Positions 1-64,000 of a stretch of 64,000 bases of DNA are shown here, piece after piece; the first letter of the stretch is position 1, and each line of letters opens with the position of its first letter. Made by a program: the position numbers and the translations under genes. Origin of the DNA: Bosea vaviloviae (GTDB taxonomy: Bacteria > Pseudomonadota > Alphaproteobacteria > Rhizobiales > Beijerinckiaceae). Location: NCBI RefSeq assembly GCF_001741865.1, contig NZ_CP017147.1, positions 806,001 to 870,000 of the forward strand, in the 5' to 3' direction. The notes beneath the pieces are model-generated. The model made no database searches. It saw nothing but the letters and a program-made list of their open reading frames with translations, and was not told the origin of the DNA.

Positions 1-419
1 ACCACGACATAGGAGAGCAGTACCGGCGTGAACCAGGCAACCCGCAGGAAGCGGGCGAAGGGCACGCCGGCATAGAGCGCCAGCGCCAGCAGCAGGCCGG
101 TCGCGACGTCGAGCACCGGTGCGACGAAGGACCAGATCAGGGTGTTGCGCACCGCGATCCAGAACGTCTCGTCGGCGACCAGCTCGCGATAATTGGCGAG
201 GCCGACGAAGCTCGCCTCCACCCCTTCGATCGTGAAGAAGCTGTCGAAGATGGTCCGAAAGGCCGGATAGGCGGTCAGCCCGCAATAGACCAGAAGCGCC
301 GGCGCCAGAAAGATCGCAAGCACGACGCGGCTCGCGCGGCGGGGGTCGGCGAGCGACCGGGCGGAGGTGGAAGCCTCCCGGTCGCTCGTCTTGACGTTCA
401 AGGCCATCGCCTCCGGCAT
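1..419 (-). CDS. Sugar ABC transporter permease (MalF/UgpA type), N-terminal part
   Basis: The first 139 residues of an inner-membrane permease run off the left edge. A cytoplasmic Arg-rich leader is followed by a first membrane helix (VVLAIFLAPALLVYCGLTAY), a periplasmic stretch with the family pattern FVGLANYREL, and further helices. This is the N-terminal layout of binding-protein-dependent sugar permeases. It starts 7 nt after the stop of the solute-binding protein gene on the same strand, so the two are probably one operon. The start chosen (MPEAMALN) has GAAGTGAG upstream; MALN at 407 is an alternative, but its GGAGG lies too close. Sugar specificity cannot be read from this fragment. 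Confidence 0.88.
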   Translation of the reverse strand, partial: MPEAMALNVKTSDREASTSARSLADPRRASRVVLAIFLAPALLVYCGLTAYPAFRTIFDSFFTIEGVEASFVGLANYRELVADETFWIAVRNTLIWSFVAPVLDVATGLLLALALYAGVPFARFLRVAWFTPVLLSYVV

Positions 420-426
420 GATCGGC

Positions 427-1707
427 TCACTTCTTCAGGCAGGCGCCGTCCATCTTCTCGGCTGCCTCCTGAACGCTCAACAGACCGGCCGGGAAGGCGT
501 TGTTCATGACCTGCACATAGGTGTCGGCGCATTTGGCCCGATAGTAGAGCAGCGGCGTGCCGAAGAAGTATTTCGCGTCCTTGTTGCGTGCGTTCAGCTC
601 GGCGAAATAGTCCTTGCGCGGGCTGACGATCTTGTCCTGATCGGATTTGAGCCCGCTCTGGAGTGAGACCTCGCCGATCCATTTGGTGCCGTTCTCAGGC
701 GTCGCCATGGATTTCAGCATGGCGCCGGCGCAATCCTTGTTCTTGCTCTTGGAGAACATCACGAAGCTGCCGCCGATCGCCAGCGTCTTGCATTGCGGAC
801 AATCACCCTTGTCCATGGCGGGGAATTTCATGATGCCGAGCGGAAAATTCGCCGGCATGCCGCCTTTTTCGGGCTCTGCGAAAGCGCGCCCGGTGAACCA
901 GCTCGGATCGGGGAAGGTCAGCGCGCCCGGCGTGTTGTAGAAGTAGAAATGCGACTCGCCGAGCTTCAGCGTCGCGAAGCTCTTGGGATAGGCGCCGGCG
1001 TCGACCAGTTGCTTGACCCAGTTCATCACCTCGACGACGCGCGGATCCTTGAACGACAGCTCGCCATTGAGCAGCTTGGCGTAATCATCGGAGCCGAGCT
1101 TGCGCAGCAGCGACTCGAACAGAAGCTGGCCGCCCGGGAAGGGTCGGTCGCCGACGCCTTGCGAAACCGGGGTGATGCCGGCCGCCGCGCCCTTCTTCAC
1201 CAGGTCGAGGAACTGCGCCTGCGTCAGCTGGAAGGAGGCGGGCACATCCACGCCGACCTTCTTGACCAGATCCTTGTTGTAATAGAGCTCCACCGTATAA
1301 GCCTCGACCGGCACGCCATAGACCTTGCCCTTCGAGCTCCATGCGGGCTTGGCCCAATCTTCCAGATTCGCCAGGTCGACATAGGAATCGAGCGGTTCCA
1401 GGAAGCCGCCGGCGAGGAACTCCGGCTGGTCCGGCTCCATATAGAAGATGTCGGGCGCCTGCCCTGTCCGCACCGCCGATTTCGCCTGGGTGTAGATGTC
1501 GGCCTTGGGGATGAAGCTCAGCTTCACCGAGCACTGCTTGTTGTTGGCTTCGAACTCCTTCACCCGGGCCGAGACCCAGTCCTTCTTGGCCGGCTCGTCG
1601 GGCCAATTGCTCCACATGGTGATCTGCTTCTCCTGGGCGAGCGCGAAGCCCGCACTGCTGAGAGAAGCGGCCGTCAGGACGGCCAGACCGATAGCGCGAA
1701 GTCCCAT
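427..1707 (-). CDS. Extracellular solute-binding protein, family 1 (sugar ABC importer)
   Basis: A 426-residue periplasmic binding protein that would deliver a sugar or sugar derivative to the downstream permease. The start at 1707 gives a clean Sec signal peptide (MGLRAIGLAVLTAASLSSAG, cleavage after FALA) behind a strong GGAGGAG ribosome site. An in-frame start 23 codons upstream would add an Arg-rich leader and is rejected. The mature protein has the family-1 pattern: an early ITMWSNWPDEP strand, then PDIFYMEPDQPEFLAGGFLEPL. It is divergent from the dehydratase/amidohydrolase pair, suggesting import of the compound those enzymes degrade. The ligand is unknown; an aldose or sugar acid is an inference. 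Confidence 0.92.
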   Translation of the reverse strand: MGLRAIGLAVLTAASLSSAGFALAQEKQITMWSNWPDEPAKKDWVSARVKEFEANNKQCSVKLSFIPKADIYTQAKSAVRTGQAPDIFYMEPDQPEFLAGGFLEPLDSYVDLANLEDWAKPAWSSKGKVYGVPVEAYTVELYYNKDLVKKVGVDVPASFQLTQAQFLDLVKKGAAAGITPVSQGVGDRPFPGGQLLFESLLRKLGSDDYAKLLNGELSFKDPRVVEVMNWVKQLVDAGAYPKSFATLKLGESHFYFYNTPGALTFPDPSWFTGRAFAEPEKGGMPANFPLGIMKFPAMDKGDCPQCKTLAIGGSFVMFSKSKNKDCAGAMLKSMATPENGTKWIGEVSLQSGLKSDQDKIVSPRKDYFAELNARNKDAKYFFGTPLLYYRAKCADTYVQVMNNAFPAGLLSVQEAAEKMDGACLKK

Positions 1708-1768
1708 GATGCGTCTCCTCCGAGGTTGGTCGTTCTTATTTTGCGGGCAGGCTACGCGGAGCAGTTCG

Positions 1769-1844
1769 ATTGTCAATAATAATATGGAAATATCGCTTCA
1801 ATCGCGCCATATCCGCGATAAGCCCGCTTCATTATTGACAATAA
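1769..1844. promoter_or_regulatory. Paired palindromic operator sites in the divergent sugar promoter region
   Basis: Two copies of the dyad ATTG-W-CAAT occur between the divergent genes. One is at 1769-1777. The other, at 1832-1844, is a perfect 13-bp palindrome, TTATTGACAATAA. The 12-mers at 1769-1780 and 1831-1842 are exact inverse complements. A second nested inverted pair, ATATGG (1782-1787) and CCATAT (1807-1812), lies between them. The spacing suits a dimeric regulator such as a GntR- or LacI-type protein controlling both directions. No regulator gene is in view, so its identity is inference. Confidence 0.7.
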
Positions 1845-1904
1845 AGCGCCGCATGCGGATGCTACATCATGGCTTGGCCGGTCTCGGCCCTGGGAGGAAC
1901 GACG

Positions 1905-3617
1905 ATGGCCAAAGGCCTGCGCAAGGGACTGACGAGCTATGGCGACGAGGGGTTTGCGCTGTTCCTGCGCAAGGCCTTCATCAAGGCGATGGGCTATTCC
2001 GACGATGCGCTGGATCGTCCGATCGTCGGCATCACCAACACCTACAGCGACTACAACCCCTGCCATGGCAACGCGCCGGCCCTGATCGAGGCCGTGAAGC
2101 GCGGCGTCATGCTGTCAGGGGCGATGCCGATGGTGTTCCCGACCATCTCGATCCATGAAAGCTTCGCCCATCCGACCTCGATGTTCCTGCGCAATCTGAT
2201 GGCGATGGACACCGAGGAGATGATCCGCGCCCAGCCGATGGATGCGATCGTCGTGATCGGCGGCTGCGACAAGACATTGCCGGCGCAGATCATGGCGGCT
2301 GCGAGCGTCGACCTGCCCACCGTCGTGGTCCCGGTCGGGCCGATGGTGGTCGGGCACCACAAGGGCGAGGTGCTGGGCGCCTGCACCGACTGCCGGCGCT
2401 TGTGGAGCGCGCATCGCGCCGGCGAGATCGACGAGGCCGAGATCGAGACCGTGAACAGCCGTCTGGCGCCTTCCGTCGGCACCTGCATGGTGATGGGCAC
2501 GGCTTCGACCATGGCCTGCATCACCGAGACGCTGGGCCTGTCATTGCCGATGAGCGCGACGATTCCCGCGCCCCATGCCGAGCGCATCCGGCTGGCGGAA
2601 GCCAGCGGCGCGGTGGCCGCCCGCATGGCGGTCGACGGCGGACCGCGCCCCAGCGAATTGCTGACGCCGCGCGCTTTCCGCAATGCGACGGTCGTGATGC
2701 AGGCGATCGGCGGCTCGACCAACGGCATCATCCATCTGACCGCGATCGCCAATCGCACGCCGCATCGCTACGACCTCGACATGCTCGACGAGATCGGCCG
2801 CACGGTGCCGGTCCTGGTCGATCTCAAGCCCTCGGGCGCCCACTACATGGAGCATTTCCACCATGCCGGCGGCGTGCCCAAGCTGCTCGCGCAGCTCGGC
2901 GAATTGATCGACCTCGATGCCGGCACGGTCGCGGGCGGGACATTGCGCGATATCGTCGCCAAGGCCGAGGACGTACCGGGTCAGGACGTGATCCGGCCGC
3001 GCTCGGCCCCGATCAAGCCGGAAGGCTCGATGGCGGTGCTCTATGGCAATCTCGCCCCGGGCGGGGCGATCATCAAGCAGGCGGCGGCATCCGCGCGCCT
3101 GCTCCAGCATACCGGCCGGGCGGTGGTGTTCGACTCGGTCGAGGACATGGCGGCCCGCATCGACGATCCCGAGCTTGACGTCAGCGCGGACGACGTCCTC
3201 GTGTTGCGCAATACAGGCCCGAAGGGCGCGCCCGGCATGCCCGAGGCCGGCTATCTGCCGATCCCCAAGAAGCTCGGCCGCCAGGGCGTCAAGGATATGG
3301 TGCGGATTTCCGATGCGCGCATGAGCGGCACGGCCTTCGGTACGATCGTGCTGCATATCACGCCGGAATCGGCCGTCGGCGGGCCGCTTGCGCTGGTTGC
3401 GAGCGGCGACATGATCCGTCTCGACCTGGCCGGCCGCCGCATCGATCTGCTGATCGACGATGGCGAATTCGAGCGCCGCAGATCCCTGCTGAAAACCTCG
3501 CCTGCGCCGGCGATGCCCAAGCGCGGCTATGCGCGGCTGTTCCAGCAAACCGTGCTGCAGGCCGATGAAGGCTGCGATTTCGACTTCATGGTCCGCCCGC
3601 CCGATGAGACGCCGTGA
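1905..3617 (+). CDS. IlvD/Edd-family dehydratase, probably sugar-acid (pentonate) dehydratase
   Basis: A 570-residue Fe-S dehydratase that would convert an aldonate to a 2-keto-3-deoxy acid. Presumed cluster cysteines are C53 (NPCH), C121 (GGCDKT) and C194 (GTCMVMG). Their 68- and 73-residue spacing matches, from memory, the [2Fe-2S] ligands of Rhizobium L-arabinonate dehydratase. ACTDC (160-163) adds two more cysteines. The start at 1905 follows GGGAGGA; an in-frame ATG 12 codons upstream lacks a ribosome site. Its stop overlaps the GTG start of the amidohydrolase gene. Divergence from a sugar ABC importer supports a catabolic role over IlvD itself. The exact substrate (arabonate, xylonate, other) is not determined. 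Confidence 0.88.
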   Translation: MAKGLRKGLTSYGDEGFALFLRKAFIKAMGYSDDALDRPIVGITNTYSDYNPCHGNAPALIEAVKRGVMLSGAMPMVFPTISIHESFAHPTSMFLRNLMAMDTEEMIRAQPMDAIVVIGGCDKTLPAQIMAAASVDLPTVVVPVGPMVVGHHKGEVLGACTDCRRLWSAHRAGEIDEAEIETVNSRLAPSVGTCMVMGTASTMACITETLGLSLPMSATIPAPHAERIRLAEASGAVAARMAVDGGPRPSELLTPRAFRNATVVMQAIGGSTNGIIHLTAIANRTPHRYDLDMLDEIGRTVPVLVDLKPSGAHYMEHFHHAGGVPKLLAQLGELIDLDAGTVAGGTLRDIVAKAEDVPGQDVIRPRSAPIKPEGSMAVLYGNLAPGGAIIKQAAASARLLQHTGRAVVFDSVEDMAARIDDPELDVSADDVLVLRNTGPKGAPGMPEAGYLPIPKKLGRQGVKDMVRISDARMSGTAFGTIVLHITPESAVGGPLALVASGDMIRLDLAGRRIDLLIDDGEFERRRSLLKTSPAPAMPKRGYARLFQQTVLQADEGCDFDFMVRPPDETP

Positions 3618-4495
3618 CCATCGACGGCATCGTCGAGGCGCCGCCATGCCTGCCACCGCATCCGCCCGGCGCCGCGCCGTCCTGGCGGCTGCCGGACGGG
3701 ACCTGCGACAGCCACATGCACGTCTTCGGACCCCGCGACCGCTATCCGCTGGCGCCGCTGCGCAGCTACACACCCCATCTCTTGACGATCGACGATTACC
3801 GCGCTGTGATGGCGGCGTTGGGGATCGCGCGCGCCGTGCTGGTCCAGCCGAGCGTCTATGGCATGGACAACCGCGCCCTGCTCGACGCGCTGGCGATCGC
3901 TCCCGATCAACTGCGCGGGGTCGTCGTGGTGCCGCCCGATATCCCCGATGGCGAACTCAAGGCCATGCATCGGCTCGGCGTGCGTGGCATCCGCATCAAC
4001 CGCCGCAATCCCGGCGGCCTTAGCCTCAGCGACATCGCAACACTCGGGCGGCGGATCGGACGGCTGGGCTGGCATATCCAGCTCCAGATCGAATTGGCGA
4101 CGTCGTGCGATCTCGATGGCCTCGTGCGTGGCTCCCCGGTGCCGATCGTGATCGATCATCTCGGCTTCGCCGATCCGCAGGCCGGCGTCGCATCGCCGGC
4201 ATTCCGGCAACTCTTGCATCTGCTGGAAGACGGCCTGCTCTGGATCAAGCTGTCGGCGCCGTACCGAATGAGCAGGACCGGGGCGCCCTATGCCGACATG
4301 GTGCCGATCGTCGAGACACTCTTATCCGCTCGTCCCGATCGCCTGCTATGGGCAACCGACTGGCCGCATACCGAATTGTGGTCCGGGATGCCGCATGATG
4401 GAGACCTCCTGGTCACGTCGCCGCTTTGGCAGGCTCCGCCTGGCATTCGCAAAGCCGTGTTCGTCGACAATCCCAACAGGCTCTACTGGGCCTAG
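3614..4495 (+). CDS. Amidohydrolase-2 family protein (lactonase-like TIM barrel)
   Basis: A 293-residue protein with the metal-dependent amidohydrolase HxH motif in CDSHMHVFGP near residue 36. Later come VIDHLGF and the C-terminal WATDWPHTELW aspartate. This is the COG3618/PDC-lactonase layout. The GTG start overlaps the TGA of the dehydratase gene by two bases, so translation is probably coupled. In sugar-acid pathways a lactonase opens the sugar lactone before the dehydratase acts, a likely role here by context. Hydrolysis of another cyclic ester or amide cannot be excluded. The N-terminal residues before the HxH are Pro-rich. Confidence 0.85.
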   Translation: MTIDGIVEAPPCLPPHPPGAAPSWRLPDGTCDSHMHVFGPRDRYPLAPLRSYTPHLLTIDDYRAVMAALGIARAVLVQPSVYGMDNRALLDALAIAPDQLRGVVVVPPDIPDGELKAMHRLGVRGIRINRRNPGGLSLSDIATLGRRIGRLGWHIQLQIELATSCDLDGLVRGSPVPIVIDHLGFADPQAGVASPAFRQLLHLLEDGLLWIKLSAPYRMSRTGAPYADMVPIVETLLSARPDRLLWATDWPHTELWSGMPHDGDLLVTSPLWQAPPGIRKAVFVDNPNRLYWA

Positions 4496-4542
4496 AGCAT
4501 TCTCGAGCGAAGTGGACACCGGTTCGCGTGAAGAAAATGCGA
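4494..4542. repeat. Dispersed palindromic repeat, family A (copy 1)
   Basis: It begins AGAGCATTCTCGAGCGAAG, contains ACCGGTTCGCGTGAAG, and lies directly after the amidohydrolase stop codon. It is related to three better-preserved copies at 16101, 17198 and 32752, which share an AGAGCA...TGCTCT outer stem and a central ACCGGTTnnTCGC core. Similar elements are common between genes in Hyphomicrobiales. Confidence 0.65.
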
Positions 4543-4664
4543 TAAAACAAAGAGATAGGGCATCAGCCCTGCATATCACAGGACTGTACGGCATCCGCCT
4601 AACCTGCGCCTCACTGCGGAAACGCGCGCCCCGGGGCGAGCAGGATGCCCGACGCGCTCCTGTC

Positions 4665-5600
4665 TCAGGCGCTCGGCAGCCGCGCCTTGATGCGCTCGCG
4701 ATGCGCGGTGTAGAGGCCCGACCCCGCGATGATCACCGCGCCGACCAGCGTCCAGATGTCGGGCAGAACGGCAAACAGGAAAAAGCCGAAGATCGCAGCC
4801 CAGAGCAATTGCATATAGGAGAACGGCGCCAGCAGCGAAGCGTCGGCATGGCGGAAAGCCTGCACCACCAGCCAGTGGCCGACCGTCGAGGTGGTGCCGA
4901 CGAAGACACCGAGCCAGAGCATTTCCGCCGTGAGTGGCTGCCAGGCGAAGGGCATCACCACGCTGACGATCGCAAAGCCGATCATCGCCGAATAGGCCAA
5001 GGTCGTCAGCGGGCTCTCGGTCCGGCTCATCATGCGGGTCACGATCAGCGCGAAGGCCCAGGTCGAGGCCGAGACGACCGGCAGCAGCGAGGCGAGCTGG
5101 AAGCCGGCCCCGCCCGGCCGCACCACGATCAGCACGCCGAGCAGACCGACCAGCGTCGCGGTCCAGCGCCGCCAGCCGATGGTTTCGCCCAGGATCGGGA
5201 TCGACAAGGCCGTGACGAACAAGGGCGCGATGAAGCTCGTCGCCGTGGCGTCGGCGATCGGCAGATATTTGAGCCCGATCACGAACACGATCGAGGAGCC
5301 GGTGACTCCGAGGCCGCGCAGGAATTGCAGCATCGGCTTGCGCGTCCGCAACCGCTCCAGGCCGCCGCTGCGCGCCACGATGGCGAGCATGATCACGGTG
5401 AAGACGCCATAGCGCAGCCAGGTGATCTGCAGCGGCGGCACCGTGGCGGTGAGCAGTTTCGAGACTACGTCCGACGCGGTCAGGAAGAAGGTCGACAGCA
5501 GGATCAGCCCGATGCCGCGAAAGGCGTTGTCGCGACGCGGCGGCAATGCTGCCGTCACAGGCGGCAAGGGTGTCGGTTCTGGGTGGGGAGCGTTTGGCAA
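4665..5600 (-). CDS. EamA-family (DMT superfamily) transporter
   Basis: A 311-residue inner-membrane protein with about ten hydrophobic helices in two EamA repeats. The first begins after a Pro-rich leader (FRGIGLILLSTFFLTASDVV). The second half carries TLAYSAMIGFAIVSVVM. Family members export amino acids or other metabolites, and nothing here fixes the substrate. Start alternatives exist within the first 25 residues, since the leader is low-complexity. It stands alone on this strand and is convergent with the amidohydrolase gene. Confidence 0.87.
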   Translation of the reverse strand: MPNAPHPEPTPLPPVTAALPPRRDNAFRGIGLILLSTFFLTASDVVSKLLTATVPPLQITWLRYGVFTVIMLAIVARSGGLERLRTRKPMLQFLRGLGVTGSSIVFVIGLKYLPIADATATSFIAPLFVTALSIPILGETIGWRRWTATLVGLLGVLIVVRPGGAGFQLASLLPVVSASTWAFALIVTRMMSRTESPLTTLAYSAMIGFAIVSVVMPFAWQPLTAEMLWLGVFVGTTSTVGHWLVVQAFRHADASLLAPFSYMQLLWAAIFGFFLFAVLPDIWTLVGAVIIAGSGLYTAHRERIKARLPSA

Positions 5601-5721
5601 ATCATCGACGCGCGGGATTGAAACGCGACGCTAATCGATTTGATCGGCCTCGCGTTGCGCAAAGATCGAACGGCGACCATGCATGGCCGCGTCCGAGCAT
5701 CGGGGGCAACAGACCCGTCAA

Positions 5722-5747
5722 GACAAAGGCGGGCTCTCGGCCCGCCT
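5722..5747 (-). terminator. Probable terminator downstream of asd
   Basis: The 8-bp arms AGGCGGGC (5727-5734) and GCCCGCCT (5740-5747) form a GC hairpin. On the minus strand it is followed by TTTGTCTTG, a weak U-tract, about 27 nt after the asd stop. Confidence 0.6.
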
Positions 5748-5773
5748 CGATCAGCCGATGACTGCGCCTCGCT

Positions 5774-6808
5774 TCACGCCGCCTGCTTGCGCGGCTGGAT
5801 CAGCTTGCGGTTGATCAGCACCTCGGCGATCTGCACTGCGTTCAGCGCCGCGCCCTTGCGCAGATTGTCTGAGACGCACCAGAAGGCGAGGCCGTTCTCG
5901 ACCGTGTTGTCCTCGCGGATGCGCGAGATATAGGTCGCATCCTCTCCGGCCGCCTCATGCGGGGTGATGTAGCCCCCAGGCTCGTGCTTATCGATGACGA
6001 GGATGCCGGGAGCGGTGCGCAGCACCTCGCGCGCCTCATCGGCCGTGACCGGCTTCTCGCACTCGATGTTGACGCTCTCGGAATGGCTGATGAAGACCGG
6101 CACGCGCACGCAGGTCGCGGTCAGCTTGATCTTCGGATCGAGGATCTTCTTGGTCTCCGCCATCATCTTCCACTCTTCCTTGGTGAAGCCGTCCTCCATG
6201 AAGACGTCGATCTGCGGGATGAGGTTGAAGGCGATACGCTTGGGGAACTTCTTCGTGGTCATCTCGCCGGCGGCGAAGATCGAGCGCGTCTGGTTGAAGA
6301 GCTCGTCCATCGCCTCCTTGCCGGCGCCGGAGACCGATTGATAGGTCGAGACGACGACGCGCTTGATCACATACTTGTCGTGCAGCGGCTTCAGGGCGAC
6401 GACGAGCTGGGCGGTCGAGCAGTTCGGATTGGCGATGATGTTCATCTTGGTGAAGCCTGCGGCGGCAGCCGCGTTCACCTCCGGCACGATCAGCGGCACG
6501 TCGGGATGCATGCGCCAGGCCGAGGAGTTGTCGATCACGACGCAGCCCTGCGCGCCGATCTTGGGCGACCATTCCTTGGAGACCTCGCCGCCGGCCGACA
6601 TCAGGCAGATATCGGTGTCGGAGAAGTCGTAATGCTCCAGCGCCTTCACCTTCAGGACCTTGTCGCCGAAGGAGACCTCGGTGCCGATAGACCGGGAAGA
6701 GGCGAGCGCTACGACCTCGCTGACCGGGAAAGCGCGCTCGGCCAGGATATCGAGCATCTCATGGCCCACATTACCCGTGGCGCCGACAATCGCGACCTTG
6801 AAGCTCAT
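5774..6808 (-). CDS. asd: Aspartate-semialdehyde dehydrogenase
   Basis: It makes L-aspartate-4-semialdehyde from aspartyl phosphate with NADPH, at the branch to lysine/diaminopimelate, threonine and methionine. The protein has 344 residues, normal for the family. An N-terminal Rossmann motif (VAIVGATGNVGHEML) is followed by NNSAW-type NSSAWRM and the catalytic cysteine C130 in NPNCSTAQL. The sequence KRIAFNLIPQID matches the substrate-binding half. AAAGGATC upstream is a reasonable ribosome site. It is a single gene with its own terminator. The identity is clear. Confidence 0.97.
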   Translation of the reverse strand: MSFKVAIVGATGNVGHEMLDILAERAFPVSEVVALASSRSIGTEVSFGDKVLKVKALEHYDFSDTDICLMSAGGEVSKEWSPKIGAQGCVVIDNSSAWRMHPDVPLIVPEVNAAAAAGFTKMNIIANPNCSTAQLVVALKPLHDKYVIKRVVVSTYQSVSGAGKEAMDELFNQTRSIFAAGEMTTKKFPKRIAFNLIPQIDVFMEDGFTKEEWKMMAETKKILDPKIKLTATCVRVPVFISHSESVNIECEKPVTADEAREVLRTAPGILVIDKHEPGGYITPHEAAGEDATYISRIREDNTVENGLAFWCVSDNLRKGAALNAVQIAEVLINRKLIQPRKQAA

Positions 6809-7256
6809 TGTGATGATCCTTTTGGATGAAACCGGTTTGGTCTCCCCCGGGATGCCGGCCCGCTCGATGATGTGAAGCAGGTTCGGCGATTATCCCCGCC
6901 GGGGGGAGAGAACCCGGAATCGAGGCGAAGGTCAGCGCGACGTAACCGTTTTACCGGTCGTCGTTTTGGTCGTGCGTTTCGTCGTCTGACGGACGTTCAC
7001 AGGGCCAATCCCGAAGGGCTGAAGGCTTCGCGTCGGCGCAAGGCGAGTTTCCCCGCGCGCCTTGCCGCAAGTCAAAACACCCAAGGCAGCCAAAAGTCAA
7101 CGTCCCCCGCCGTTAACCCTGCTCCTTGACCTTGGATTTACGCTGTTTCCGGATCGCCCGTCGGCGGTAACCCGGCGCTGACTCACACCCGGCCAGTCTC
7201 CGCGCCGGTGAAGACGAGCCGCGCACACGACGCGGCCATTAAGGTGAGTCCCGGTC
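6809..7256. other. Gene-poor interval of 448 bp
   Basis: It holds the asd ribosome site and promoter region at its left end and the presumed promoter of the 7257 gene at its right. No recognised RNA, repeat or convincing ORF was found. The run CCCCGCCGGGGGG near 6895 is a short GC palindrome of unknown role. Confidence 0.5.
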
Positions 7257-8432
7257 GTGTCGCGTGATGTCTCATCGATCCTGCTCGGCACGGTCCGTTC
7301 GCATTGGCCCGCGGTCGCAGCCCTTGCCAAGGCCGCCGGCCGGACGGCCTCCGCCGCGGTCGATCGCAGCAGGCCTCGTCTTGCGCGCTTCAGTCTTGCG
7401 CGCTTCGGTCTTGTGCGCGTCGGTCTTGTGCGCGTCGGTCTTGCGCGCTTCGACGGCGTCACCGCACTGATCCGCTGCGCCGATGCGATCGAAACCGGCT
7501 TCGCCATGCTGCTGCGCGGCGCCTTCGCCGCTTTCGGCCGTCGCGGCTCGGGTCTGAGTCTCGGGTTGGGGCTGACCGGCGGACTGGTCTGGCGCGGGCT
7601 TGCCGCCCTGACCGGCATCGGCCTGACGGCGAGCCTCATCACCGCCTTGTCTGCTGCCGGCGACAGCGAGCCGCGCCTCGCCAGCCTGACGATTCCCGCC
7701 GCCAGCGAGAGCCGCCCGGTCCGCGACGTACTCCTGGAGCCGCGTCAGCAGGCGCTCATTGGCGACAACTGGCTCAAGATCACCCGGCCGATCGCGACGT
7801 TCGGCCTGGAATCGCCCGAACTCGACCGTCAGCAGCCGACCTACGAGGCGATGCGCAGTCAGGACGGCGCCCGCCGCCAGGACACGCTGAGCTTCGGCGC
7901 TTTTGATGCCGACAAGCCGCATCTGCGGTTGCGCCTGCTGGTCACCCATAACAACGAGGCGCGGCCCCAGCCCTTCGTCATCGCATTGGTGCGCGAGGCC
8001 TCCGAGCGCGGCATGTCGATCCAGCGCAGCGGCGTTCCGACTTCGATCGAGACCCGCTTCGGCACGGTCGAGACCGCCGATACGACGCTGAGCGACGGCG
8101 ATGCCAGCCGCCCCTGCATCGCGTTCCGCAAAAGCGCCGGCGACTTGCCGCTCGGCCTCAGCGGCTGGTGGTGCGGCGCGCCCGGTCGCCCGGCCGACCG
8201 CCAGCAATTGGTCTGCCTGATCGACCGGATCGACCTGCTCGCCGCCGGCGAGGACAAGGCCCTGCGCTCAGCCTTCTCACGCACCGAGCTCGCCCGCCAG
8301 CCGACCTGCGCGCCGCCGCGTCTCTCCGCCACCGGCCGCAAAGCCTCCTGGCTCGACGCCGACGCGACCGCTCCCGCGCTGCGCACCCGGAGCGCAGCCG
8401 CCGAGCCGGGCAAACCGTCCTCGAAGCGCTGA
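7257..8432 (+). CDS. Membrane-anchored protein of unknown function (paralogue of next gene)
   Basis: A 391-residue protein I do not recognise. After a basic N-terminus comes a five-copy pentapeptide repeat (LARFG/LVRVG, about residues 41-65). A hydrophobic, probably membrane-spanning Gly-rich segment follows near 97-132, then an extracytoplasmic domain. The distal part (RPCIAFRK, GLSGWWCG, CLIDRIDLL, PTCAPP) aligns by eye with the next gene's RTCIIFRN, GGFYCA, CMIDRLKI, PQCSNS. Four cysteines share order, suggesting disulfides and a common fold. The GTG start is uncertain; starts inside or after the repeat (for example ATG 7507) would remove part of the N-terminus. Confidence 0.72.
   Translation: MSRDVSSILLGTVRSHWPAVAALAKAAGRTASAAVDRSRPRLARFSLARFGLVRVGLVRVGLARFDGVTALIRCADAIETGFAMLLRGAFAAFGRRGSGLSLGLGLTGGLVWRGLAALTGIGLTASLITALSAAGDSEPRLASLTIPAASESRPVRDVLLEPRQQALIGDNWLKITRPIATFGLESPELDRQQPTYEAMRSQDGARRQDTLSFGAFDADKPHLRLRLLVTHNNEARPQPFVIALVREASERGMSIQRSGVPTSIETRFGTVETADTTLSDGDASRPCIAFRKSAGDLPLGLSGWWCGAPGRPADRQQLVCLIDRIDLLAAGEDKALRSAFSRTELARQPTCAPPRLSATGRKASWLDADATAPALRTRSAAAEPGKPSSKR
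7378..7452 (+). repeat. In-frame 15-bp minisatellite, five copies
   Basis: Five 15-bp units follow one another without spacing. Units 1, 2 and 5 are GTCTTGCGCGCTTC(A/G); units 3 and 4 are GTCTTGTGCGCGTCG. The period is a multiple of three, so it encodes a pentapeptide repeat inside the 7257 gene. Copy number can change without frameshift. Confidence 0.9.
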
Positions 8433-8449
8433 CGGCGGGTTTGACGACC

Positions 8450-9247
8450 ATGTCCTCCACGCGTTCACAAGCCATCGCCGCCCTCGGCACCACCGGCCGG
8501 GTCGCGATGGGAACCGCGCGCTTCCTGTTCCTGGCGCTGGGCGCCGGCGTCTTTCTCGTCGTCCTTCTGGTGATCTGGTGGGTCTCGAGCTTCGTGCCGA
8601 CGATCAGCCATGCAACGCCGTCCTTCGCCTGGACACCGGAACAGCTCGCCATGACCAAGGCGACGCCCGTGACCGCGACGCATCCCTTCCGCGGGCGCGA
8701 ACAGGGCTGGCAGTTCGGAGGCCCCGGAACGGACCAACCTTTCGCGGCGATGATCCTGGCCGAGCGCAGCGACAGCGCCGTGCCCTTCACGCTGACGACG
8801 CCGATATTCTGGCAGTTCGCCCCCTTGCGCGTCCTCTCCCCACGCGTCGCCGGCCCGCACTACACCTTGACCACGCGTTTTGGACGCTTCAACGGCCGCG
8901 ACATCTACTATCGCGAGAGTGACGGCCGGATCCGGACCTGCATCATCTTCCGCAACGCCTTCGAGACCTCGGAATTCGCGCTCGGCGGGTTCTATTGCGC
9001 GGCTGGGATGCAAAGTGCCGATGCCAGCCCCCTCGCCTGCATGATCGACCGGCTCAAAATCCAGCAGGGCGAGTCCAAATCGCCGGCGATCGCCTATCTC
9101 GCCGCACGCGCGGGCAACGCTCCGCAATGTTCCAACTCGACCTTCTACCAGCCGGGCACACGGCGGGTCATCCGCGACCGCAATGGCGGCGTTGTCGGCA
9201 TGAGCAGCGGCAGCAGCGGCGATGGCTTCCAGCTCTGGGTCCGCTGA
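8450..9247 (+). CDS. Membrane-anchored protein of unknown function (paralogue of previous gene)
   Basis: A 265-residue protein with one N-terminal membrane helix (FLFLALGAGVFLVVLLVIWW) and an extracytoplasmic domain. The domain has four cysteines in CIIFRN, GGFYCA, ACMIDR and PQCSNS, the same order as in the upstream gene. The start at 8450 lies 17 nt after that gene's stop; longer in-frame extensions would overlap its coding region. The C-terminus is Gly/Ser-rich (GMSSGSSGDGFQLWVR). The two genes are probably co-transcribed and arose by duplication. No function can be assigned; a cell-envelope role is inferred from topology only. Confidence 0.8.
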   Translation: MSSTRSQAIAALGTTGRVAMGTARFLFLALGAGVFLVVLLVIWWVSSFVPTISHATPSFAWTPEQLAMTKATPVTATHPFRGREQGWQFGGPGTDQPFAAMILAERSDSAVPFTLTTPIFWQFAPLRVLSPRVAGPHYTLTTRFGRFNGRDIYYRESDGRIRTCIIFRNAFETSEFALGGFYCAAGMQSADASPLACMIDRLKIQQGESKSPAIAYLAARAGNAPQCSNSTFYQPGTRRVIRDRNGGVVGMSSGSSGDGFQLWVR

Positions 9248-9455
9248 CGAGCGCTGGCGATTGTGCGGCCTCTCGGAACGGGGGCTGTGTTTCCCAAAAT
9301 GGCTCTTGAAATCGCTGGAGCCGCAAAATCTCACTTTCGCGTGCGTTGCCTCTGGCGAAGGCGAACAAAACCGTTAACTACGAAGGTGTATCGTCGCGTC
9401 ATCCCGCATCGTGCGCCGATGCCCCGCTGCCCGTTGCCTCAGGAGACCTTTCGTC

Positions 9456-9761
9456 ATGCGTTCCTTCCAGCGTTTCGCCGCCGGCTTCGGCCTTTCGCTC
9501 GTGGCGCTGACCGTCGCGACCACCATCGCCGAGGCACAGAATCGCCGCGGCCCGCTGCGCATCACCGTGCAGAAGCGCAGCTATTTCGACCTCGGCAATG
9601 TCGTGCCGGTCGGCTCGATGAACAATTACGCCAGCCAGCATTTCGCCGCCACGCCGGTCTATGCCAGCACCGGCGAATTCTACGGCGAGGGCACATTGCC
9701 GAGCCGCATCGGCTCCGGCGTCAACCCCTTCGCCAACAGCTTCTCGACCCCGCGCTTCTGA
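9456..9761 (+). CDS. Small secreted protein of unknown function
   Basis: A 101-residue protein with a signal peptide (MRSFQRFAAGFGLSLVALTV, cleavage near AEAQ). The mature part is about 75 residues, rich in Asn, Ser, Tyr and Phe (RSYFDLGNVVPVGSMNNYAS). The start at 9456 sits 8-10 nt behind AGGAGA; a start 15 codons upstream would spoil the signal peptide. I know comparable small secreted proteins only as hypotheticals in Hyphomicrobiales. It stands alone, followed by a palindromic repeat. Confidence 0.78.
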   Translation: MRSFQRFAAGFGLSLVALTVATTIAEAQNRRGPLRITVQKRSYFDLGNVVPVGSMNNYASQHFAATPVYASTGEFYGEGTLPSRIGSGVNPFANSFSTPRF

Positions 9762-9768
9762 GCGCGAT

Positions 9769-9862
9769 CGTCATGGTCGGGCTTGACCCGACCATCTCGT
9801 AAACCAGCAACTTGTCGTCATGAGATTCTCGGGTCGGCGCTCTGCGCCGCCCGAGAATGACG
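9769..9862. repeat. Dispersed palindromic repeat, family B (copy 1)
   Basis: CGTCATGGTCGGGCTTGACC pairs with a following ACCATCTCGTAAACCAG, and GATTCTCGGG pairs with CCGAGAATGACG. The ends CGTCAT/ATGACG are inverted. Related copies are at 14641, 19235, 31887 and 33911. Confidence 0.75.
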
Positions 9863-9870
9863 TCCGATGC

Positions 9871-12282
9871 TTACGGCAGCGCCTTCAGATAGCGCACTGG
9901 CCGGCCCGGAGCCGCCGCCTGCGCGGCATGCACGATCGCATTCGCGTCGATGCCGAAATGGCGGTAGAGGTCGGCGACCGTGCCGGTCTGGCCGAAATGC
10001 TCGACGCCGAGCGCCTTCTGCTTGTGGCCATGCACGCTGCCGAGCCAGGCCAGCGTCGCCGGATGCCCGTCCAGCACCGAGACAATGCCGCAATCGCGTG
10101 ACAGCTCCCCGAGCAGGCGCTCGATATGGCTCGTCGCCTGCTGGTTGCCGCGCTGGCGCGCCCGCTCGGCCGCCTGCCAGCCCGCATTGAGCCGGTCGGC
10201 CGAGGTGATTGCGAGCAGGCCGACATCGCGCCGGTCCTCACCGAGCAGCCCGACGGCCTCGATCGCCTCCGCCGCGACAGCGCCGGTATAGGCGACCACC
10301 ACCGAGGCGTTAGGGCCGGGCTTGCGCAGCCAATAGGCGCCGTCGATGATCGCGTGCTCGAGCTCCGGCGTCATCGCCCGTTTGGGCTGCTCGAGCTGCA
10401 GCGTCGAGAGCCTCAGATAGACCGAGCCGCCGGTCTCGTCGCGCAGCCAGGTCCGCTCATTGGGATCGCCCTCGCCATCCCTCTGCAGATAGTCGAAGGA
10501 CCAGCGCATCATCACCGAAAGCTCGTCGACGAAGGCCGGCTCGAAGGCGCAAAGCCCATCCTGGCTCATCCCGATCAGGGGCGTGGCGATCGACTGATGC
10601 GCGCCGCCCTCGGGCGCGAGCGTGACGCCCGAGGGCGTCGCCACCACCATGAAGCGCGCATCCTGGTAGCAGGCATAGTTCAGCGCATCCAAGCCGCGCG
10701 AGATGAACGGGTCGTAGAGCGTGCCGATCGGGATCAGGCGCTCGCCGAAGATCGAATGCGACAGGCCCAGCGCCGAGAGATTGATGAACAGGTTCATCTC
10801 GGCGATTCCGAGCTCGATATGCTGGCCCTTGGGCGAGAACTCCCATTTCTGCATCGAGGGGATGCGCTCGTCCTTGAAGGTGTCGGCCATCTCCGCCCTG
10901 GCGAACAGGCCGCGCCGGTTGACCCAGGGCCCGAGATTGGTCGAAACGGTGACGTCGGGCGCGGTCGTGACGATGCGGTCGGCCAAGGGCCCGCCGCGCT
11001 TGGCGAGATCGTCCAGGATCTTGCCGAAGCCCATCTGGGTCGACATCACCGGCTGGATGCCGGCCTCCAGCGTCTCGGGCACCGGCAATTTCGGCGCGCT
11101 CTTGCGGCGCCGGCCCTCGGCGAAGAACGGCACGGTGTCGAGGAAGGCGCGGATCTCGTTCTCGGGCAGGTTCAGCCCCTCGAACAGATCCCATTCATGG
11201 CCGGGCCGGACCGTATTGGCGGTCTTGAAGCCCTCCATCTGGTCCTTGGTCATCAGCCCGGCATGGTTGTCCTTGTGCCCGGCGAGCGGCAGCCCGAACC
11301 CTTTGACGGTATAGGCCAGGAAACAGACCGGCCGATCATGGTCGATCGCCTCGAAGGCTTCGAGGATCGAGGGCAGGTCATGGCCGCCGAGATTGCACAT
11401 CAGCCTGGATAGCTCAGTGTCCGAGCGGCTCTCGATCAGCTTGGTGACCGGCCCCTGATCGCCGAGATCGTCCATCAGCCGCTTGCGCCAGGCCGCCCCG
11501 CCCTGGAAGGTCAGGGCGGAATAAAGCTGGTTCGGGCAGGAATCGATCCAGGCCTTCAGCCGCTCGCCGCCCTTCTCCTTGAAGGCCGCCTGCTGCAGCG
11601 AGCCGTATTTCAGCGTGACGACGTCCCAGCCGAAATTCCTGAACATCTGCTCGAAACGGTCATAGAGCCCTTCGCGGATGACGGCGTCGAGCGACTGGCG
11701 GTTATAGTCGATCACCCACCAAGTGTTGCGCAGGCCGTGCTTCCAGCCCTCCATCAGGGCCTCGAAGATGTTGCCTTCGTCGAGCTCGGCATCGCCGATC
11801 AGCGCGACCATGCGGCCGTCCTGGCGCTTCTCGCCCCAGCCATGCGCCTTGACGTAATCCTGCACCAGCGAGGAAAACAGCGTCTGCGCGACGCCAAGAC
11901 CAACCGAACCGGTGGAGAAATCGACGTCGTCGATGTCCTTGGTGCGCGAGGGATAGCTCTGCGCGCCCTTGTAGCCGCGGAAATTCTCCAGCTTCTCGCG
12001 CGTCTGCAGCCCCATCAGATAGTTGATGGCGTGGAAGATCGGCGAGGCATGCGGCTTCACCGCGACCCGGTCCTGCGGCCTCAGCGCCGCCATGTAGAGC
12101 GCCGTCATGATCGTGCAGAGCGAGGCCGAGGAGGCCTGATGCCCGCCGACCTTCATGCCGTCCTCGCTGGCGCGCAGATGGTTGGCGTTGTGGATCGTCC
12201 AGGAGGCGAGCCAGAGGATCTTCTTTTCCAGCTCAGCCAAGATCGGCAACCGGGAATCTTTGGGCAGGCGGGGGTCGGACAT
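9871..12282 (-). CDS. Homodimeric-type 2-oxoacid dehydrogenase E1 (AceE/transketolase-like)
   Basis: An 803-residue ThDP enzyme of the AceE-type E1/transketolase family. The ThDP/Mg2+ site is GDAELDEG (163-170) with DYNRQSLD about 30 residues later, the arrangement of AceE. Further features are HPRD-like substrate contacts and a C-terminal transketolase domain. No E2 or E3 gene adjoins it, so it may serve a separate complex or another 2-oxoacid. In Pseudomonas an AceE homologue (MdeB, 2-oxobutyrate) is likewise tied to an Lrp-type regulator, which the divergent gene here resembles. The start at 12282 (MSDPRLPKDS) is preferred over one 10 codons upstream. Confidence 0.82.
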   Translation of the reverse strand: MSDPRLPKDSRLPILAELEKKILWLASWTIHNANHLRASEDGMKVGGHQASSASLCTIMTALYMAALRPQDRVAVKPHASPIFHAINYLMGLQTREKLENFRGYKGAQSYPSRTKDIDDVDFSTGSVGLGVAQTLFSSLVQDYVKAHGWGEKRQDGRMVALIGDAELDEGNIFEALMEGWKHGLRNTWWVIDYNRQSLDAVIREGLYDRFEQMFRNFGWDVVTLKYGSLQQAAFKEKGGERLKAWIDSCPNQLYSALTFQGGAAWRKRLMDDLGDQGPVTKLIESRSDTELSRLMCNLGGHDLPSILEAFEAIDHDRPVCFLAYTVKGFGLPLAGHKDNHAGLMTKDQMEGFKTANTVRPGHEWDLFEGLNLPENEIRAFLDTVPFFAEGRRRKSAPKLPVPETLEAGIQPVMSTQMGFGKILDDLAKRGGPLADRIVTTAPDVTVSTNLGPWVNRRGLFARAEMADTFKDERIPSMQKWEFSPKGQHIELGIAEMNLFINLSALGLSHSIFGERLIPIGTLYDPFISRGLDALNYACYQDARFMVVATPSGVTLAPEGGAHQSIATPLIGMSQDGLCAFEPAFVDELSVMMRWSFDYLQRDGEGDPNERTWLRDETGGSVYLRLSTLQLEQPKRAMTPELEHAIIDGAYWLRKPGPNASVVVAYTGAVAAEAIEAVGLLGEDRRDVGLLAITSADRLNAGWQAAERARQRGNQQATSHIERLLGELSRDCGIVSVLDGHPATLAWLGSVHGHKQKALGVEHFGQTGTVADLYRHFGIDANAIVHAAQAAAPGRPVRYLKALP

Positions 12283-12331
12283 AGCAGGCTCTCGCGAGGA
12301 TGGAGGGCGCAACCCTTCGGGATCAAAGCGC

Positions 12332-12480
12332 GGGGAACCCCTCTCCTGTAAGGAGAGGGGCAGGGGTGAGGTGTAGGCCCGAAATCATCGAGCCTGAACG
12401 CCGACGGCGGCGACGTTTCGCGCCGCTGGTCGAACGGCCTACCCCTCACCCTGCCCTCTCCCTACGGGAGAGGGTTCCCC
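12332..12480. repeat. Large imperfect palindrome between aceE-like and lrp-like genes
   Basis: The left arm GGGGAACCCCTCTCC...GAGGTGTAGGCC is mirrored by GGCCTACCCCTCACC...GAGGGTTCCCC at the right. Each arm also folds on itself around CTCTCC/GGAGAG. It sits in the intergenic space between divergent genes and resembles pieces at 41078-41110 and 42655-42695. Confidence 0.75.
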
Positions 12481-12624
12481 GCGCCCTTCATCGAACGTGT
12501 CGCGTGTGACAAAAAGCTGGACTGCGATCATGCATGGTTTCCGCAGCGTTGGCAGCTAAAGACAGGAGCCGCGACTTCCCCAATTGGTGGTTTCCGCTAA
12601 TCCTGGGCCTGAAAGCAAGAGACC

Positions 12625-13110
12625 ATGCCAGATCATAAACTCGACGACATCGACCGCCGCATCGTCCAGGCTCTCCAGGCCGATGGGCGCATGAGCATTC
12701 AGGATCTCGCGGGCAAGGTCGGGCTCTCGCCAAGCCCTTGCGCGCGCCGCGTCCGGCTGCTGGAGGAGGCCGGCGTGATCAAGGGCTATGTCGCGGTCGT
12801 CGACCAGGACAAGCTCGGCCTGCCGGTCTCGGTCTTCGCCTCGATCAAGCTCGAGCGCCAGCGCGAGGAGGAGCTCGACCGCTTCGCCGCCATCGTCGCC
12901 CGTTGGCCGGAGGTCGCCGATTGCTATCTGATGACCGGGCCGCGCGATTACCTGCTGCGCATCATCGTCAGCGACCTTGCCGCCTATGAGCGCTTCCTCA
13001 AGGACAAGCTGACCCGGCTCGACAATGTCGCCTCGATCGAGTCGAGCTTCGCGCTCGGACAGGTGAAGCGTTCCTTCTCGGTCCCGGTGGAATTGGGCAA
13101 GGGCGTCTGA
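12625..13110 (+). CDS. Lrp/AsnC-family transcriptional regulator
   Basis: A 161-residue regulator, standard length. It opens with the Lrp pattern LDDIDRRIVQALQADGRMSI and a winged HTH (LAGKVGLSPSPCARRVRLLE, about residues 27-46). A C-terminal RAM/ligand domain follows (VADCYLMTGPRDYLLRIIV). It is divergent from the AceE-like gene, so it probably senses an amino acid or oxoacid and controls that enzyme. The 342-bp intergenic region contains the large palindrome. Start is good: ATG after AAGCAAGAG. Confidence 0.93.
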   Translation: MPDHKLDDIDRRIVQALQADGRMSIQDLAGKVGLSPSPCARRVRLLEEAGVIKGYVAVVDQDKLGLPVSVFASIKLERQREEELDRFAAIVARWPEVADCYLMTGPRDYLLRIIVSDLAAYERFLKDKLTRLDNVASIESSFALGQVKRSFSVPVELGKGV

Positions 13111-13290
13111 GGCAGGGCCGCCCGAGGCAGGGACGCCTGACGACAGAGCGGCCATCGGCAATGAAGTGATGCAGAGACGGCATATCGGCGCAATTATATG
13201 ACGACAGACATGCGTCTGGCGCATTGATTGCGAATCGCCTTTCCGCTATGGCCGCCAGCTTCGCAAGCTCGATCATCGAAAGCAGCCCCT

Positions 13291-14598
13291 GTGTCGTCCC
13301 CCGTTGCCGCTCCCGCCGCCAATTCGCCGGCCCGCATTCTCTTCGCCAGCCTCATCGGCACGACGATCGAGTTCTTCGACTTCTATATCTACGCCACCGC
13401 TGCCGTGCTGGTGTTTCCAAAACTGTTCTTCCCCGGCGGGGACGCGACCTCGGCGATGCTGCAATCGCTGGCGACCTTCGCGATCGCCTTCTTCGCGCGG
13501 CCGATCGGCGCGGCGATCTTCGGGCATTTCGGCGACAGGATCGGGCGCAAGGCCACGCTCGTCGCCGCGCTGATGACGATGGGCCTCTCGACGGTCGTGA
13601 TCGGCTTGCTGCCGACCTATGCCAGCGTCGGCATCCTCGCTCCGCTGCTGCTGGCGCTGTGCCGTCTCGGCCAGGGCCTCGGCCTCGGCGGCGAATGGGG
13701 CGGAGCCGTGCTGCTCGCCACCGAGAACGCGCCTCCCGGCAAGCAGGCCTGGTACGGCATGTTCCCCCAGCTCGGCGCGCCGATCGGCTTCATCTGCGCC
13801 ACCGGCAGCTTCCTTTTGCTGACCGACCTGCTCAGCGATGCGCAGTTCTATTCCTTCGGCTGGCGCATTCCTTTCCTCGCCAGCGCGCTCCTGGTCTTCG
13901 TCGGGCTCTATGTCCGGCTGCGCCTGACCGAGACGCCCGAATTCCAGAAGGCGATCGACAAGCATGAGCGCGTCCGCATGCCGATCGTTGCGGTGGTGTC
14001 GCAGCACAAGGCCCATCTCCTGCTCGGCACCATCGCGGCGCTGGCGACCTTCGTGCTGTTCTACCTGATGACGGTGTTCTCGTTGAGCTGGGGCACCACG
14101 GCGCTGGGCTATGCGCGCGGGCAGTTCCTGCCGGTGCAGATGGTCGGCGTCGTCTTCTTCGGGCTGGCGATCCCGCTCTCGGCCCTGCTCGCCGACCGCT
14201 TCGGCAATCGCCGGGTGCTGTTCTGGACAACGCTGGCGATCGCGGCTTACGGCTTCCTGTTCACGCCGCTGTTCGTTCCCGGCAACCTCACCGCGATCAC
14301 GCTGTTCTTCGTGCTCGGCTTCGGCTTGATGGGCTTCACCTATGGCCCGCTCGGCACCGCGCTGGCCGAGCTCTTCCCCACCGCCGTGCGCTATACCGGC
14401 GCCTCGCTGACCTTCAATCTCGGCGGCATCGTCGGCGCGTCGCTGGCGCCCTACATCGCGACCTGGCTCGCCAGCCATTACGGGCTATCGGCCGTCGGCT
14501 GGTATCTGACGCTCGGCGCATTGCTCACCGCCGCCGCACTGGCGGCGATCGGCGCCGTGGTGCGCGCCCGCCTGCCGGTTGCTGGCGAGCTCGCCTGA
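13291..14598 (+). CDS. MFS transporter, metabolite:H+ symporter (MHS) type
   Basis: A 435-residue inner-membrane carrier with about 12 helices. The MHS signatures are visible: GTTIEFFDFYIYATAA at helix 1, the loop 2-3 motif GHFGDRIGRK, and CRLGQGLGLGGEWGGAVL. Such proteins import carboxylates (shikimate, ketoglutarate, proline/betaine types). The start is uncertain; GTG at 13291 has weak GAAAGCAG upstream, and TTG at 13228 would add 21 residues. It lies downstream of the Lrp-like gene on the same strand, possibly in one transcript, but 180 bp intervene. Confidence 0.85.
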   Translation: MSSPVAAPAANSPARILFASLIGTTIEFFDFYIYATAAVLVFPKLFFPGGDATSAMLQSLATFAIAFFARPIGAAIFGHFGDRIGRKATLVAALMTMGLSTVVIGLLPTYASVGILAPLLLALCRLGQGLGLGGEWGGAVLLATENAPPGKQAWYGMFPQLGAPIGFICATGSFLLLTDLLSDAQFYSFGWRIPFLASALLVFVGLYVRLRLTETPEFQKAIDKHERVRMPIVAVVSQHKAHLLLGTIAALATFVLFYLMTVFSLSWGTTALGYARGQFLPVQMVGVVFFGLAIPLSALLADRFGNRRVLFWTTLAIAAYGFLFTPLFVPGNLTAITLFFVLGFGLMGFTYGPLGTALAELFPTAVRYTGASLTFNLGGIVGASLAPYIATWLASHYGLSAVGWYLTLGALLTAAALAAIGAVVRARLPVAGELA

Positions 14599-14640
14599 GG
14601 GTAGTCCGCGAGCGCCCGTCATTATGCTTGGAACCACAGC

Positions 14641-14806
14641 GTCATCCTGGGCATAGCCCTCGGGTCCGATCTTCGATCGGCCCAAGGATAAACTCCGTGA
14701 AGGCACACAGCGATCCATCGTAGGGCGTCATTCTCGGGCTTGACCCGAGAATCTCATGACCAGATGGCTGGTTTCCGAGATGGTCGGGTCAAGCCCGACC
14801 ATGACG
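14641..14806. repeat. Dispersed palindromic repeat, family B (copy 2, composite)
   Basis: Two modules stand side by side. GTCATCCTGGGC...GATCTTCGATCGGCCCAAGG is shared almost exactly with 31890-31940. The second module runs from GTCATTCTCGGGCTTGACCC to its inverse ending CCATGACG. These fill the space between the MFS and patatin genes and are not coding. Confidence 0.75.
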
Positions 14807-14878
14807 CGCTTCAGAGCCCGACTCAAGTCTCCGCTTCGCCCGAGATGACGCAGTATTTCCGCGCCAGGACGACAGACT

Positions 14879-16045
14879 TTACCGCCGCTCGAAATCCCTG
14901 TGCACGTCATGCGCCACGATTCCGGCGCCGTCGGGCGGGATCGTCAGCCAGTCCTTGCGGGTCAGCGTCTGCTTGGTGTCCTCATAGCCTGACTTCCAGT
15001 GTTCCTGCATCGAGGTGCGCGAGAACTCGTAATCCTTGGCTTGGCCCTCATAGGATTTCTGCTGGTAGATCATTTGCAGGATGGTGTGCTCTGGCATCAA
15101 TGCGAGCTCGTCGCGCAGCTTGCGATCTTCCTCGCTCAGGCTGCCATCGGGCACTTTCGTAAGCGCCTGATGCGTCTTCTTCTTCCAGTTCTGGATCAGC
15201 GCGAACAGGTCCGTCGTCAGACGCGTGCGCGAGGAATAGGTGATGTCCTTCTGCCGGCCCATCACGTCCTGCAGCGTGCGCGGCAGTGCGCCGCGCGCCG
15301 AGAACAGATCGACCTGGAAGATCAGCGAGTTCAGCGTGTCGTCCTGGGCGAGCAGATGCTGCAGCGGCGTGTTGGAGACGATGCCGCCATCCCAGTAATG
15401 CTCGGTGCCGATCTGCACGGTCGGGAAGGCCGGCGGCAGCGCGCCCGACGCCATCACATGCTCGGGCCCGATCGTCTCCTGCGCGTTGTCGAAATAGACG
15501 AAATTGCCCGAGGCCGCATTGACTGCCCCGACCGAGAACCGGACCGCCTTACGGTTGATCAGGTCGAAGTCGACCAGCTCCAGCAGGGTCTCGCGCAAAG
15601 GCGAGGTGTCGTAATAGCTGGTCGCGTCGCTCGCGCTGGCGGTCGCGAAGAGCGGGCTCGTCCGGCGCGGTTCGAAAAAGCCGGGCTGGCCCAGCATGGT
15701 GGTGAAGAAGGACGAGGTCGCGTTGCGCGCCTGGCGGTAGATGTCGCCCTCGGGCGTGAACCACCAGACCTTGCGGTCGGTGATGCGGTCCCAGAAGGCC
15801 CTGAGCCGCTCCAGCCGGCGCTCGCGGGGATTGCCGGCTATCAAGGCCGAATTGATCGCGCCGATCGACACGCCCGAGACCCAGTCCGGCTCGATATCGG
15901 CCTCGTGCAGCGCCTGATAGACTCCCGCCTGATAGGCGCCGAGCGCCCCGCCGCCCTGGAGCACGAGCGCGATGCGGTCGCAGCGCTCGGGCCGCCAGCC
16001 GAGATAGCGGCTTTCCGAGAGGGAGACGGAGGGAGGAGCGTTCAT
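14879..16045 (-). CDS. Patatin-like phospholipase (with DUF3734-type C-terminus)
   Basis: A 388-residue serine hydrolase. The oxyanion loop GGGALGAYQAG, nucleophile motif GVSIG and catalytic WDGGI aspartate are all present, giving a Ser-Asp dyad. The C-terminal 100 residues (DRKLRDELALMPEHTILQMI) resemble the DUF3734 extension. No signal peptide is visible, so it is probably cytoplasmic. It is divergent from 3-hydroxybutyrate dehydrogenase. Patatin proteins include phospholipases and some granule-associated esterases, so a role in PHB or membrane-lipid turnover is an inference from context. MNAPP at 16045 is chosen over a start 12 codons upstream. Confidence 0.9.
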   Translation of the reverse strand: MNAPPSVSLSESRYLGWRPERCDRIALVLQGGGALGAYQAGVYQALHEADIEPDWVSGVSIGAINSALIAGNPRERRLERLRAFWDRITDRKVWWFTPEGDIYRQARNATSSFFTTMLGQPGFFEPRRTSPLFATASASDATSYYDTSPLRETLLELVDFDLINRKAVRFSVGAVNAASGNFVYFDNAQETIGPEHVMASGALPPAFPTVQIGTEHYWDGGIVSNTPLQHLLAQDDTLNSLIFQVDLFSARGALPRTLQDVMGRQKDITYSSRTRLTTDLFALIQNWKKKTHQALTKVPDGSLSEEDRKLRDELALMPEHTILQMIYQQKSYEGQAKDYEFSRTSMQEHWKSGYEDTKQTLTRKDWLTIPPDGAGIVAHDVHRDFERR

Positions 16046-16411
16046 GGCGCGGATGTCCTCAGGCTGATCGCACTGCAACAATGATAGTGCCGATGTCGCC
16101 AGAGCAGGATGCGAAGAAGTGGGAACCGGTTTTTCGCATTGATCCTGCTCTAACTTTTAGATGAGAGACGGATTCAGATTTTAGATGGGATCACTTCGTG
16201 AGCCCATCTAAAATCATCCGGCTCTAGGAGACAGCGATATCAAGTGACAGCGATATGACGCCAAGACGCTGTCAGCATCCCGCAAGGCGCTGTCATCGTC
16301 CCGTCAGGCAAGCTTCATCGCCGCGTCAGCTTCCCCCGTCACGCCTCAGGCACGGATTTTGCGGCGCAGCATGCGCCGGCAGACCGGTCCGGGCTTTGGA
16401 GGGAGAGCAGC
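16046..16411. other. 366-bp divergent intergenic region with repeats
   Basis: Between the patatin and bdhA genes lie a family-A repeat (16101-16151) and a second hairpin with arms TTTAGATGGG and CCCATCTAAA (about 16177-16215). Several short GCTGTCA/GACAGCG repeats follow between 16230 and 16300. Promoters for both genes must be here, but I cannot fix them. Confidence 0.55.
16101..16151. repeat. Dispersed palindromic repeat, family A (copy 2)
   Basis: Outer arms AGAGCAGGAT and ATC(C)TGCTCT enclose GGGAACCGGTTTTTCGC. It is nearly identical to the copy at 32752-32802. Confidence 0.85.
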
Positions 16412-17194
16412 ATGCTGAAGGGCAAGACCGCCGTCGTCACCGGCTCGACCTCCGGAATCGGCCTCGCCATCGCCCGCGCCTATGCGGCTGAGGGCGCCAA
16501 CATCGTCATCAACGGTTTCGGCGCGCCAGACGCCATCGAGAAAGAGCGCGCCGGCATCGAGGCCGATTTCGGCGTCACCGCGCGCTATTCCCCCGCCGAC
16601 ATGGCTCATGGCGGCGCCATCGCCGCGATGATCACTGATGCCGAAAGCGAATTCGGCTCGGTCGACATCCTGGTCAACAATGCCGGTATCCAGTTCGTCT
16701 CGCCGATCGAGGAGTTTCCCGTCGAGAAATGGGACGCGATCATCGCGATCAACCTCTCGGCCGCCTTCCACGCCATCCGCGCCGCGCTTCCGGGCATGAA
16801 GGCGCGCAAATGGGGCCGCATCATCAACACGGCCTCGGCCCATGCGCTCGTCGCCTCGCCGTTCAAATCAGCCTATGTCGCCGCCAAGCACGGCATCGCC
16901 GGCCTGACCAAGACGGTCGCGCTCGAGGCCGCGACCTTCGGCGTCACGGCGAACGCGATCTGCCCGGGCTATGTCTGGACGCCGCTGGTCGAGAAGCAGA
17001 TACCGGAGACCATGGCGGCGCGCGGTCTCACCAAGGAGCAGGTCATCAACGACGTCCTGCTGCACGCCCAGCCGACCAAGCAATTCGTCACCAGCGAGGA
17101 GGTTGCGGCGCTTGCCGTCTTCCTCGCCTCGGACGCCGCGAAATCGATCACCGGCGTCATCCTCCCGATCGATGGCGGCTGGACCGCTGAATAG
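16412..17194 (+). CDS. bdhA: 3-hydroxybutyrate dehydrogenase
   Basis: A 260-residue short-chain dehydrogenase that interconverts D-3-hydroxybutyrate and acetoacetate with NAD(H). It has TGSTSGIGLAIA for the nucleotide, NNAG, and the catalytic S-Y-K in SAHALVASPFKSAYVAAKHG. The C-terminal half (CPGYVWTPLVEKQIPETMAA, LLHAQPTKQFVT) is characteristic of PHB-linked 3-hydroxybutyrate dehydrogenases. A GGAGGGAG ribosome site precedes the ATG. It is followed 133 bp downstream by acetoacetate decarboxylase. The two would take 3-hydroxybutyrate to acetone, or route acetoacetate onward. Confidence 0.95.
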   Translation: MLKGKTAVVTGSTSGIGLAIARAYAAEGANIVINGFGAPDAIEKERAGIEADFGVTARYSPADMAHGGAIAAMITDAESEFGSVDILVNNAGIQFVSPIEEFPVEKWDAIIAINLSAAFHAIRAALPGMKARKWGRIINTASAHALVASPFKSAYVAAKHGIAGLTKTVALEAATFGVTANAICPGYVWTPLVEKQIPETMAARGLTKEQVINDVLLHAQPTKQFVTSEEVAALAVFLASDAAKSITGVILPIDGGWTAE

Positions 17195-17197
17195 GCC

Positions 17198-17248
17198 AGA
17201 GCATTGCGCGAAAAAACGGATACCGGTTTTTCGCGTGAGCAATGCTCT
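17198..17248. repeat. Dispersed palindromic repeat, family A (copy 3)
   Basis: Perfect arms AGAGCATTGC (17198-17207) and GCAATGCTCT (17239-17248) enclose ACCGGTTTTTCGC. A second hairpin follows at about 17276-17301 (GCATTCGGACG...CGTCCGAATGC). Both lie between bdhA and adc and may affect the transcript. Confidence 0.85.
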
Positions 17249-17327
17249 CAACTCTAGGAATCGATCACGTTTTTCGCATTCGGACGGAAGCGTCCGAATG
17301 CGACCTGATCTAAGGGATCTACGCGCC

Positions 17328-18074
17328 ATGAATCGCAAGGACATCCTCGATCTGCCCTCGATGCCCCTGGCCGGGCCGAGCTATCCGGCCGGGCCCTATC
17401 GCTTCGTCGATCGCGAATACATGGTCATCAGCTACGAGACCGACCCCGAGGCGATCCGCCATCAATTGCCCGAGCCCTTGATGCCGCTGGCGACGCCGAT
17501 CGTCAGCTATGAATGGATCAAGATGCCCGATTCCTCCGGTTTCGGCAGCTACACCGAGAGCGGCATCGTCATTCCCTGCAAGTTCGGCGAGGAGGAGGTC
17601 TCCTTCGTCTCGCAGATGTATCTCGACGACGAACCGCCGATCGCGGCCGGCCGCGAGATCTGGGGCTTTCCCAAGAAATACGCCCATCCCAAGCTGGAGG
17701 TGGTCAAGGACACGCTCACCGGCACGCTCGAATATGCCGGCCAGCAGGTCGCCATGGGCACGATGGGCTACAAGCATGAGAGCCTGGCCGGCAATGGCGT
17801 CAGGACCACGGCGATGCTGACCAAGACGCAGGTCAACCTCAAGATCATCCCCGGCGTCGACGGCGAGCCCGAAATCTGCCAGCTCGTGGCGCTGAACCTC
17901 ACCGACATCACGGTGAAGGGCTCCTGGATCGGCCCCGGCCGTCTCCATCTGATCCCGCATGTCAACGCGCCGGTCGCCGACCTGCCGGTGCGAAAGGTGA
18001 TCGGCGCGCACCACTTCATCGCCGACCTCACCTTGCCCTTCGGCCGGAAGATCCATGACTACATGAAGGCATGA
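17328..18074 (+). CDS. adc: Acetoacetate decarboxylase
   Basis: A 248-residue enzyme that decarboxylates acetoacetate to acetone via a Schiff base. The catalytic lysine pair lies in GREIWGFPKKYAHP, the signature of the family, and length fits. The start is fixed by MNRKDILDLPSMPLAGPSY; upstream open frame overlaps the repeat and is rejected. Context after bdhA suggests disposal or use of acetoacetate from PHB breakdown. Some family members act on other keto acids, but the active-site motif here is the canonical one. Confidence 0.93.
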   Translation: MNRKDILDLPSMPLAGPSYPAGPYRFVDREYMVISYETDPEAIRHQLPEPLMPLATPIVSYEWIKMPDSSGFGSYTESGIVIPCKFGEEEVSFVSQMYLDDEPPIAAGREIWGFPKKYAHPKLEVVKDTLTGTLEYAGQQVAMGTMGYKHESLAGNGVRTTAMLTKTQVNLKIIPGVDGEPEICQLVALNLTDITVKGSWIGPGRLHLIPHVNAPVADLPVRKVIGAHHFIADLTLPFGRKIHDYMKA

Positions 18075-18165
18075 CGACATGAAGGGTTGAGGCGGACACA
18101 TCAAAGCCCGCATTCCCCGGCATGAGCGACATCCGACACGGTCGGAAACACGGGCGAGGCTGGGG

Positions 18166-19239
18166 ATGATGATATCCGGGACTGGTTTGTGTTCGGGCCT
18201 GAAACTGCTCGCGCTCGCTGCCGCCTTGTCTGCCTGCAAGCATGGCGACATCGTCATGAATGCCAGCGAGCCCGCCGTCGCTGCCGGAATCTATGCCTCG
18301 GCCATGGCTCCGGCCGTCAAGGAGCGGCCCCGCATCAGGGCCGCCGAGCAGAACATCCTCATCCTTACCAGCGGCGGCGCGGATGGCGCTTTCGGAGCCG
18401 GCGTCCTCACCGCCTGGTCGACCAGCGCCAAGCGACCGGTCTTCGACATCGTCGCCGGCGTCTCGACAGGAGCGCTGCAGGCGACGCCGGCCTTTCTCGG
18501 TTCGGATTGGGATGGTTTGCTGGAACGCGTCTACACCACGACGCGGACGCGCGACGTGTTTCGTTCGAACGGCCTGAAGACGCTGGTCGGCAGCGGCTAT
18601 TATGATCCGGCACCGCTGCACCGGCTGCTGACCGAACTCGTCACCGAAGAGATGCTCGACGCCGTAGCCGCCGCCCACAGGCAGGGCCGCAGGCTCTATG
18701 TCGCGACAACCGATATGACGGCGGGAAAATCGGTGCTCTGGGACATGGGCGCGATCGCGGCCTCGGGCGATGGCCGCAAGAACAGCTATATCGACGTTCT
18801 GATCGCCTCCGCTGCCGTTCCCGGCCTCGTCGAACCGGTGCGCGTGGTCGACCGGCAGCGCGGCACGCGCTCGCTGCATGGCGATGGCGGCGTCAAGGCG
18901 CCGGTTCCGCTCGAGCCCTTCATGCTCGACCCGCGTAAGGCCGTGCGGACGAATGTCTGGGTCGTCGCCAACGGCCATGTCAGCCGCGATGCCGCCTCCA
19001 ACAGCGAAGCGCGCACGACGCTGGCGCTGGCGCGCCGAGGCGTGTCGCAACTCCTGCGCCAATTGCTCTACAGCTCCGTCCGTGAAGCCGAAACCAGGAC
19101 ATTGCGGGCCGGCGCGCATTTCCGGCTGATCGCCCTGCCGGACAGCACCCCCGAAGCCGCCGACCCCTTCGTCTTCAATCCCGACGAAATGCGGGGCCTG
19201 TATGACAAGGGGCGCGAGCTCGGCTCGCAGATCTCGTAA
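18166..19239 (+). CDS. Patatin-like phospholipase, predicted lipoprotein
   Basis: A 357-residue protein. A lipoprotein signal ends in the lipobox LSAC (C24), so it is probably membrane-anchored outside the cytoplasm. It carries the patatin oxyanion loop SGGADGAFGAG (about 69-79), the nucleophile S100 in AGVSTGA, and the catalytic aspartate in HGDGGV. It is the second patatin within 4 kb but is not close in sequence to the first, which is soluble. Substrate unknown; phospholipase or other acyl hydrolase. Two adjacent ATGs (18166, 18169) are possible starts. Confidence 0.88.
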   Translation: MMISGTGLCSGLKLLALAAALSACKHGDIVMNASEPAVAAGIYASAMAPAVKERPRIRAAEQNILILTSGGADGAFGAGVLTAWSTSAKRPVFDIVAGVSTGALQATPAFLGSDWDGLLERVYTTTRTRDVFRSNGLKTLVGSGYYDPAPLHRLLTELVTEEMLDAVAAAHRQGRRLYVATTDMTAGKSVLWDMGAIAASGDGRKNSYIDVLIASAAVPGLVEPVRVVDRQRGTRSLHGDGGVKAPVPLEPFMLDPRKAVRTNVWVVANGHVSRDAASNSEARTTLALARRGVSQLLRQLLYSSVREAETRTLRAGAHFRLIALPDSTPEAADPFVFNPDEMRGLYDKGRELGSQIS

Positions 19240-19286
19240 ACCAGAGTGCTCTGGTCATGAGATTCGGGACAAGCCCGAGAATGACG
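19235..19286. repeat. Dispersed palindromic repeat, family B (copy 3)
   Basis: A short copy, ATCTCGTAAACCAG...GGTCATGAGATTCGGG, ending AGAATGACG. It overlaps the last codons of the patatin lipoprotein gene, so the repeat may have set that gene's C-terminus. Confidence 0.65.
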
Positions 19287-19294
19287 TGCAACCT

Positions 19295-20062
19295 TCACCC
19301 GCCCGGCAGGAACGCGACCCGCCCGTCCGCGCCCCGCACGGTCTCGATCGCGACGCCGTAGAGTTCTGCCAGCCGCTCCGGCGTCAGCATCGCGGCGGCT
19401 TTGCCCGTCGCGATCGCCTGCCCCTCGCGCAGCAGCATGACCCGGTCGGCATGGGCAAGCGCCTGGTTGGGATCATGGGTGGTGAAGAGCACGCCGAGTC
19501 CCTCCCTCGCGAGCTGCCTGATCTGGCTCATCACCTTGCCCTGATTGCCGAAATCGAGGCTCGCCGTCGGCTCGTCCAGGATGACATAGGCCGGCTCCTG
19601 CGCCAGCGCGCGGGCGATCAGCACGAGCTGGCGTTCGCCGCCCGAGATCTGCGTATAGGGGCGCTGCGCCAGCTTCGCGATGCCGAGCCGCTCCAGCATG
19701 GCCTGCGCGACCTCGCGGTCATGTCCGGACGGCGCGGCGAACACCCCGCCATGCGCGGTGCGCCCCATCAGCACCACCGAAAACACCGTGAAGGCGAAGG
19801 TGCCGGCATGGGCCTGGGGCACATAACCCAGCGCCCGCGCCCGCTGGTTGACCGAAAGCGCAGCCAGCGGCAGGCCGTCGAGCATCAGCGTTCCGCCTTG
19901 CGGTGGCAGCAGGCCGAGCAGGGTCTTGAGCAGCGTCGTCTTGCCGCCGCCATTGGGGCCGAGCAGCGCCAGGACCTCGCCGGCCTCCAGATCGAGTCCG
20001 ATATCGCGGCCGATCCGGCGCTCGCGATAGCCATAGGCGAGGTCGGCCGCGCTCAGGCTCAC
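19295..20062 (-). CDS. ABC transporter ATPase, FecE/BtuD type
   Basis: A 255-residue ATPase of the iron-siderophore/cobalamin/MolC class. Walker A is GPNGGGKTT, the Q-loop is in LGYVPQAHAG, the signature is ISGGERQLVLIARAL and Walker B is YVILDEPTASLD, followed by the TTHDPNQA switch. The GTG start overlaps the permease stop (GTGA), showing translational coupling. It is the last gene of the nine-gene run. BtuCD-type systems carry chelates but include MolBCA for molybdate/tungstate. The oxyanion genes upstream make that the likeliest cargo; this is inference. Confidence 0.9.
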   Translation of the reverse strand: MSLSAADLAYGYRERRIGRDIGLDLEAGEVLALLGPNGGGKTTLLKTLLGLLPPQGGTLMLDGLPLAALSVNQRARALGYVPQAHAGTFAFTVFSVVLMGRTAHGGVFAAPSGHDREVAQAMLERLGIAKLAQRPYTQISGGERQLVLIARALAQEPAYVILDEPTASLDFGNQGKVMSQIRQLAREGLGVLFTTHDPNQALAHADRVMLLREGQAIATGKAAAMLTPERLAELYGVAIETVRGADGRVAFLPGG

Positions 20063-21087
20063 GACCAGCCTCCGCGCGCCGAGGCCAGCAGCCAGATGAA
20101 GAAGGGCGTGCCGATGACGGCGGTGAGGATGCCGAGCGGCGTCTCGACCGGGGCAGCGGTGCGCGCCAACGTGTCGATGATCAGGAGATAGCCGCCGCCG
20201 AGGAGTGCCGCCGTCGGCAGGAGCTTGCCGAAATCGGGGCCGACCAGGAAGCGCGCCAGATGCGGCACGACGAGTCCGACCCAGCCGATGATGCCGGCTG
20301 CCGCCACGCTCGCCGCCGTCACCAGCGTCGCCGCCGCCACGATCGCGATGCGCAAGGGGCCGGTATTGAGCCCGAGCGCGCGCGCCTCCTCCTCCGGCAG
20401 CGACATCACATTCATCCGCCAGCGCAAGGCGACGAGCACGGCCGTGCCCAGCAGCACCGGGCCGAGCAGCGGGATGAGGTCCGGCTTGGCCGTGCCGGCG
20501 AGGCTGCCGAGCAGCCAGAAGGTCATGGCGGGCAGTTGGTTGTAAGGATCGGCCCAGTATTTCACCAGCCCGATGCCCGCCCCCAGGAGCGAGCCGACGA
20601 CGACCCCGGTCAGCACCAGAACCAGCACCGGATCGCCGCGCCGGATCGTCGAGCCGATCGCATAGACCGCGCCGACCGCCACCAGCCCGCCAATGAAGGC
20701 CGCGAGCTGGATCGCGAACAGCCCGAGCGAGAAATAGATTCCGACGACCGCCCCCAGCGCCGCGCCCGAGGACGCGCCCAGAATATCGGGCGAGACCAGC
20801 GGGTTGCGGAACAGCCCCTGGAAGGCCGTGCCCGCGACCGCCAGCGCCGCTCCGCAAAGCACGGCGGCGACCACGCGCGGCCCGCGAATATTCCAGATCA
20901 CGGCCTCGATCTGCGGCGACAGGCCCGAGGGCTGACCAATCAGCCCCGCCCAGACAAGCCGCGCCAGATCGGCGGGCCCGACGGGAAAGCGCCCGAGCCC
21001 GAAAGCGAGCAGCACCGCGACGCCGAGCAGGCCAAGCGCAAAGGCGTTTCCGCGAAGGGACGATGGCGGCACGGGATCAGCGCCCAT
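20059..21087 (-). CDS. ABC transporter permease, FecCD/BtuC family
   Basis: A 342-residue inner-membrane protein with about ten helices. It carries the FecCD landmarks: IWNIRGPRVVAAVLCGAALAV, then GTAFQGLFRNPLVSPDILGA and GLVVPHLARFLVGPDF. It pairs with the overlapping ATPase and with the binding protein that ends 24 nt upstream. The cargo is not readable from the sequence; molybdate/tungstate (MolB-like) is inferred from the operon. Iron-siderophore or cobalamin uptake is the standard alternative, but no TonB receptor is in the window. Confidence 0.9.
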   Translation of the reverse strand: MGADPVPPSSLRGNAFALGLLGVAVLLAFGLGRFPVGPADLARLVWAGLIGQPSGLSPQIEAVIWNIRGPRVVAAVLCGAALAVAGTAFQGLFRNPLVSPDILGASSGAALGAVVGIYFSLGLFAIQLAAFIGGLVAVGAVYAIGSTIRRGDPVLVLVLTGVVVGSLLGAGIGLVKYWADPYNQLPAMTFWLLGSLAGTAKPDLIPLLGPVLLGTAVLVALRWRMNVMSLPEEEARALGLNTGPLRIAIVAAATLVTAASVAAAGIIGWVGLVVPHLARFLVGPDFGKLLPTAALLGGGYLLIIDTLARTAAPVETPLGILTAVIGTPFFIWLLASARGGWS

Positions 21088-21111
21088 CCAGTCGGCGAGG
21101 AAGCACGCCCA

Positions 21112-22161
21112 TCACCTGTGTCCCGACAGGATCAGGTCGAGTTGCGCCTCGTTCGGCGTGACCTGATAGAACAGCGTGTGGAAGTCGCGCGCGATGGCGC
21201 GGATGTTCTCGGGGAACTGGGCCGGGTAGAGCAGCTTCGCCAGCCACCACAGGCCGACCATGCGGTTGACCGAGGGCGGGAAATCGACCCAGCCGAAGGG
21301 CAATTTCGGCGAGAGATGCACCCGCCCCGCCTTCACCGCCCGGATGCTCGCCCAGCCCGGATCCGTGTGCACGCTCACGGCAAAGCCGGTATCGACGGTG
21401 ACGATCACCTCCGGATCCCAAGCCATGACCTGTTCGAGCGAGACCTGCGCCAGGCCCGAACCTTGCGCCAAGCCGTTACCCGGCTGCTCGGCCGCGACAT
21501 TGCGCGCGCCCAGAAAGCTCAGCGTCTCCACATTGATCGAACCGCCCAGGCCGGTCTCAAGCCCGCGCGGCCCGCGCGCGTAATAGACCGAGGGGCGCCG
21601 TTCGGGGGGAAGCGTCGCGATGCGGCCCTTGATCACCGTCATGGCGGTCTCGCACCAGCGCGCCAGCGTCTCGGCCCGCTCCACGCGCCCGGTGAGCTGG
21701 CCGAGGATGCGATAGCTCGCAGGGATCGCCTCGAAGCGCCCGTCGAGCAGCGCATAGGGAATGCCGGTCTGGCTCTGCACGCGCTCGGCGAGTTCGACAT
21801 AGCTGCGCCCGGTCGAGCCGGCATCGACGATGAGGTCGGGCTTCAGCGTCAGCACCGCCTCCAGATTGGCGCTGTTGCCGCGCCCGGTGATGCGGCCGAT
21901 CTGCGGCTTGTTGCCGATATTCGGCAGCAGGAAGGGCAACTCCTCCGGCCCATTGGCGCGCGGCCAGCCCAGCAGCAGGTCCGGCGCCAGCGTGTAGAGC
22001 TGGATCGCGGCCGGCGGCCCGGCGGGGAAGACGCGCTCGACCTTGGCCGGTACCGCGATGTCGCGGCCGGCTCCATCGCGAATGGTCGCCGCCCAGGCCC
22101 CACGCGGAACCGCGAGCGTGGCAAGCCCGGCCAGAACCAGGCGGCGGTCAGGATGCGGCAT
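21112..22161 (-). CDS. ABC transporter substrate-binding protein, BtuF/FecB (TroA-like) fold
   Basis: A 349-residue periplasmic binding protein with a short signal (DRRLVLAGLATLAVPRGAWA). The class-III binding-protein pattern is visible: VERVFPAGPPAAIQLYTLAP, LEAVLTLKPDLIVDAG and VMAWDPEVIV. VYYARGPRGLETGLGGSIN near the middle probably lines the cleft. Its start overlaps the end of the TrmO-like gene by 14 bp, so the genes are tightly coupled. With FecCD permease and ATPase it makes a complete importer. The ligand is probably an oxyanion or metal chelate. Confidence 0.88.
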   Translation of the reverse strand: MPHPDRRLVLAGLATLAVPRGAWAATIRDGAGRDIAVPAKVERVFPAGPPAAIQLYTLAPDLLLGWPRANGPEELPFLLPNIGNKPQIGRITGRGNSANLEAVLTLKPDLIVDAGSTGRSYVELAERVQSQTGIPYALLDGRFEAIPASYRILGQLTGRVERAETLARWCETAMTVIKGRIATLPPERRPSVYYARGPRGLETGLGGSINVETLSFLGARNVAAEQPGNGLAQGSGLAQVSLEQVMAWDPEVIVTVDTGFAVSVHTDPGWASIRAVKAGRVHLSPKLPFGWVDFPPSVNRMVGLWWLAKLLYPAQFPENIRAIARDFHTLFYQVTPNEAQLDLILSGHR

Positions 22162-22627
22162 GGCGGTGCTCCTGCGCTGGCGACTGGGCGCAGCGATTCG
22201 GCTTCACATCGAGCAGGGGCGTGCCGTCGAGACAGTCGAGCCCGCGCACGATCAACGCGCCCTCCTCGACGCGCAGCAGCCGCACCCGCGACAGCGCGAT
22301 CGGATTGGGCCGCACCGGCGAGCGCAGGGCGAAGGTGCCGAGTGGCTCGGCCCCGCGCGGCGTCTGGGTCACGAGATCACGCCGCGCCTCATGCATCCAG
22401 TAGAGCAGGTCGAGATAAGCGAAGGCTGCGATCCCCATCAAGGCCGCATGCCAGGGCGCGTCGATCTCGACGCGGCATTCCGGACCGTTCTCGCTGTCGC
22501 CCTGGCGCGGACATTGGTCGCGCGTCGCGAAAGGCGTGCGGATCCGGCCGATGAAGACAAAATGCGCATCCTGCCTCTCGGGCAGGGGCGCGGATGTCTC
22601 GCCCGGTCGCGTCGCCTGCCAGTCCAT
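22148..22627 (-). CDS. TrmO/TsaA-like (UPF0066) protein
   Basis: A 159-residue beta-barrel protein of the UPF0066 family. E. coli TrmO uses SAM to N6-methylate threonylcarbamoyladenosine in tRNA. Visible motifs are FIGRIRTPF at the start, GLFALRSPxRPNPI-like GTFALRSPVRPNPIALSRV, and LDCLDGTPLLDVKP. It lacks the longer C-terminal domain of E. coli TrmO (about 235 residues). Its position, 15 nt after a ModA-like gene and overlapping a binding protein, suggests a job linked to metal or oxyanion supply rather than housekeeping tRNA modification. That role is inference. Confidence 0.85.
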   Translation of the reverse strand: MDWQATRPGETSAPLPERQDAHFVFIGRIRTPFATRDQCPRQGDSENGPECRVEIDAPWHAALMGIAAFAYLDLLYWMHEARRDLVTQTPRGAEPLGTFALRSPVRPNPIALSRVRLLRVEEGALIVRGLDCLDGTPLLDVKPNRCAQSPAQEHRHAAS

Positions 22628-22642
22628 CCGCGCTTGCTCCGT

Positions 22643-23407
22643 TCAGTTCGTGTCGCGCGGCAGGGTCGGCGCGGCGAAGCCATGCTTCGCCAGGATCTCC
22701 TGCCCGGCGCGCGAGAGGATGAACATGGCGAGCCGCCCGGCATTTGGCGAGGCCTCGGCCATCACGGTCAGGCCGTAATCGGCTCCCACCGACAACGCGG
22801 CCGGCAAGCGCACCGGCTGGAGGCCGGGCTGTTCCCGCGCGATCGCCGCGGTATTGGTGCGATAGGCCAGGAACAGATCGGCTGCGCCGGTCGCGAGCTT
22901 GTGACCGTAGACATTGACGCCGAAGGGCGCCGCGAGGCTCGCCGGCCCGCCGGTCAGTTGCAGCGCCTTGGCCTCCAGCGCCGCCTTCGCTCCGGCCTGC
23001 AGCACCTCGGCCCGAGCAAAAACCTGGAAGGCGTAGTCGCCGGACGGATCGGCCTTCGGTGTCGAAGTGCCGAGCTTGATCGCGGGATCGAGCATGCGTT
23101 CAAGCAGAGTCTCAGGAGAAACCTGAACCTCCGGCCGCGCGAACGCGCAAAGCTCGTTGCGCGCGAACAAGACGACCGGCCCCGCCAGCCCCGCTTTCGC
23201 CAGAGCTTCGGGATTGCCGAGATCGGCCGAGGCGAAGAGATCGGCCGCCTCGCCCTGGGCGATCCGCTCCTTCAGCAGGCCCGACGCGCCGCAGACGAGT
23301 TCGATCGCCTGTCCGGTCTTGGCTTCATACGCCGCCGCGACCTCGCCCAACGCCGCGCGCAGGCTGCCCGCTGCCAGGAGCCGGATCGGCGGAAGGGCCG
23401 CAGCCAT
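22643..23407 (-). CDS. ModA-like oxyanion-binding protein without signal peptide (copy 2)
   Basis: A 254-residue SBP_bac_11/ModA-type protein, similar throughout to the next gene upstream (shared VVLFARNE-C-FAR, LGTSTPKADPSGDYA, GADYGLTVM). It starts MAAALPPIRLLAAGSL, directly in the first strand of the domain, so there is no signal peptide. It lies in the same frame as the upstream copy: that copy's TGA, then two codons (CCG GCC), then this ATG. It could be made as a cytoplasmic protein, or exported only as the second half of a readthrough product. The TGA also prevents any longer in-frame start. Ligand probably molybdate or tungstate. Confidence 0.85.
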   Translation of the reverse strand: MAAALPPIRLLAAGSLRAALGEVAAAYEAKTGQAIELVCGASGLLKERIAQGEAADLFASADLGNPEALAKAGLAGPVVLFARNELCAFARPEVQVSPETLLERMLDPAIKLGTSTPKADPSGDYAFQVFARAEVLQAGAKAALEAKALQLTGGPASLAAPFGVNVYGHKLATGAADLFLAYRTNTAAIAREQPGLQPVRLPAALSVGADYGLTVMAEASPNAGRLAMFILSRAGQEILAKHGFAAPTLPRDTN

Positions 23408-23413
23408 GGCCGG

Positions 23414-24223
23414 TCAGCCCCCCTCGTGCGGCGCGATCGGAGCGGTGAAGCCGTGCTTGGCAAGGATGCGCTGCCCCTCGGGCGACAGGATGAACAGCGC
23501 CAGCCGGTAGGCATTGGTCGAGGCGCCGGTCATCACGGTCATCCCGTAATCGGCGCCCACGGCAAGCGCCGGCGGCAGCCTGACCATGCGCTGGCCCGGC
23601 TGTTCGCGCGCGATCGGCAAGGCATTGGTGCAATAGCCCAGGAAGAGATCGGCCGCCCCCGTCGCCAGCAAATGGCCCGTGCCGTTCCTGTCGGCTGGGG
23701 TCGGCGCGCTGTTGGCGCCGCCGACGAGCTGGAGCGCCTTGGTCTCCAGGGCCGCCTTGGCGCCGGGCTGCAGCGCCTCGGCCTTGGCGAAGATCTGCCA
23801 GGCATAATCACCGGACGGATCGGCCTTCGGCGTCGAGGTGCCGAGCTTGACCGCAGGGTCGAGCATGCGCGCCAGCAGCGTCTGCGTCGTCACCTCCAGC
23901 CCGGCGCGGGCAAAGGCACAGATCTCGTTGCGGGCGAAGAGCACGACGGGCCCGGCCTTGCCCTCCTGAGTCAGGGCGAGCGGGTGGCTCATATTGGCGG
24001 AAGCGAAGACCTCGGCCGCCTCGCCCTTGGACAGGTTTTCGCGCAACAGGCCGGAGGGTCCGAAGCGGGTCTTGACCGGCAGCTTGGCTGTCGCCTCAAA
24101 AGCCTGGGCGACCTCGGTCAGCGCATTGCGCAGGCTGCCGGCAGCGTGGAGCAGCACGAGTTGCTCGGCCTGCGCGACGGAGCAGGAGAGCCCGAACACG
24201 GCGGCAAGGATCAGGCGCCGCAT
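23414..24223 (-). CDS. ModA-like oxyanion-binding protein with signal peptide (copy 1)
   Basis: A 269-residue periplasmic protein with signal MRRLILAAVFGLSCSVAQA. ModA landmarks are HAAGSLRNALTEVAQAF, GEAAEVFASAN and KADPSGDYAW. It starts 4 nt after the tupA stop; a start nine codons earlier would overlap tupA and lengthen the n-region. No ModB/ModC genes adjoin it, so it may feed the TupBC or BtuCD-type translocator or act as a scavenger. Its 3' end is in frame with the second copy across a single TGA. Confidence 0.87.
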   Translation of the reverse strand: MRRLILAAVFGLSCSVAQAEQLVLLHAAGSLRNALTEVAQAFEATAKLPVKTRFGPSGLLRENLSKGEAAEVFASANMSHPLALTQEGKAGPVVLFARNEICAFARAGLEVTTQTLLARMLDPAVKLGTSTPKADPSGDYAWQIFAKAEALQPGAKAALETKALQLVGGANSAPTPADRNGTGHLLATGAADLFLGYCTNALPIAREQPGQRMVRLPPALAVGADYGMTVMTGASTNAYRLALFILSPEGQRILAKHGFTAPIAPHEGG

Positions 24224-24227
24224 CGAT

Positions 24228-25106
24228 TCAGGCGCCCGCCTGCGTCGCATTCGGGAAGAATAATTGCTGCCCGTCGATCTTGTACTCGGCGATCGCCTTC
24301 TGGCCTTCCGGGCTGATCAGCCAGTTCACGAAGGCCTGGCCGTCATTGACCTTCACATGCGGGTGCTTGGCCGGGTTCACCGCCATGACGCCGTATTGGT
24401 TGAACAGGCGCCGGTCGCCCTCGACCGCAATGGTGAGATCGCCGCGGTTCTTGAACGAGATCCAGGTGCCGCGATCCGCGAGCACATAGGCGCCCATCCC
24501 GCCGGCCGTGTTGAGCGCAGCCCCCATGCCCTGACCGACGTCGCGATACCAGGAGCCCTTCTTCTGATCGAGATCGATGCCCGCGACCTTCCAGAGCGCC
24601 AGTTCGGCGGAGTGGGTGCCGGATTTGTCGCCGCGCGAGACGAAGGGCACGCTTTTCTCCTGGATCGCCTTCAGCGCTGCGACGATGTCCTTCGTGCCGG
24701 CGACGCCGGCCGGGTCGCTTTTGGGGCCGATCAGGACGAAGTCGTTATACATCACCGGCTTGCGCTCGAGCGCGAAGCCCTCAGCCAGGAACTTCTCCTC
24801 CTGCGCCTTGGCGTGGACGAAGACGACATCGGCATCGCCGCGCCGCCCGGTGTCCAGCGCCTGGCCGGTGCCTTGCGACACCACCCGCACCTCAATGCCG
24901 GTCCTGGCCTGGAACAAGGGCAGGATATGCCCGAACAACCCGGAATCCTGCGTCGAGGTCGTCGAGGAGACGATGATGAAGCGCGCGCCCGCTGCTGCAG
25001 GGGCCGATGCCGCCGGCGGCGCGACTGTGGTCGTCTGGGCGAGCGCGAGGCCGGCAAAGGCGGCCGAGAAACCGGCAGCGAGCAAGAGGCGTCTGGTCCT
25101 GATCAT
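24228..25106 (-). CDS. tupA: Tungstate ABC transporter substrate-binding protein
   Basis: A 292-residue periplasmic protein with signal MIRTRRLLLAAGFSAAFAGL, followed by a Pro/Ala linker. It carries the TupA/WtpA-related motif SSTTSTQDSG that binds the oxyanion, then SQGTGQALDTGRRGDADVVF and VSRGDKSGTHSAE. These are typical of TupA, which binds tungstate very tightly. It lies downstream of tupB and tupC. The start at 25106 follows a duplicated AGGAGACGACC element that also makes a six-codon mini-ORF ending on this ATG. Tungstate is likely; molybdate cannot be ruled out. Confidence 0.9.
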   Translation of the reverse strand: MIRTRRLLLAAGFSAAFAGLALAQTTTVAPPAASAPAAAGARFIIVSSTTSTQDSGLFGHILPLFQARTGIEVRVVSQGTGQALDTGRRGDADVVFVHAKAQEEKFLAEGFALERKPVMYNDFVLIGPKSDPAGVAGTKDIVAALKAIQEKSVPFVSRGDKSGTHSAELALWKVAGIDLDQKKGSWYRDVGQGMGAALNTAGGMGAYVLADRGTWISFKNRGDLTIAVEGDRRLFNQYGVMAVNPAKHPHVKVNDGQAFVNWLISPEGQKAIAEYKIDGQQLFFPNATQAGA

Positions 25107-25134
25107 GGTCGTCTCCTCATCATGGTCGTCTCCT
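25103..25134 (-). promoter_or_regulatory. Duplicated ribosome-binding site and start region of tupA
   Basis: The 15-mer TCATGGTCGTCTCCT occurs at 25103-25117 and 25120-25134, giving two tandem AGGAGACGACCATGA blocks on the minus strand. The upstream ATG opens a six-codon frame (MMRRRP) whose TGA overlaps the tupA ATG. Confidence 0.8.
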
Positions 25135-25175
25135 GGAGTTTCTGGTTTTGGGAGCAATCGGTTTCTCCGAGCGTC

Positions 25176-25907
25176 TCACCAGATCAAATCCCCGGCGAGG
25201 AAAGCGCGGGCCGCGATCGTCTGCGGCTCCACGAAGAAGTACTCGGCGAGGGAATCCTCGATCAGCCGGCCCCGGTGCAGGAACAGCACGCGATCGGCCA
25301 GTCGCTTCGCCTGGCCGAGATCATGCGTCGACATCAAGACCGTGATGCCCTCCGCCACGAGACCGGTCAGCAACTCCTCGATCTGCCGCGTCGCGGCAGG
25401 GTCGAGCTGCGAGGTAGGCTCGTCCAGGAAGAGCAGTTCGGGCCTCAAGCTCCAGGCGCGAGCGATGGCCAGGCGCTGCTGCTCGCCGCCCGAGAGCAGC
25501 CGCGCCGGCTGCGTCGCGCGCTCGAGCAGGCCGAAGCGCTGCAGCGCGGCCCAGGCGCGTTCGCGCCGCTCCAGGCGCGCGACGCCCGCCGACGCCAGCG
25601 CATGATCGATATTGGCCTCGACCGAGCGGCGCAGCATGATCGGCTTCTGGAACACCATGGCGTGGCGTTTCGCGCGCCCGGTCGCGCCGGCTGCCCAGTG
25701 CACGCGGCCCTCGCTCGGCGTCAGCAGGCCGTGGCAGAGCCTGAGCATCAGCGATTTGCCGGCGCCATTGGGCCCGAGCAGCACGGTGACTCCGCCCGCA
25801 GGCACGACGAGGCTGACTGCATCGACCAATTTGCGCCCCTCCCCGAGGAAGGAGACGGTCTCGAGGCTGAGCGGCAGGATCGAGGTCACGTCACGCATCA
25901 TGTTCAT
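25176..25907 (-). CDS. tupC: Tungstate ABC transporter ATPase
   Basis: A 243-residue ATPase. Walker A is GPNGAGKSLML, the Q-loop is in HAMVFQKPIMLRRS, the signature is LLSGGEQQRLAIARAW, Walker B is LLFLDEPTSQLD and the switch is MSTHDLGQ. The FQKPIMLRRSVxxN stretch is typical of TupC/phosphate-type ATPases. Its ATG overlaps the tupB stop (ATGA), so the two are coupled. A 69-bp gap to tupA follows. The pairing with TupB and TupA makes the assignment solid. Confidence 0.92.
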   Translation of the reverse strand: MNMMRDVTSILPLSLETVSFLGEGRKLVDAVSLVVPAGGVTVLLGPNGAGKSLMLRLCHGLLTPSEGRVHWAAGATGRAKRHAMVFQKPIMLRRSVEANIDHALASAGVARLERRERAWAALQRFGLLERATQPARLLSGGEQQRLAIARAWSLRPELLFLDEPTSQLDPAATRQIEELLTGLVAEGITVLMSTHDLGQAKRLADRVLFLHRGRLIEDSLAEYFFVEPQTIAARAFLAGDLIW

Positions 25908-26668
25908 CCGGCATAGCGGGCGCCGATGCGGCTCGCCCCGAAGGCGACCGCGTTGATCGCCAGCGTCAGCGCGATCAGCACGAGCCCGAGCCCGAGCGCC
26001 AGGGCTAAGTCGCCCTTGGAGGTCTCCAACGTGATCGTCGTCGTCATGGTGCGGGTGTAGCCGGCGATGTTGCCGCCAACGATCAGCACCGCGCCGACCT
26101 CGGCACTCGCCCGGCCGAAGCCGGCGAGCAGCGCGGTAGCCAACGCAAAGCGCCCATCGAAGAGCAGGGTCGGGATCGCGCGCATCCCCTCGAGCCCGAC
26201 CGAGCGCAGATGGTCGCGATACTCGCTCCAGAGATCCTCGACCGTCTGGCGTGTCAGCGCGATCACGATCGGCAGGACCAGGATCACCTGCGCCGCGATC
26301 ATCGCGGTCGGCGTGAACAGCAGCCCGAGCGGGCCGAGCGGGCCCGAGCGCGAGAGCATCAGGAAGACGAAAAGCCCGGCCACGACCGGCGGCAGGCCCA
26401 TCAGTGCGTTGAGGCAGACGATGACGACCGAGCGGCCGGGAAAGCGCGCCAGCGCCAGGGCCGCTCCGAGCGGCAGGCCGATCAGCCCCGCGATCAGCAC
26501 GGCGGTCAGCGTCACCCTGAGCGACAGGCCCACAATCGCCAGGAAACCGGGATCGAGCCCGACCACCAGCGCGAAGGCCGCCTTGAAGATCGCCGCGAAG
26601 TCCACCGTCCGTCGCGCTCCCCCGAAAGCCAGACCTGTCCGAAAGCCCAGACCTGCCCGAAAGCTCAA
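25904..26668 (-). CDS. tupB: Tungstate ABC transporter permease
   Basis: A 254-residue permease with five or six helices and the classic cytoplasmic-loop motif in EYRDHLRSVGLEGMRAIPTL...FGRASAEVGAVLIVGGNIAG. TMTTTITLETSKGDLALALG is a TupB hallmark. It is the first gene of the nine-gene run. The first 20 residues are encoded by an imperfect tandem DNA repeat, so the start may lie slightly further in; the helices begin near residue 24. It is divergent from the HTH/PBP_like regulator. Confidence 0.92.
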   Translation of the reverse strand: MSFRAGLGFRTGLAFGGARRTVDFAAIFKAAFALVVGLDPGFLAIVGLSLRVTLTAVLIAGLIGLPLGAALALARFPGRSVVIVCLNALMGLPPVVAGLFVFLMLSRSGPLGPLGLLFTPTAMIAAQVILVLPIVIALTRQTVEDLWSEYRDHLRSVGLEGMRAIPTLLFDGRFALATALLAGFGRASAEVGAVLIVGGNIAGYTRTMTTTITLETSKGDLALALGLGLVLIALTLAINAVAFGASRIGARYAG

Positions 26669-26690
26669 GCCTGCGAACAGCCAAAGCCTG
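26618..26690. repeat. Imperfect tandem repeat at the tupB 5' end
   Basis: Three to four degenerate units of about 17-18 bp follow the pattern CCGAAAGCCCAGACCTGC. They span the tupB start and its upstream region. On the minus strand they encode FRAGLGFRTGLAF. Confidence 0.7.
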
Positions 26691-26764
26691 CAGACACTTG
26701 TGATTTCTAGAGTTCAATGCGACCAATTGCCAATCTTGGAACAAGAACAGCCTGGCGCAACCAG

Positions 26765-27655
26765 ATGCAGGACCGGATTTATCTGACCACCGAGGAGGCC
26801 GCCGCCTATCTGCGGCTCAAGGAGCGCAAGCTCTACGAGCTCGTCGCGCATAGTGCCGTGCCCTGCACCAAAGTCAGCGGCAAATGGCTGTTCCCGCGTG
26901 CAGCGCTCGACCGCTGGCTCGAGGCCGGGCTGGCGCGGCCCGAGGGCATGCAGCCCACAAACCCGCCGCCGATCATCGGCGGCAGCCAGGATTCGCTGCT
27001 AGAGGTCGCCGTGCGTGATTCCGGCTGCGGTCTGGCGCTGTTGGCGGAAGGCTCGCAGGCCGGGCTCGACCGGCTGACGCGCGGCGAGGTCGCCATCGCC
27101 GCGATCCATCTCCATGCGACGCCCGATAATGACGCGGCCAACCCGGCCGCGATCCGGGCGGAGCCCGGCCTGTTCGACGCGGTGGTGATCGGTTTCGCCC
27201 GGCGCGAGCAGGGCTTGCTGATGGCGCCCGGCAATCCGCTCGCCCTTGCCGGCATCGCCTCGGCTGTCGAAAGGCGTGCCCGCTTCGCCCGTCGCCAGCA
27301 GGGCGCCGGCGCGCAATTGCTGCTGACGAGCCTGATGGCGCGCGACGGCATCACTGACGGCCGCATGGTCATGGCCGAGGGCATCTGCGCCACGGGCCAG
27401 GATCTGGCCCTGGCGATCCGCACCGGCCGCGCCGATTGCGGCATCGCCTCGCGCGCCATCGCTGCCGCCTTCGGCCTCGATTTCCTGCCGCTGGTCTGGG
27501 AGCATGTCGATCTGGTGATGCGCCGCCGGACCTATTTCGAACCGGCGACGCAAACCCTGCTCGCCTGGATGCGCAGGCCCGACATGGCGGCAAGGGCGCG
27601 CGAACTCGGCGGCTATGATCTGGCGCAGAGCGGCGAGGTCAGGCTGAATCGCTGA
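26765..27655 (+). CDS. HTH (excisionase-type) + PBP_like transcriptional regulator
   Basis: A 296-residue one-component regulator. Residues 5-50 form an HTH_17 domain (IYLTTEEAAAYLRLKERKLY, then SGKWLFPRAALDRWL). Residues about 80-280 match the cytoplasmic PBP_like domain, with TRGEVAIAAIHLHATPD and the signature ARRQQGAGAQLLL. That domain is found with MoeA and in molybdate/tungstate-linked regulators. The protein is divergent from tupB, so it likely senses the oxyanion or its cofactor and controls the nine-gene run. The ATG at 26717 would add 16 residues. Confidence 0.88.
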   Translation: MQDRIYLTTEEAAAYLRLKERKLYELVAHSAVPCTKVSGKWLFPRAALDRWLEAGLARPEGMQPTNPPPIIGGSQDSLLEVAVRDSGCGLALLAEGSQAGLDRLTRGEVAIAAIHLHATPDNDAANPAAIRAEPGLFDAVVIGFARREQGLLMAPGNPLALAGIASAVERRARFARRQQGAGAQLLLTSLMARDGITDGRMVMAEGICATGQDLALAIRTGRADCGIASRAIAAAFGLDFLPLVWEHVDLVMRRRTYFEPATQTLLAWMRRPDMAARARELGGYDLAQSGEVRLNR

Positions 27656-27689
27656 GCAAGGGCGTGCGGCAGCCAGCGGGACTTTCGGT

Positions 27690-27836
27690 GCATGCGCCAC
27701 TTCCCTTCCCCCCTCGCGGGGGAAGGTGGATCGGCGAAGCCGAGACGGATGAGGGGGCGCTGTGAGCTTTCCGCCTCAGCGCAACACGACGCCAACCGGA
27801 AAAGGCACGGCGCCCCCTCATCCGCCCCTCCGGGGC
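27690..27836. repeat. Palindromic intergenic repeat, family E (copy 1)
   Basis: CCTCGCGGGGGAAGGTGG and GATGAGGGGGCGCTGTGAGC are mirrored by CGGCGCCCCCTCATCCGC. It is related to 42712-42896 and 58776-58906. Open frames here are repeat-derived and not taken as genes. Confidence 0.7.
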
Positions 27837-27923
27837 ACCTTCTCCCGCATCAAAGTCGGCTGTTGCCCACTTTGACACTTTGGGTTGCCCATCTTGGGCA
27901 AGCCCGAGATGGGTGGGAGAAGG
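27837..27923. repeat. Double-hairpin repeat, family C (copy 1)
   Basis: Outer arms ACCTTCTCCC and GGGAGAAGG enclose hairpin 1 (AAAGTCGGC...GCCCACTTT, one mismatch) and hairpin 2 (CATCTTGGGC AA GCCCGAGATG). Confidence 0.85.
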
Positions 27924-27937
27924 GAGCTGGCCCGTTT

Positions 27938-28726
27938 TCACGCAGGACCACCAAAATTCCGCCAGGCGCCGACCCGGTGCACCGCCTCCCGGTCGCGCCC
28001 GATCTCCCCGAATGGCGAGACCGGCCAGTCCCAGCTCTCATCCGGCTTGGGGAGTGCGACGCCGCGCATCAGATCGAGCCGCTCGATTACCGTCCCGGCC
28101 CTGTCCCGCTCGACCATCTCGACATCGCTGAGCAGGACGACGCGCCCCTGAAAGCGCGCGAGATCGTCGAGATGCCAGGCGATGCAGCGCGCCGGCAAAT
28201 CGACCGGAAAGGCGGCAGTCCGCTCCGGATTCTCCTCCAGCCAGTCCTCCACCGGCCAGGCGAGCTGCGAGAGAAGATTGGCCGAGATCACGAGATCGAT
28301 GCCCACATCCGCAAGCAGATCGGCGAGCGGGTCGATCCGTCCCTCGCTCTGCCCGGCGAGCCAGCCCATCACACCGCTGAGATCGCGCGTCAGGAGCGTG
28401 ACCTTGCGGCGAAAGGCCATGCGCAGCCTGACCGACGGCAGATGCACGGCGTCGACCAGCAGCACGCGCTGGAAGCCTTCGCAAAGCAGGTCGAGCGGCA
28501 CATCCCGCACCAGCCCCGAGCCGAGCACGACGACGCAGCGCCGGGATGGCAGCGCCGCGACCACATCCGCCACCACGGCGCGGCAGCGCCCGTGATGCGC
28601 GGCCCAGGCCTTGCGGTGGCGAAAGCCGCGCGCCCACAGCGCCGTGCTCTCCGACACCAGCCCCAGCCGCCGCGTCATCCGCCCGGCCGGTGTGATCAGC
28701 CTGAGCGCGAGTTCGGCGAGCATCAC
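27938..28726 (-). CDS. Rossmann-type protein, possibly SAM-dependent methyltransferase
   Basis: A 262-residue protein I recognise only in part. The central VVVLGSGLVRDVPLDLL followed by RVLLVDAVH is the G-x-G and acidic-residue pattern of a class I methyltransferase fold. VGIDLVISANLLSQL would be the motif-IV strand. No membrane segments. It begins 16 nt after the stop of the D-threonine aldolase-like gene, so they are probably co-transcribed. Substrate unknown. The 3' end abuts the double-hairpin repeat. Confidence 0.75.
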   Translation of the reverse strand: MMLAELALRLITPAGRMTRRLGLVSESTALWARGFRHRKAWAAHHGRCRAVVADVVAALPSRRCVVVLGSGLVRDVPLDLLCEGFQRVLLVDAVHLPSVRLRMAFRRKVTLLTRDLSGVMGWLAGQSEGRIDPLADLLADVGIDLVISANLLSQLAWPVEDWLEENPERTAAFPVDLPARCIAWHLDDLARFQGRVVLLSDVEMVERDRAGTVIERLDLMRGVALPKPDESWDWPVSPFGEIGRDREAVHRVGAWRNFGGPA

Positions 28727-28742
28727 ATGCTCCGCGATGGGT

Positions 28743-29879
28743 TCAGGTCAGCGCGCCGCGCGCCGCCACCGGCCAGAGCGCCTCGACATGGGCGTCCGGC
28801 CCGTGCATCCCGCGCACGCAGACATACCAGTCGTGCAGGTTCACCGTCGGGTCGCAATGACCCGGCACGAGCAGGACATGCTCGCCACGATGCGGCAGCG
28901 CGATCGGGTCGCCGGTCAGCACGCCATGCTCGTCGGAGGGTTTCGTGTAGACGGCGCCCTCGCGCCGGAACGGCATCGGCATGCCGGAATCGATCGCCGC
29001 CGCCTTGTGCCCGGCATCGACGACGGCGCGGTCGGGCACCGGCTTGCTCATCACCCCGGTCAGGATGAAGAGCGCATGCTCGAAGGCGCGGAACGGCGTG
29101 CCGTCCGCCTGCCGGTTGCGGGCGTAATCGGCGTCCATGAAGATGTAGGAGCCGGCCTGGATCTCGTTCCAGATGCCCGAGGCGGTCTCGATCTCATAGG
29201 TGCCGGTGCCGGCCCCGCTGACGACGCCGCAGCTCAGGCCGGCCTGGGCCAGGCGTTCGACCGTGTTGCGGGCCGAGAGGCCGGCGCGCTCGATCGCCTC
29301 GCGCCGCTCGTCGATCGAGCGCATATGCTGGGCCGTGCCGTGATAGGCCTGCAGGCCGCCGAAGCGCAAAGTATTGCTGCGCGAGACCGCCTCGGCGATC
29401 CTGACCGCCGCCTCGCCGGGCGCAACGCCGCAACGCCGCCCGCCGACATCGATCTCGACCAGGACATCGAACACGACATCATGGCGCGCGGCGGCTTCCG
29501 CCGCCTCGCGCACGCCGTCGAGATGGTCGACACAGAGGCTGATCTTGGCGCTGCGGGCGAGCTGCGCCAGCCGGTCGAGCTTGGCGGCACCCGCGACCTC
29601 GTTGGAAACCAGCACGTCCTGCACGCCGCCCGCGACCAGGATCTCGGCCTCCGAGACCTTCTGGCAGCATTGCCCGACGGCGCCATGGGCGATCTGGCGC
29701 AGGGCGATCTCGGGGCTCTTATGCGTCTTGGCGTGCGGCCTCAAGCGGATGCCATGGGCCTGCGTATAGGCCGCCATGGCGACGAGGTTGCGTTCGAAGG
29801 CATCGAGGTCGAGCACCAGGGCAGGCGTGTCGATCTCGCTGAATCTCTGGCCGGCTTGGGCCGGCGGATGCAAGGGCAT
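28743..29879 (-). CDS. D-threonine aldolase / DSD1-family PLP enzyme
   Basis: A 378-residue fold-type III PLP enzyme. The N-terminal alanine-racemase-like barrel has LRPHAKTHKSPEIA with the PLP lysine. The C-terminal metal site is GHCDPTVNLHD. Histidine and aspartate two apart (H-C-D) is the D-threonine aldolase pattern; D-serine dehydratases usually have cysteine at the second position. It would cleave D-threonine to glycine and acetaldehyde, or act on a related 3-hydroxy amino acid. AGGAG precedes the chosen ATG. An open frame that continues far upstream on this strand is only the shadow of the exporter gene. Confidence 0.86.
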   Translation of the reverse strand: MPLHPPAQAGQRFSEIDTPALVLDLDAFERNLVAMAAYTQAHGIRLRPHAKTHKSPEIALRQIAHGAVGQCCQKVSEAEILVAGGVQDVLVSNEVAGAAKLDRLAQLARSAKISLCVDHLDGVREAAEAAARHDVVFDVLVEIDVGGRRCGVAPGEAAVRIAEAVSRSNTLRFGGLQAYHGTAQHMRSIDERREAIERAGLSARNTVERLAQAGLSCGVVSGAGTGTYEIETASGIWNEIQAGSYIFMDADYARNRQADGTPFRAFEHALFILTGVMSKPVPDRAVVDAGHKAAAIDSGMPMPFRREGAVYTKPSDEHGVLTGDPIALPHRGEHVLLVPGHCDPTVNLHDWYVCVRGMHGPDAHVEALWPVAARGALT

Positions 29880-29948
29880 GGGCTGTCGCAATCTCCTGAA
29901 TCGGTTGTGGCTATCGGACGCCAGCTTCGTGTCTGGAGCAAGACCCGA

Positions 29949-30014
29949 GTGGCGAATGGCGAATGGCGAGTGAAATCTTCGCGGATTCGCCACTCGCCAC
30001 TCGCCATTCGCCAT
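29949..30014. repeat. Long hairpin just upstream of the ABC exporter gene
   Basis: Perfect 17-bp arms lie at 29956-29972 (ATGGCGAATGGCGAGTG) and 29998-30014. A second pair, GTGGCGAAT (29949-29957) and ATTCGCCAC (29985-29993), gives an alternative fold. It ends 15 nt before the exporter ATG. Confidence 0.85.
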
Positions 30015-30029
30015 GGTAGGCCCCGCGCC

Positions 30030-31850
30030 ATGAAGATCGGCCGCGTTACCGACGACACTTTCGCGCTTTTCGCTCGCGTCTGGCGCGAGCAGGGCAAGAC
30101 CTACCTGCCGCAAATGGCGATGATCATGGGCCTCGTGGTCGTGATCGCCGCGACGACGAGCTTCTATCCACTGCTGATCAAGGCGGCGTTCGACGCTTTC
30201 GCCGACCCGCTCAGCGCCGAGGCAACCGGCTTCGTGCGCCGGATGGAGCGGCTCGTCTCGAAATCGATCGACATCGAGATCGGCGTCGTCAACGCCGTCG
30301 CGATCGTCGTCGTCATCGTCACCGCGATCAAGGGTTTCTCCCTGCTGACGCAGACCGTGATGACCAACAGCGTCGTCAGCCGCATCGAGGCCGACATGCA
30401 GACGCAGCTCTACGCGCATCTGATCGACGCCGACCTCGCCCAGCTGCAAAAAGAGAACCCCGCCTCCCTCACGCAGCGCTTCACCACCGACTTCACCTTC
30501 GTCAAGGAGGCGCTGACGCGGCTGGTCAACATCGCCGTGCGCGACGTGCTGACCGCGATCGCGCTCGTCGGCGCCCTGCTCTGGATCGACTGGCAGATGA
30601 CCTTGGTCGTGCTGCTGATCGCGCCGATCGTGGCGCGGCCGATCGGCCGCATCGGCAAGAAGCTGCGCCGCATGGCGGTGTCGCAGCAGGAACAGACCGG
30701 CGTGATGGCGAGCCTCGTCACCGAGAGCCTGCAGGGTGCGCGCGCCGCCAAGACCGATTCGCTCGAGCCCTATCTCAAGGCGCGCGCGGCGGCTGCCTTC
30801 GAATCGATCCGCGCCGTCAAGATGAAGTCGGCCAATGCGCGCGGCCGGCTCGATCCGCTGCTCGAGGTCGCGGGCGGCATTGCGGTCGCGGGCGTGCTCG
30901 CCGCGATCGGCGTGCGCATCACCTCCGGCGGCTCGACGGTCGGCGATTTCACCGGCTATGTCTCGGCGCTGCTGCTGGCGGCGCAGCCGATGCGCTCGCT
31001 CGGCAACCTCAACGCCATCGTCCAGGAGGCCGGCGCCTCGCTGAAGCGCTATTACGCCCTGATCGACGAAAAGCCGGTGATCACGCAGCGCCCCGACGCC
31101 AGGCCGCTTGCGGTCGGGGTCGGCGAGATCGCCTTCAAGGGCCTGCGTTTCCGCTATCGCGACGATGCCCGCGCGCTGGAGGGCGTCGATCTCACCGTCC
31201 AGGGCGGCAAGATGACGGCGCTGGTCGGCCGCTCCGGCTCCGGCAAATCGACCTTGCTTGCTTTGGTGCCGCGGCTCTACGACCCCAGCGAGGGCCGCGT
31301 CGAGATCGATGGGCAGGATCTGCGCGACCTCTCGCTCGCCAGCCTGCGCAGCCAGATCGGCGTGGTCAGCCAGGATGTCGTGCTGTTCGACGATACGGTG
31401 CGCGCCAATATCAGCTTCGGCCGGCCCGACGCGACTGAGGACGAGGTCGTCGCCGCCGCTAAGGGCGCGGCCGCTCATGACTTCATCATGGCGATGCCGG
31501 AGGGCTATGACAGCCAGGTCGGCGAGCGCGGCTCGAAGCTTTCGGGTGGCGAGCGCCAGCGCATCGCCATCGCCCGCGCCATCCTGAAGGACGCGCCGAT
31601 CCTGCTGCTCGACGAGGCGACCAGCGCGCTCGACACCGAATCCGAGCGGCTCGTCCAGCAGGCGCTGGCTCGCCTGATGCAGAACCGCACCACGCTGGTG
31701 ATCGCCCACCGCCTCTCGACCGTGCGCGAGGCTGACCTCATCGTCGTGCTGGACGAGGGCAAGATCGTCGAGACAGGCAGCCACGACGCCCTGCTGGCGC
31801 GCGACGGCAGCTATGCCCGGCTGCACCGGCTACAATTCGTCGAGAGCTGA
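30030..31850 (+). CDS. ABC exporter, fused permease-ATPase (MsbA-like)
   Basis: A 606-residue half-transporter. The N-terminal membrane domain has six helices; the C-terminal ATPase has Walker A GRSGSGKST, signature KLSGGERQRIAIARA, Walker B ILLLDEATSALD and H-loop VIAHRLSTV. Layout and length match MsbA-type lipid or lipid-A flippases, which act as homodimers in the inner membrane. ATG at 30030 lacks an obvious ribosome site, and a long hairpin ends 15 nt upstream, so translation may be structurally controlled. Lipid substrate is family inference. Confidence 0.9.
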   Translation: MKIGRVTDDTFALFARVWREQGKTYLPQMAMIMGLVVVIAATTSFYPLLIKAAFDAFADPLSAEATGFVRRMERLVSKSIDIEIGVVNAVAIVVVIVTAIKGFSLLTQTVMTNSVVSRIEADMQTQLYAHLIDADLAQLQKENPASLTQRFTTDFTFVKEALTRLVNIAVRDVLTAIALVGALLWIDWQMTLVVLLIAPIVARPIGRIGKKLRRMAVSQQEQTGVMASLVTESLQGARAAKTDSLEPYLKARAAAAFESIRAVKMKSANARGRLDPLLEVAGGIAVAGVLAAIGVRITSGGSTVGDFTGYVSALLLAAQPMRSLGNLNAIVQEAGASLKRYYALIDEKPVITQRPDARPLAVGVGEIAFKGLRFRYRDDARALEGVDLTVQGGKMTALVGRSGSGKSTLLALVPRLYDPSEGRVEIDGQDLRDLSLASLRSQIGVVSQDVVLFDDTVRANISFGRPDATEDEVVAAAKGAAAHDFIMAMPEGYDSQVGERGSKLSGGERQRIAIARAILKDAPILLLDEATSALDTESERLVQQALARLMQNRTTLVIAHRLSTVREADLIVVLDEGKIVETGSHDALLARDGSYARLHRLQFVES

Positions 31851-31886
31851 GGCGCTCGACAAGCCAGGTTATCGTTGAACCGCGCC

Positions 31887-32047
31887 GTCATCCTGGCCGA
31901 AGCCCTCCGGTCCGATCTTCGATCGGCCCAAGGATAAACTCCGCGCAGCGCCGGGCTCCGAAGCGCGTCATGGTCGGGCTTGACCCGGCCATCTCGAAAA
32001 TCGGAGCGCTCTGGTCATGAGATTCTCGGGGCAAGCCCGAGAATGAC
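31887..32047. repeat. Dispersed palindromic repeat, family B (copy 4, composite)
   Basis: It repeats the composite at 14641: GTCATCCTGGCC, GATCTTCGATCGGCCCAAGG, then TCATGGTCGGGCTTGACCC and ATGAGATTCTCGGGGC ending GAGAATGACG. It fills the space between the convergent exporter and IalB genes. Confidence 0.8.
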
Positions 32048-32052
32048 GCCCT

Positions 32053-32640
32053 TCAAGGCTCTCTTGCCAGCGCCTCGGCCGCCGCCTGGAAGCCGCGGAA
32101 GGAGAAGGGCAGCGTCACAGGCCGGTTCGCCGCGTCCTGGAAGCGCAGTTGCCCGCCGTCCGAATAGCCGCGCCAGCGCTTCAGCAGGTCCTCGCTCATC
32201 GATACCTCGGCGAAGCAGCCGCCCGGAATGCAGCGCGAGAACGCCGCCAGGGTGCCCTCGTCCTTCTCGCCCAGCGCGACGCGTACGCCGGCATTGGGAC
32301 CCAGCGTCACATTCGGCGCGACCTGCACGACGAGCTTGTAGGGCTCGGTCTTGACCGGCCGGCCGACCGCGACGAGCGCCACCGGCCCCTGCTGCCCCTG
32401 GACCTGCAAGGTCTGCACGACCTCGCAGATGCGGGTGCCGACGCCCTGCTGGCAGCGATGCGTCCAGTCGCCATAGGTCGCGGTGGTGTTGTCGGGCTGC
32501 GAAACGCCGCCGGGGGCGGGAGCCGCTGCCGCCGGGCGCTGTTGCCCTTGGGCTGCAGCCGGGCTGCGTTGCGCCTGGGCGAAGGCCGAGCCGGCGCAGA
32601 TCAGAGCCAGCAACACGGTCGGGGAAGTGAGGTGCTTCAT
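32053..32640 (-). CDS. Invasion-associated locus B (IalB) family protein
   Basis: A 195-residue secreted protein with signal MKHLTSPTVLLALICAGSAF, an Ala/Pro/Gln-rich linker, then the IalB domain starting YGDWTHRCQQG. Paired cysteines are in RCQQ, ICEVV and SRCIPGGCFAE. The domain end is FQAAAEAL. IalB of Bartonella aids erythrocyte invasion; homologues are widespread in non-pathogenic Hyphomicrobiales with unknown periplasmic roles. It stands alone. Confidence 0.9.
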   Translation of the reverse strand: MKHLTSPTVLLALICAGSAFAQAQRSPAAAQGQQRPAAAAPAPGGVSQPDNTTATYGDWTHRCQQGVGTRICEVVQTLQVQGQQGPVALVAVGRPVKTEPYKLVVQVAPNVTLGPNAGVRVALGEKDEGTLAAFSRCIPGGCFAEVSMSEDLLKRWRGYSDGGQLRFQDAANRPVTLPFSFRGFQAAAEALAREP

Positions 32641-32751
32641 GTCGCGGCGTTTCCAGAGATTTCGTTGGAAACACTATTGACGCGACGCCGTGCCCTTAGG
32701 CAAGAGCCGCCGCCATCTTGGGAACGGCGGTTCGCAATTCTGTCACCGGCC

Positions 32752-32802
32752 AGAGCAGGATGCGAAAAAGTGGGAACCGGTTTTTCGCGTCAATCCTGCT
32801 CT
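32752..32802. repeat. Dispersed palindromic repeat, family A (copy 4)
   Basis: Arms AGAGCAGGAT (32752-32761) and ATCCTGCTCT (32793-32802) enclose GTGGGAACCGGTTTTTCGC. It lies between obgE and the ialB-like gene. Confidence 0.87.
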
Positions 32803-32821
32803 TACCCTTTGATGAGAGCCA

Positions 32822-33910
<1,089 letters not shown>

Positions 33911-34016
33911 TCATCCTGGACAAGCGGCGAAGCCGCGCAGATCAGGGATCCATCGTAAAGCTCCGGAGCCCTATGATGGATCCCGGGTCTTCGCTTCGCT
34001 ACGCCCCAGGATGACG
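33911..34016. repeat. Dispersed palindromic repeat, family B (copy 5)
   Basis: GTCATCCTGGAC...GATCAGGGATCCATC is mirrored by GATGGATCCCGGGTC...CCCAGGATGACG. It lies between obgE and the LysR gene. Confidence 0.8.
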
Positions 34017-34078
34017 GTGGAAAGCGTGTGTGGCCTTGGCTTTAGGCTGATGCGCCCTGCGGGGCAATCCCGCCACGC

Positions 34079-34945
34079 CTACGCCGCCAGCCGCGGCGCG
34101 GCCATTTCGTCGCGCAGCGCGTCGGCAAAGCGCCTTGCCGCGAGCCCCGGCTGCGGCCCTATGATCAGGCCGACCGAGAGATCGAACAATGCAGGCAGGT
34201 CGTCTGCCGGGCCCAGGCGCCGCAGGCTCGGCGGAATCGCGCTCTCGGTCAGGGCCGTGACGCAAAACCCAGCCTCGACGGCCGAAAGCATGCCCGAAGT
34301 GTGCGAGCAGGAGAACACCAGCCGGTGCGCCTTGCCCGCCGCGCCCAGTGCCTGGAGGATACGCGGGCGCGCCCGGCAGCCCTCCGAGAACAGCGCCAGC
34401 GGCAGCACCTCCTGCAGTTCCGGGCGATGGCCGCGCCCCGCGACCCAGATCATCGCCTCGCGCCGCAAAACCTCGCCGATCGGCCGGTTGGGATCCTGCG
34501 TCACCACGGCGAGGTCGAATTCGCCGGCCGCCAGCGCCGGCTCGATCCGCTTCGAGAGATCGCAGCGCAATTCGAGCTCGACCTTGGGGTGCTCGGCCGC
34601 GAACCGCGCGATCAGCGGGCGCAGATAGGCGTCCATGTAATCGTCGGGAATGCCGATGCGCAGCCGCCCCGAGGCCGACGCGCCGCCGAGATCGGCCAGC
34701 GCCTCGCGCTCGATCGCCAGAAGCCGGCGCGCATGCGCGATCAATCGTTCGCCCGCATCGGTCGGCGTAACGCCCCGGCGCGAGCGCTCGAGCAGGCGAT
34801 GGCCGATCTGGCTCTCGAGATCCTGGATCCGCACCGAGATCGCCGATTGCGTGCGGCCGAGCCTGGCGCTTGCAGCGGTGAAACCGCCGGTCTCGGCGAC
34901 CGCGACCAGCATGTCGAGCGCGGCGAGATCGAAATGCGCCGTCAT
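34079..34945 (-). CDS. LysR-family transcriptional regulator
   Basis: A 288-residue LysR regulator. The winged HTH is in residues 1-60 (LDMLVAVAETGGFTAASARLGRTQSAIS), and the effector domain starts near 90 (GRLRIGIPDDYMDAYLRPLI). It is divergent from an EamA transporter gene with a consensus ATC-N9-GAT box between, so it probably controls that exporter. The effector is unknown. HTH and length are standard. Confidence 0.94.
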   Translation of the reverse strand: MTAHFDLAALDMLVAVAETGGFTAASARLGRTQSAISVRIQDLESQIGHRLLERSRRGVTPTDAGERLIAHARRLLAIEREALADLGGASASGRLRIGIPDDYMDAYLRPLIARFAAEHPKVELELRCDLSKRIEPALAAGEFDLAVVTQDPNRPIGEVLRREAMIWVAGRGHRPELQEVLPLALFSEGCRARPRILQALGAAGKAHRLVFSCSHTSGMLSAVEAGFCVTALTESAIPPSLRRLGPADDLPALFDLSVGLIIGPQPGLAARRFADALRDEMAAPRLAA

Positions 34946-34991
34946 GAGGCAAACTCCATCGATCGATTTTAGGAATGGTTGAATCAGAATA

Positions 34992-35006
34992 ATCCGTTTT
35001 TCCGAT
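34992..35006. promoter_or_regulatory. LysR-type operator (ATC-N9-GAT)
   Basis: AATC (34991-34994) and GATT (35004-35007) form a dyad with a 9-bp spacer in the region between the divergent LysR and EamA genes. This is the classic LysR recognition pattern. Confidence 0.65.
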
Positions 35007-35053
35007 TGATGGAAGTTGACTATATCGCGGGCGATTGCTCAGGAAGTCGCCAG

Positions 35054-35965
35054 ATGTCCACGCCGGCCCTCGTCATGCCCCGCCCCGCCGCCCCAGCGCT
35101 GGCAATGTTCGTCGCACTGCTCACCGGCGCGACCTGCATCGGCTTTTCCGGCGTGTTCATGCGTCTGGCCGATGTCGGCCCGGCCGCCGGCGGCTTCTGG
35201 CGCATGCTGTTCGCACTTCCCGTGCTCGCGCTCTGGACGGCGCTGGAGCAGCGCAAGGCGGTCTCGGGCGCGGTTCGTCCCGGCGCGCTCATCCCGATTG
35301 CAATCGCCGGTCTCACCTTCGCGATCGACGTGGTGCTCTACAACGCAGCGCTTGGCCACACCACGATCGCCAACGCCTCGCTGCTCGGCAATCTCTCGCC
35401 CGTCGCGGTCGTGCTCGGCGGCTGGCTCCTGCTCGGGGAGAAGCCGACGCAGCGCATCCTCGGCGCGCTGGCGCTCGCGCTTGGCGGCGCGCTGATGCTG
35501 GTGCTGCCGAAATTCATCGGCGCCCCCGCTGCCGCCTCGCCCAGCGGGATCTTCGGCGACATGCTGGCGACCGGCGCAGCCTTCTCCTATGCCGCCTACA
35601 TCCTCGCCGTGCGCCGCGCCCGCGAGCGGGCCGATGCCGGCCGGATCGGCTTGATCTCCAGCGCGCTCTGCGCCGTCTTCTGCCTCGCGGCGGCGCTCGC
35701 GCTCGGCGAAACCATCATCCCGGCAAGCCTGCAGGGCTGGCTCGCGGTGATCGCGCTCGGCCTGGTCTCGCATGCGCTCGGCCAGGGCCTGATCACGCTC
35801 TCGCTCGGCAGCTACGGCGCCAGCGCCGCCTCCCTCGTCATGGTCTGGCCGGCGCTGGTCAGCGTGCTCGCCGCCTGGGCGATCTTCGGCGAGCAGCCCT
35901 CGCCGGCGCAGGCCTTTGGCGGCGTCGCGATTCTGGCGGCGGTGCTGCTGGTGCGGCGCGGCTGA
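35054..35965 (+). CDS. EamA-family transporter, divergent from LysR
   Basis: A 303-residue ten-helix DMT-superfamily protein, with two EamA repeats (FVALLTGATCIGFSGVFMRL... and GDMLATGAAFSYAAYILAV...). The start MSTPALV at 35054 has AGGAA upstream; an ATG 25 codons earlier would run through the LysR operator. LysR-linked EamA proteins are often amino-acid or metabolite exporters induced by their substrate. Substrate unknown. Confidence 0.9.
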   Translation: MSTPALVMPRPAAPALAMFVALLTGATCIGFSGVFMRLADVGPAAGGFWRMLFALPVLALWTALEQRKAVSGAVRPGALIPIAIAGLTFAIDVVLYNAALGHTTIANASLLGNLSPVAVVLGGWLLLGEKPTQRILGALALALGGALMLVLPKFIGAPAAASPSGIFGDMLATGAAFSYAAYILAVRRARERADAGRIGLISSALCAVFCLAAALALGETIIPASLQGWLAVIALGLVSHALGQGLITLSLGSYGASAASLVMVWPALVSVLAAWAIFGEQPSPAQAFGGVAILAAVLLVRRG

Positions 35966-36006
35966 GCCGCGCCAGCTGCGCCGATCAACCGCTCACGAGG
36001 CCCGTC

Positions 36007-38340
36007 TCACGAAGGCCGCCGAACCGGCGGATCATAAGCCTGGATCGGCGGCAGGTTGCCGTCGAAGCGCTCGACCTGGACGGTGGTCAATTGTCCCGTG
36101 CAGCCCTGCGCCAGCGCCGAGGTGCCGACATCCCGGGTCAGGACGTTGGGATTGCCGTGGACGCAGAGCGGCTTATCCTCCTCGGGATCGACGGGATCGT
36201 ACCAGGCGCCGGTCGGCAGCTGGACCACGCCCTGGCGGATGCTGTCAGTGACATTCACCGCCGCCAGGCAGGCGCCGCGCTCGTTCGAGATGCGGATGAT
36301 GTCGCCCTCCGTGATGCCGCGCGCTTCAGCATCCTCGGGATGCATGCGCGCGACCTCGCGGCCGCGATGCTTGGCCCCGCTGCTGTGGCCGCCGAAGTCG
36401 AACTGGCTGTGCAGCCGCGTGCGCGGCTGATTGGCGACGAGGACGAAGGGCGAGGCCGCATCGGGCACATTGGTGGCCCCCAGCCAGGCCGGATGGCCAG
36501 GGCAGTCCGCCTCGCCGAAGCTCGCGATCCTCTGCGAGAAGATCTCCAGCTTGCCGCTCGGCGTCGGCAGCGGATGCGCGGTCGGGTCGGTGCGAAAGGC
36601 CCGCAGGCGCCCGCCATCATCGTCCTGCTGGGGCATGTCGTAGCCCTCGCTCGCCTGGAACTCGGCAAAGCTCGGCGCCGGCAGGCCGGCCTCGGCCAGT
36701 GCGGCCCGCGTCGGCTCATAGAGATGCTCGAGCCATTGCCGGACCGTACGGCCCTCGGTGAAGGCCTGGGCCGTGCCCAGCCGTTCGGCGAGATCGGCGA
36801 AGATCGCGTAGTCGTCGCGCGCCTCGCCATAAGGCGCGATCGCGGGCCGCATCGGCACGAGCAGCGGGTCGTTGGCATTGCCGCCGATGTCCTCGCGCTC
36901 CAGCGTCATCGTGCAGGGCAGGACGATGTCGGCGTGACGGGCCGTCGCCGTCCAGGCCAGCTCGTGGACGACGAGCGTGTCGAGCCTGGCGAAAGCCTGC
37001 TTCAGCCGGTTCAGGTCCTGGTGATGATGGAACGGATTGCCGCCGGCCCAGTAGACCAGCTTGATCTCGGGATAGGTCCGGGTCTGGCCGTTATAGCGGT
37101 AGCTCGTGCCGGGGTTCAGCAGCATGTCCGAGATGCGCGCCACCGGAATGAAGTCGGTGACGGCGTTGCGCCCCTGCGGCAGCGTCGGCATCGGCACGGC
37201 GTTGTAGCGCCGGCCGTAATAGCCGATCGCACCCAGCGCATAGCCATAGCCGCCGCCCGGCAGGCCGATCTGGCCGAGCGCGGCCGCCAGCACCATGCCC
37301 ATCCAGACCGGCTGCTCGCCATGCTCGGCCCGCTGCAGCGCATGCGCCACGACGATCAGCGCGCGCTTGCCGTGCAGCCGCCTGGCCAGCGCCGTGATCG
37401 CCTGCGCCGGCACGCCGGTGATGGCGGCGGCCCAGGCGGCATCCTTTGGCTGCCCGTCGGTCTCCCCCAGCAGATAGCGCTCGAAGACCGGCCAGCCGAC
37501 GGTATAGCGTTCCAGGAAATCGCGATCGTGCAGGCCCGCGACGACGAGGCTATGGACCAGCGCCATCATCAGCGCCGTATCGGTGCCGGGGATGCTGGAG
37601 AGCCATTCGGCGCCGGCCTCCTCGGGCAGATCGCCGCGCAGGGGGCCGACCAGCACGAAGTCGCAGCCGCGCTGATGGGCGCGTTGCATCGCGCCGCGCT
37701 CGACATGCTTGCTGCTGCCGCCGCCGGTGACCATGCTGTTCTTCAGCGCCATGCCGCCAAACGCGAGCACGATCTCGCTGTGCTCGGCGATCTGCTCCCA
37801 GGAGACGTTGCGCTTCACCAGATCCTCGTAGTCGCCGATGATATGCGGCACGAGGACGGAGGAGGCGCCCGAGGAGTAGCTGTTGACCGACTTCACATAG
37901 CCGCCGGTCGAGGTGTTGAGGAAACGATGGACCTGGCTTTGCGCATGGTGGAAGCGCCCGGCGCTGGACCAGCCATAGGACCCGCCGAAGATCGCGCCCG
38001 GGCCGAAATCGTCGCGCACCCGCCTGAGTTCGCCCGCGAGCTTGTCGAGCACGGCGCTCCACGACATCGGCAGATACTCGTCGCGGCCGCGGCGCTCATC
38101 AGGTCCCGGCCCGTTCTCCAGCCAGCCCCGGCGCACCATGGGCTGCGCGATGCGAGCGCGGTGACGCAGCGCTCCCGGAAAGTTCTGGATGATCTCGTTG
38201 GGATCGGGATCGCCGGCATGGGGCCTGACTTCCAGCTCGCCATCCTTCATCCGCGCCGAGAACACGCCCCAATGCGAGGTGTGCGGCCGGAAGCCCTCAT
38301 CCAGCGGAGCCTCGGAGAGCGGGGCGGTCAACGTCGTCAT
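36007..38340 (-). CDS. bisC: Biotin/methionine sulfoxide reductase-type molybdoenzyme
   Basis: A 777-residue molybdopterin-guanine-dinucleotide enzyme of the DMSO reductase family, the same length as E. coli BisC. No Tat or Sec signal is present, so it is cytoplasmic, unlike TorA/DmsA. The N-terminus SHWGVFSAR and the GSYGWSSAGRFHHAQSQVHR motif match BisC. The presumed Mo-ligating serine is about residue 156 in NSYSSGASS. No N-terminal Fe-S cysteine motif is seen, as expected for BisC. It would reduce biotin sulfoxide and free methionine-S-sulfoxide. It is a likely user of the oxyanion imported by the island at 19295-26668. A fragment of a second copy lies at 41003. Confidence 0.92.
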   Translation of the reverse strand: MTTLTAPLSEAPLDEGFRPHTSHWGVFSARMKDGELEVRPHAGDPDPNEIIQNFPGALRHRARIAQPMVRRGWLENGPGPDERRGRDEYLPMSWSAVLDKLAGELRRVRDDFGPGAIFGGSYGWSSAGRFHHAQSQVHRFLNTSTGGYVKSVNSYSSGASSVLVPHIIGDYEDLVKRNVSWEQIAEHSEIVLAFGGMALKNSMVTGGGSSKHVERGAMQRAHQRGCDFVLVGPLRGDLPEEAGAEWLSSIPGTDTALMMALVHSLVVAGLHDRDFLERYTVGWPVFERYLLGETDGQPKDAAWAAAITGVPAQAITALARRLHGKRALIVVAHALQRAEHGEQPVWMGMVLAAALGQIGLPGGGYGYALGAIGYYGRRYNAVPMPTLPQGRNAVTDFIPVARISDMLLNPGTSYRYNGQTRTYPEIKLVYWAGGNPFHHHQDLNRLKQAFARLDTLVVHELAWTATARHADIVLPCTMTLEREDIGGNANDPLLVPMRPAIAPYGEARDDYAIFADLAERLGTAQAFTEGRTVRQWLEHLYEPTRAALAEAGLPAPSFAEFQASEGYDMPQQDDDGGRLRAFRTDPTAHPLPTPSGKLEIFSQRIASFGEADCPGHPAWLGATNVPDAASPFVLVANQPRTRLHSQFDFGGHSSGAKHRGREVARMHPEDAEARGITEGDIIRISNERGACLAAVNVTDSIRQGVVQLPTGAWYDPVDPEEDKPLCVHGNPNVLTRDVGTSALAQGCTGQLTTVQVERFDGNLPPIQAYDPPVRRPS

Positions 38341-38836
38341 CTCAGTGCTTCCAGCTGCCGGACAGGAAGCGGAAGCCTAGGACATCTTGGCTGGGAGAAC
38401 GAGAGCCGTGGCGAAAGGGGGGAATGCGTCCGGCGGTGGTCTGGCGCACGACTAGAGGGCGCGGGACGAGTTCATGCAGTCGCTCAACATGCTGTCCGGA
38501 CCAGGCTGCGAGCCTCGGGACCGGCGCTGTTCAGTTTGGTTTGCGACGGTTTTTACAACGCCGCTGTCTCGCGCCCGCCGCGCCGAACAGCGCAAAAGCC
38601 GATGCTCGGCCTGTATGAACCTACCAGCTTTGATCTGCCGGATTCGCGCCAAAAAGCGCGGTGATATCAAGTATTTATTGCAATTGACCAAGCGGACAAC
38701 CCATGCGGGCATCGTTGCGCAGCACGAGCGTCAAGCTTTCCTGCCGCGGAGAAGTCCCTGAACAAACGTTCATGGAACGAAGATGCTGGCGGGTTGTTCT
38801 GGCGACGGGGGTTATGTCTCTGAAGGGAGATAAACC
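38341..38836. other. 496-bp intergenic region between bisC and the first DUF1236 gene
   Basis: It holds the bisC promoter side on the left and an EcfG-like promoter (38774-38798) on the right. An AT-rich stretch near 38662-38690 (ATATCAAGTATTTATTGCAA) is unusual for this genome. A 95-codon open frame at 38474-38761 has no ribosome site or recognisable domain and is not called. Confidence 0.5.
38774..38798 (+). promoter_or_regulatory. EcfG-type general-stress promoter
   Basis: GGAAC (38774-38778), a 16-bp spacer and TGTT (38795-38798) match the alphaproteobacterial EcfG pattern GGAAC-N16/17-CGTT at all but one position. It lies 38 bp before the DUF1236 start codon. Confidence 0.6.
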
Positions 38837-39262
38837 ATGATCAAGAAGCTTGTTCTGGTAGCGAGCCTGGCCGTGATGCCGGCCGTTGCCATCGCACAAT
38901 CGAATTCCGGATCCGCGGGCGGAGCGGCGGGCGGAGCCGCAGCCGGTGCCGTTGGCGGAGCCGTCATCGGCGGACCGGTCGGCGCAGCTGCCGGCGCGGT
39001 CGGGGGAGCGGCCGCCGGCGCCATTGCCGGCGGTATCACGGCAGACCAGCGCACCGAGTTTCGGACCTATGTGACCGAACAGCGGGTTCCGTCGGTGCGG
39101 TACCGCGGGGAGGTCGCCGTCGGCACGACGCTTCCGCAAACCGTGACCTATCGCGAGGTGCCGGCTCGCTACGGCAAGACCCAGTACCGCTACACGGTCG
39201 TGAACGACAGGACCGTTCTGGTCGAGCCGAGAACCCGCAGGGTGGTGCAGATCATCGAATGA
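38837..39262 (+). CDS. DUF1236 protein with glycine-zipper region
   Basis: A 141-residue secreted protein with signal MIKKLVLVASLAVMPAVAIA. A Gly/Ala-rich segment with GxxxG repeats (about 26-68) is typical of membrane-active glycine zippers. A C-terminal DUF1236 domain follows (LPQTVTYREVPARYGKTQYR, then VLVEPRTRRVVQIIE). The ribosome site is AAGGGAG. An EcfG-like promoter lies upstream and a strong terminator downstream, so it is its own transcription unit, probably stress-induced. Molecular function unknown. Confidence 0.9.
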   Translation: MIKKLVLVASLAVMPAVAIAQSNSGSAGGAAGGAAAGAVGGAVIGGPVGAAAGAVGGAAAGAIAGGITADQRTEFRTYVTEQRVPSVRYRGEVAVGTTLPQTVTYREVPARYGKTQYRYTVVNDRTVLVEPRTRRVVQIIE

Positions 39263-39269
39263 TCCGGCA

Positions 39270-39301
39270 GGGGGCCTGTCGCAGCGACAGGCCCCCCTTT
39301 T
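39270..39301 (+). terminator. Strong rho-independent terminator
   Basis: The 11-bp arms GGGGGCCTGTC (39270-39280) and GACAGGCCCCC (39286-39296), with a 5-nt loop, are followed by CTTTT. It ends the 38837 gene. Confidence 0.93.
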
Positions 39302-39383
39302 GATACGGGCAAGGGCCATCCGCCCCGAACGTCTATCCGGGCGATGTCGCCTTGGCCGATTCACAGTCAATCGGGAGAGAGCC

Positions 39384-40910
39384 ATGAAACGGTTCATAGG
39401 AGTTGCAGCACTCGCGCTCGCCGCCCAATCGGGACTGGCGACGGCGCAGACGGTCGTCGTTCCCTCGGACGACATGCCGCGCAGCCGGGTAGAACGGGGC
39501 CCATCGGATGCCGGCCCGGGGCGCTCCGGCGCGCCGCAACGGGGCGAGCAGGAGCCGAGGTCGGACGGTCCGAGAGCGCAGCCGCGCGGGGCCCAGAGCG
39601 CCCCGTCTGGTGACAGGGCGCGCGAGGGCTCGCGGGAGCCGATGCAACAGCAACAGCAGCGCGTGCAAGGCCAGGATCCCCGTGGCGAGCGGCAGGGGCT
39701 GCAGCCGGTGGAGCGGCCCCAGCGCGAGCAGGCCCAGCGCGAGCGGCCGGACGATCCCGGCGCGCGGCGCTCACCGGATGAGCAGCGGCCGGGCACACGT
39801 CCGACCTCGCCGCAGACGGCGCAGCCACCGCGGCCGCACAATGAGCCTAACGCCGCCGAGACGCAGCGGCCAAGGACCGATGCCCCTTCGCAGCAGGGAC
39901 AGGCTCCAGCGGCAAGAGAGACACCGGCACAGGCGCCGGCTTCTGGACAGGCTCCCGCGCCCGGGCAGGCCGGCACCGCGGCCCAGCGTCCGGCTGCGGC
40001 CCCTCCGGCTCCGGCCGGCGCCGCTCCGGCCATGCCCTCGCCAGGCACGGCAGGGGCTCCTCCGGCGACTGGCGGGACGACCTCCCCGGCGACCGCCCAG
40101 CCCGCCGAGCAGCAGCAGAACGATGGAGCGCGGCAACGTATCGCCGATACGGTGCGCGAGCGCGTCCAGCGCAACGAGATCCGGCCCGTCCAGAACCTCG
40201 GAGTGTCGGTCTCGGTTGGAGCCGAGCTGCCTTCGCAGGTCCGGCTCGAACCCCTTCCCCGGGACATCGCATCGATCCGGCCGGAATATCGTGACTATCG
40301 CTATACGGTTTCGGACCGCGAGATCGTGATCGTCGACCCGCGTAGCCGGCGGATCGTCGATGTGATCGAACGCGACGGCCGTGGCCCGAGCCAGATCACC
40401 TATTCGGTGTTCGAGCAGCGGCGCGATCTCAGGCGCTGGAGTCGGCCGGATACGGTGGTGTTCCAGGAAGGCGTGATGCTGCCCGCCGACGCGCCCTATT
40501 ACGACCTGCCGCCGGAGATCGTGGAGCGCAACCCGAACTGGCGCGGCTATCGCTATGTCATGACCGAACGCGACGAGGTCGCCATCGTCGAGCCGAGGAG
40601 CCGGCGCGTCGTCCAAGTGGTCGACAAGGGCGGTTCGGCGACGACGGCCAGCACGCGGCCTCAGCCGGCGGCCGCCGGCGACCGGCACCAGCTTGTCCGG
40701 ATCATCATGAACGATGCCCGGCCCGGCGACATCACCGGCGCCGAGGGTCTGAAGGGCGCCGTGCTGCCGCCCGAGACGATGCTGCGGCCTGTTCCGGCTG
40801 AAGCGGTGGATGCGGATCCGCAGTTGCGTGGGCATCACTACACGCTGCTGGGCGACGACGTCCTGATCGTCGATCCCACCAGCCGGCGGATCGTCGACGT
40901 CATCGAATGA
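39384..40910 (+). CDS. Large secreted protein with three DUF1236 repeats and a disordered linker
   Basis: A 508-residue protein with signal MKRFIGVAALALAAQSGLAT. Residues about 30-255 are low-complexity, rich in Pro, Gln, Arg and Ala, and probably disordered. Three DUF1236 units follow, ending respectively VDPRSRRIVDVIE, VEPRSRRVVQVV and VDPTSRRIVDVIE (about 330, 420 and 508). GGGAGAGAGCC precedes the ATG at 39384. A terminator follows. It is a multi-domain relative of the gene just upstream. A cell-envelope role is inferred from export and repeats. Confidence 0.88.
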   Translation: MKRFIGVAALALAAQSGLATAQTVVVPSDDMPRSRVERGPSDAGPGRSGAPQRGEQEPRSDGPRAQPRGAQSAPSGDRAREGSREPMQQQQQRVQGQDPRGERQGLQPVERPQREQAQRERPDDPGARRSPDEQRPGTRPTSPQTAQPPRPHNEPNAAETQRPRTDAPSQQGQAPAARETPAQAPASGQAPAPGQAGTAAQRPAAAPPAPAGAAPAMPSPGTAGAPPATGGTTSPATAQPAEQQQNDGARQRIADTVRERVQRNEIRPVQNLGVSVSVGAELPSQVRLEPLPRDIASIRPEYRDYRYTVSDREIVIVDPRSRRIVDVIERDGRGPSQITYSVFEQRRDLRRWSRPDTVVFQEGVMLPADAPYYDLPPEIVERNPNWRGYRYVMTERDEVAIVEPRSRRVVQVVDKGGSATTASTRPQPAAAGDRHQLVRIIMNDARPGDITGAEGLKGAVLPPETMLRPVPAEAVDADPQLRGHHYTLLGDDVLIVDPTSRRIVDVIE

Positions 40911-40932
40911 CCGCTGGCCGTTTCGCAACTGG

Positions 40933-40967
40933 CACGGTTCCGCCAAATCGGCGGGACCGTGAATTTT
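40933..40967 (+). terminator. Rho-independent terminator after the triple-DUF1236 gene
   Basis: CACGGTTCCGCC (40933-40944) pairs with GGCGGGACCGTG (40950-40961) with one G-T wobble, followed by AATTTT. Confidence 0.85.
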
Positions 40968-41002
40968 CGAGCGCCGCGGGCGCAGGAGGAGGAGCCGGCA
41001 GA

Positions 41003-41077
41003 GGGCCTGACCTCCAGCTCGCCATCCGTCATCCGCGCCGAGAACGCGCCCCATTGCGAGGTGTGCGGCCGGAACCC
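41003..41077 (-). pseudogene. Remnant of a second bisC-like gene (5' end only)
   Basis: About 75 bp aligns almost base for base with 38221-38295, the N-terminal coding part of bisC. It includes the complement of MKDGELEVRP (here MTDGELEVRP) and the SHWGVFSAR region. Only about six differences are visible. No other part of bisC follows on either side. It lies about 125 bp from the IS element. Confidence 0.8.
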
Positions 41078-41149
41078 TTCCCATAGGGAGAGGGCAGGGT
41101 GAGGGGTCGGCCGTTTGACGCTTTGGCCGTGACCTCACCGCCACTTCAT

Positions 41150-41202
41150 CGTCATTGCGAGCGCAGCGAAGCAATCTAGGGGACGTAGAGCGAGCCCTCC
41201 TG
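41150..41202. repeat. Left half of repeat D, split by the IS element
   Basis: 53 bp beginning CGTCATTGCGAGCGCAGCG. It matches the first 53 bp of the intact copy at 52637-52716 with few differences. The remaining 27 bp of the copy lie at 42592-42618, beyond the IS. Confidence 0.92.
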
Positions 41203-41277
41203 TTGGGGTGGACGGCCCCCGATCGGCATCTGTGTGCCAAGATGAGGTTGTCGAAACACCATCTGAGGAGGCCGTCC

Positions 41278-42324
41278 ATGGATCAGGTTATACGCATTGG
41301 GTTGGATACGTCGAAGCGTCTTTTTCAACTGCACGGGGTCGACGCGGCGGAGCGAGTGGTGCTGAAGCGCAAGCTGAGCCGGTCGGCGATGGAGGCGTTC
41401 TTCGCCCGTCTTCCGCCGACGTTGGTGGTCCTGGAGGCGTGCGGGGCCTCGCATCACTGGGCCAGGGTGCTGACGGCGATGGGTCACGATGTGCGGCTGA
41501 TCGCGCCGCAGCTCGCCAAGCCCTATGTGAAGCGTGGCAAGAACGACGCGGCCGATGCGGAGGCCTTGTGCGAGGCGGCCGGGCGGCCGAGCATGCGCTT
41601 CGTGCCGATGAAGAGCGCCGGGCAGCAGGCCGACCTGATGTTGGCCGGGATGCGGGAACGGCTGGGGCGGCGGCGGACGCAGCTCGCCAACACGATCCGG
41701 GGCTATGGGGCCGAGTTCGGCCATGTGGGAGCCAAAGGCGCCGCGCATGTGCGCCCGCTCCTGGAGACGGTGCAGGACGATCCGGAGATCCCGCCCCTGG
41801 CCCGAGAGATGTTCGCCGAGCTCGCCCTCGAACTCGCCGAGCTCGAAGAGCGCCTTTGTGCCATCGAGGTGCGGCTGAAGGCCTGGCATCTTGCGAACGA
41901 GGCCTCGCGCCGGCTGGCCGAGGTGGCGGGGATCGGCCCGATCATCGCCACCACGCTCGTGATGAAGACGCCCCATCCCGAAGCCTTCCGGTCGGGGCGG
42001 GATTTCGCGGCCTGGATCGGACTGACGCCGAAGGACCACTCGACCGCCGGCAAAACCCGCCTCGGCCGGATCACGCGGGCCGGCGACGAGACCTTGCGCA
42101 GCCTCCTCGTGGTCGGCGCGACGGCGGTCGTCTGGCAGGTGCGGCGCGGCAAGGCCCGGCGGCCGATGCCCTGGCTCACGAGCCTGCTCGCCCGCAAGCC
42201 ACCCAAGCTCGCCGCGATCGCACTCGCCAACAAGCTCGCCCGCATCGCCTGGGCCCTCCTGGCGAGGGGCGGACGCTATCGCACGAGCGACGCGCGGCCA
42301 GAGGCCTGCCCGGCCGCTGCCTGA
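41278..42324 (+). CDS. IS110/IS1111-family DEDD transposase
   Basis: A 348-residue recombinase. The N-terminal RuvC-like DEDD domain shows D in GLDTSKRLFQLHGVD, E in VLEACGASHHWA, and the D pair in KNDAADAEALCEA. The C-terminal Tnp_20 domain has AGIGPIIATTLVMKTP and FAAWIGLTPKDHSTAGKTRLG; the catalytic serine of this family lies in that half. GAGGAGG precedes the ATG. The frame is intact, so the element may be active. It uses RNA-guided site choice by family knowledge. Confidence 0.95.
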   Translation: MDQVIRIGLDTSKRLFQLHGVDAAERVVLKRKLSRSAMEAFFARLPPTLVVLEACGASHHWARVLTAMGHDVRLIAPQLAKPYVKRGKNDAADAEALCEAAGRPSMRFVPMKSAGQQADLMLAGMRERLGRRRTQLANTIRGYGAEFGHVGAKGAAHVRPLLETVQDDPEIPPLAREMFAELALELAELEERLCAIEVRLKAWHLANEASRRLAEVAGIGPIIATTLVMKTPHPEAFRSGRDFAAWIGLTPKDHSTAGKTRLGRITRAGDETLRSLLVVGATAVVWQVRRGKARRPMPWLTSLLARKPPKLAAIALANKLARIAWALLARGGRYRTSDARPEACPAAA

Positions 42325-42590
42325 CCGAGATCCCGGCGCGGACACCAACCTCCGCCGCGCCGGCGAGCCGAGCTTGCAAGACAAGGAGCAGATGGTGGGA
42401 TCGGTCGATCCTCGACGAGGGCGATGCCGCGCAATCCAGTGGCCGTCACAGGTCGCTATCCTGTTTGGCTCCCTCGCCGCGGAAACCATCTTGGCCAGCG
42501 GAAACCCCGCACAAACAGGCCGGACACATGACCGCAAGCGACCAGACCAACCACAGCTTCCATCTTGCAAATAAGGGGCCGTCCACACAT
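42325..42590 (+). ncRNA. Predicted IS1111 guide (bridge/seek) RNA region
   Basis: Non-coding right end of the element. GCAATCCAG (42431-42439) is the exact complement of CTGGATTGC, the nine bases across the inferred empty target site including the TG core. ACACATG (42524-42530) repeats the element's own right terminus, as a donor-guide would. A small hairpin CCTCG-A-CGAGG lies upstream. The limits and fold of the RNA are not determined. Confidence 0.55.
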
Positions 42591-42591
42591 G

Positions 42592-42618
42592 GATTGCTTC
42601 GCTGCGCTCGCAATGACG
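42592..42618. repeat. Right half of repeat D, split by the IS element
   Basis: GATTGCTTCGCTGCGCTCGC and the closing AATGACG complete the copy begun at 41150. Confidence 0.92.
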
Positions 42619-42654
42619 GCAAGGTTTCCACGTAACTGGTCCGGGGGCCGACAC

Positions 42655-42896
42655 CTCACCCCTGCCCCTCTCCTAACAGGAGGAGGGGTTCCCAGCGCCT
42701 TTTGCCGCTGCCGCGACGCCCTTTTCCCTTCTACCCTCGCGGGAGAAGGTGGCGCGTAGCGCCGGATGAGGGGGCGCCGTGCCCTTTCCGGTTAGCGTCA
42801 CGTTCCGGCCAAGGCGGTGAGCTTACAGCGCCCCCTCATCCGTCTCGGCTTCGCCGATCCACCTTCTCCCGCCAGGGGAGAAGGGTTTTCCGCGTC
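42655..42896. repeat. Palindromic intergenic repeats (families F and E)
   Basis: CACCCCTGCCCCTCTCCTAA resembles the arms at 12332-12480. CCTCGCGGGAGAAGGTGGCG followed by GGATGAGGGGGCGCC is then mirrored by GCGCCCCCTCATCCGTC and CCACCTTCTCCCGCCAGG. It is non-coding and fills the gap between the IS and the next gene. Confidence 0.7.
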
Positions 42897-43055
42897 CTTT
42901 TCGTCATGCTCGGGCTTGTTCCGAGCATCCACGTCTTCCCCCGCTCGACTGGGCGCAGATCCCGAAAGCGCTCGCCTTTCGCATTCACCCCATCACGGGA
43001 TTGCGATAAGCCGCGCCGGACGTCATTCTTGCGGTCCATATCTGCCGAGGCGAGC

Positions 43056-43979
43056 ATGATACGTGGAGTTCTCCTGGCTTCGACCATGCTGCTGGCGCCG
43101 ATGGCGCAGGCTGCGGGGCCCTATGGCAAGATCGTCGTCGGAAACTGGTCGGGCGGCGCCTTCACCGACAATGCGACAGGCGCATTCTCGCATTGCGCCG
43201 TGAATGCCGCCTACAAGAACGGCACGCGGATGTTCACCTCGATCACGGCCGATTTCAAATGGCTGCTCGGATTTTCGCACGCGAGCTGGAAGCTCAAGCC
43301 AGGCGAGAGACTGGCGCTGCAGCTCGTCTTCGACCGCACATCGCGCATCGAGGTCACCGCAGATGTCAAAACGCCGGTCCTGATGACGATCGCGATGCCC
43401 GCGGATTCGCAATTGATCACCGCCTTTCGCCAAGGCGGCTATCTGGAGCTGGTCGCGAATGACCGGCGCCTGGCCTTCGCCTTGACCTCGACTTCGGAAA
43501 TGCTGCCCGCCCTCGTCGAATGCGCCCGCCAGAGCGCCAGCATTCGAGGGCCGGTCACCCCGTCGCCCGGCCAGAATGCACCCCGGCCATCGGAGGCCGA
43601 CGCACAGGCCCGGGCGGAGAAGAAGGCGGTTCTCGAAAAGAGCCGCGACCTGATCCGCGCCAAGGCGCTGGCCTGCATCGGGCGGGAAGGCGGGCCGATG
43701 CTCCTCACCGACGAAAAGGCCGAGGTCGTCGCCAAGGCCGCGATGATCTTCTGCAAGGCGGATGTCGATGCGCTGGTGCAGGCGACCATCGAGATCATCG
43801 AGCTCGACGGCGCGCGCCCCGCCGACAGGGAGGCCATCCGCCGCGCCGCCGAGCAGCGCGTTCAGGATGTCGTCATGGCGCAGATCATCCGCTCGCGCGG
43901 CGAGATGCTCAATCGCAGGAACCAGCCGCCGCCAGTGCCGTCCAGCGGGCCTTCGCCCGCCATTTCGCCGACGCTTTAG
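43056..43979 (+). CDS. Secreted protein of unknown function
   Basis: A 307-residue protein with signal MIRGVLLASTMLLAPMAQA. The first half (GPYGKIVVGNWSGGAFTDNA ... FSHCAVNAAYKNGTRMF) looks like a compact beta domain also seen in Hyphomicrobiales hypotheticals. The second half (about 175-290) is helical, with two cysteines (ACIGREGG, MIFCKADV). The start at 43056 is set by the signal peptide; an open frame that extends upstream comes from the repeats. Function not recognised. Confidence 0.82.
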   Translation: MIRGVLLASTMLLAPMAQAAGPYGKIVVGNWSGGAFTDNATGAFSHCAVNAAYKNGTRMFTSITADFKWLLGFSHASWKLKPGERLALQLVFDRTSRIEVTADVKTPVLMTIAMPADSQLITAFRQGGYLELVANDRRLAFALTSTSEMLPALVECARQSASIRGPVTPSPGQNAPRPSEADAQARAEKKAVLEKSRDLIRAKALACIGREGGPMLLTDEKAEVVAKAAMIFCKADVDALVQATIEIIELDGARPADREAIRRAAEQRVQDVVMAQIIRSRGEMLNRRNQPPPVPSSGPSPAISPTL

Positions 43980-43989
43980 AGCCTGCGGC

Positions 43990-44553
43990 TTATACGCCGG
44001 TCCCCGTCCCCACTTTATACCGCAGGATTACCGTCCCGTTCTTCAGCGGCCGGCTCTCCAACAGCTCCATCGTCTGCCGTTCCCCGCCTTCCTTGAAGAA
44101 GAGCGTGCCCTCGCCCAGCCGCACCGGCACGATCGCCAGCATCAGCTCGTCGACCTGGTTCGCCTTGAGCAGCGCGTCGACCAGCTCGGCGCTGCCGAAG
44201 GCATAGATGTCTTTGCCGGGCGCGGCCCGCAGCGCGGCGATCTCGCCGACGATGTCGGCCGTCACCCGCGTATTGTTCCAGTCGGACGCCGTGAGCGTGC
44301 GCGAGGCGACGAGCTTGGGCAGGGCGTTCATGAAGCGCGTCACCACGCTGTCCCCGGCCTTCGTCCAATGGGCCTTCATGCCCTCATAGGTGACGCGGCC
44401 GAAGACCAGCATCTGGGCGCTAGCGCCGAATCCGTGGCTGAGCGCCTCCATCTCCTCACCCCAGCCGAGGCTGTGGAAATCGAGATCCCATTTCTTCGCG
44501 CCCTCGAAATAGCCGTCGAGGCTCACGAGGTTCCAGACGATCACCTTGGCCAT
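43990..44553 (-). CDS. Dihydrofolate reductase family protein (RibD C-terminal domain)
   Basis: A 187-residue NADPH-binding reductase of the RibD_C/YyaP type. VIVWNLVSLDGYFEGAKKWD opens the fold, with VFGRVTYEGM and DIYAFGSAELVDALLKANQV later. It is not canonical FolA. It is divergent from an HxlR regulator, a frequent pairing. The substrate is unknown, perhaps a deaminated pterin or nucleotide-like compound or a xenobiotic. Confidence 0.9.
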   Translation of the reverse strand: MAKVIVWNLVSLDGYFEGAKKWDLDFHSLGWGEEMEALSHGFGASAQMLVFGRVTYEGMKAHWTKAGDSVVTRFMNALPKLVASRTLTASDWNNTRVTADIVGEIAALRAAPGKDIYAFGSAELVDALLKANQVDELMLAIVPVRLGEGTLFFKEGGERQTMELLESRPLKNGTVILRYKVGTGTGV

Positions 44554-44680
44554 GTCATCCTCCTGCTGTTGGCGCCCGCCGACGCTGCTCTTGACCGCTT
44601 GCGTTTTGCAAGCAGTTGGCTTTTAGCTAAACCGATTGTATTATGCAAGCGGTTTTTGGCGAAGCGCGTAGGAGAGACGC

Positions 44681-45199
44681 ATGGAAGAGACCGGCCGCTC
44701 GACCTGCCCGATCAACTTGACGCTCGAAATCCTTGGGGATCGCTGGAGCCTGATCGTCCTGCGCGACATGATGTTCGGCAATCGCCGGCATTTTCGCGAG
44801 CTCCTGACGAAATCGGATGAGGGCATCGCCTCGAACATCCTCGCCGACCGGCTGAAGCGCCTGGTCGGGCACGGGCTGATCTCGCGCCGCGACGACGCCT
44901 CCCACAAGCAGAAGGGGATCTACAGCCTGACCGAAATGGGGGTTTCGCTGGTGCCGGTCTTCGCCGCGATGGGCGATTGGGGCCGGCGCTTCCTGCCGGT
45001 GAGCGAGGACATGTCGATCCGCGCCGAATTGCTCGCCGATGGCGGCCCGGCGCTCTGGGAGCGGTTCATGGAGGAGCTGCGCTTCCTCCATCTCGGCGCC
45101 CCGCGCCCACGGGACTCCGTGCTGGCGAGGCTGACCGAGGCCTATCGCTGCGCGGTCGAGCGCAAGCGAGCGGCCGGCGCGGAGCCGGCCGCCGCCTGA
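44681..45199 (+). CDS. HxlR-family transcriptional regulator
   Basis: A 172-residue winged-helix regulator. The family start CPINLTLEILGDRWSLIVLR is followed by RHFRELLTKSDEGIASNILADRL and a wing (GLISRRDDASHKQKGIYSLT). The longer C-terminus (GDWGRRFLPVSEDMSIRAEL) is common in alphaproteobacterial members. GGAGAGACGC precedes the ATG. It is divergent from the RibD_C gene, which it probably regulates. Its stop codon is one base from the convergent RND gene stop. Confidence 0.93.
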   Translation: MEETGRSTCPINLTLEILGDRWSLIVLRDMMFGNRRHFRELLTKSDEGIASNILADRLKRLVGHGLISRRDDASHKQKGIYSLTEMGVSLVPVFAAMGDWGRRFLPVSEDMSIRAELLADGGPALWERFMEELRFLHLGAPRPRDSVLARLTEAYRCAVERKRAAGAEPAAA

Positions 45200-45200
45200 G

Positions 45201-48200
45201 TTACTCCGCCGCCAGCCGCGGCGGCGGCAGCTTGGCCATCGCCCTGGCGCTCGCTTCGCCCGGCGTGGCGTGTTCGTCGATGGCCTCCCAGGCGCTCTCA
45301 TCCTCGGGCTTGCTGAAGAAGCGGCCGAAGACCCAGGCGGTCAGGCGCGAGAGATCGTCCATCACCGCATAGAAGGACGGCACGAAGACGAGCGAGAGCA
45401 CGGTCGAGACGATCAGGCCGCCGATCACCGCGATCGCCATCGGCGCGCGGAATTCGCCGCCGTCGCCGACGCCATAAGCCGAGGGCATCATGCCCGCCGC
45501 CATCGCGATCGTCGTCATCACGATCGGCCGCGCGCGCTTGCGGCCGGCCTCGAGCAGCGCGGTGCGGCGGTCCTTGCCGCGCGCCATCTCCTCGACTGCG
45601 AAATCGACCAGCATGATCGCGTTCTTGGTGACGATGCCCATCAGCATGAGCAGGCCGATATAGACCGGCATCGAAACCGGCTTGTCGGTGGCGAGCAGGG
45701 CGATGACCACGCCGCCGAAGGAGAGCGGCAGCGAGAGCAGGATCGTGATCGGCTGGAAGACCGAGCCGAAGAGTAGGATCAGCACGGCCAACACCAACAT
45801 CAGGCCGGTCGCCATAGCGGTGATGAAGCCCTGCACCACCTCGCCCTGGATCTCGGCGTCGCCGGTCGCGGCGATGCGCACGCCAGCGGGCAGGCCGACC
45901 TGCTTGACGATCTCCTGGAAGGTGTCCTGCGCCGTGCCGAGCTCGAAGCCGCGCTTGAGATCGGCGCCGATCGCGGCCCGGCGGACGCGGTCATAGCGGT
46001 CGATCGAGCTCGGCCCCTCGCCGAAGCCGATCTCGGCCACCGCCGTCAGCGGGATCGAGACGCCGTTGGCATTGGTGACGCGCAAGGCCGCGATGTTGCG
46101 GATATCGGCGCGGGCGGCCTCGTCGAGCTGGACGCGGATCGGCACCAATCGGTCGCCGGCGTTGAACTTGGCGAGATTGGCCCCGACATCGCCGATGGTG
46201 GCGACGCGCACCGCCTCCGAGATCGATTCCGGGGTGACGCCGAGATTGGCGGCCTGTTCGAGCTTGGGCGTGACGCGCAGTTCCGGCCGGCTGAGCGAGC
46301 CCGAGGTCGCGACATTGAGATAGCCGTCGATCTTGCGCATGCGGCTTTCGATCCGCGCCACCGCCTCATCCAGCGCAGCGCCATCCTTGGACAGGATCGA
46401 GAAGGCCATTTCGCGCTCGCCGCGCTCATTGACATACCAGGCGCGGGTGTCGGGCACGCCGGCGAGCCTCTCGGCGATGACGACCTTGAGGTCCTTCTGG
46501 CGCGCCTTGCGCTCGGCCTTGGGCAGGAGCTTGATCGTCACGGCAGCGCGCCGGACCTCGCGCTGGCCGGTCGGCGAGGAGCCGCCGAGCACGAAGACCT
46601 GCGTCACCTCAGGAATCGTGCGCAGGCGGTCGACGATCAGATCGGTCGCGACGCGGGTATCCTCCAGCGTCGAGCCCGGCGGCAGTTCGACTGAGGCGAC
46701 GACACGCGAGGTGTCCTCGTCGGGAATGAAGCCGGTCGGCAGCAGCCCGGTTGCCTTGATCGAGGCGAAGAGGAAGCCGAAGCCGATCAGCAGCGTGACA
46801 TAGGCCATGTTGAGCGGCAGCTTGCGCCAGCGGCCCGAACCGTCGAAGCGCGGCAGCACAGGGATTTCGCGCCTGGCCAGCGTGCCGCGCAGCAGGCCGA
46901 CATAGGCCCCCATCACGATGCCGTCCTTGGGCTCGGTATGCTTCACCGGCTTCATCAGATAGGCCGCCATCATCGGCGTGATCAGCCGCGCGACGAGCAG
47001 CGAGAACAGCACCGCGACCGCGACGGTGAGGCCGAACTGGCGGAAATACTGGCCGGCCACGCCGCCCATGAACGAGACCGGCGCGAAGATCGCCACGATC
47101 GTCAGCGTGATCGCGATGACGGCGAGCCCGATCTCGTCGGCCGCCTCCATCGCGGCGCGATAGGGCGATTTGCCCATCTTCATATGCCGGACGATGTTCT
47201 CGATCTCGACGATAGCGTCATCGACCAGGATGCCGGTGACCAGCGTGATGCCGAGCAGGCTGACGAGGTTGAGCGAAAAGCCCATCAGCTCCATCGCCCA
47301 GAAGGTCGGGATGGCCGAGAGCGGCAGCGCGATCGCCGTGATCAGCGTGGCGCGCCAGTTGCGCAGGAACAGGAAGACGACGAGCACGGCCAGCGCCGCG
47401 CCCTCGATCAGCGTCTCCATCGCCGCCTTGTAGTTGCCGTAGGTATAGGCGACGGCGTCGTCGATCGGCTTGATCACGATGTCGGGGTAGCGCTTGTTGA
47501 GCTCGGCGACGCGCGCCGCGACGACATCCTTGACCGATAATTCGCTCGAACCCTTCGAGCGGAACACCGCGAAGGAGACGACCGGCATCTTGTCGAGCCG
47601 TCCGAAGGAGCGCGGCTCGGAATTCGAATCCTCGACGCGGCCGAGTTCCTTCAACCGCACCTCGCGGCCGCCGGTCAGCGTGATCTTGGATTCGGCGAGC
47701 TCCGCCACGCTGCGCGCGCTGGCGAGCGTGCGGATCGCCTGCTCCTGCCCGCCGACCTCGCCGCGCCCGCCGGCGAGATCGACATTGGTGGCGCGGATCT
47801 GGCGGTTGACCTCGCCTGCCGTGGTGCCCAGCGCCAGCAAGCGGTCGGGATCGAGCGAGATGCGGATCTCGCGATCGACGCCGCCGAAGCGGTCGATCCG
47901 GCCGACGCCCTTGAGGCCCTGCAATTCGCGCGCGACGACATCGTCGACATGCCAGGAGATCTGCTCCAGCGTCATGCCCGGCGAAGACGCGCCGAAGGTC
48001 ATGATCGACTGGCCCTCGACATCGATGCGCTGGATGATCGGTTCATCGATGGTGCGCGGCAGATCGGCCCTGATCTTGGCGATCGCATCCTTGACGTCGT
48101 TGACGGCCCGGTCGGTGTTGGTCTCGAGCCGGAACTCGATCACCGAAACCGAGGCGCCGTCGGTCAGCGTCGACATCACATGCTTGACGCCGGTGATGTT

Positions 48201-48422
48201 GGCGACCGCATCCTCGACGCGCTTGCTGATCTGGCTTTCCAGCTCGGCGGGCGCGGCGCCCGACTGGGTCACCGTGACCGAGACCAGCGGCACGTCGATA
48301 TTGGGAAAGCGCGTCACCGGCAGCTTCGAGAAGGAGAGCAGCCCGAGCACGCAGAGCACGACGAAGAGCAGGATCGCGGGAACCGGCTTTCGGATCGACC
48401 AGGCGGAGAAATTGATATCCAC
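45201..48422 (-). CDS. RND efflux permease (AcrB/HAE1 type)
   Basis: A 1073-residue inner-membrane pump, a proton-driven trimer. Its two large periplasmic loops and 12 helices are those of the AcrB family. The proton-relay aspartate pair is in GILVDDAIVEIEN near residue 400. The N-terminus is ISKRVEDAVANITGV-like, and the far end GKDRRTALLEAGRKRARPIV is typical. The gene sits in an operon TetR-adaptor-pump, the adaptor ending 11 nt upstream. No outer-membrane factor is adjacent. Substrates are unknown. Confidence 0.95.
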   Translation of the reverse strand: MDINFSAWSIRKPVPAILLFVVLCVLGLLSFSKLPVTRFPNIDVPLVSVTVTQSGAAPAELESQISKRVEDAVANITGVKHVMSTLTDGASVSVIEFRLETNTDRAVNDVKDAIAKIRADLPRTIDEPIIQRIDVEGQSIMTFGASSPGMTLEQISWHVDDVVARELQGLKGVGRIDRFGGVDREIRISLDPDRLLALGTTAGEVNRQIRATNVDLAGGRGEVGGQEQAIRTLASARSVAELAESKITLTGGREVRLKELGRVEDSNSEPRSFGRLDKMPVVSFAVFRSKGSSELSVKDVVAARVAELNKRYPDIVIKPIDDAVAYTYGNYKAAMETLIEGAALAVLVVFLFLRNWRATLITAIALPLSAIPTFWAMELMGFSLNLVSLLGITLVTGILVDDAIVEIENIVRHMKMGKSPYRAAMEAADEIGLAVIAITLTIVAIFAPVSFMGGVAGQYFRQFGLTVAVAVLFSLLVARLITPMMAAYLMKPVKHTEPKDGIVMGAYVGLLRGTLARREIPVLPRFDGSGRWRKLPLNMAYVTLLIGFGFLFASIKATGLLPTGFIPDEDTSRVVASVELPPGSTLEDTRVATDLIVDRLRTIPEVTQVFVLGGSSPTGQREVRRAAVTIKLLPKAERKARQKDLKVVIAERLAGVPDTRAWYVNERGEREMAFSILSKDGAALDEAVARIESRMRKIDGYLNVATSGSLSRPELRVTPKLEQAANLGVTPESISEAVRVATIGDVGANLAKFNAGDRLVPIRVQLDEAARADIRNIAALRVTNANGVSIPLTAVAEIGFGEGPSSIDRYDRVRRAAIGADLKRGFELGTAQDTFQEIVKQVGLPAGVRIAATGDAEIQGEVVQGFITAMATGLMLVLAVLILLFGSVFQPITILLSLPLSFGGVVIALLATDKPVSMPVYIGLLMLMGIVTKNAIMLVDFAVEEMARGKDRRTALLEAGRKRARPIVMTTIAMAAGMMPSAYGVGDGGEFRAPMAIAVIGGLIVSTVLSLVFVPSFYAVMDDLSRLTAWVFGRFFSKPEDESAWEAIDEHATPGEASARAMAKLPPPRLAAE

Positions 48423-48433
48423 GATCGTCTCCG

Positions 48434-49609
48434 TCAGTTCGTCGCGACCGGCGTGATGACGTCGCCGTCACGCACGAAGGTGCCGGCCCGCGCCACGACG
48501 CTCTCGCCCTCAGTAATGCCGGAGACGATCTCGGCGCGGCCATCGCCGGCCAGGCCGAGCTGGACCTTCTTGGTCGTCACCTTGCCGTCGCTGACGCTCT
48601 GCACCGTCGCGCCCGAGCGGGCATAGGTGATCGCCGACAAGGGCAGCGTCACCGCGTTCTTGCGGCCGGTCTCAATCAAACCGCGCGCAAAGGAGCCGAT
48701 CGCGACCGGCGGATTGCCCTTGAGCGCGACGCGCACGCGGCCGAGCCGCGACTGCTTGTCGACCTCGGGCGCGATCAGCCGGATCTCGCCCGCCAGGGCC
48801 ACGCTTGCGCCCGCCGGCGTCACCGCAACCGGCTGGCCGAGCTTGAGGCCCGGCAATTCGACCTCGGCGACATCCGCCTGAAGCTCGATCGCGCCATCGG
48901 CGATGATGCGGAACAGCGGGTCGGTCGCGGCCATGGCCACCATCGCGCCGAGCCTTGCATAGCGCTTGCTGATGATGCCCGCCGTCGGCGCCCTGATCTC
49001 GGTGCGGCCCAGCTTGACCTCGATGTCGCGCCCCTGCGCCTTAGCCAGGGCCAGATCGGCTGTCGAGATCGCCAGCGCCTGCCGGGACGAGTTCAACCGC
49101 GCGCTGGCCGAGCGGGCGGCCGCGTCGCGCTGGTCATAGGTCTCGTTGCTGGCATTGCCGCTCTCGCGCAGGGTCTTGGTGCGGTCGAAGGCGTTGCGGG
49201 CCTGGACGAGATTGGCCTCGGCCTCGACGATCTGCGCATTGGACTGGGCGATCGCCGCCTCGGCGCGCGCGATCTGCGCGTCGTTCTGGGCCTTCTGCAC
49301 CTCCAGCGTCGTCCGCGACAGGCGCGCCAGAACCTGCCCGGCAGCGACCTTGTCGCCTTCCTCGGCCACCAGCTCGACGACCTGCACGCCGTCGAGTTCC
49401 GGCGAGACCAGAACCTCGTCGCGCGCGATCATCGAGCCGGACACGACGACGCTCTGCACGATCTCGCTGATCTTCGCCTTGGTGATCGTGACGGACGGCC
49501 CGGCGCCAGGCGCCGGCTGAGCCGGACTCTGCGCCTGTGCCTGCGCCTGCAGCGGCGCAGCCCAGCCGAGAGCGAGCGCCAGCAGCGAAACGGGGAGAAG
49601 ACGGGACAT
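48434..49609 (-). CDS. RND efflux periplasmic adaptor (MFP, HlyD type)
   Basis: A 391-residue adaptor. The signal MSRLLPVSLLALALGWAAPL is followed by a lipoyl/barrel-sandwich hairpin (VVSGSMIARDEVLVSPELDG) and a coiled coil around residues 95-160 (NDAQIARAEAAIAQSNAQIV). It bridges the pump to an outer-membrane channel. Two upstream in-frame ATGs are possible: 49645, and 49663 which overlaps the TetR stop (ATGA). The latter suggests coupling, with the shorter start giving the cleaner signal peptide. Confidence 0.92.
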   Translation of the reverse strand: MSRLLPVSLLALALGWAAPLQAQAQAQSPAQPAPGAGPSVTITKAKISEIVQSVVVSGSMIARDEVLVSPELDGVQVVELVAEEGDKVAAGQVLARLSRTTLEVQKAQNDAQIARAEAAIAQSNAQIVEAEANLVQARNAFDRTKTLRESGNASNETYDQRDAAARSASARLNSSRQALAISTADLALAKAQGRDIEVKLGRTEIRAPTAGIISKRYARLGAMVAMAATDPLFRIIADGAIELQADVAEVELPGLKLGQPVAVTPAGASVALAGEIRLIAPEVDKQSRLGRVRVALKGNPPVAIGSFARGLIETGRKNAVTLPLSAITYARSGATVQSVSDGKVTTKKVQLGLAGDGRAEIVSGITEGESVVARAGTFVRDGDVITPVATN

Positions 49610-49659
49610 TGGGCGGACTTTCGCAGCGGAAACGGGTTTGATCATGGCAGAACCGGCAA

Positions 49660-50295
49660 TCATGGTCGGGCCTCGTCCGGCTCGGGCAGCAGCAGCACCT
49701 GCGCCAGCCCGCGCATGGCGGCGAACAGCGTGTCCGCCCCCGCAGCAGCGTCGAATTGCGGATCGACGGCGCGCCGGCAGAAGAAGCCGTCGGCCATCAT
49801 GAAGATCGCCTGCAGGAAGCGGGCATCGTCGAGATTGGCTGGCAATTCGCCGCTCGCCTTGGCCCCAGAGATGGCGGCGACGAGCCCGCCGATCACCGTC
49901 TCGTCGATATCGGCACACATGCTGGCCATTGCCGGGTTGCGCGCGGCTTCGGCCCAGATCTGCAGGGCGATGATCGCCTTCTCGCGCGGCTTCTGGATCA
50001 TATGGCGCCGGCCGAGGTCCTCGAGCTGGTCGAGTACCGCACCGGCCGGGTCGAGCTGGGTGAAGTCGGCCGCGATCTGGGCCCGGTCGCGCTCGGCCAT
50101 GCCGGCGATAATCGCGTCCTTGGAGGCGAAATAGCGATAGAGATTGCCCGGGCTCATGCCGGCCTCGACCGCGACGTCGTGCATCGTCGCGGCATGGAAA
50201 CCAGCGCGCGCGAAGACGCTCTCGGCAGCGTCGAGAATACGGATATGGCGCTCCGAGAGGGAGCCGTCCGGAGGCGGGGCAGCGATGGATGTCAC
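49660..50295 (-). CDS. TetR/AcrR-family repressor of the efflux operon
   Basis: A 211-residue repressor. The N-terminal HTH is RILDAAESVFARAGFHAATM...EAGMSPGNLYRYFASKDAII. The C-terminal half is a ligand-binding domain. The GTG start lies 12 bp downstream of a 28-bp perfect palindrome, the probable operator. Its stop overlaps a possible adaptor start, so it is the first gene of the efflux operon and likely self-regulating. Confidence 0.93.
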   Translation of the reverse strand: MTSIAAPPPDGSLSERHIRILDAAESVFARAGFHAATMHDVAVEAGMSPGNLYRYFASKDAIIAGMAERDRAQIAADFTQLDPAGAVLDQLEDLGRRHMIQKPREKAIIALQIWAEAARNPAMASMCADIDETVIGGLVAAISGAKASGELPANLDDARFLQAIFMMADGFFCRRAVDPQFDAAAGADTLFAAMRGLAQVLLLPEPDEARP

Positions 50296-50307
50296 GTTAT
50301 GTCGATC

Positions 50308-50335
50308 AAATGAGAATGAACGTTCATTCTCATTT
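50308..50335. promoter_or_regulatory. TetR operator, 28-bp perfect palindrome
   Basis: Half-site AAATGAGAATGAAC is followed immediately by its exact inverse. The central TGAACGTTCA is typical of AcrR-like repressors. It lies just upstream of the TetR start. Confidence 0.88.
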
Positions 50336-50553
50336 GCCTAACGGCACCCGCAATGTCAAGCCTATTTACATCGACGGTAGCGACGGACCGGGTCATGCCC
50401 TGATCGCCACTGCCGCATACCAGCCATGTCCATGCCGGACATGGCTTACAATTTGCTTGCCTCGTCCCGATTGGAACCGCATTCTCCGGATATGGCATCG
50501 CGGTGCGCACATCTTCCTCCCCTGACCGCGCGCCAGCGACCGAAAACCTCGTG

Positions 50554-51357
50554 ATGAACGATCAGTCCCTTCGTTTCCGCGCCGCCCGCCCCACACGCTC
50601 GCCCCTCGCAGCCCGACGCACCCTGCCGGCTCTCAAACCGGTCCTCATCGTGCTGCATCAGGAGCATTCGACGCCCGGTCGCGTCGGCCGCCTGCTGCAG
50701 GCGCGCGGCCATGCGCTCGACATCCGCAAGCCGCGCTATGGCGACCCGCTGCCGCAAACGATGCGCGGCCACGCCGGCGCGGTGATTTTTGGCGGGCCGA
50801 TGGGGGCCAATGATACCGACGATTTCATCAAGACCGAGATCGACTGGATCGGCACCTGCCTGAAGGAAGACGCGCCCTTCCTCGGCATCTGCCTCGGCGC
50901 CCAGATGATGGCCAAGCATCTCGGGGCCAGGGTCTACACCCATGGCGAGGGCCGCGCCGAAGTGGGCTATTACCGGCTCGACCAGACGCCGGCCGGGCGC
51001 TGTCATGCGGATGAGGCCGGCTTCACCTGGCCTGAAACCGTCTATCAATGGCACCGCGACGGCTTCGATTGTCCCAGCGGGGCGCAATGCCTCGCCACCG
51101 GCGGCGATTTCCCGGTGCAGGCGATCCGGGCCGGGAGCAAGGTCTATGGCATCCAGTTCCACCCCGAGGTCACCCCGGCGATGATGTGCCGCTGGTCGAT
51201 CCGCGGCCATGAACGCACCCTGATGCCCGGCGCGCAATTGCGCCATCTGCATCTCGAAGGCTGGTATCAGTACGACCCCGCCATCCGGGCCTGGCTCGAC
51301 GGCTTCCTCGACCATTGGCTGAAACAGCCGGCAGAAGCGGATTTGAGCCTCTCGTGA
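50554..51357 (+). CDS. Class I glutamine amidotransferase domain protein
   Basis: A 267-residue GATase-1 protein. The nucleophile motif is GICLGAQMM (cysteine), with the distal catalytic H-E in QFHPEVTPAM. AVIFGGPMGANDTDDF is the GuaA-type oxyanion strand. No synthetase domain adjoins it, so it is a free-standing member, perhaps acting on a gamma-glutamyl compound. The start at MNDQSLRF is chosen; GTG 50503 would add 17 residues. Its TGA overlaps the first of two mini-ORFs leading into the DadA-like gene. Confidence 0.87.
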   Translation: MNDQSLRFRAARPTRSPLAARRTLPALKPVLIVLHQEHSTPGRVGRLLQARGHALDIRKPRYGDPLPQTMRGHAGAVIFGGPMGANDTDDFIKTEIDWIGTCLKEDAPFLGICLGAQMMAKHLGARVYTHGEGRAEVGYYRLDQTPAGRCHADEAGFTWPETVYQWHRDGFDCPSGAQCLATGGDFPVQAIRAGSKVYGIQFHPEVTPAMMCRWSIRGHERTLMPGAQLRHLHLEGWYQYDPAIRAWLDGFLDHWLKQPAEADLSLS

Positions 51358-51397
51358 ATCGCCCAATCCTGTCATGAATCGCCAGATCCTGTCGTGA
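51354..51397 (+). promoter_or_regulatory. Tandem repeat forming two mini-ORFs before the DadA-like gene
   Basis: A 20-bp unit (GTGAATCGCCCAATCCTGTC type) occurs twice and its start a third time. Codons run GTG-MNRPILS-TGA (51354-51377) and ATG-MNRQILS-TGA (51374-51397). Each start overlaps the previous stop: the GATase stop overlaps mini-ORF 1, mini-ORF 1 overlaps mini-ORF 2, and mini-ORF 2 overlaps the GTG of the next gene at 51394. Confidence 0.85.
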
Positions 51398-52635
51398 ATC
51401 GCAAAGTCATCGTCCTCGGCGCCGGCATGGTCGGCGTTTCCTGCGCGCTCGCTTTGCAGAAGCGCGGCTTCACCGTGACGCTGCTCGACCGGCGTGCCCC
51501 CGGCCAGGAGACCTCCTACGGCAATGCCGGCGTGCTGGCGCGCTCCTCGATCGTGCCGCTGAACAATCCCGGCCTCTGGTCGAAGCTGACGAGCTATCTC
51601 GGCAACACCCATCCTGCCCTCAATCTCGACTGGCGCCGCGCGCTGACGCGGCCCAGTTGGCTGCTGCGCTTTCTCTGGGAAGCGAGGCCCTCGCAGGCCG
51701 CCGCCCGCATCGCCGCCTTGGATTCGCTGACGGCGAGCACCGTCGCCCGCCATCGCGAATTGATGGCGGCGGCGGGCGTCTCGCATCGCCTGCGCGAGAC
51801 CGGCACGCTGAAACTCTGGCGTGGTGAGGACGGCCACGCCGCAGCCCAGGCCGAGCATGATTTCCTGAAGCGGCACGGCATCGCCTCGGAGGTGCTCGAC
51901 CGCCAGGGCATCTCGGCACTGGAGCCTGCGCTGAAGCCGATCTTCCCGGCCGGGCTCTTGACCCCCTCCAACGCCTCGGTCGATTCACCCGGCGCCGTGA
52001 CGGCCGCCTATGCCGCGCTCTTCGCCCAGCGCGGCGGCAGGATCGAGCAGGCCGAAATCCGCGCGCTCAGGCGCAACGGCGATGGCTGGCAGGCTGAAAC
52101 CGACAAGGGGCTCTACGAGGCCGATCTCGCCATCCTCGCGCTCGGGCCCTGGAGCGGCGACCTGCTCGCGCCGCTTGGACTGAACTCCAGGCTCGATGTC
52201 GAGCGCGGCTATCACCGCCATCTGCGGCCCGAGGCAGGCGCCGCCCTGTCGCGGCCGGTCTATGATGTCGACGGGGCCTATTTCATGGCGCCGATGGAAC
52301 AGGGCCACCGCATCACCAGCGGCGTCGATCTCAGCCTGCGCGACGCGCCCGACAACCACCGCCAGATCGACCAGGCCACAGTGAGCGCCCGCGAGGCATT
52401 TCCGCTTGAGGAGGTCGTCGGCGAGACCTGGCGCGGCTGCCGGCCGACACTGCCGGATTCACTGCCGATGATCGGCGAAGCACCGCGCCATCCCGGCCTC
52501 TGGCTCGCTTTCGGCAACCAGCATATCGGCTTCTCCACCGGCCCGATCACGGGCGAAATCATCGCCACCATGATCTGCGGCGAGACGCCGCCGGCAGATC
52601 CCAAGCCGTTTTCGCCGGGGCGGTATATTCGCTGA
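51394..52635 (+). CDS. FAD-dependent oxidoreductase, D-amino-acid dehydrogenase (DadA) type
   Basis: A 413-residue flavoprotein. The dinucleotide motif is VIVLGAGMVGVSCALALQKR, with a DAO-fold core and the C-terminal GHRITSGVDLSLRDAP...SLPMIGEAPRHPGLW pattern of DadA. It would oxidise a D-amino acid to a 2-oxo acid and feed electrons to the respiratory chain. GTG start at 51394; its position after the mini-ORFs suggests coupling. It is partnered with the GATase gene. Exact substrate unknown. Confidence 0.88.
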   Translation: MNRKVIVLGAGMVGVSCALALQKRGFTVTLLDRRAPGQETSYGNAGVLARSSIVPLNNPGLWSKLTSYLGNTHPALNLDWRRALTRPSWLLRFLWEARPSQAAARIAALDSLTASTVARHRELMAAAGVSHRLRETGTLKLWRGEDGHAAAQAEHDFLKRHGIASEVLDRQGISALEPALKPIFPAGLLTPSNASVDSPGAVTAAYAALFAQRGGRIEQAEIRALRRNGDGWQAETDKGLYEADLAILALGPWSGDLLAPLGLNSRLDVERGYHRHLRPEAGAALSRPVYDVDGAYFMAPMEQGHRITSGVDLSLRDAPDNHRQIDQATVSAREAFPLEEVVGETWRGCRPTLPDSLPMIGEAPRHPGLWLAFGNQHIGFSTGPITGEIIATMICGETPPADPKPFSPGRYIR

Positions 52636-52636
52636 T

Positions 52637-52716
52637 CGTCATTGCGAGCGCAGCGAAGCAATCTAGGAGCCGTCGAGCGAGCCCTTCTGGATTGCTTCGC
52701 TGCGCTCGCAATGACG
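52637..52716. repeat. Intact palindromic repeat D (80 bp)
   Basis: CGTCATTGCGAGCGCAGCGA at the left and the inverse TCGCTGCGCTCGCAATGACG at the right form a long hairpin. It is the uninterrupted counterpart of the copy split by the IS element. Confidence 0.92.
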
Positions 52717-52889
52717 GGAATGTCGGTTCCAACATCAAATGACGCCCGCCGCTGAGGCGAGCGCGAATGCGCTGGCGTGAGTCGGCTGGCGTGGCGGCCG
52801 AGAACCGGAGCGCAGCGGACTTTTGTCCGTGAGCACCGGAAGCGCAGGCCGTCGCGTCAGACGGCCGCGCCAGTAGCATGCGCGCCGGC

Positions 52890-53687
52890 TCAGACCTGGC
52901 GCGCCACCATCATCTTCTTGACCTCCGCAATCGCCTTGGCCGGGTTCAGGCCCTTCGGGCAGGCATTGGCGCAGTTCATGATGGTGTGGCAGCGATAGAG
53001 CCGGAAGGGGTCTTCCAGATTGTCGAGGCGCTCGCCGGTCGATTCGTCGCGCGAGTCGATCAGCCAGCGATAGGCCTGCAGCAAGGCGGCAGGACCGAGA
53101 TAGCGGTCGCCATTCCACCAATAGCTCGGGCAGGAGGTCGAGCAGCAGGCGCAGAGAATGCACTCATAGAGCCCGTCGAGCTTCTCGCGGTCCTCTTTCC
53201 CTTGCGCCCATTCCTTCTCCGGCGCCGGTGTCGTCGTCTTGAGCCAGGGCTCGATCGAGGCATGCTGGGCGTAGAAGCGGGTCAGGTCAGGGACGAGGTC
53301 CTTGATCACGGGCATATGCGGCAGCGGGTAGATCGCGACCTTGCCCGCGCTCTTGCCATGCCCGGTGCATTCGTCGATGCCGGTGGTGCAGGCGAGGCCG
53401 TTCTTGCCATCCATGTTCATGGCGCAGGAACCGCAGATGCCCTCGCGGCAGGAGCGCCGGAAGGTCAGCGTCGGGTCGATCTTGGACTTGATCCAGATCA
53501 GCGCATCCAGAACCATCGGCCCGCAATCCTCGCGGTCGACGAAATAGGTGTCGGTGCGCGGGTTTTCGCCGGTATCCGGGTTCCAGCGATAGACCTTGAA
53601 CTCGGTCAGCTTCGCGGCCCCGGCCGGCTTCGGCCAGGCCTTGCCTTCGGTCAGGCGGGAGTTCTGCGGGAGATTGAATTCGGCCAT
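52890..53687 (-). CDS. sdhB: Succinate dehydrogenase iron-sulfur subunit
   Basis: A 265-residue subunit of complex II. The [2Fe-2S] site is [12 protein letters not shown], and the [4Fe-4S]/[3Fe-4S] sites are in [16 protein letters not shown] and [14 protein letters not shown]. It moves electrons from SdhA to the quinone. Start MAEFNLPQ at 53687; an upstream extension is rejected. Unlike the usual sdhCDAB order it is separated from sdhA by a 1.07-kb toxin-antitoxin-like pair, although all are co-directional. Confidence 0.97.
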
Positions 53688-53700
53688 CGGAGATTTCCGC

Positions 53701-54543
53701 CTATTCCTGAATACCGTAGTGGGCTCGCAACTTCGCCAGCCCGTCCGGAACGGCATTCATCTGCGCCATGATGTAAGAGCGATGCTGTTTAAAATCGTCT
53801 GGCAGCGACCCGGCTTTCGCGTTCGCCAGCAGGTGGGGCCAGTCCGAGCCACTATAATAACCTCTGCCGAGCCAACCCAAAGCCAGGAGAAACGCTCGCT
53901 GCTCCGACGGCAATTTCGATATCGTCATTTCCAGGCTTCGGTAGGCTGGGGATGAGAAACCTGCTGCAAGGTCCTCCGAAGCGAGGAAAGCAAAGCGACC
54001 GTCCTGGTGTCTGCGCGCTTCTTCCTGAAGCACATCGAACGTCTTCTTGAGCAGCGGTGTCAGCCTGCGTATCGAGCCCAGCGCCTCCTGTTCGACGCTC
54101 TCGAAAGCGAGCAGCGCGTCCAAACGCCCTCTCCCGATGTCAGCGAGAGACACGACGAGCTTGCCATATCCGCGATCGATGCATTTGCGCTCAAACACAT
54201 TATCAGCGGTCACAAAGACGCCGCGCCCGAGAGCGGTCGCTAAGAAGAAGCAATCATAAGGCGAATGATCGAACTCGAGCGACAGAAGGGCAGCATCAAA
54301 TGCGACCTCGCTCGAGGGGACAATGCGATCAAGCGCACCCAACGCTTCCTCGATGCCCTTCAAGAACTGCGCCTCGGAAATCTGACCGGCCTTGCATTTG
54401 CGACGAAGCACGCTGACCAGTTCGGGAATCATCCGATCCGGTGCGACCAATGGTTCGTCTCGGTCAAGCAGAGCCAGCGCTTGCTCGCTCCCAGCCTCTT
54501 GCACGACCCATTTAGCTGCAACAGACGTGTCCACGACGATCAA
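53701..54543 (-). CDS. PIN-domain (VapC-like) toxin with an added C-terminal domain
   Basis: A 280-residue protein. Residues 1-135 form a PIN nuclease: D5 in [13 protein letters not shown]41 in IPELVSV, and the distal acids in [15 protein letters not shown] and [10 protein letters not shown]. Typical VapC toxins stop near 135. Here the frame continues with about 140 more residues, including LSEMTI-like [20 protein letters not shown] and [13 protein letters not shown], which resemble DUF3775 from memory. The start overlaps the antitoxin stop (ATGA). It lies between sdhA and sdhB, ending 13 nt before sdhB. It probably cleaves RNA when free; the role of the second domain is unknown. Confidence 0.85.
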
Positions 54544-54770
54544 CTGTCGCGGTCCTGACGCACGAGCACGACCGAATCAGTCTGCGCGACACCTTGCGGG
54601 GTCATGGCCGCGACAGCCTTGAGCCGAGCCTTCAGATCAGCGCGATGCACGGCACCTCGAAGAGACGTGGCGAGCAAGCTCTCGACAAGAGTCGTCGGCG
54701 ACACTCCCCGGGCTTTCGCCTCGGCGGTGACTTGGTTGAGGAGCCTGTCGTTGATCGCCAACTGTCCCAT
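54540..54770 (-). CDS. VapB-like antitoxin
   Basis: A 76-residue protein with a ribbon-helix-helix pattern (GQLAINDRLLNQVTAEAKAR, then GVSPTTLVESLLATSL) and a charged C-terminal tail expected to wrap the toxin. Its stop overlaps the toxin start by 4 bp. It starts 19 nt after the sdhA stop. As the upstream gene of a PIN toxin it is called an antitoxin by pairing. Confidence 0.83.
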   Translation of the reverse strand: MGQLAINDRLLNQVTAEAKARGVSPTTLVESLLATSLRGAVHRADLKARLKAVAAMTPQGVAQTDSVVLVRQDRDS

Positions 54771-54789
54771 GATGCCGTCTCCTACGTCC

Positions 54790-56622
54790 TCAATACACCC
54801 GCGCCTTGGGCTTGATGTACTCGATGTCGTTCGAGAGCGTGTAGGTGTGCACCGGGCGGTCGTCGAGCGTGACGCTGCGCTTCTCGTCGTCGATCCAGGA
54901 CAGGGTGTGCTTCATCCAGTCCTTGTCGTCGCGGTTCGGGTAATCCTCACGGGCATGCGCGCCGCGGCTTTCCGGACGGTTCAGCGCCGAATCCATGGTG
55001 ACGACCGCCTGGGTGATCAGATTGTCGAATTCCAGCGTCTCGACGAGATCGGAATTCCAGATCAGCGAACGGTCGGTGGTGGCGATGTCGGTGATGCCGC
55101 CCCAGACCTCGTGGATCAGCTTGTGGCCCTCTTCCAGCGTCTCGCCAGTGCGGTAGACCGCGCAATTATCCTGCATGGTCTTCTGCATGCGCCCGCGCAG
55201 TTCGGCGGTCGAGGTGCCGCCCGAGGCGTTGCGGTACTTGTCCAGGCGGATCAGCGCGAGATCGGCCGAGTTCTTCGGCAATTCCGGCTGCTTCTCGCCT
55301 GCCGTCACCGTCTCGGCGCAGCGCAAGCCCGCGGCACGGCCGAAGACGACGAGGTCGATCAGCGAGTTCGAGCCAAGACGGTTGGCGCCGTGCACGGAAA
55401 CGCAGGCCGCCTCGCCGATCGCCATCAGGCCCGGCACCACCGTGTCGGGATTGCCGTCGACCTTGGTCAGAACCTCACCATGGAAGTTCGTCGGGATGCC
55501 GCCCATGTTGTAATGCACCGTCGGCAGGACCGGGATCGGCTCGCGGGTGACGTCGACGCCAGCAAAGATCTTGGCGCTCTCCGAGATACCCGGCAGGCGC
55601 TCATGCAGGATCTTCGGGTCGAGATGGTCGAGATGCAGGTAGATATGGTCCTTGTTCTTGCCGACGCCGCGCCCGCCACGGATCTCCATGGTCATCGAGC
55701 GTGAGACGACGTCGCGCGAGGCAAGGTCCTTGGCCGAAGGAGCGTAGCGCTCCATGAAGCGCTCGCCCTCGGAATTGGTCAGGTAGCCGCCCTCGCCGCG
55801 CGCGCCCTCGGTGATCAGGCAGCCCGCGCCATAGATGCCGGTCGGGTGGAACTGCACGAACTCCATGTCCTGCAGTGGCAGGCCGGCGCGCAGCACCATG
55901 CCGCCGCCATCGCCGGTGCAGGTATGGGCCGAGGTCGCGGAGAAATAGGCGCGGCCATAGCCGCCCGTCGCCAGGATCGTCTGCTGCGAGCGGAAGCGAT
56001 GGATCGTGCCGTCATCGAGCTTCAGCGCGATCACGCCACGGCAATGACCGTCCTCGTCCATGATCAGGTCGATGGCGAAATATTCGATGAAGAACTCGGT
56101 GTTGTAGCGCAGCGCCTGGCCGTAGAGCGTGTGCAACATGGCGTGGCCAGTGCGGTCGGCGGCGGCGCAGGTGCGCTGGGCCGGCGGGCCCTCGCCGAAT
56201 TCGGTGGTCATGCCGCCGAAAGGCCGCTGATAGATCTTGCCGCTCTCGGTGCGCGAGAACGGCACGCCCCAATGCTCGAGCTCATAGACCGCAGCCGGCG
56301 CGTTGCGCACGAGATATTCGATGGCGTCCTGGTCGCCGAGCCAGTCCGACCCCTTGACGGTGTCGTACATGTGCCACTGCCAGGTGTCCTTGCCCATATT
56401 GCCGAGCGAGGCGGCAACGCCGCCCTGGGCCGCAACCGTATGCGAGCGTGTCGGGAACACTTTCGAGATGCAGGCCGTGCGCAGGCCGGCCTGCGAGCAG
56501 CCGACGGTGGCGCGAAGGCCGGCGCCGCCGGCGCCCACCACGACGACGTCGAAGGTGTGGTCGGTGATCGGATAGGCCTGACCGGCATAGGTCGCGGTCG
56601 AACGGGCTTTGGTGATCGCCAT
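54790..56622 (-). CDS. sdhA: Succinate dehydrogenase flavoprotein subunit
   Basis: A 610-residue catalytic subunit. It has [14 protein letters not shown] for FAD, the histidine that binds FAD covalently in SHTVAAQGG, and the active-site [20 protein letters not shown] region. Start MAITKARS at 56622, 4 nt after the sdhD stop; an ATG five codons upstream would overlap sdhD. Standard length. It is part of sdhCDAB. Confidence 0.97.
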
Positions 56623-56626
56623 CGGA

Positions 56627-57019
56627 TCAGCCTCCAAACGAGAGCTTCAGCACCGCGAAGACGCAAGCGGCGCCGATCGCGATCGCGAAGAAGGTGTTGG
56701 CCATCACGGCGGCGATCTTGAGGCCCTCGCCATGGATGTAATCCTCGATGACGACCTGCATGCCGATCCGCATATGCACCACGCCCGAGAGGACGAAGAG
56801 CAGCATCAGGATCGCGACCAGCGGATGCGACAGCGTCGCCATCGCCGCCGGATAGGGCTTGCCGAAGAGCGAGATCACGATGCCGAGGAAGATCACCGTC
56901 AGCACGACATTGGCCACCGCCGTGACGCGCTGGAGCCAGAAATGCCCGGTGCCGGATTTGGCGGAACCCAGACCGCGAACGCGGCCGAGCGGGGTACGCA
57001 TGGAGGAGTTGGACTGCAT
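56627..57019 (-). CDS. sdhD: Succinate dehydrogenase membrane anchor subunit
   Basis: A 130-residue protein with three helices and the heme/quinone-region pattern [15 protein letters not shown] and [20 protein letters not shown]. The histidine in VVHMR is the likely heme ligand. It lies between sdhC and sdhA in the normal order, 11 nt from sdhC. Confidence 0.93.
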
Positions 57020-57030
57020 GATGATGCTCC

Positions 57031-57432
57031 TCAGCGCAGGGCGTAGGCGAGGATCCAGACGAGCAGAGTGAGCCCGCCCGAAACGACGCCGCTGTATTTC
57101 GCCATGTTCATCCGGGTTTCCGGCTCATAGCCATAGCCCATGTCCCAGATGAAATGCCGGAGGCCCCCGACCATGTGGTGCAGCAGCGCGAAGGAATAGC
57201 CGAACAGCACCAGCCGTCCGAGGATCGAGCCCGCAATCCATTGCGCGGTCTCGAAGGCGGCAGGCCCCGAAGCGGCGGCCACGAGCCAGGCCGCGATCAG
57301 CACGGTGCCGGCATAGAGCGCACAGCCGGTGACGCGATGCGCGATCGACATCGCCATGGTCCAGGACCAGCGGTAAATCTGCAGATGCGGCGAAAGCGGG
57401 CGCGCCGCCTGTTTGACCTCGGCCAAATTCAC
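57031..57432 (-). CDS. sdhC: Succinate dehydrogenase cytochrome b556 subunit
   Basis: A 133-residue three-helix subunit. The N-terminus RPLSPHLQIYRWSWTMAMSI and SIAHRVTGCAL are the family signature, and the heme ligand histidine is in HHMVGGLRHFIWD. It is the first gene of the operon. A region with three TCTGTAAC copies lies upstream and may regulate it. Confidence 0.94.
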   Translation of the reverse strand: MNLAEVKQAARPLSPHLQIYRWSWTMAMSIAHRVTGCALYAGTVLIAAWLVAAASGPAAFETAQWIAGSILGRLVLFGYSFALLHHMVGGLRHFIWDMGYGYEPETRMNMAKYSGVVSGGLTLLVWILAYALR

Positions 57433-57495
57433 TCTCCGACTCTGCCGCCCATCAGCGGGCGTTTATCCATTTGGGATCGTTCTAGAGTGATTGGC

Positions 57496-57570
57496 TCTGT
57501 AACGAAACCGGTCCCGCGCTGCAATGCGGCATGCGGGATACGAAGTTACAGAAATCGAAATCTGTAACTT
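57496..57570. promoter_or_regulatory. TCTGTAAC repeats upstream of sdhC
   Basis: Perfect 10-bp arms AAGTTACAGA (57543-57552) and TCTGTAACTT (57561-57570) form a dyad, and a third TCTGTAAC lies at 57496-57503. This is a candidate operator or promoter-proximal structure for the sdh operon. No T-run follows on the minus strand, so it is not a simple terminator. Confidence 0.6.
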
Positions 57571-57630
57571 TTCGCTGGGCGCGGACGCGCCGCGACACTC
57601 CTAGCTCTCATTCCGGCGAGCCGCAAAGCC

Positions 57631-58692
57631 TCAGCGCGGCAGCAACGCCCAATAATCGAAGTCGAGGATGATGCCGTCATCATACTGGTCGCCATGCTGG
57701 AGCGGAAACTCGCCGCAGGGCCGGTTCTTCGTCGCGATCAGGCGCAGCCGCAGCGCGCCGACATCGCTGCGACCGGGCAATTCGGCGGCCTCCAGCACCT
57801 GGCTCCAGGCGAAGACCGTGTCGCCCGCGAAGAGCGGCGAGACATGGCGCCCGCCATTGATCGCGGCGATGTGGAAGGCGTTGCCCAGGCCGTTGAAGGA
57901 CAGGGCCCGCGCCAGGCTGATGACATGCCCGCCATAGATCAATCGCTTGCCGAAGCGACTCTCGCGCGCGCTATAGGCGTCGAAATGCACCTTCGCGGTG
58001 TTCTGGTAGAGCCGGGTCGCGATCTGGTGCTCGGCCTCCTCCACCGTCATGCCGTCGATATGGTCGATCTGTTCGCCGGCCGCATAAGCGCCCCAGCGGA
58101 AGGGCGAGCCCGCCAGCGCGTCGTCATAGGCCGTAAGCTCGATCGCCGGGCAGCCCTGGCCGAGCTCCTCCGGCAACACCGCCTTGGGCAGCTCCGGCAC
58201 CTGCTCGGCATGAGCCGGCGTGCCCGGCTGGCGCTTGCGCACCAGCACCCAGCGCGCATAGCTCAGCACGATCTCGGCCTGTTGGTTGCGACCGATGGAG
58301 CGGACATAGACGATGCCGGCGTCGCCGGCCGAGGTCTGCTTCAGCCCGATCACCTCCGAGGTGGTCGAGAGCGTATCGCCGGGAAAGACCGGCCTCAGGA
58401 AGCGCCCATCGGCATAGCCGAGATTGGCGATCGCGTTCAGCGAGATGTCGGGCACCGTCTTGCCGAAGACGATGTGGAAGACGAGCAGATCGTCGATCGG
58501 AGCGGCGGGATAGCCCAGCGCTTTGGCGAAGGCATCGGAGGATTGCACCGCGAAACGCGGGCCATAAAGCGCCGTGTAGAGCGAGACGTCGCCGCTCGTG
58601 ACCGTGCGCGGCGTCGCGTGCACGATGGTCTCGCCGAGGTTGAAATCCTCGAAGAAGCGGCCAGGATTGGTTTTCGCGACGGGCTCTGACAT
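57631..58692 (-). CDS. mch: Mesaconyl-CoA hydratase (MaoC family)
   Basis: A 353-residue double-hotdog MaoC protein. The N-terminus KTNPGRFFEDFNLGETI, FGKTVPDISLNAIANLGYAD and FLRPVFPGDTL match, from memory, Rhodobacter mesaconyl-CoA hydratase of the ethylmalonyl-CoA pathway. It hydrates mesaconyl-C1-CoA to beta-methylmalyl-CoA. Start MSEPVAK at 58692. A lyase/thioesterase gene of the same pathway (mcl2-like) is about 2 kb away. No ethylmalonyl-CoA mutase or crotonyl-CoA reductase gene is in the window. Confidence 0.88.
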   Translation of the reverse strand: MSEPVAKTNPGRFFEDFNLGETIVHATPRTVTSGDVSLYTALYGPRFAVQSSDAFAKALGYPAAPIDDLLVFHIVFGKTVPDISLNAIANLGYADGRFLRPVFPGDTLSTTSEVIGLKQTSAGDAGIVYVRSIGRNQQAEIVLSYARWVLVRKRQPGTPAHAEQVPELPKAVLPEELGQGCPAIELTAYDDALAGSPFRWGAYAAGEQIDHIDGMTVEEAEHQIATRLYQNTAKVHFDAYSARESRFGKRLIYGGHVISLARALSFNGLGNAFHIAAINGGRHVSPLFAGDTVFAWSQVLEAAELPGRSDVGALRLRLIATKNRPCGEFPLQHGDQYDDGIILDFDYWALLPR

Positions 58693-58775
58693 GGGGCTCA
58701 CGCTTGAATGGACTCGGCCGAGTGTGCGCTGCCGCATGGCGAGGCGTCCAGTCCCAAGCCGTCGGGTACACGCAC

Positions 58776-58906
58776 CTTCTCCCCTCGCGGGAGAAGGTGG
58801 CGCGCAGCGCCGGATGAGGGGGCGCCGTGCCCTGTCCGGTTGGCCTCGTGTTCAGCGAGGCGGAGAGCTCACAGCGCCCCCCTCATCCGTCTCGGCTTCG
58901 CCGAGC
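58776..58906. repeat. Palindromic intergenic repeat, family E (copy 3)
   Basis: CCCTCGCGGGAGAAGGTGGC and GGATGAGGGGGCGCCGTG are mirrored by CACAGCGCCCCCCTCATC and GGCTTCGCCGAGCCACC. Confidence 0.75.
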
Positions 58907-58993
58907 CACCCTCCCGCATCAAAGTCGGCTGTTGCCGACTTTGACACTTTGGGTTGCCCATCTCGGGCAAGCCCGAGATGGGTGGGAGAAGGG
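58907..58993. repeat. Double-hairpin repeat, family C (copy 2)
   Basis: Hairpin 1 is AAAGTCGGC-TGTT-GCCGACTTT (58921-58942) and hairpin 2 is CATCTCGGGC-AA-GCCCGAGATG (58959-58980). Outer arms are CCCTCCC and GGGAGAAGG. Confidence 0.88.
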
Positions 58994-59070
58994 TTTTCCG
59001 TGCCCTTCGCCGCTGCCGCAACGCTCGCAAAGGCAAAGGCTTCCACGGCACTGGTCCAGGGGCCGACGCC

Positions 59071-60801
59071 TCACCCCACCAACGCACCAAGCTTCCCCAA
59101 ATCCACATTCGCACCGCAGACCAGCACGCCGAGCCGCTCGCCCGGCGCAGGCTTGTAGGCCCCGCAGAGCAGCGCACCCAGCGCCGCGGCGCCGCCGGGC
59201 TCCACCGCCAGCCGGAAATCGCGCCAGAGCGTGCCCTGCGCCTGGGTGATCGCCTCGTCGGGCACCAGCGCGACATGGTCGACTGCGTCCTTGCAGACCT
59301 CATAGACCAGCGGGCCGACATTGCGCGCGCCGAGCGAATCGGCCGCAACCGAGGCGACCTTGACCTCGACCGGCCCCTTCGCCTCCAGCGCCGCCTGCAA
59401 GGCGCGCGAGCCGGCGGGCTCGACACCGACGACCTTGACCTTGCTCCCGGCGAACCAGGCAGCGATGCCCGAAATCAAACCGCCGCCGCCGACCGCAACC
59501 AGAACCGTGTCGAGATCGGGCTCCTGGAGCTGCCATTCGCGCCCGAGCGTGCCCTGGCCGGCAATGGTTTCCTTCGCCGCGAAGGGATGGATCTTGAGCG
59601 CGCCGGTTTCCGCGACGAAACGGTCGCAGGCCGCCTGCGCATCATCATATTGCGCGCCGCCGATGACGACTTCGGCGCCGAAGCGGCGGATCGCCTCGAT
59701 CTTGGCGGCAGGCGAGATCTCGGGCACGAAGATCGTCGCCTTGACGCCGCGCTCGCGCGCCGCATAGGCCACCGCCGCCCCGTGATTGCCGCCCGAGGCG
59801 GCCGCGACGCCCGCCGCCGGCACCGGCAGTGAGAGCAGGTTGTTGAAGGCGCCGCGCGTCTTGAACGAGCCGGCATGCTGCAGGCATTCGAGCTTCAGCG
59901 AGATCGCCGCCGGCGAGCCGAAAGCGCCGGCCCCGAGCCGCATCACGGGCGTGACGCGGGCATGGCCGGCAATGCGGTCTGCAGCCGCCTCGATCATCGG
60001 GCGCGGCACGGGGCGATCGGTCATGACGGTGTCCTGTGTAGGCAGGTCTTTAGGGGAAGGACAGCGAGCCGGCGCAAAGCTCCAGATCGCGATGGGGAGC
60101 CCATGGCTATCGCGTCCCGGCGGATCGGGAAAGGGCGCTCCACGCCCGGCCAGGATGTGCTGGGCGACGACCAAAGCGGCAAGCGCATCGAGCGCGTCAT
60201 CGGCGCCAGCACCTTTCGGCGGACGGGCCTCGACGATCGCAGCCGGCAGCCCTGCCGCGATCAAGAGTGCCCGGCGCTCGGCCATGCCGAGGGGATTGAT
60301 CACGCCCTTGATCTTTTTGGGCTGCGTCAGCGGCGCGCCGCGCATGGTGCGGAAGGCGAGCTCGGGATGGACCTCGAAGATGCGCTCCCGAAGCGTGGGC
60401 TCCGTCCTGAGCAGGGTGTCGATCTCGCGGATCCGCGGAAACAGATGGAAGCCCTGCTTGGAGACCTTTCGCGGCGGCTCCGAGGTTTCGAGCGCCAACC
60501 GACAGGCCTCGCGATAATCCGCGCAATAGACGGCAGACCGCGCCGGAATCGAGAACACCGAGGATTGCCGCTCGCCCAGCAGCGGCCTGACGAGGCGCTC
60601 GGGCCCCCGCCCCGCACCGGAAACCCGGTCCGGCAACCCGATCGGCATGTCCACGGCCAGGATCGTCGGCGGGTCTTCACCGGCGAACAGATCGGCCAGT
60701 TTCGAAACCACGCGCAGCGAGGGCGGCTCCTGGGCGGCAGTGTCGACAAGCGCTGCGATCCAGCCCGCCTTGCAGCCATCCACCCCCGCGATCCACGCCA
60801 T
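59071..60801 (-). CDS. DUF429 protein fused in frame to threonine/serine dehydratase-like enzyme
   Basis: One open frame of 576 codons. The first about 240 residues are a DUF429 protein (MAWIAGVDGCKAGWIAALVD; ILAVDMPIGLPD). After a linker of about 20 residues, an internal ATG at 60024 (MTDRPVPRP) starts a complete fold-type II PLP enzyme. That enzyme has PLP lysine in HAGSFKTRGAFNN, the glycine loop GGGGLISG and dehydratase-type substrate loops. It matches serine/threonine dehydratase (IlvA/TdcB catalytic core; no regulatory domain). CAGGACACC precedes the internal ATG at good spacing, so a separate enzyme may also be made. No stop codon separates the two parts. Whether the product is a fusion or two proteins is open. 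Confidence 0.78.
   Translation of the reverse strand: MAWIAGVDGCKAGWIAALVDTAAQEPPSLRVVSKLADLFAGEDPPTILAVDMPIGLPDRVSGAGRGPERLVRPLLGERQSSVFSIPARSAVYCADYREACRLALETSEPPRKVSKQGFHLFPRIREIDTLLRTEPTLRERIFEVHPELAFRTMRGAPLTQPKKIKGVINPLGMAERRALLIAAGLPAAIVEARPPKGAGADDALDALAALVVAQHILAGRGAPFPDPPGRDSHGLPIAIWSFAPARCPSPKDLPTQDTVMTDRPVPRPMIEAAADRIAGHARVTPVMRLGAGAFGSPAAISLKLECLQHAGSFKTRGAFNNLLSLPVPAAGVAAASGGNHGAAVAYAARERGVKATIFVPEISPAAKIEAIRRFGAEVVIGGAQYDDAQAACDRFVAETGALKIHPFAAKETIAGQGTLGREWQLQEPDLDTVLVAVGGGGLISGIAAWFAGSKVKVVGVEPAGSRALQAALEAKGPVEVKVASVAADSLGARNVGPLVYEVCKDAVDHVALVPDEAITQAQGTLWRDFRLAVEPGGAAALGALLCGAYKPAPGERLGVLVCGANVDLGKLGALVG
60025..60040 (-). promoter_or_regulatory. Internal ribosome site of the dehydratase part
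   Basis: AGGACACCGTC directly before ATG 60024 on the minus strand would allow independent start of the 317-residue dehydratase. Confidence 0.6.
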
Positions 60802-60964
60802 CCGCGCGCCCTCCCGCATCCGCCTTTTGCAGAACTGACGTTGCATGTGCGTCGCGTCTAGTGTGCAGTGCAGCGAAGAGCGGCGACAATGCCGCCCGAG
60901 CTGGATGCGAAACAGCGATAACCGGCCTTTCGCGCGAGTCCCGCGTTAGATTTGAGAGAATGCC

Positions 60965-61840
60965 ATGACCACAATCCGCCCACGCCGCAGCGTCCTCTAC
61001 ATGCCCGGCTCCAACGCCCGCGCGCTCGAGAAGGCCCGTGAGATCGCTGCCGACGCCCTGATCCTCGACCTCGAAGACGCCGTCGCGCCCGACGCCAAGG
61101 AGACCGCCCGCGCCCAGGTCTGCGCCGCCGTGAAGGCCGGCGGCTATGGCCGGCGCGAGCTCGTGATCCGCACCAACGGCCTCGAGACACCCTGGTTCGC
61201 GGCCGATCTTGCCGCCGCCGCAGAGGCCAGGCCCGATGCCATCCTGATCCCGAAAGTCTCCTCGCCCGAAACCTTGCAGCAGATCGGCACCTTGCTCGAC
61301 GGCCTCTGGGCCGCCCCCGAGATCCGCATCTGGGCGATGATCGAGACGCCGCTCGCCATCCTCGACGCCGAGCGCATCGCACGCGCAGTGCAGGACCGCC
61401 GGACGCGGCTGGCCTGTTTCGTGATGGGCACCAACGACCTCGCCAAGGAGACGCGCGCCCGCTTCGTGCCCGGCCGCGCGCCGATGCTGCCCTGGCTGGC
61501 GACGGCGATCCTCGCCGCCCGCGCCTATGGCATCGACATCGTCGACGGCGTCTATAACGACCTCAAGGACGAGGCCGGCTTCACGGCGGAATGCGAGCAG
61601 GGCCGCGATCTCGGCTTCGACGGCAAGACGCTGATCCATCCCGGCCAGGTCGCGACCGCCAACGCGGTCTTCGCACCCGACGACATCGAACTCTCGCGGG
61701 CGAGGGCGATCATCACCGCCTTCGATCAGCCGGAGAACGCCGACAAGGGCGCGATCCAGCTCGACGGCCGCATGGTCGAGCGGCTGCATGCCGAGATGGC
61801 CAAGCGCGTGGTGGCGCTGGGCGAGGCGATCGGGGCCTGA
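60965..61840 (+). CDS. mcl2: HpcH/HpaI CoA-ester lyase, probable (3S)-malyl-CoA thioesterase
   Basis: A 291-residue CitE-like barrel. Its motifs are RRSVLYMPGSNARALEKA, ILDLEDAVAPDAK (metal-binding), FVMGTNDLAKE and ECEQGRDLGFDGKTLIHPGQ. The last two match Mcl2-type malyl-CoA thioesterases of the ethylmalonyl-CoA pathway by memory. Mcl2 splits (3S)-malyl-CoA to malate and CoA, completing glyoxylate use. Mcl1-type lyase is the alternative. It is divergent from the DUF429 frame. A degraded family-A repeat lies upstream (about 60898-60955). Confidence 0.85.
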   Translation: MTTIRPRRSVLYMPGSNARALEKAREIAADALILDLEDAVAPDAKETARAQVCAAVKAGGYGRRELVIRTNGLETPWFAADLAAAAEARPDAILIPKVSSPETLQQIGTLLDGLWAAPEIRIWAMIETPLAILDAERIARAVQDRRTRLACFVMGTNDLAKETRARFVPGRAPMLPWLATAILAARAYGIDIVDGVYNDLKDEAGFTAECEQGRDLGFDGKTLIHPGQVATANAVFAPDDIELSRARAIITAFDQPENADKGAIQLDGRMVERLHAEMAKRVVALGEAIGA

Positions 61841-61927
61841 TCCTTCTCCCCCATCAAAGTCGGCTGTTGCCGACTTTGACACTTTGGGTTGCCCATCTCG
61901 GGCAAGCCCGAGATGGCTGGGAGAAGG
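61841..61927. repeat. Double-hairpin repeat, family C (copy 3)
   Basis: Hairpins AAAGTCGGC-TGTT-GCCGACTTT and CATCTCGGGC-AA-GCCCGAGATG lie between TCCTTCTCCC and GGGAGAAGG. It begins at the mcl2 stop codon. Confidence 0.88.
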
Positions 61928-62025
61928 TGGCAGCACGAAGTGCTGACGGATGAGGGAAGTCCCTCATCCACAAAAGAAAAAGGGCCGCTAACGCGACCCT
62001 CTCCTCATCCGTCTGCTCCGCAGAC

Positions 62026-62110
62026 ACCTTCTCCCACCCATGTCGGATGTTTCCGACATGGGCATAAGCTTTGCCAAGATCGGGCAAGCCCGATCTTGGT
62101 GGGGAGAAGG
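62026..62110. repeat. Double-hairpin repeat, family C (copy 4, variant)
   Basis: The plan is the same but both stems have changed on both sides: CCCATGTCGG-ATGTTT-CCGACATGGG and CCAAGATCGGGC-AA-GCCCGATCTTGG. The outer CCTTCTCCC/GGGAGAAGG is kept. Confidence 0.85.
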
Positions 62111-62113
62111 GTT

Positions 62114-62653
62114 TTACGCCTTCTTCGCCGCCTTGGCGCGATCCATCGCCTCGAGGATGAGCTGCTTGGCCTTGGCGGCGTCGCCCCAGCCGGTGAGCTT
62201 CACCCATTTGCCGGGCTCGAGATCCTTGTAGTGCTCGAAGAAGTGCTGGATCTGGTCGAGCGTGATCTTCGGCAGATCGGTGTAGTTGTGCACGTTCTCG
62301 TAGCGCTTGGTCAGCTTGGGCACCGGCACGGCGATGATCTTCTCGTCGCCGCCGGCCTCGTCCTCCATCATCATCACGCCGATCGGCCGCACGGCGATAT
62401 AGGAGCCGGGGATCAGCGGGCGGGTGTTGGCGACCAGCACGTCGCAGGGATCGCCATCCTCGGACAGCGTATGCGGGATGAAGCCGTAATTCCCGGGATA
62501 GCGCATCGGCGTATAGAGGAAACGGTCGACGAAGAGCGTGCCCGCCTCCTTGTCCATCTCGTATTTGATCGGCTCCCCGCCGATGGCCACTTCGATGACG
62601 ACGTTGACTTCGTCGGGAGGGTTCTTGCCGATGGAAATGGCGTCGAGGCGCAT
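62114..62653 (-). CDS. ppa: Inorganic pyrophosphatase, family I
   Basis: A 179-residue soluble Mg2+-dependent pyrophosphatase. The active-site aspartates are in DGDPCDVLV with the [13 protein letters not shown] [15 protein letters not shown] and [12 protein letters not shown]. It drives biosynthesis by removing PPi. Start MRLDAISIG at 62653; 21 further upstream codons are rejected. Identity is clear. Confidence 0.97.
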
Positions 62654-62741
62654 AAGTCTTGACCTGTGGAGATGGAAACCGGCGGGTCTTATGCGGGTTT
62701 GGACGCAAAAATCCAAGTCGAGATTAGAAGCCGGGTCCGGC

Positions 62742-63431
62742 TCAGCTCACCCTAAGGCCGAGTTCGGCCAGCATCTGCCCGGCCTGCTGCCGTGAAATCG
62801 TCGCGCCGCGGAACAACGCGGCATCGCCGAGCCGCAAGCCGCCGAGATCCGCGCCGCGCAAATCGGCACCTTCGAAGCGAGCGCCGGTGAGGTTGGCGTC
62901 GCGCAGGCTGCAATCCTCCAGCACCGCTTCGCGAAAATCGGCTTTCCTGAGATCGGCCTGGCTGAAATCGAGCCGCTGCAGCCGCATCTTCCGAAAGGAG
63001 AAACCCGGCAGCTTCGCGGCAACCAACAGCGTCTCCTCGAAACTCGCGCCCAATGTCTTGGCCTCGGACACATCCGCTCCCGTCAGCTTGCAGCTCCGGA
63101 AAGCCGCGGAAGCCAGCAGCGAGCGCCGAAAGCTCGCATTGTTGAAGTCGCCGGCTTGAAAGACCGCCTCGGTCAGGGTGCAGCCGCTGAAATCGGCGAA
63201 AGCGCCCCGACAGCCCGACCAGCGCGAGCCGTCGAGGCGGGCGCCCTTGAAGCTGGTCCGGCGCAGCAGGCAGCGCTCAAACGCCCAGCCGGCCAGGTTG
63301 AGGCCAGCGAGATCGACGCCCTCGATATCGCAACCCACGAGCAGCGCCGGCCCTTCCGCCGCCAGCGCCTCGACGGCCGAGCGGGTCAGCGTCAGCTCGG
63401 CGAGCAATCGCGCGGGTGAGGAGGAGACCAT
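62742..63431 (-). CDS. Pentapeptide-repeat protein
   Basis: A 229-residue protein made mostly of A(D/N)LxG-type pentapeptides, e.g. [20 protein letters not shown] and [20 protein letters not shown]. They form a right-handed quadrilateral beta-helix. Start [13 protein letters not shown] at 63431 with AGGGATAGGG upstream. Such proteins include gyrase-protecting Qnr types, but nothing here proves that. Function unknown; cytoplasmic by lack of a signal. Confidence 0.87.
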
Positions 63432-63608
63432 GGCCCTATCCCTAGCCGAGTCGCGCCGTGCGCCCAAGACTCGCGCGCTGGCCCTCTCGCTCGCTACATC
63501 CAGGCCCAGCCGCACCTCGCGATAGACCCGATATTTGCACCGCGCGCCCGGCACTGGTATCGGGCGCGCTATGAAGATCGATCAGACCAGCACCCGCGAG
63601 ACCCGTCC

Positions 63609-64000
63609 TTGCTGAACCGCTTGCGCCCCGACGAGGACCGTTATGCGCGCCGCATGGCCCGCATCGCACGCTGGGACCGGCCGATCGGCGGCAAAGCCGA
63701 CCGCCTGCGCGCCTGGGCCAATATGCTGCTGGTCGATCACGGCATCTTCCGGCTCGCCTATCTCAACGCCCATCGCGTCACACCACAGCTCTGGCGCGCG
63801 GCCCAGCCTGCGCCGGGCCAGATCGCGAAATTCGCGCGCGAAGGCGTCAAGACCATCGTCAATCTGCGCGGCGGGCGCGAGCACGGCTCCTGGCCATTGC
63901 AGCGCGAGGCCTGCGAACGCCACGGCATCACCCTGGTCGACTTCGTGCTGCGCTCGCGCGGCGCGCCCGAACGCGAGACCATCCTGGGCGCCAAGGCCTT
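63609..64000 (+). CDS. Protein-tyrosine phosphatase-like protein (partial, 5' end)
   Basis: The frame runs off the right edge. After MLNRLRPDED (TTG start) comes RIARWDRPIGGKADRLRAWA, then the DSP/Siw14-like opening VTPQLWRAAQPAPGQIAKFA and GVKTIVNLRGGREHGSW. The catalytic Cys-x5-Arg loop would lie beyond the window. ATG at 63654 is a later alternative start. The frame stays open upstream without a usable start, so TTG 63609 is a judgement. Confidence 0.75.
   Translation, partial: MLNRLRPDEDRYARRMARIARWDRPIGGKADRLRAWANMLLVDHGIFRLAYLNAHRVTPQLWRAAQPAPGQIAKFAREGVKTIVNLRGGREHGSWPLQREACERHGITLVDFVLRSRGAPERETILGAKA

Follow-up and report, generated by a model that had tools for sequence, protein, structure and literature searches.

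Gene content and layout of the cluster

The window analyzed here, a stretch of 64,000 nucleotides from Bosea vaviloviae, contains nine open reading frames that lie on the minus strand and face a regulator with HTH_17 and PBP_like domains. This arrangement was described in the first-pass annotation, and it was borne out by the gene order in the ORF list and by the profile and domain matches. The genes are closely packed, with spacings from TupB through FecE (TupA counted from ATG 25106) of -4, 69, 4, 6, 15, -14, 24 and -4 bp, the largest gap being that between TupC and TupA. A sigma-70 scan returned 0 promoters and 6 terminator-like sites were found against 3.3 +/- 1.7 expected, neither scan being informative. 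No Rfam riboswitch was found in window positions 17000-29000, and an Rfam search of seven relatives returned one tRNA and a single cobalamin riboswitch, which lay at the distal end of locus L123, separated from TrmO by more than 7 kb. Riboswitch or B12 control of the cluster was rejected on these observations.

The first three genes resemble a TupABC type-I importer, with tupB and tupC homologues sharing one block with TupA and Tup tied to molybdenum/tungsten (Mo/W) genes. The TupB-like permease (25904..26605, minus strand) scored above the cut-off of NCBIfam ABC_perm1, while its 156 bits to tung_perm_TupB fell below the cut-off of 320; comparison with relatives placed its start probably at GTG 26605, preceded by GGGGGAG, and not at TTG 26668. 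The TupC-like ATPase (25176..25907, minus) was assigned by Pfam ABC_tran and by position. The TupA-like protein (24228..25106, minus; first listed ORF start 25157), a putative tungstate binder, scored 238 bits against an NCBIfam tung_bind_TupA cut-off of 400, with the tungstate-binding protein 3lr1 as best PDB match (E 2e-75). The Bosea cluster thus differs from TupABC in that TupA and TupB score below the NCBIfam cut-offs and in the addition of ModA-type binding proteins and a type-II importer. It also differs from the moeA1-mobB-tupBCA cluster outlined for M. extorquens (PMC13197769), as its nine genes include neither moeA nor mobB.

The regulator (26765..27655, plus strand) probably starts at ATG 26765, judging from comparison with relatives. 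Its PBP_like part matched NCBIfam PRK14498 below the cut-off, and the same domain is fused to MoeA in L038 and to a ModE-type HTH in the Microvirga counterpart. The Bosea protein differs from ModE in having HTH_17 instead, and no TOBE domain was found in it with Pfam. Between the regulator and TupB lies a divergent regulatory region (26606..26764) with a block conserved across Bosea, as seen when 13 intergenic regions from Bosea (10 distinct sequences) were aligned. The clearest form of the block is ATTGGCATTTGGTCGCATTGAACTCTA ... TTGCAAATGCTTGCAA, and the window's copy carries changes. This one conserved promoter block supports the earlier proposal of a shared regulatory region.

Identity of the type-II importer

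The last three genes encode a BtuF/MolA-like binding protein (21112..22161), a FecCD/MolB-like permease (20059..21087; Pfam FecCD) and a FecE-like ATPase (19295..20062; Pfam ABC_tran), all on the minus strand. Databases name this large importer family 'iron ABC transporter'; 4966 of 7994 scored proteins matched at E <= 0.001, although not all of these can be expected to belong. The best NCBIfam matches of the ATPase were heme, F420-0 and corrinoid-type ATPases, all below cut-offs. The binding protein scored 32 bits against the NCBIfam BtuF cut-off of 234, placing it outside that family, and was nearer to MolA (E 5e-32) than to BtuF (E 4e-14) in profile comparison. The best PDB match of the permease was HI1471, the MolB of H. 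influenzae, with 225 bits (next 181 bits).

H. influenzae employs ModBC-A and MolBC-A together (PMC4031551), and many Mo users are reported to carry at least two known Mo/W transporters (PMC6147048), so the statement in the first-pass annotation that known uptake uses one system at a time was wrong. MolBC-A (HI1470-1472) resembles the Bosea block in being a type-II importer with a FecCD-type permease that operates beside a type-I Mo importer. It differs in its binding protein, which shares 23% identity with the Bosea protein over 296 residues of a structure alignment and has other conserved residues, and the Bosea-type block clusters with Tup/ModA and in some lineages has a TonB receptor and a TrmO-like partner.

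Neighbours of the importer were compared within the order Hyphomicrobiales. The test set comprised 31 of the 35 non-own BtuF genomes; the four omitted (G702, G589, G562, G671) all belong to genus g282, of which five members were included (two with TrmO only, three with nothing). The control set was one other FecCD locus per genome, hand-picked, from 20 of 22 genomes (G598 and G539 omitted). Mo/W and TrmO neighbours were counted by tblastn; ORF calling by script, with a crude composition score, missed short genes. A TonB match lay near 1 of the 31 test loci and 7 of the 20 control loci, and TonB was accordingly rejected as a general mark of the importer.

These observations bear on whether free molybdate or tungstate, and no chelate, is the cargo of the type-II block, which would then be an importer of the MolBC-A type, active at higher concentration and leaving the scavenging at low concentration to Tup/ModA. 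We regard this as possible, if somewhat short of probable. MolBC-A itself provides the precedent, as a low-affinity system beside ModBC-A (PMC4031551), and the permease match to MolB, the scarcity of TonB near the test loci and the absence of a TonB gene from the Bosea cluster (the genome's five TonB receptors were found outside the window) are all in its favour. Against it, R196, D293 and N299-R300, conserved in the family of the Bosea binding protein, are absent at the aligned places in MolA, and a TonB receptor adjoins the importer in several lineages, where a free oxyanion should need none.

The ModA pair and the short TrmO-like protein

Two ModA-like proteins follow TupA. ModA-like 1 (23414..24223, minus; first listed ORF start 24250) and ModA-like 2 (22643..23407, minus) both belong to the ModA family by NCBIfam PRK03537.1-3, with 324 and 316 bits against a cut-off of 264, while their TIGR01256 scores (61.2 and 57.9) were just below the cut-off of 62.5. 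Judged by eye, an N-terminal signal for periplasmic export is present in ModA1 and absent in ModA2, which has five codons (MAAAL) before the mature ModA start and an in-frame stop just upstream. ModA2 is therefore probably cytosolic. The missing signal and the intact copy next to it would also fit a decaying, functionless duplicate, as would a between-clade dN/dS that was higher for copy 2 (0.32) than for copy 1 (0.23). We consider decay unlikely, since ModA2 showed a dN/dS of 0.18-0.21 against its two close Bosea orthologues (0.18-0.22 among close orthologues overall), indicating purifying selection. Second copies lacking the signal were moreover observed in two distinct clades of Bosea, and one of these clades includes a single-copy member with the signal retained. 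A cytosolic ModA2 may buffer the oxyanion or pass it on inside the cell, a role like that described for the cytosolic Mo/W storage proteins Mop and Tub. Mop/Tub-type proteins have a TOBE fold, while ModA2 has a ModA fold, and ModA2 offers a testable case of a ModA relocated to the cytosol.

The short TrmO-like (UPF0066) protein (22148..22627, minus; Pfam TrmO_N) is the sole PF01980 match in the genome and is 97% identical to a protein of Bosea sp. OK403. It scored 93.9 against the TIGR00104 cut-off of 93.25, and its best PDB match was 3okx (RPA0152). A structure model of low confidence (mean pLDDT 70) was not used. The protein is probably an AdoMet binder, as all four AdoMet residues mapped from AF0241 (Q42, R102, D131, K142) are present. 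Across 16 family members R102 and D131 were kept in all and K142 in 15 (one gap), while Q42 was Gln in 9. Three cysteines, C39, C51 and C132, were invariant (16/16); RPA0152 shares them and AF0241, as aligned, does not.

The name TrmO did not hold in its strict sense, since DPRxxY, a C-terminal-domain motif that E. coli TrmO is reported to require (PMC4132733), was missing in 80/80 loci (the best 80 of 557). This makes it quite unlikely that we are dealing with a standard tRNA m6t6A37 methyltransferase whose location merely reflects chance or growth-rate effects. Such an enzyme would be in keeping with the TrmO_N and TIGR00104 matches, with the R, D and K of the AdoMet site shared with TrmO (YaeB), RPA0152 and AF0241, and with the 46 of these best 80 loci that had neither a Mo/W gene nor BtuF nearby. 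It agrees less well with the variable Q42 and invariant cysteines, or with the patchy presence of the protein, matched in 65/149 family genomes and 30/289 class genomes. Mo/W or BtuF neighbours also recurred in 24/70 non-Bosea loci, counted after ten of the best 80 were set aside as Bosea (L059 among them is named only 'Rhizobiales bacterium') and with FecCD-centred loci as the sole control for TrmO neighbour counts. Short TrmO-like proteins that lack the C-terminal domain of TrmO turn up repeatedly next to ModE, Tup and BtuF-FecCD-FecE, and this recurrence beside Mo/W uptake genes is a new point. The paper identifying TrmO leaves open the target of the short archaeal YaeB proteins (PMC4132733), and short UPF0066/YaeB proteins lacking the C-terminal domain here gain a testable biological context.

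Association with Mo/W genes and proposed function

The cluster is not a Bosea oddity. The full set, with one ModA, was observed in Microvirga massiliensis, and TupBCA-ModA was joined to BtuF-FecCD-FecE in several other alphaproteobacterial genomes. In 29 sampled Hyphomicrobiales genomes with both the BtuF-like protein and TupA, the two lay within 3 kb in 8 (by eye), far above chance. A Mo/W gene was found within 6 kb of 19/31 BtuF-FecCD-FecE loci and of 1/20 other FecCD loci (Fisher p 7e-5), and TrmO was nearby in 9/31 and 0/20, respectively (Fisher p 0.008). Sampling at class level gave a Mo/W neighbour at 6 of 11 loci. The BtuF-FecCD-FecE subfamily therefore repeatedly sits with Mo/W genes, and these counts, with the joined Tup loci, support the Mo/W theme first proposed for the cluster.

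Partners included ModABC, ModE, MOT1, MOSC and PBP_like regulators, and a distant member was found beside TonB, XdhC and YqeC genes. On a tree of 61 rows, which mixes TrmO-found and BtuF-found loci so that label frequencies are not rates, the Tup label changed at least 10 times by starred branches. Translated matches with stops were dropped, also from the tree; two rows (L141, L171) have long branches and an uncertain place, and some genomes are repeated or near-identical (L060 = L035, L064 = L034, L057 like L032, L169 like L094). The shifting partners indicate that the Mo/W link recurs. The modules also occur apart, even inside the genus: Tup, ModA and TrmO were observed without the importer (L035/G011), and the importer without Tup stood beside ModABC, ModE, MOT1, TrmO alone or nothing recognised. 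Of the conserved co-occurrence suggested earlier, the recurrence of Tup with BtuF-FecCD-FecE thus stood; a fixed nine-gene machine was rejected, and a single obligate system is unlikely.

The neighbour counts make the importer named 'iron' most likely a Mo/W importer, judging from gene context. That it instead carries iron-siderophore, heme or cobalamin and merely lies beside Mo/W genes, as its database name and a Peripla_BP_2 fold common to YiuA, heme proteins and BtuF would have it, is very unlikely given the 1/20 Mo/W neighbours of same-genome FecCD importers and the riboswitch searches.

Taken as a whole, the cluster is quite probably a Mo/W acquisition island, comprising a regulator, a conserved promoter, nine packed genes with parallel importers, and roles for ModA2 and the TrmO-like protein. 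This reading draws on the permease being nearest MolB and the binding protein nearer MolA than BtuF, on the ModE-type HTH in Microvirga, the conserved promoter block and the purifying selection on ModA2, and on the recurrent Mo/W and TrmO neighbours whose identity changes on the tree. Under Mo/W shortage the regulator would permit expression of the operon. TupBC would import oxyanion delivered by TupA (tungstate) and by ModA1 (probably molybdate), so that two binding proteins would serve one permease. The type-II importer would run alongside, handling Mo/W in a different form or over a different range of concentrations. The TrmO-like protein may use AdoMet to methylate a Mo/W-related substrate, and would then not be a core tRNA enzyme. 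The 'iron ABC transporter' family merits testing for Mo/W import, a role that would alter predictions of Mo/W uptake in Alphaproteobacteria. Among the matches listed from the open-licence literature, no title or abstract opening dealt with a Tup cluster with BtuF-FecCD-FecE, a Mo-linked TrmO-like protein, a signal-less ModA or a TonB-linked Mo importer, which is not proof of absence.

The TonB receptor in some lineages would be compatible with import of chelated Mo/W. It is conceivable, at rather low likelihood, that BtuF-FecCD-FecE, with TonB where present, imports a chelate ('molybdophore'), that the TrmO-like protein methylates the ligand or another molecule of the Mo/W pathway, freeing or handling the metal in the cytosol, and that signal-less ModA2 takes the metal up. 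If true, Mo/W chelates would have a transporter of their own and a route for release in the cytosol, and a chelated cargo would make these genes a candidate set for uptake of Mo/W-siderophore complexes. The seven importer-adjacent TonB receptors among the named loci were all from Rhodobacteraceae-type genera. These receptors were alike, those of L162 and L143 scoring 565-746 bits against the queries TonB, TonB2 and TonB3 (self-match excluded) and 335-355 bits against the L141 receptor, with controls at 56-95 bits.

Composition and recurrence of the gene set

On the minus strand of the window, from 26605 down to 19295, nine ORFs are opposed by a single regulator. By Pfam and NCBIfam matches, the minus-strand genes encode three Tup-like proteins (TupB, TupC, TupA), a pair of ModA-type proteins, a short protein of the UPF0066 family (TrmO_N) and a Peripla_BP_2 protein (BtuF-like), followed by a FecCD permease and its ATPase of the ABC type (FecE); the facing regulator has HTH_17 and PBP_like domains. 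Spacings along the nine genes are -4, 69, 4, 6, 15, -14, 24 and -4 bp. The TupB leader (26629-26664) contains a tandem repeat of 18 bp in 2 copies (94%), with a diverged form in the Bosea locus L052 and none in the other Bosea regions aligned. A bisC-family molybdopterin S/N-oxide reductase lies ~9 kb off the operon (36007-38052, minus strand); the match of this ORF, whose called start is provisional, begins at model position 80.

Within the genus, L032, L033 and L034 carry the regulator facing TupB-TupC-TupA, one or two ModA genes, TrmO, BtuF, FecCD and FecE; the BtuF-FecCD-FecE block is missing from L035. The TrmO-like gene was present in five of seven same-genus genomes, including the window's own, and absent from two; the TrmO-like proteins of the window and of Bosea sp. 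OK403 share 97% identity. The divergent intergenic region (13 Bosea regions, 10 distinct) holds a strongly conserved block with TTGCA-type repeats at its end. Outside Bosea, Microvirga massiliensis (L072) carries TupBCA-ModA-TrmO-BtuF-FecCD-FecE opposite a regulator that combines PBP_like with an HTH of the ModE type. Among the best 80 of 557 TrmO matches, a TupA-type neighbor was observed in nine, eight from Bosea and the Microvirga locus.

The molybdenum/tungsten (Mo/W) gene set proposed in the first-pass annotation is real and recurrent. A single fixed nine-gene machine was rejected in favor of a modular Mo/W island. The statement that known uptake systems operate singly was wrong: Haemophilus influenzae uses both ModBC-A and MolBC-A (PMC4031551), and many molybdenum users have two or more known Mo/W transporters (PMC6147048).

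The BtuF-FecCD-FecE importer

Among 297 Hyphomicrobiales genomes, the BtuF-like protein was observed in 36 (35 besides the window's own; E <= 1e-60) and TupA in 143 (E <= 1e-40). TupA was also present in 29 of the 35, within 3 kb of BtuF in eight. We compared 31 of these 35 loci with 20 other FecCD loci from 20 of the same genomes, counting strict Mo/W-type genes (Tup, ModA/B, ModE, PBP_like regulator, MoeA-PBP, MOT1) within 6 kb. Such a gene was found at 19 of the 31 BtuF-like loci versus one of the 20 controls (Fisher p 7e-5, kinship ignored), the sole control match being weak and ModB-like (54 bits). TrmO followed the same pattern (9/31 versus 0/20; Fisher p 0.008, kinship ignored), while TonB receptors showed the opposite trend (1/31 versus 7/20).

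In the wider class, 15 of 289 genomes, including the window's own, carried the BtuF-like protein (E <= 1e-30), and a Mo/W gene was near 6 of 11 loci. Thirteen of the 14 other genomes were inspected (G220 left out). TupA adjoins the BtuF-like gene in five (G306, G349, G282, G275, G183), ModA and ModE lie beside it in G426, and a TonB receptor and TrmO in G412. The G306 operon additionally carries a MOT1-family molybdate transporter (PF16983), and in G275 a MOSC-domain gene comes after the regulator. A distant relative in G430 (~30% identity; L141 4240-14439) adjoins TonB receptor, XdhC and YqeC genes, a combination reminiscent of selenium-dependent Mo hydroxylase maturation. No recognized Mo/W partner was found among the neighbors in G331, G274 (short contig), G222, G431 and G008.

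In a phylogeny built from 61 BtuF-like proteins, well-supported branches imply a minimum of 10 changes of the Tup label, and therefore the Tup-BtuF link was gained, or lost, many times. Re-assignment of this large importer family, named 'iron ABC transporter' in databases and most likely serving Mo/W, is a valuable new point.

TupBCA with a BtuF-like gene, and no FecCD or FecE called nearby, was observed in L175 (7841-11226); here a type-II binding protein may serve a type-I permease. L172 has a second, partial TupA-like ORF (3972-4538) between TupA and TrmO. In L038 a MoeA-PBP_like fusion (4224-6152) lies next to a TrmO-like gene, and a different FecCD/FecE block, only 35-40% identical to the window's, is also beside it.

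ModA copies without a signal peptide

In five distinct genomes with two ModA genes (window, L033, L034, L052, L053), copy 1 has an N-terminal signal, judged by eye, and copy 2 has none. Judged likewise, the signal is present in all five loci outside Bosea and in five of seven distinct single-copy Bosea-type loci (L032, L035, L054, L055, L058), and absent from L056 and L059; the near-repeats L057 and L060 were left out of this count. The A1 and A2 lineages are separate in the ModA tree. Second copies that lack the signal occur in two separate A2 clades, one also including the single-copy, signal-bearing L035, and therefore the signal was most simply lost at least twice. Close signal-less ModA2 orthologues gave dN/dS of 0.18-0.22, with 0.10-0.19 for comparable copy 1 pairs (window with L052 and L053; L033 with L034); between the two clades the values were 0.32 for ModA2 versus 0.23 for copy 1. 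These values fit a functional cytosolic protein, putatively binding oxyanion, on which selection is slightly relaxed; the signal-less ModA is a valuable new point.

The short TrmO-like protein

The TrmO-like protein is the genome's only PF01980 match. The C-terminal DPRxxY motif, mutation of which abolished Escherichia coli TrmO activity (PMC4132733), was absent from the window's protein and from 80/80 relatives (best 80 of 557). Of the AdoMet residues mapped from AF0241, R, D and K are retained and Gln is found in 9 of 16. Cys39, Cys51 and Cys132 are invariant (16/16), and two of them lie no more than three residues from AdoMet-site positions.

Within 5 kb of TrmO, among the best 80 of 557 matches, a Mo/W gene was found in 25, BtuF in 18 and either in 34; with Bosea removed the counts were 15, 11 and 24 of 70. 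ModE-type genes were the commonest Mo/W neighbor (21 of the best 80 of 557), and 46 of these 80 had neither a Mo/W gene nor BtuF within 5 kb. Distribution is patchy (65/149 family and 30/289 class genomes, weak matches counted). A link of short TrmO-like proteins to Mo/W is suggested by these neighborhoods and is a valuable new point.

A DUF2478-type gene was observed near TrmO or the importer at L085 9317-9832, L168 5341-5607 and L123 9126-9749, the last being the only one confirmed by Pfam; among the 80 named loci (best 80 of 557), six have such a gene.
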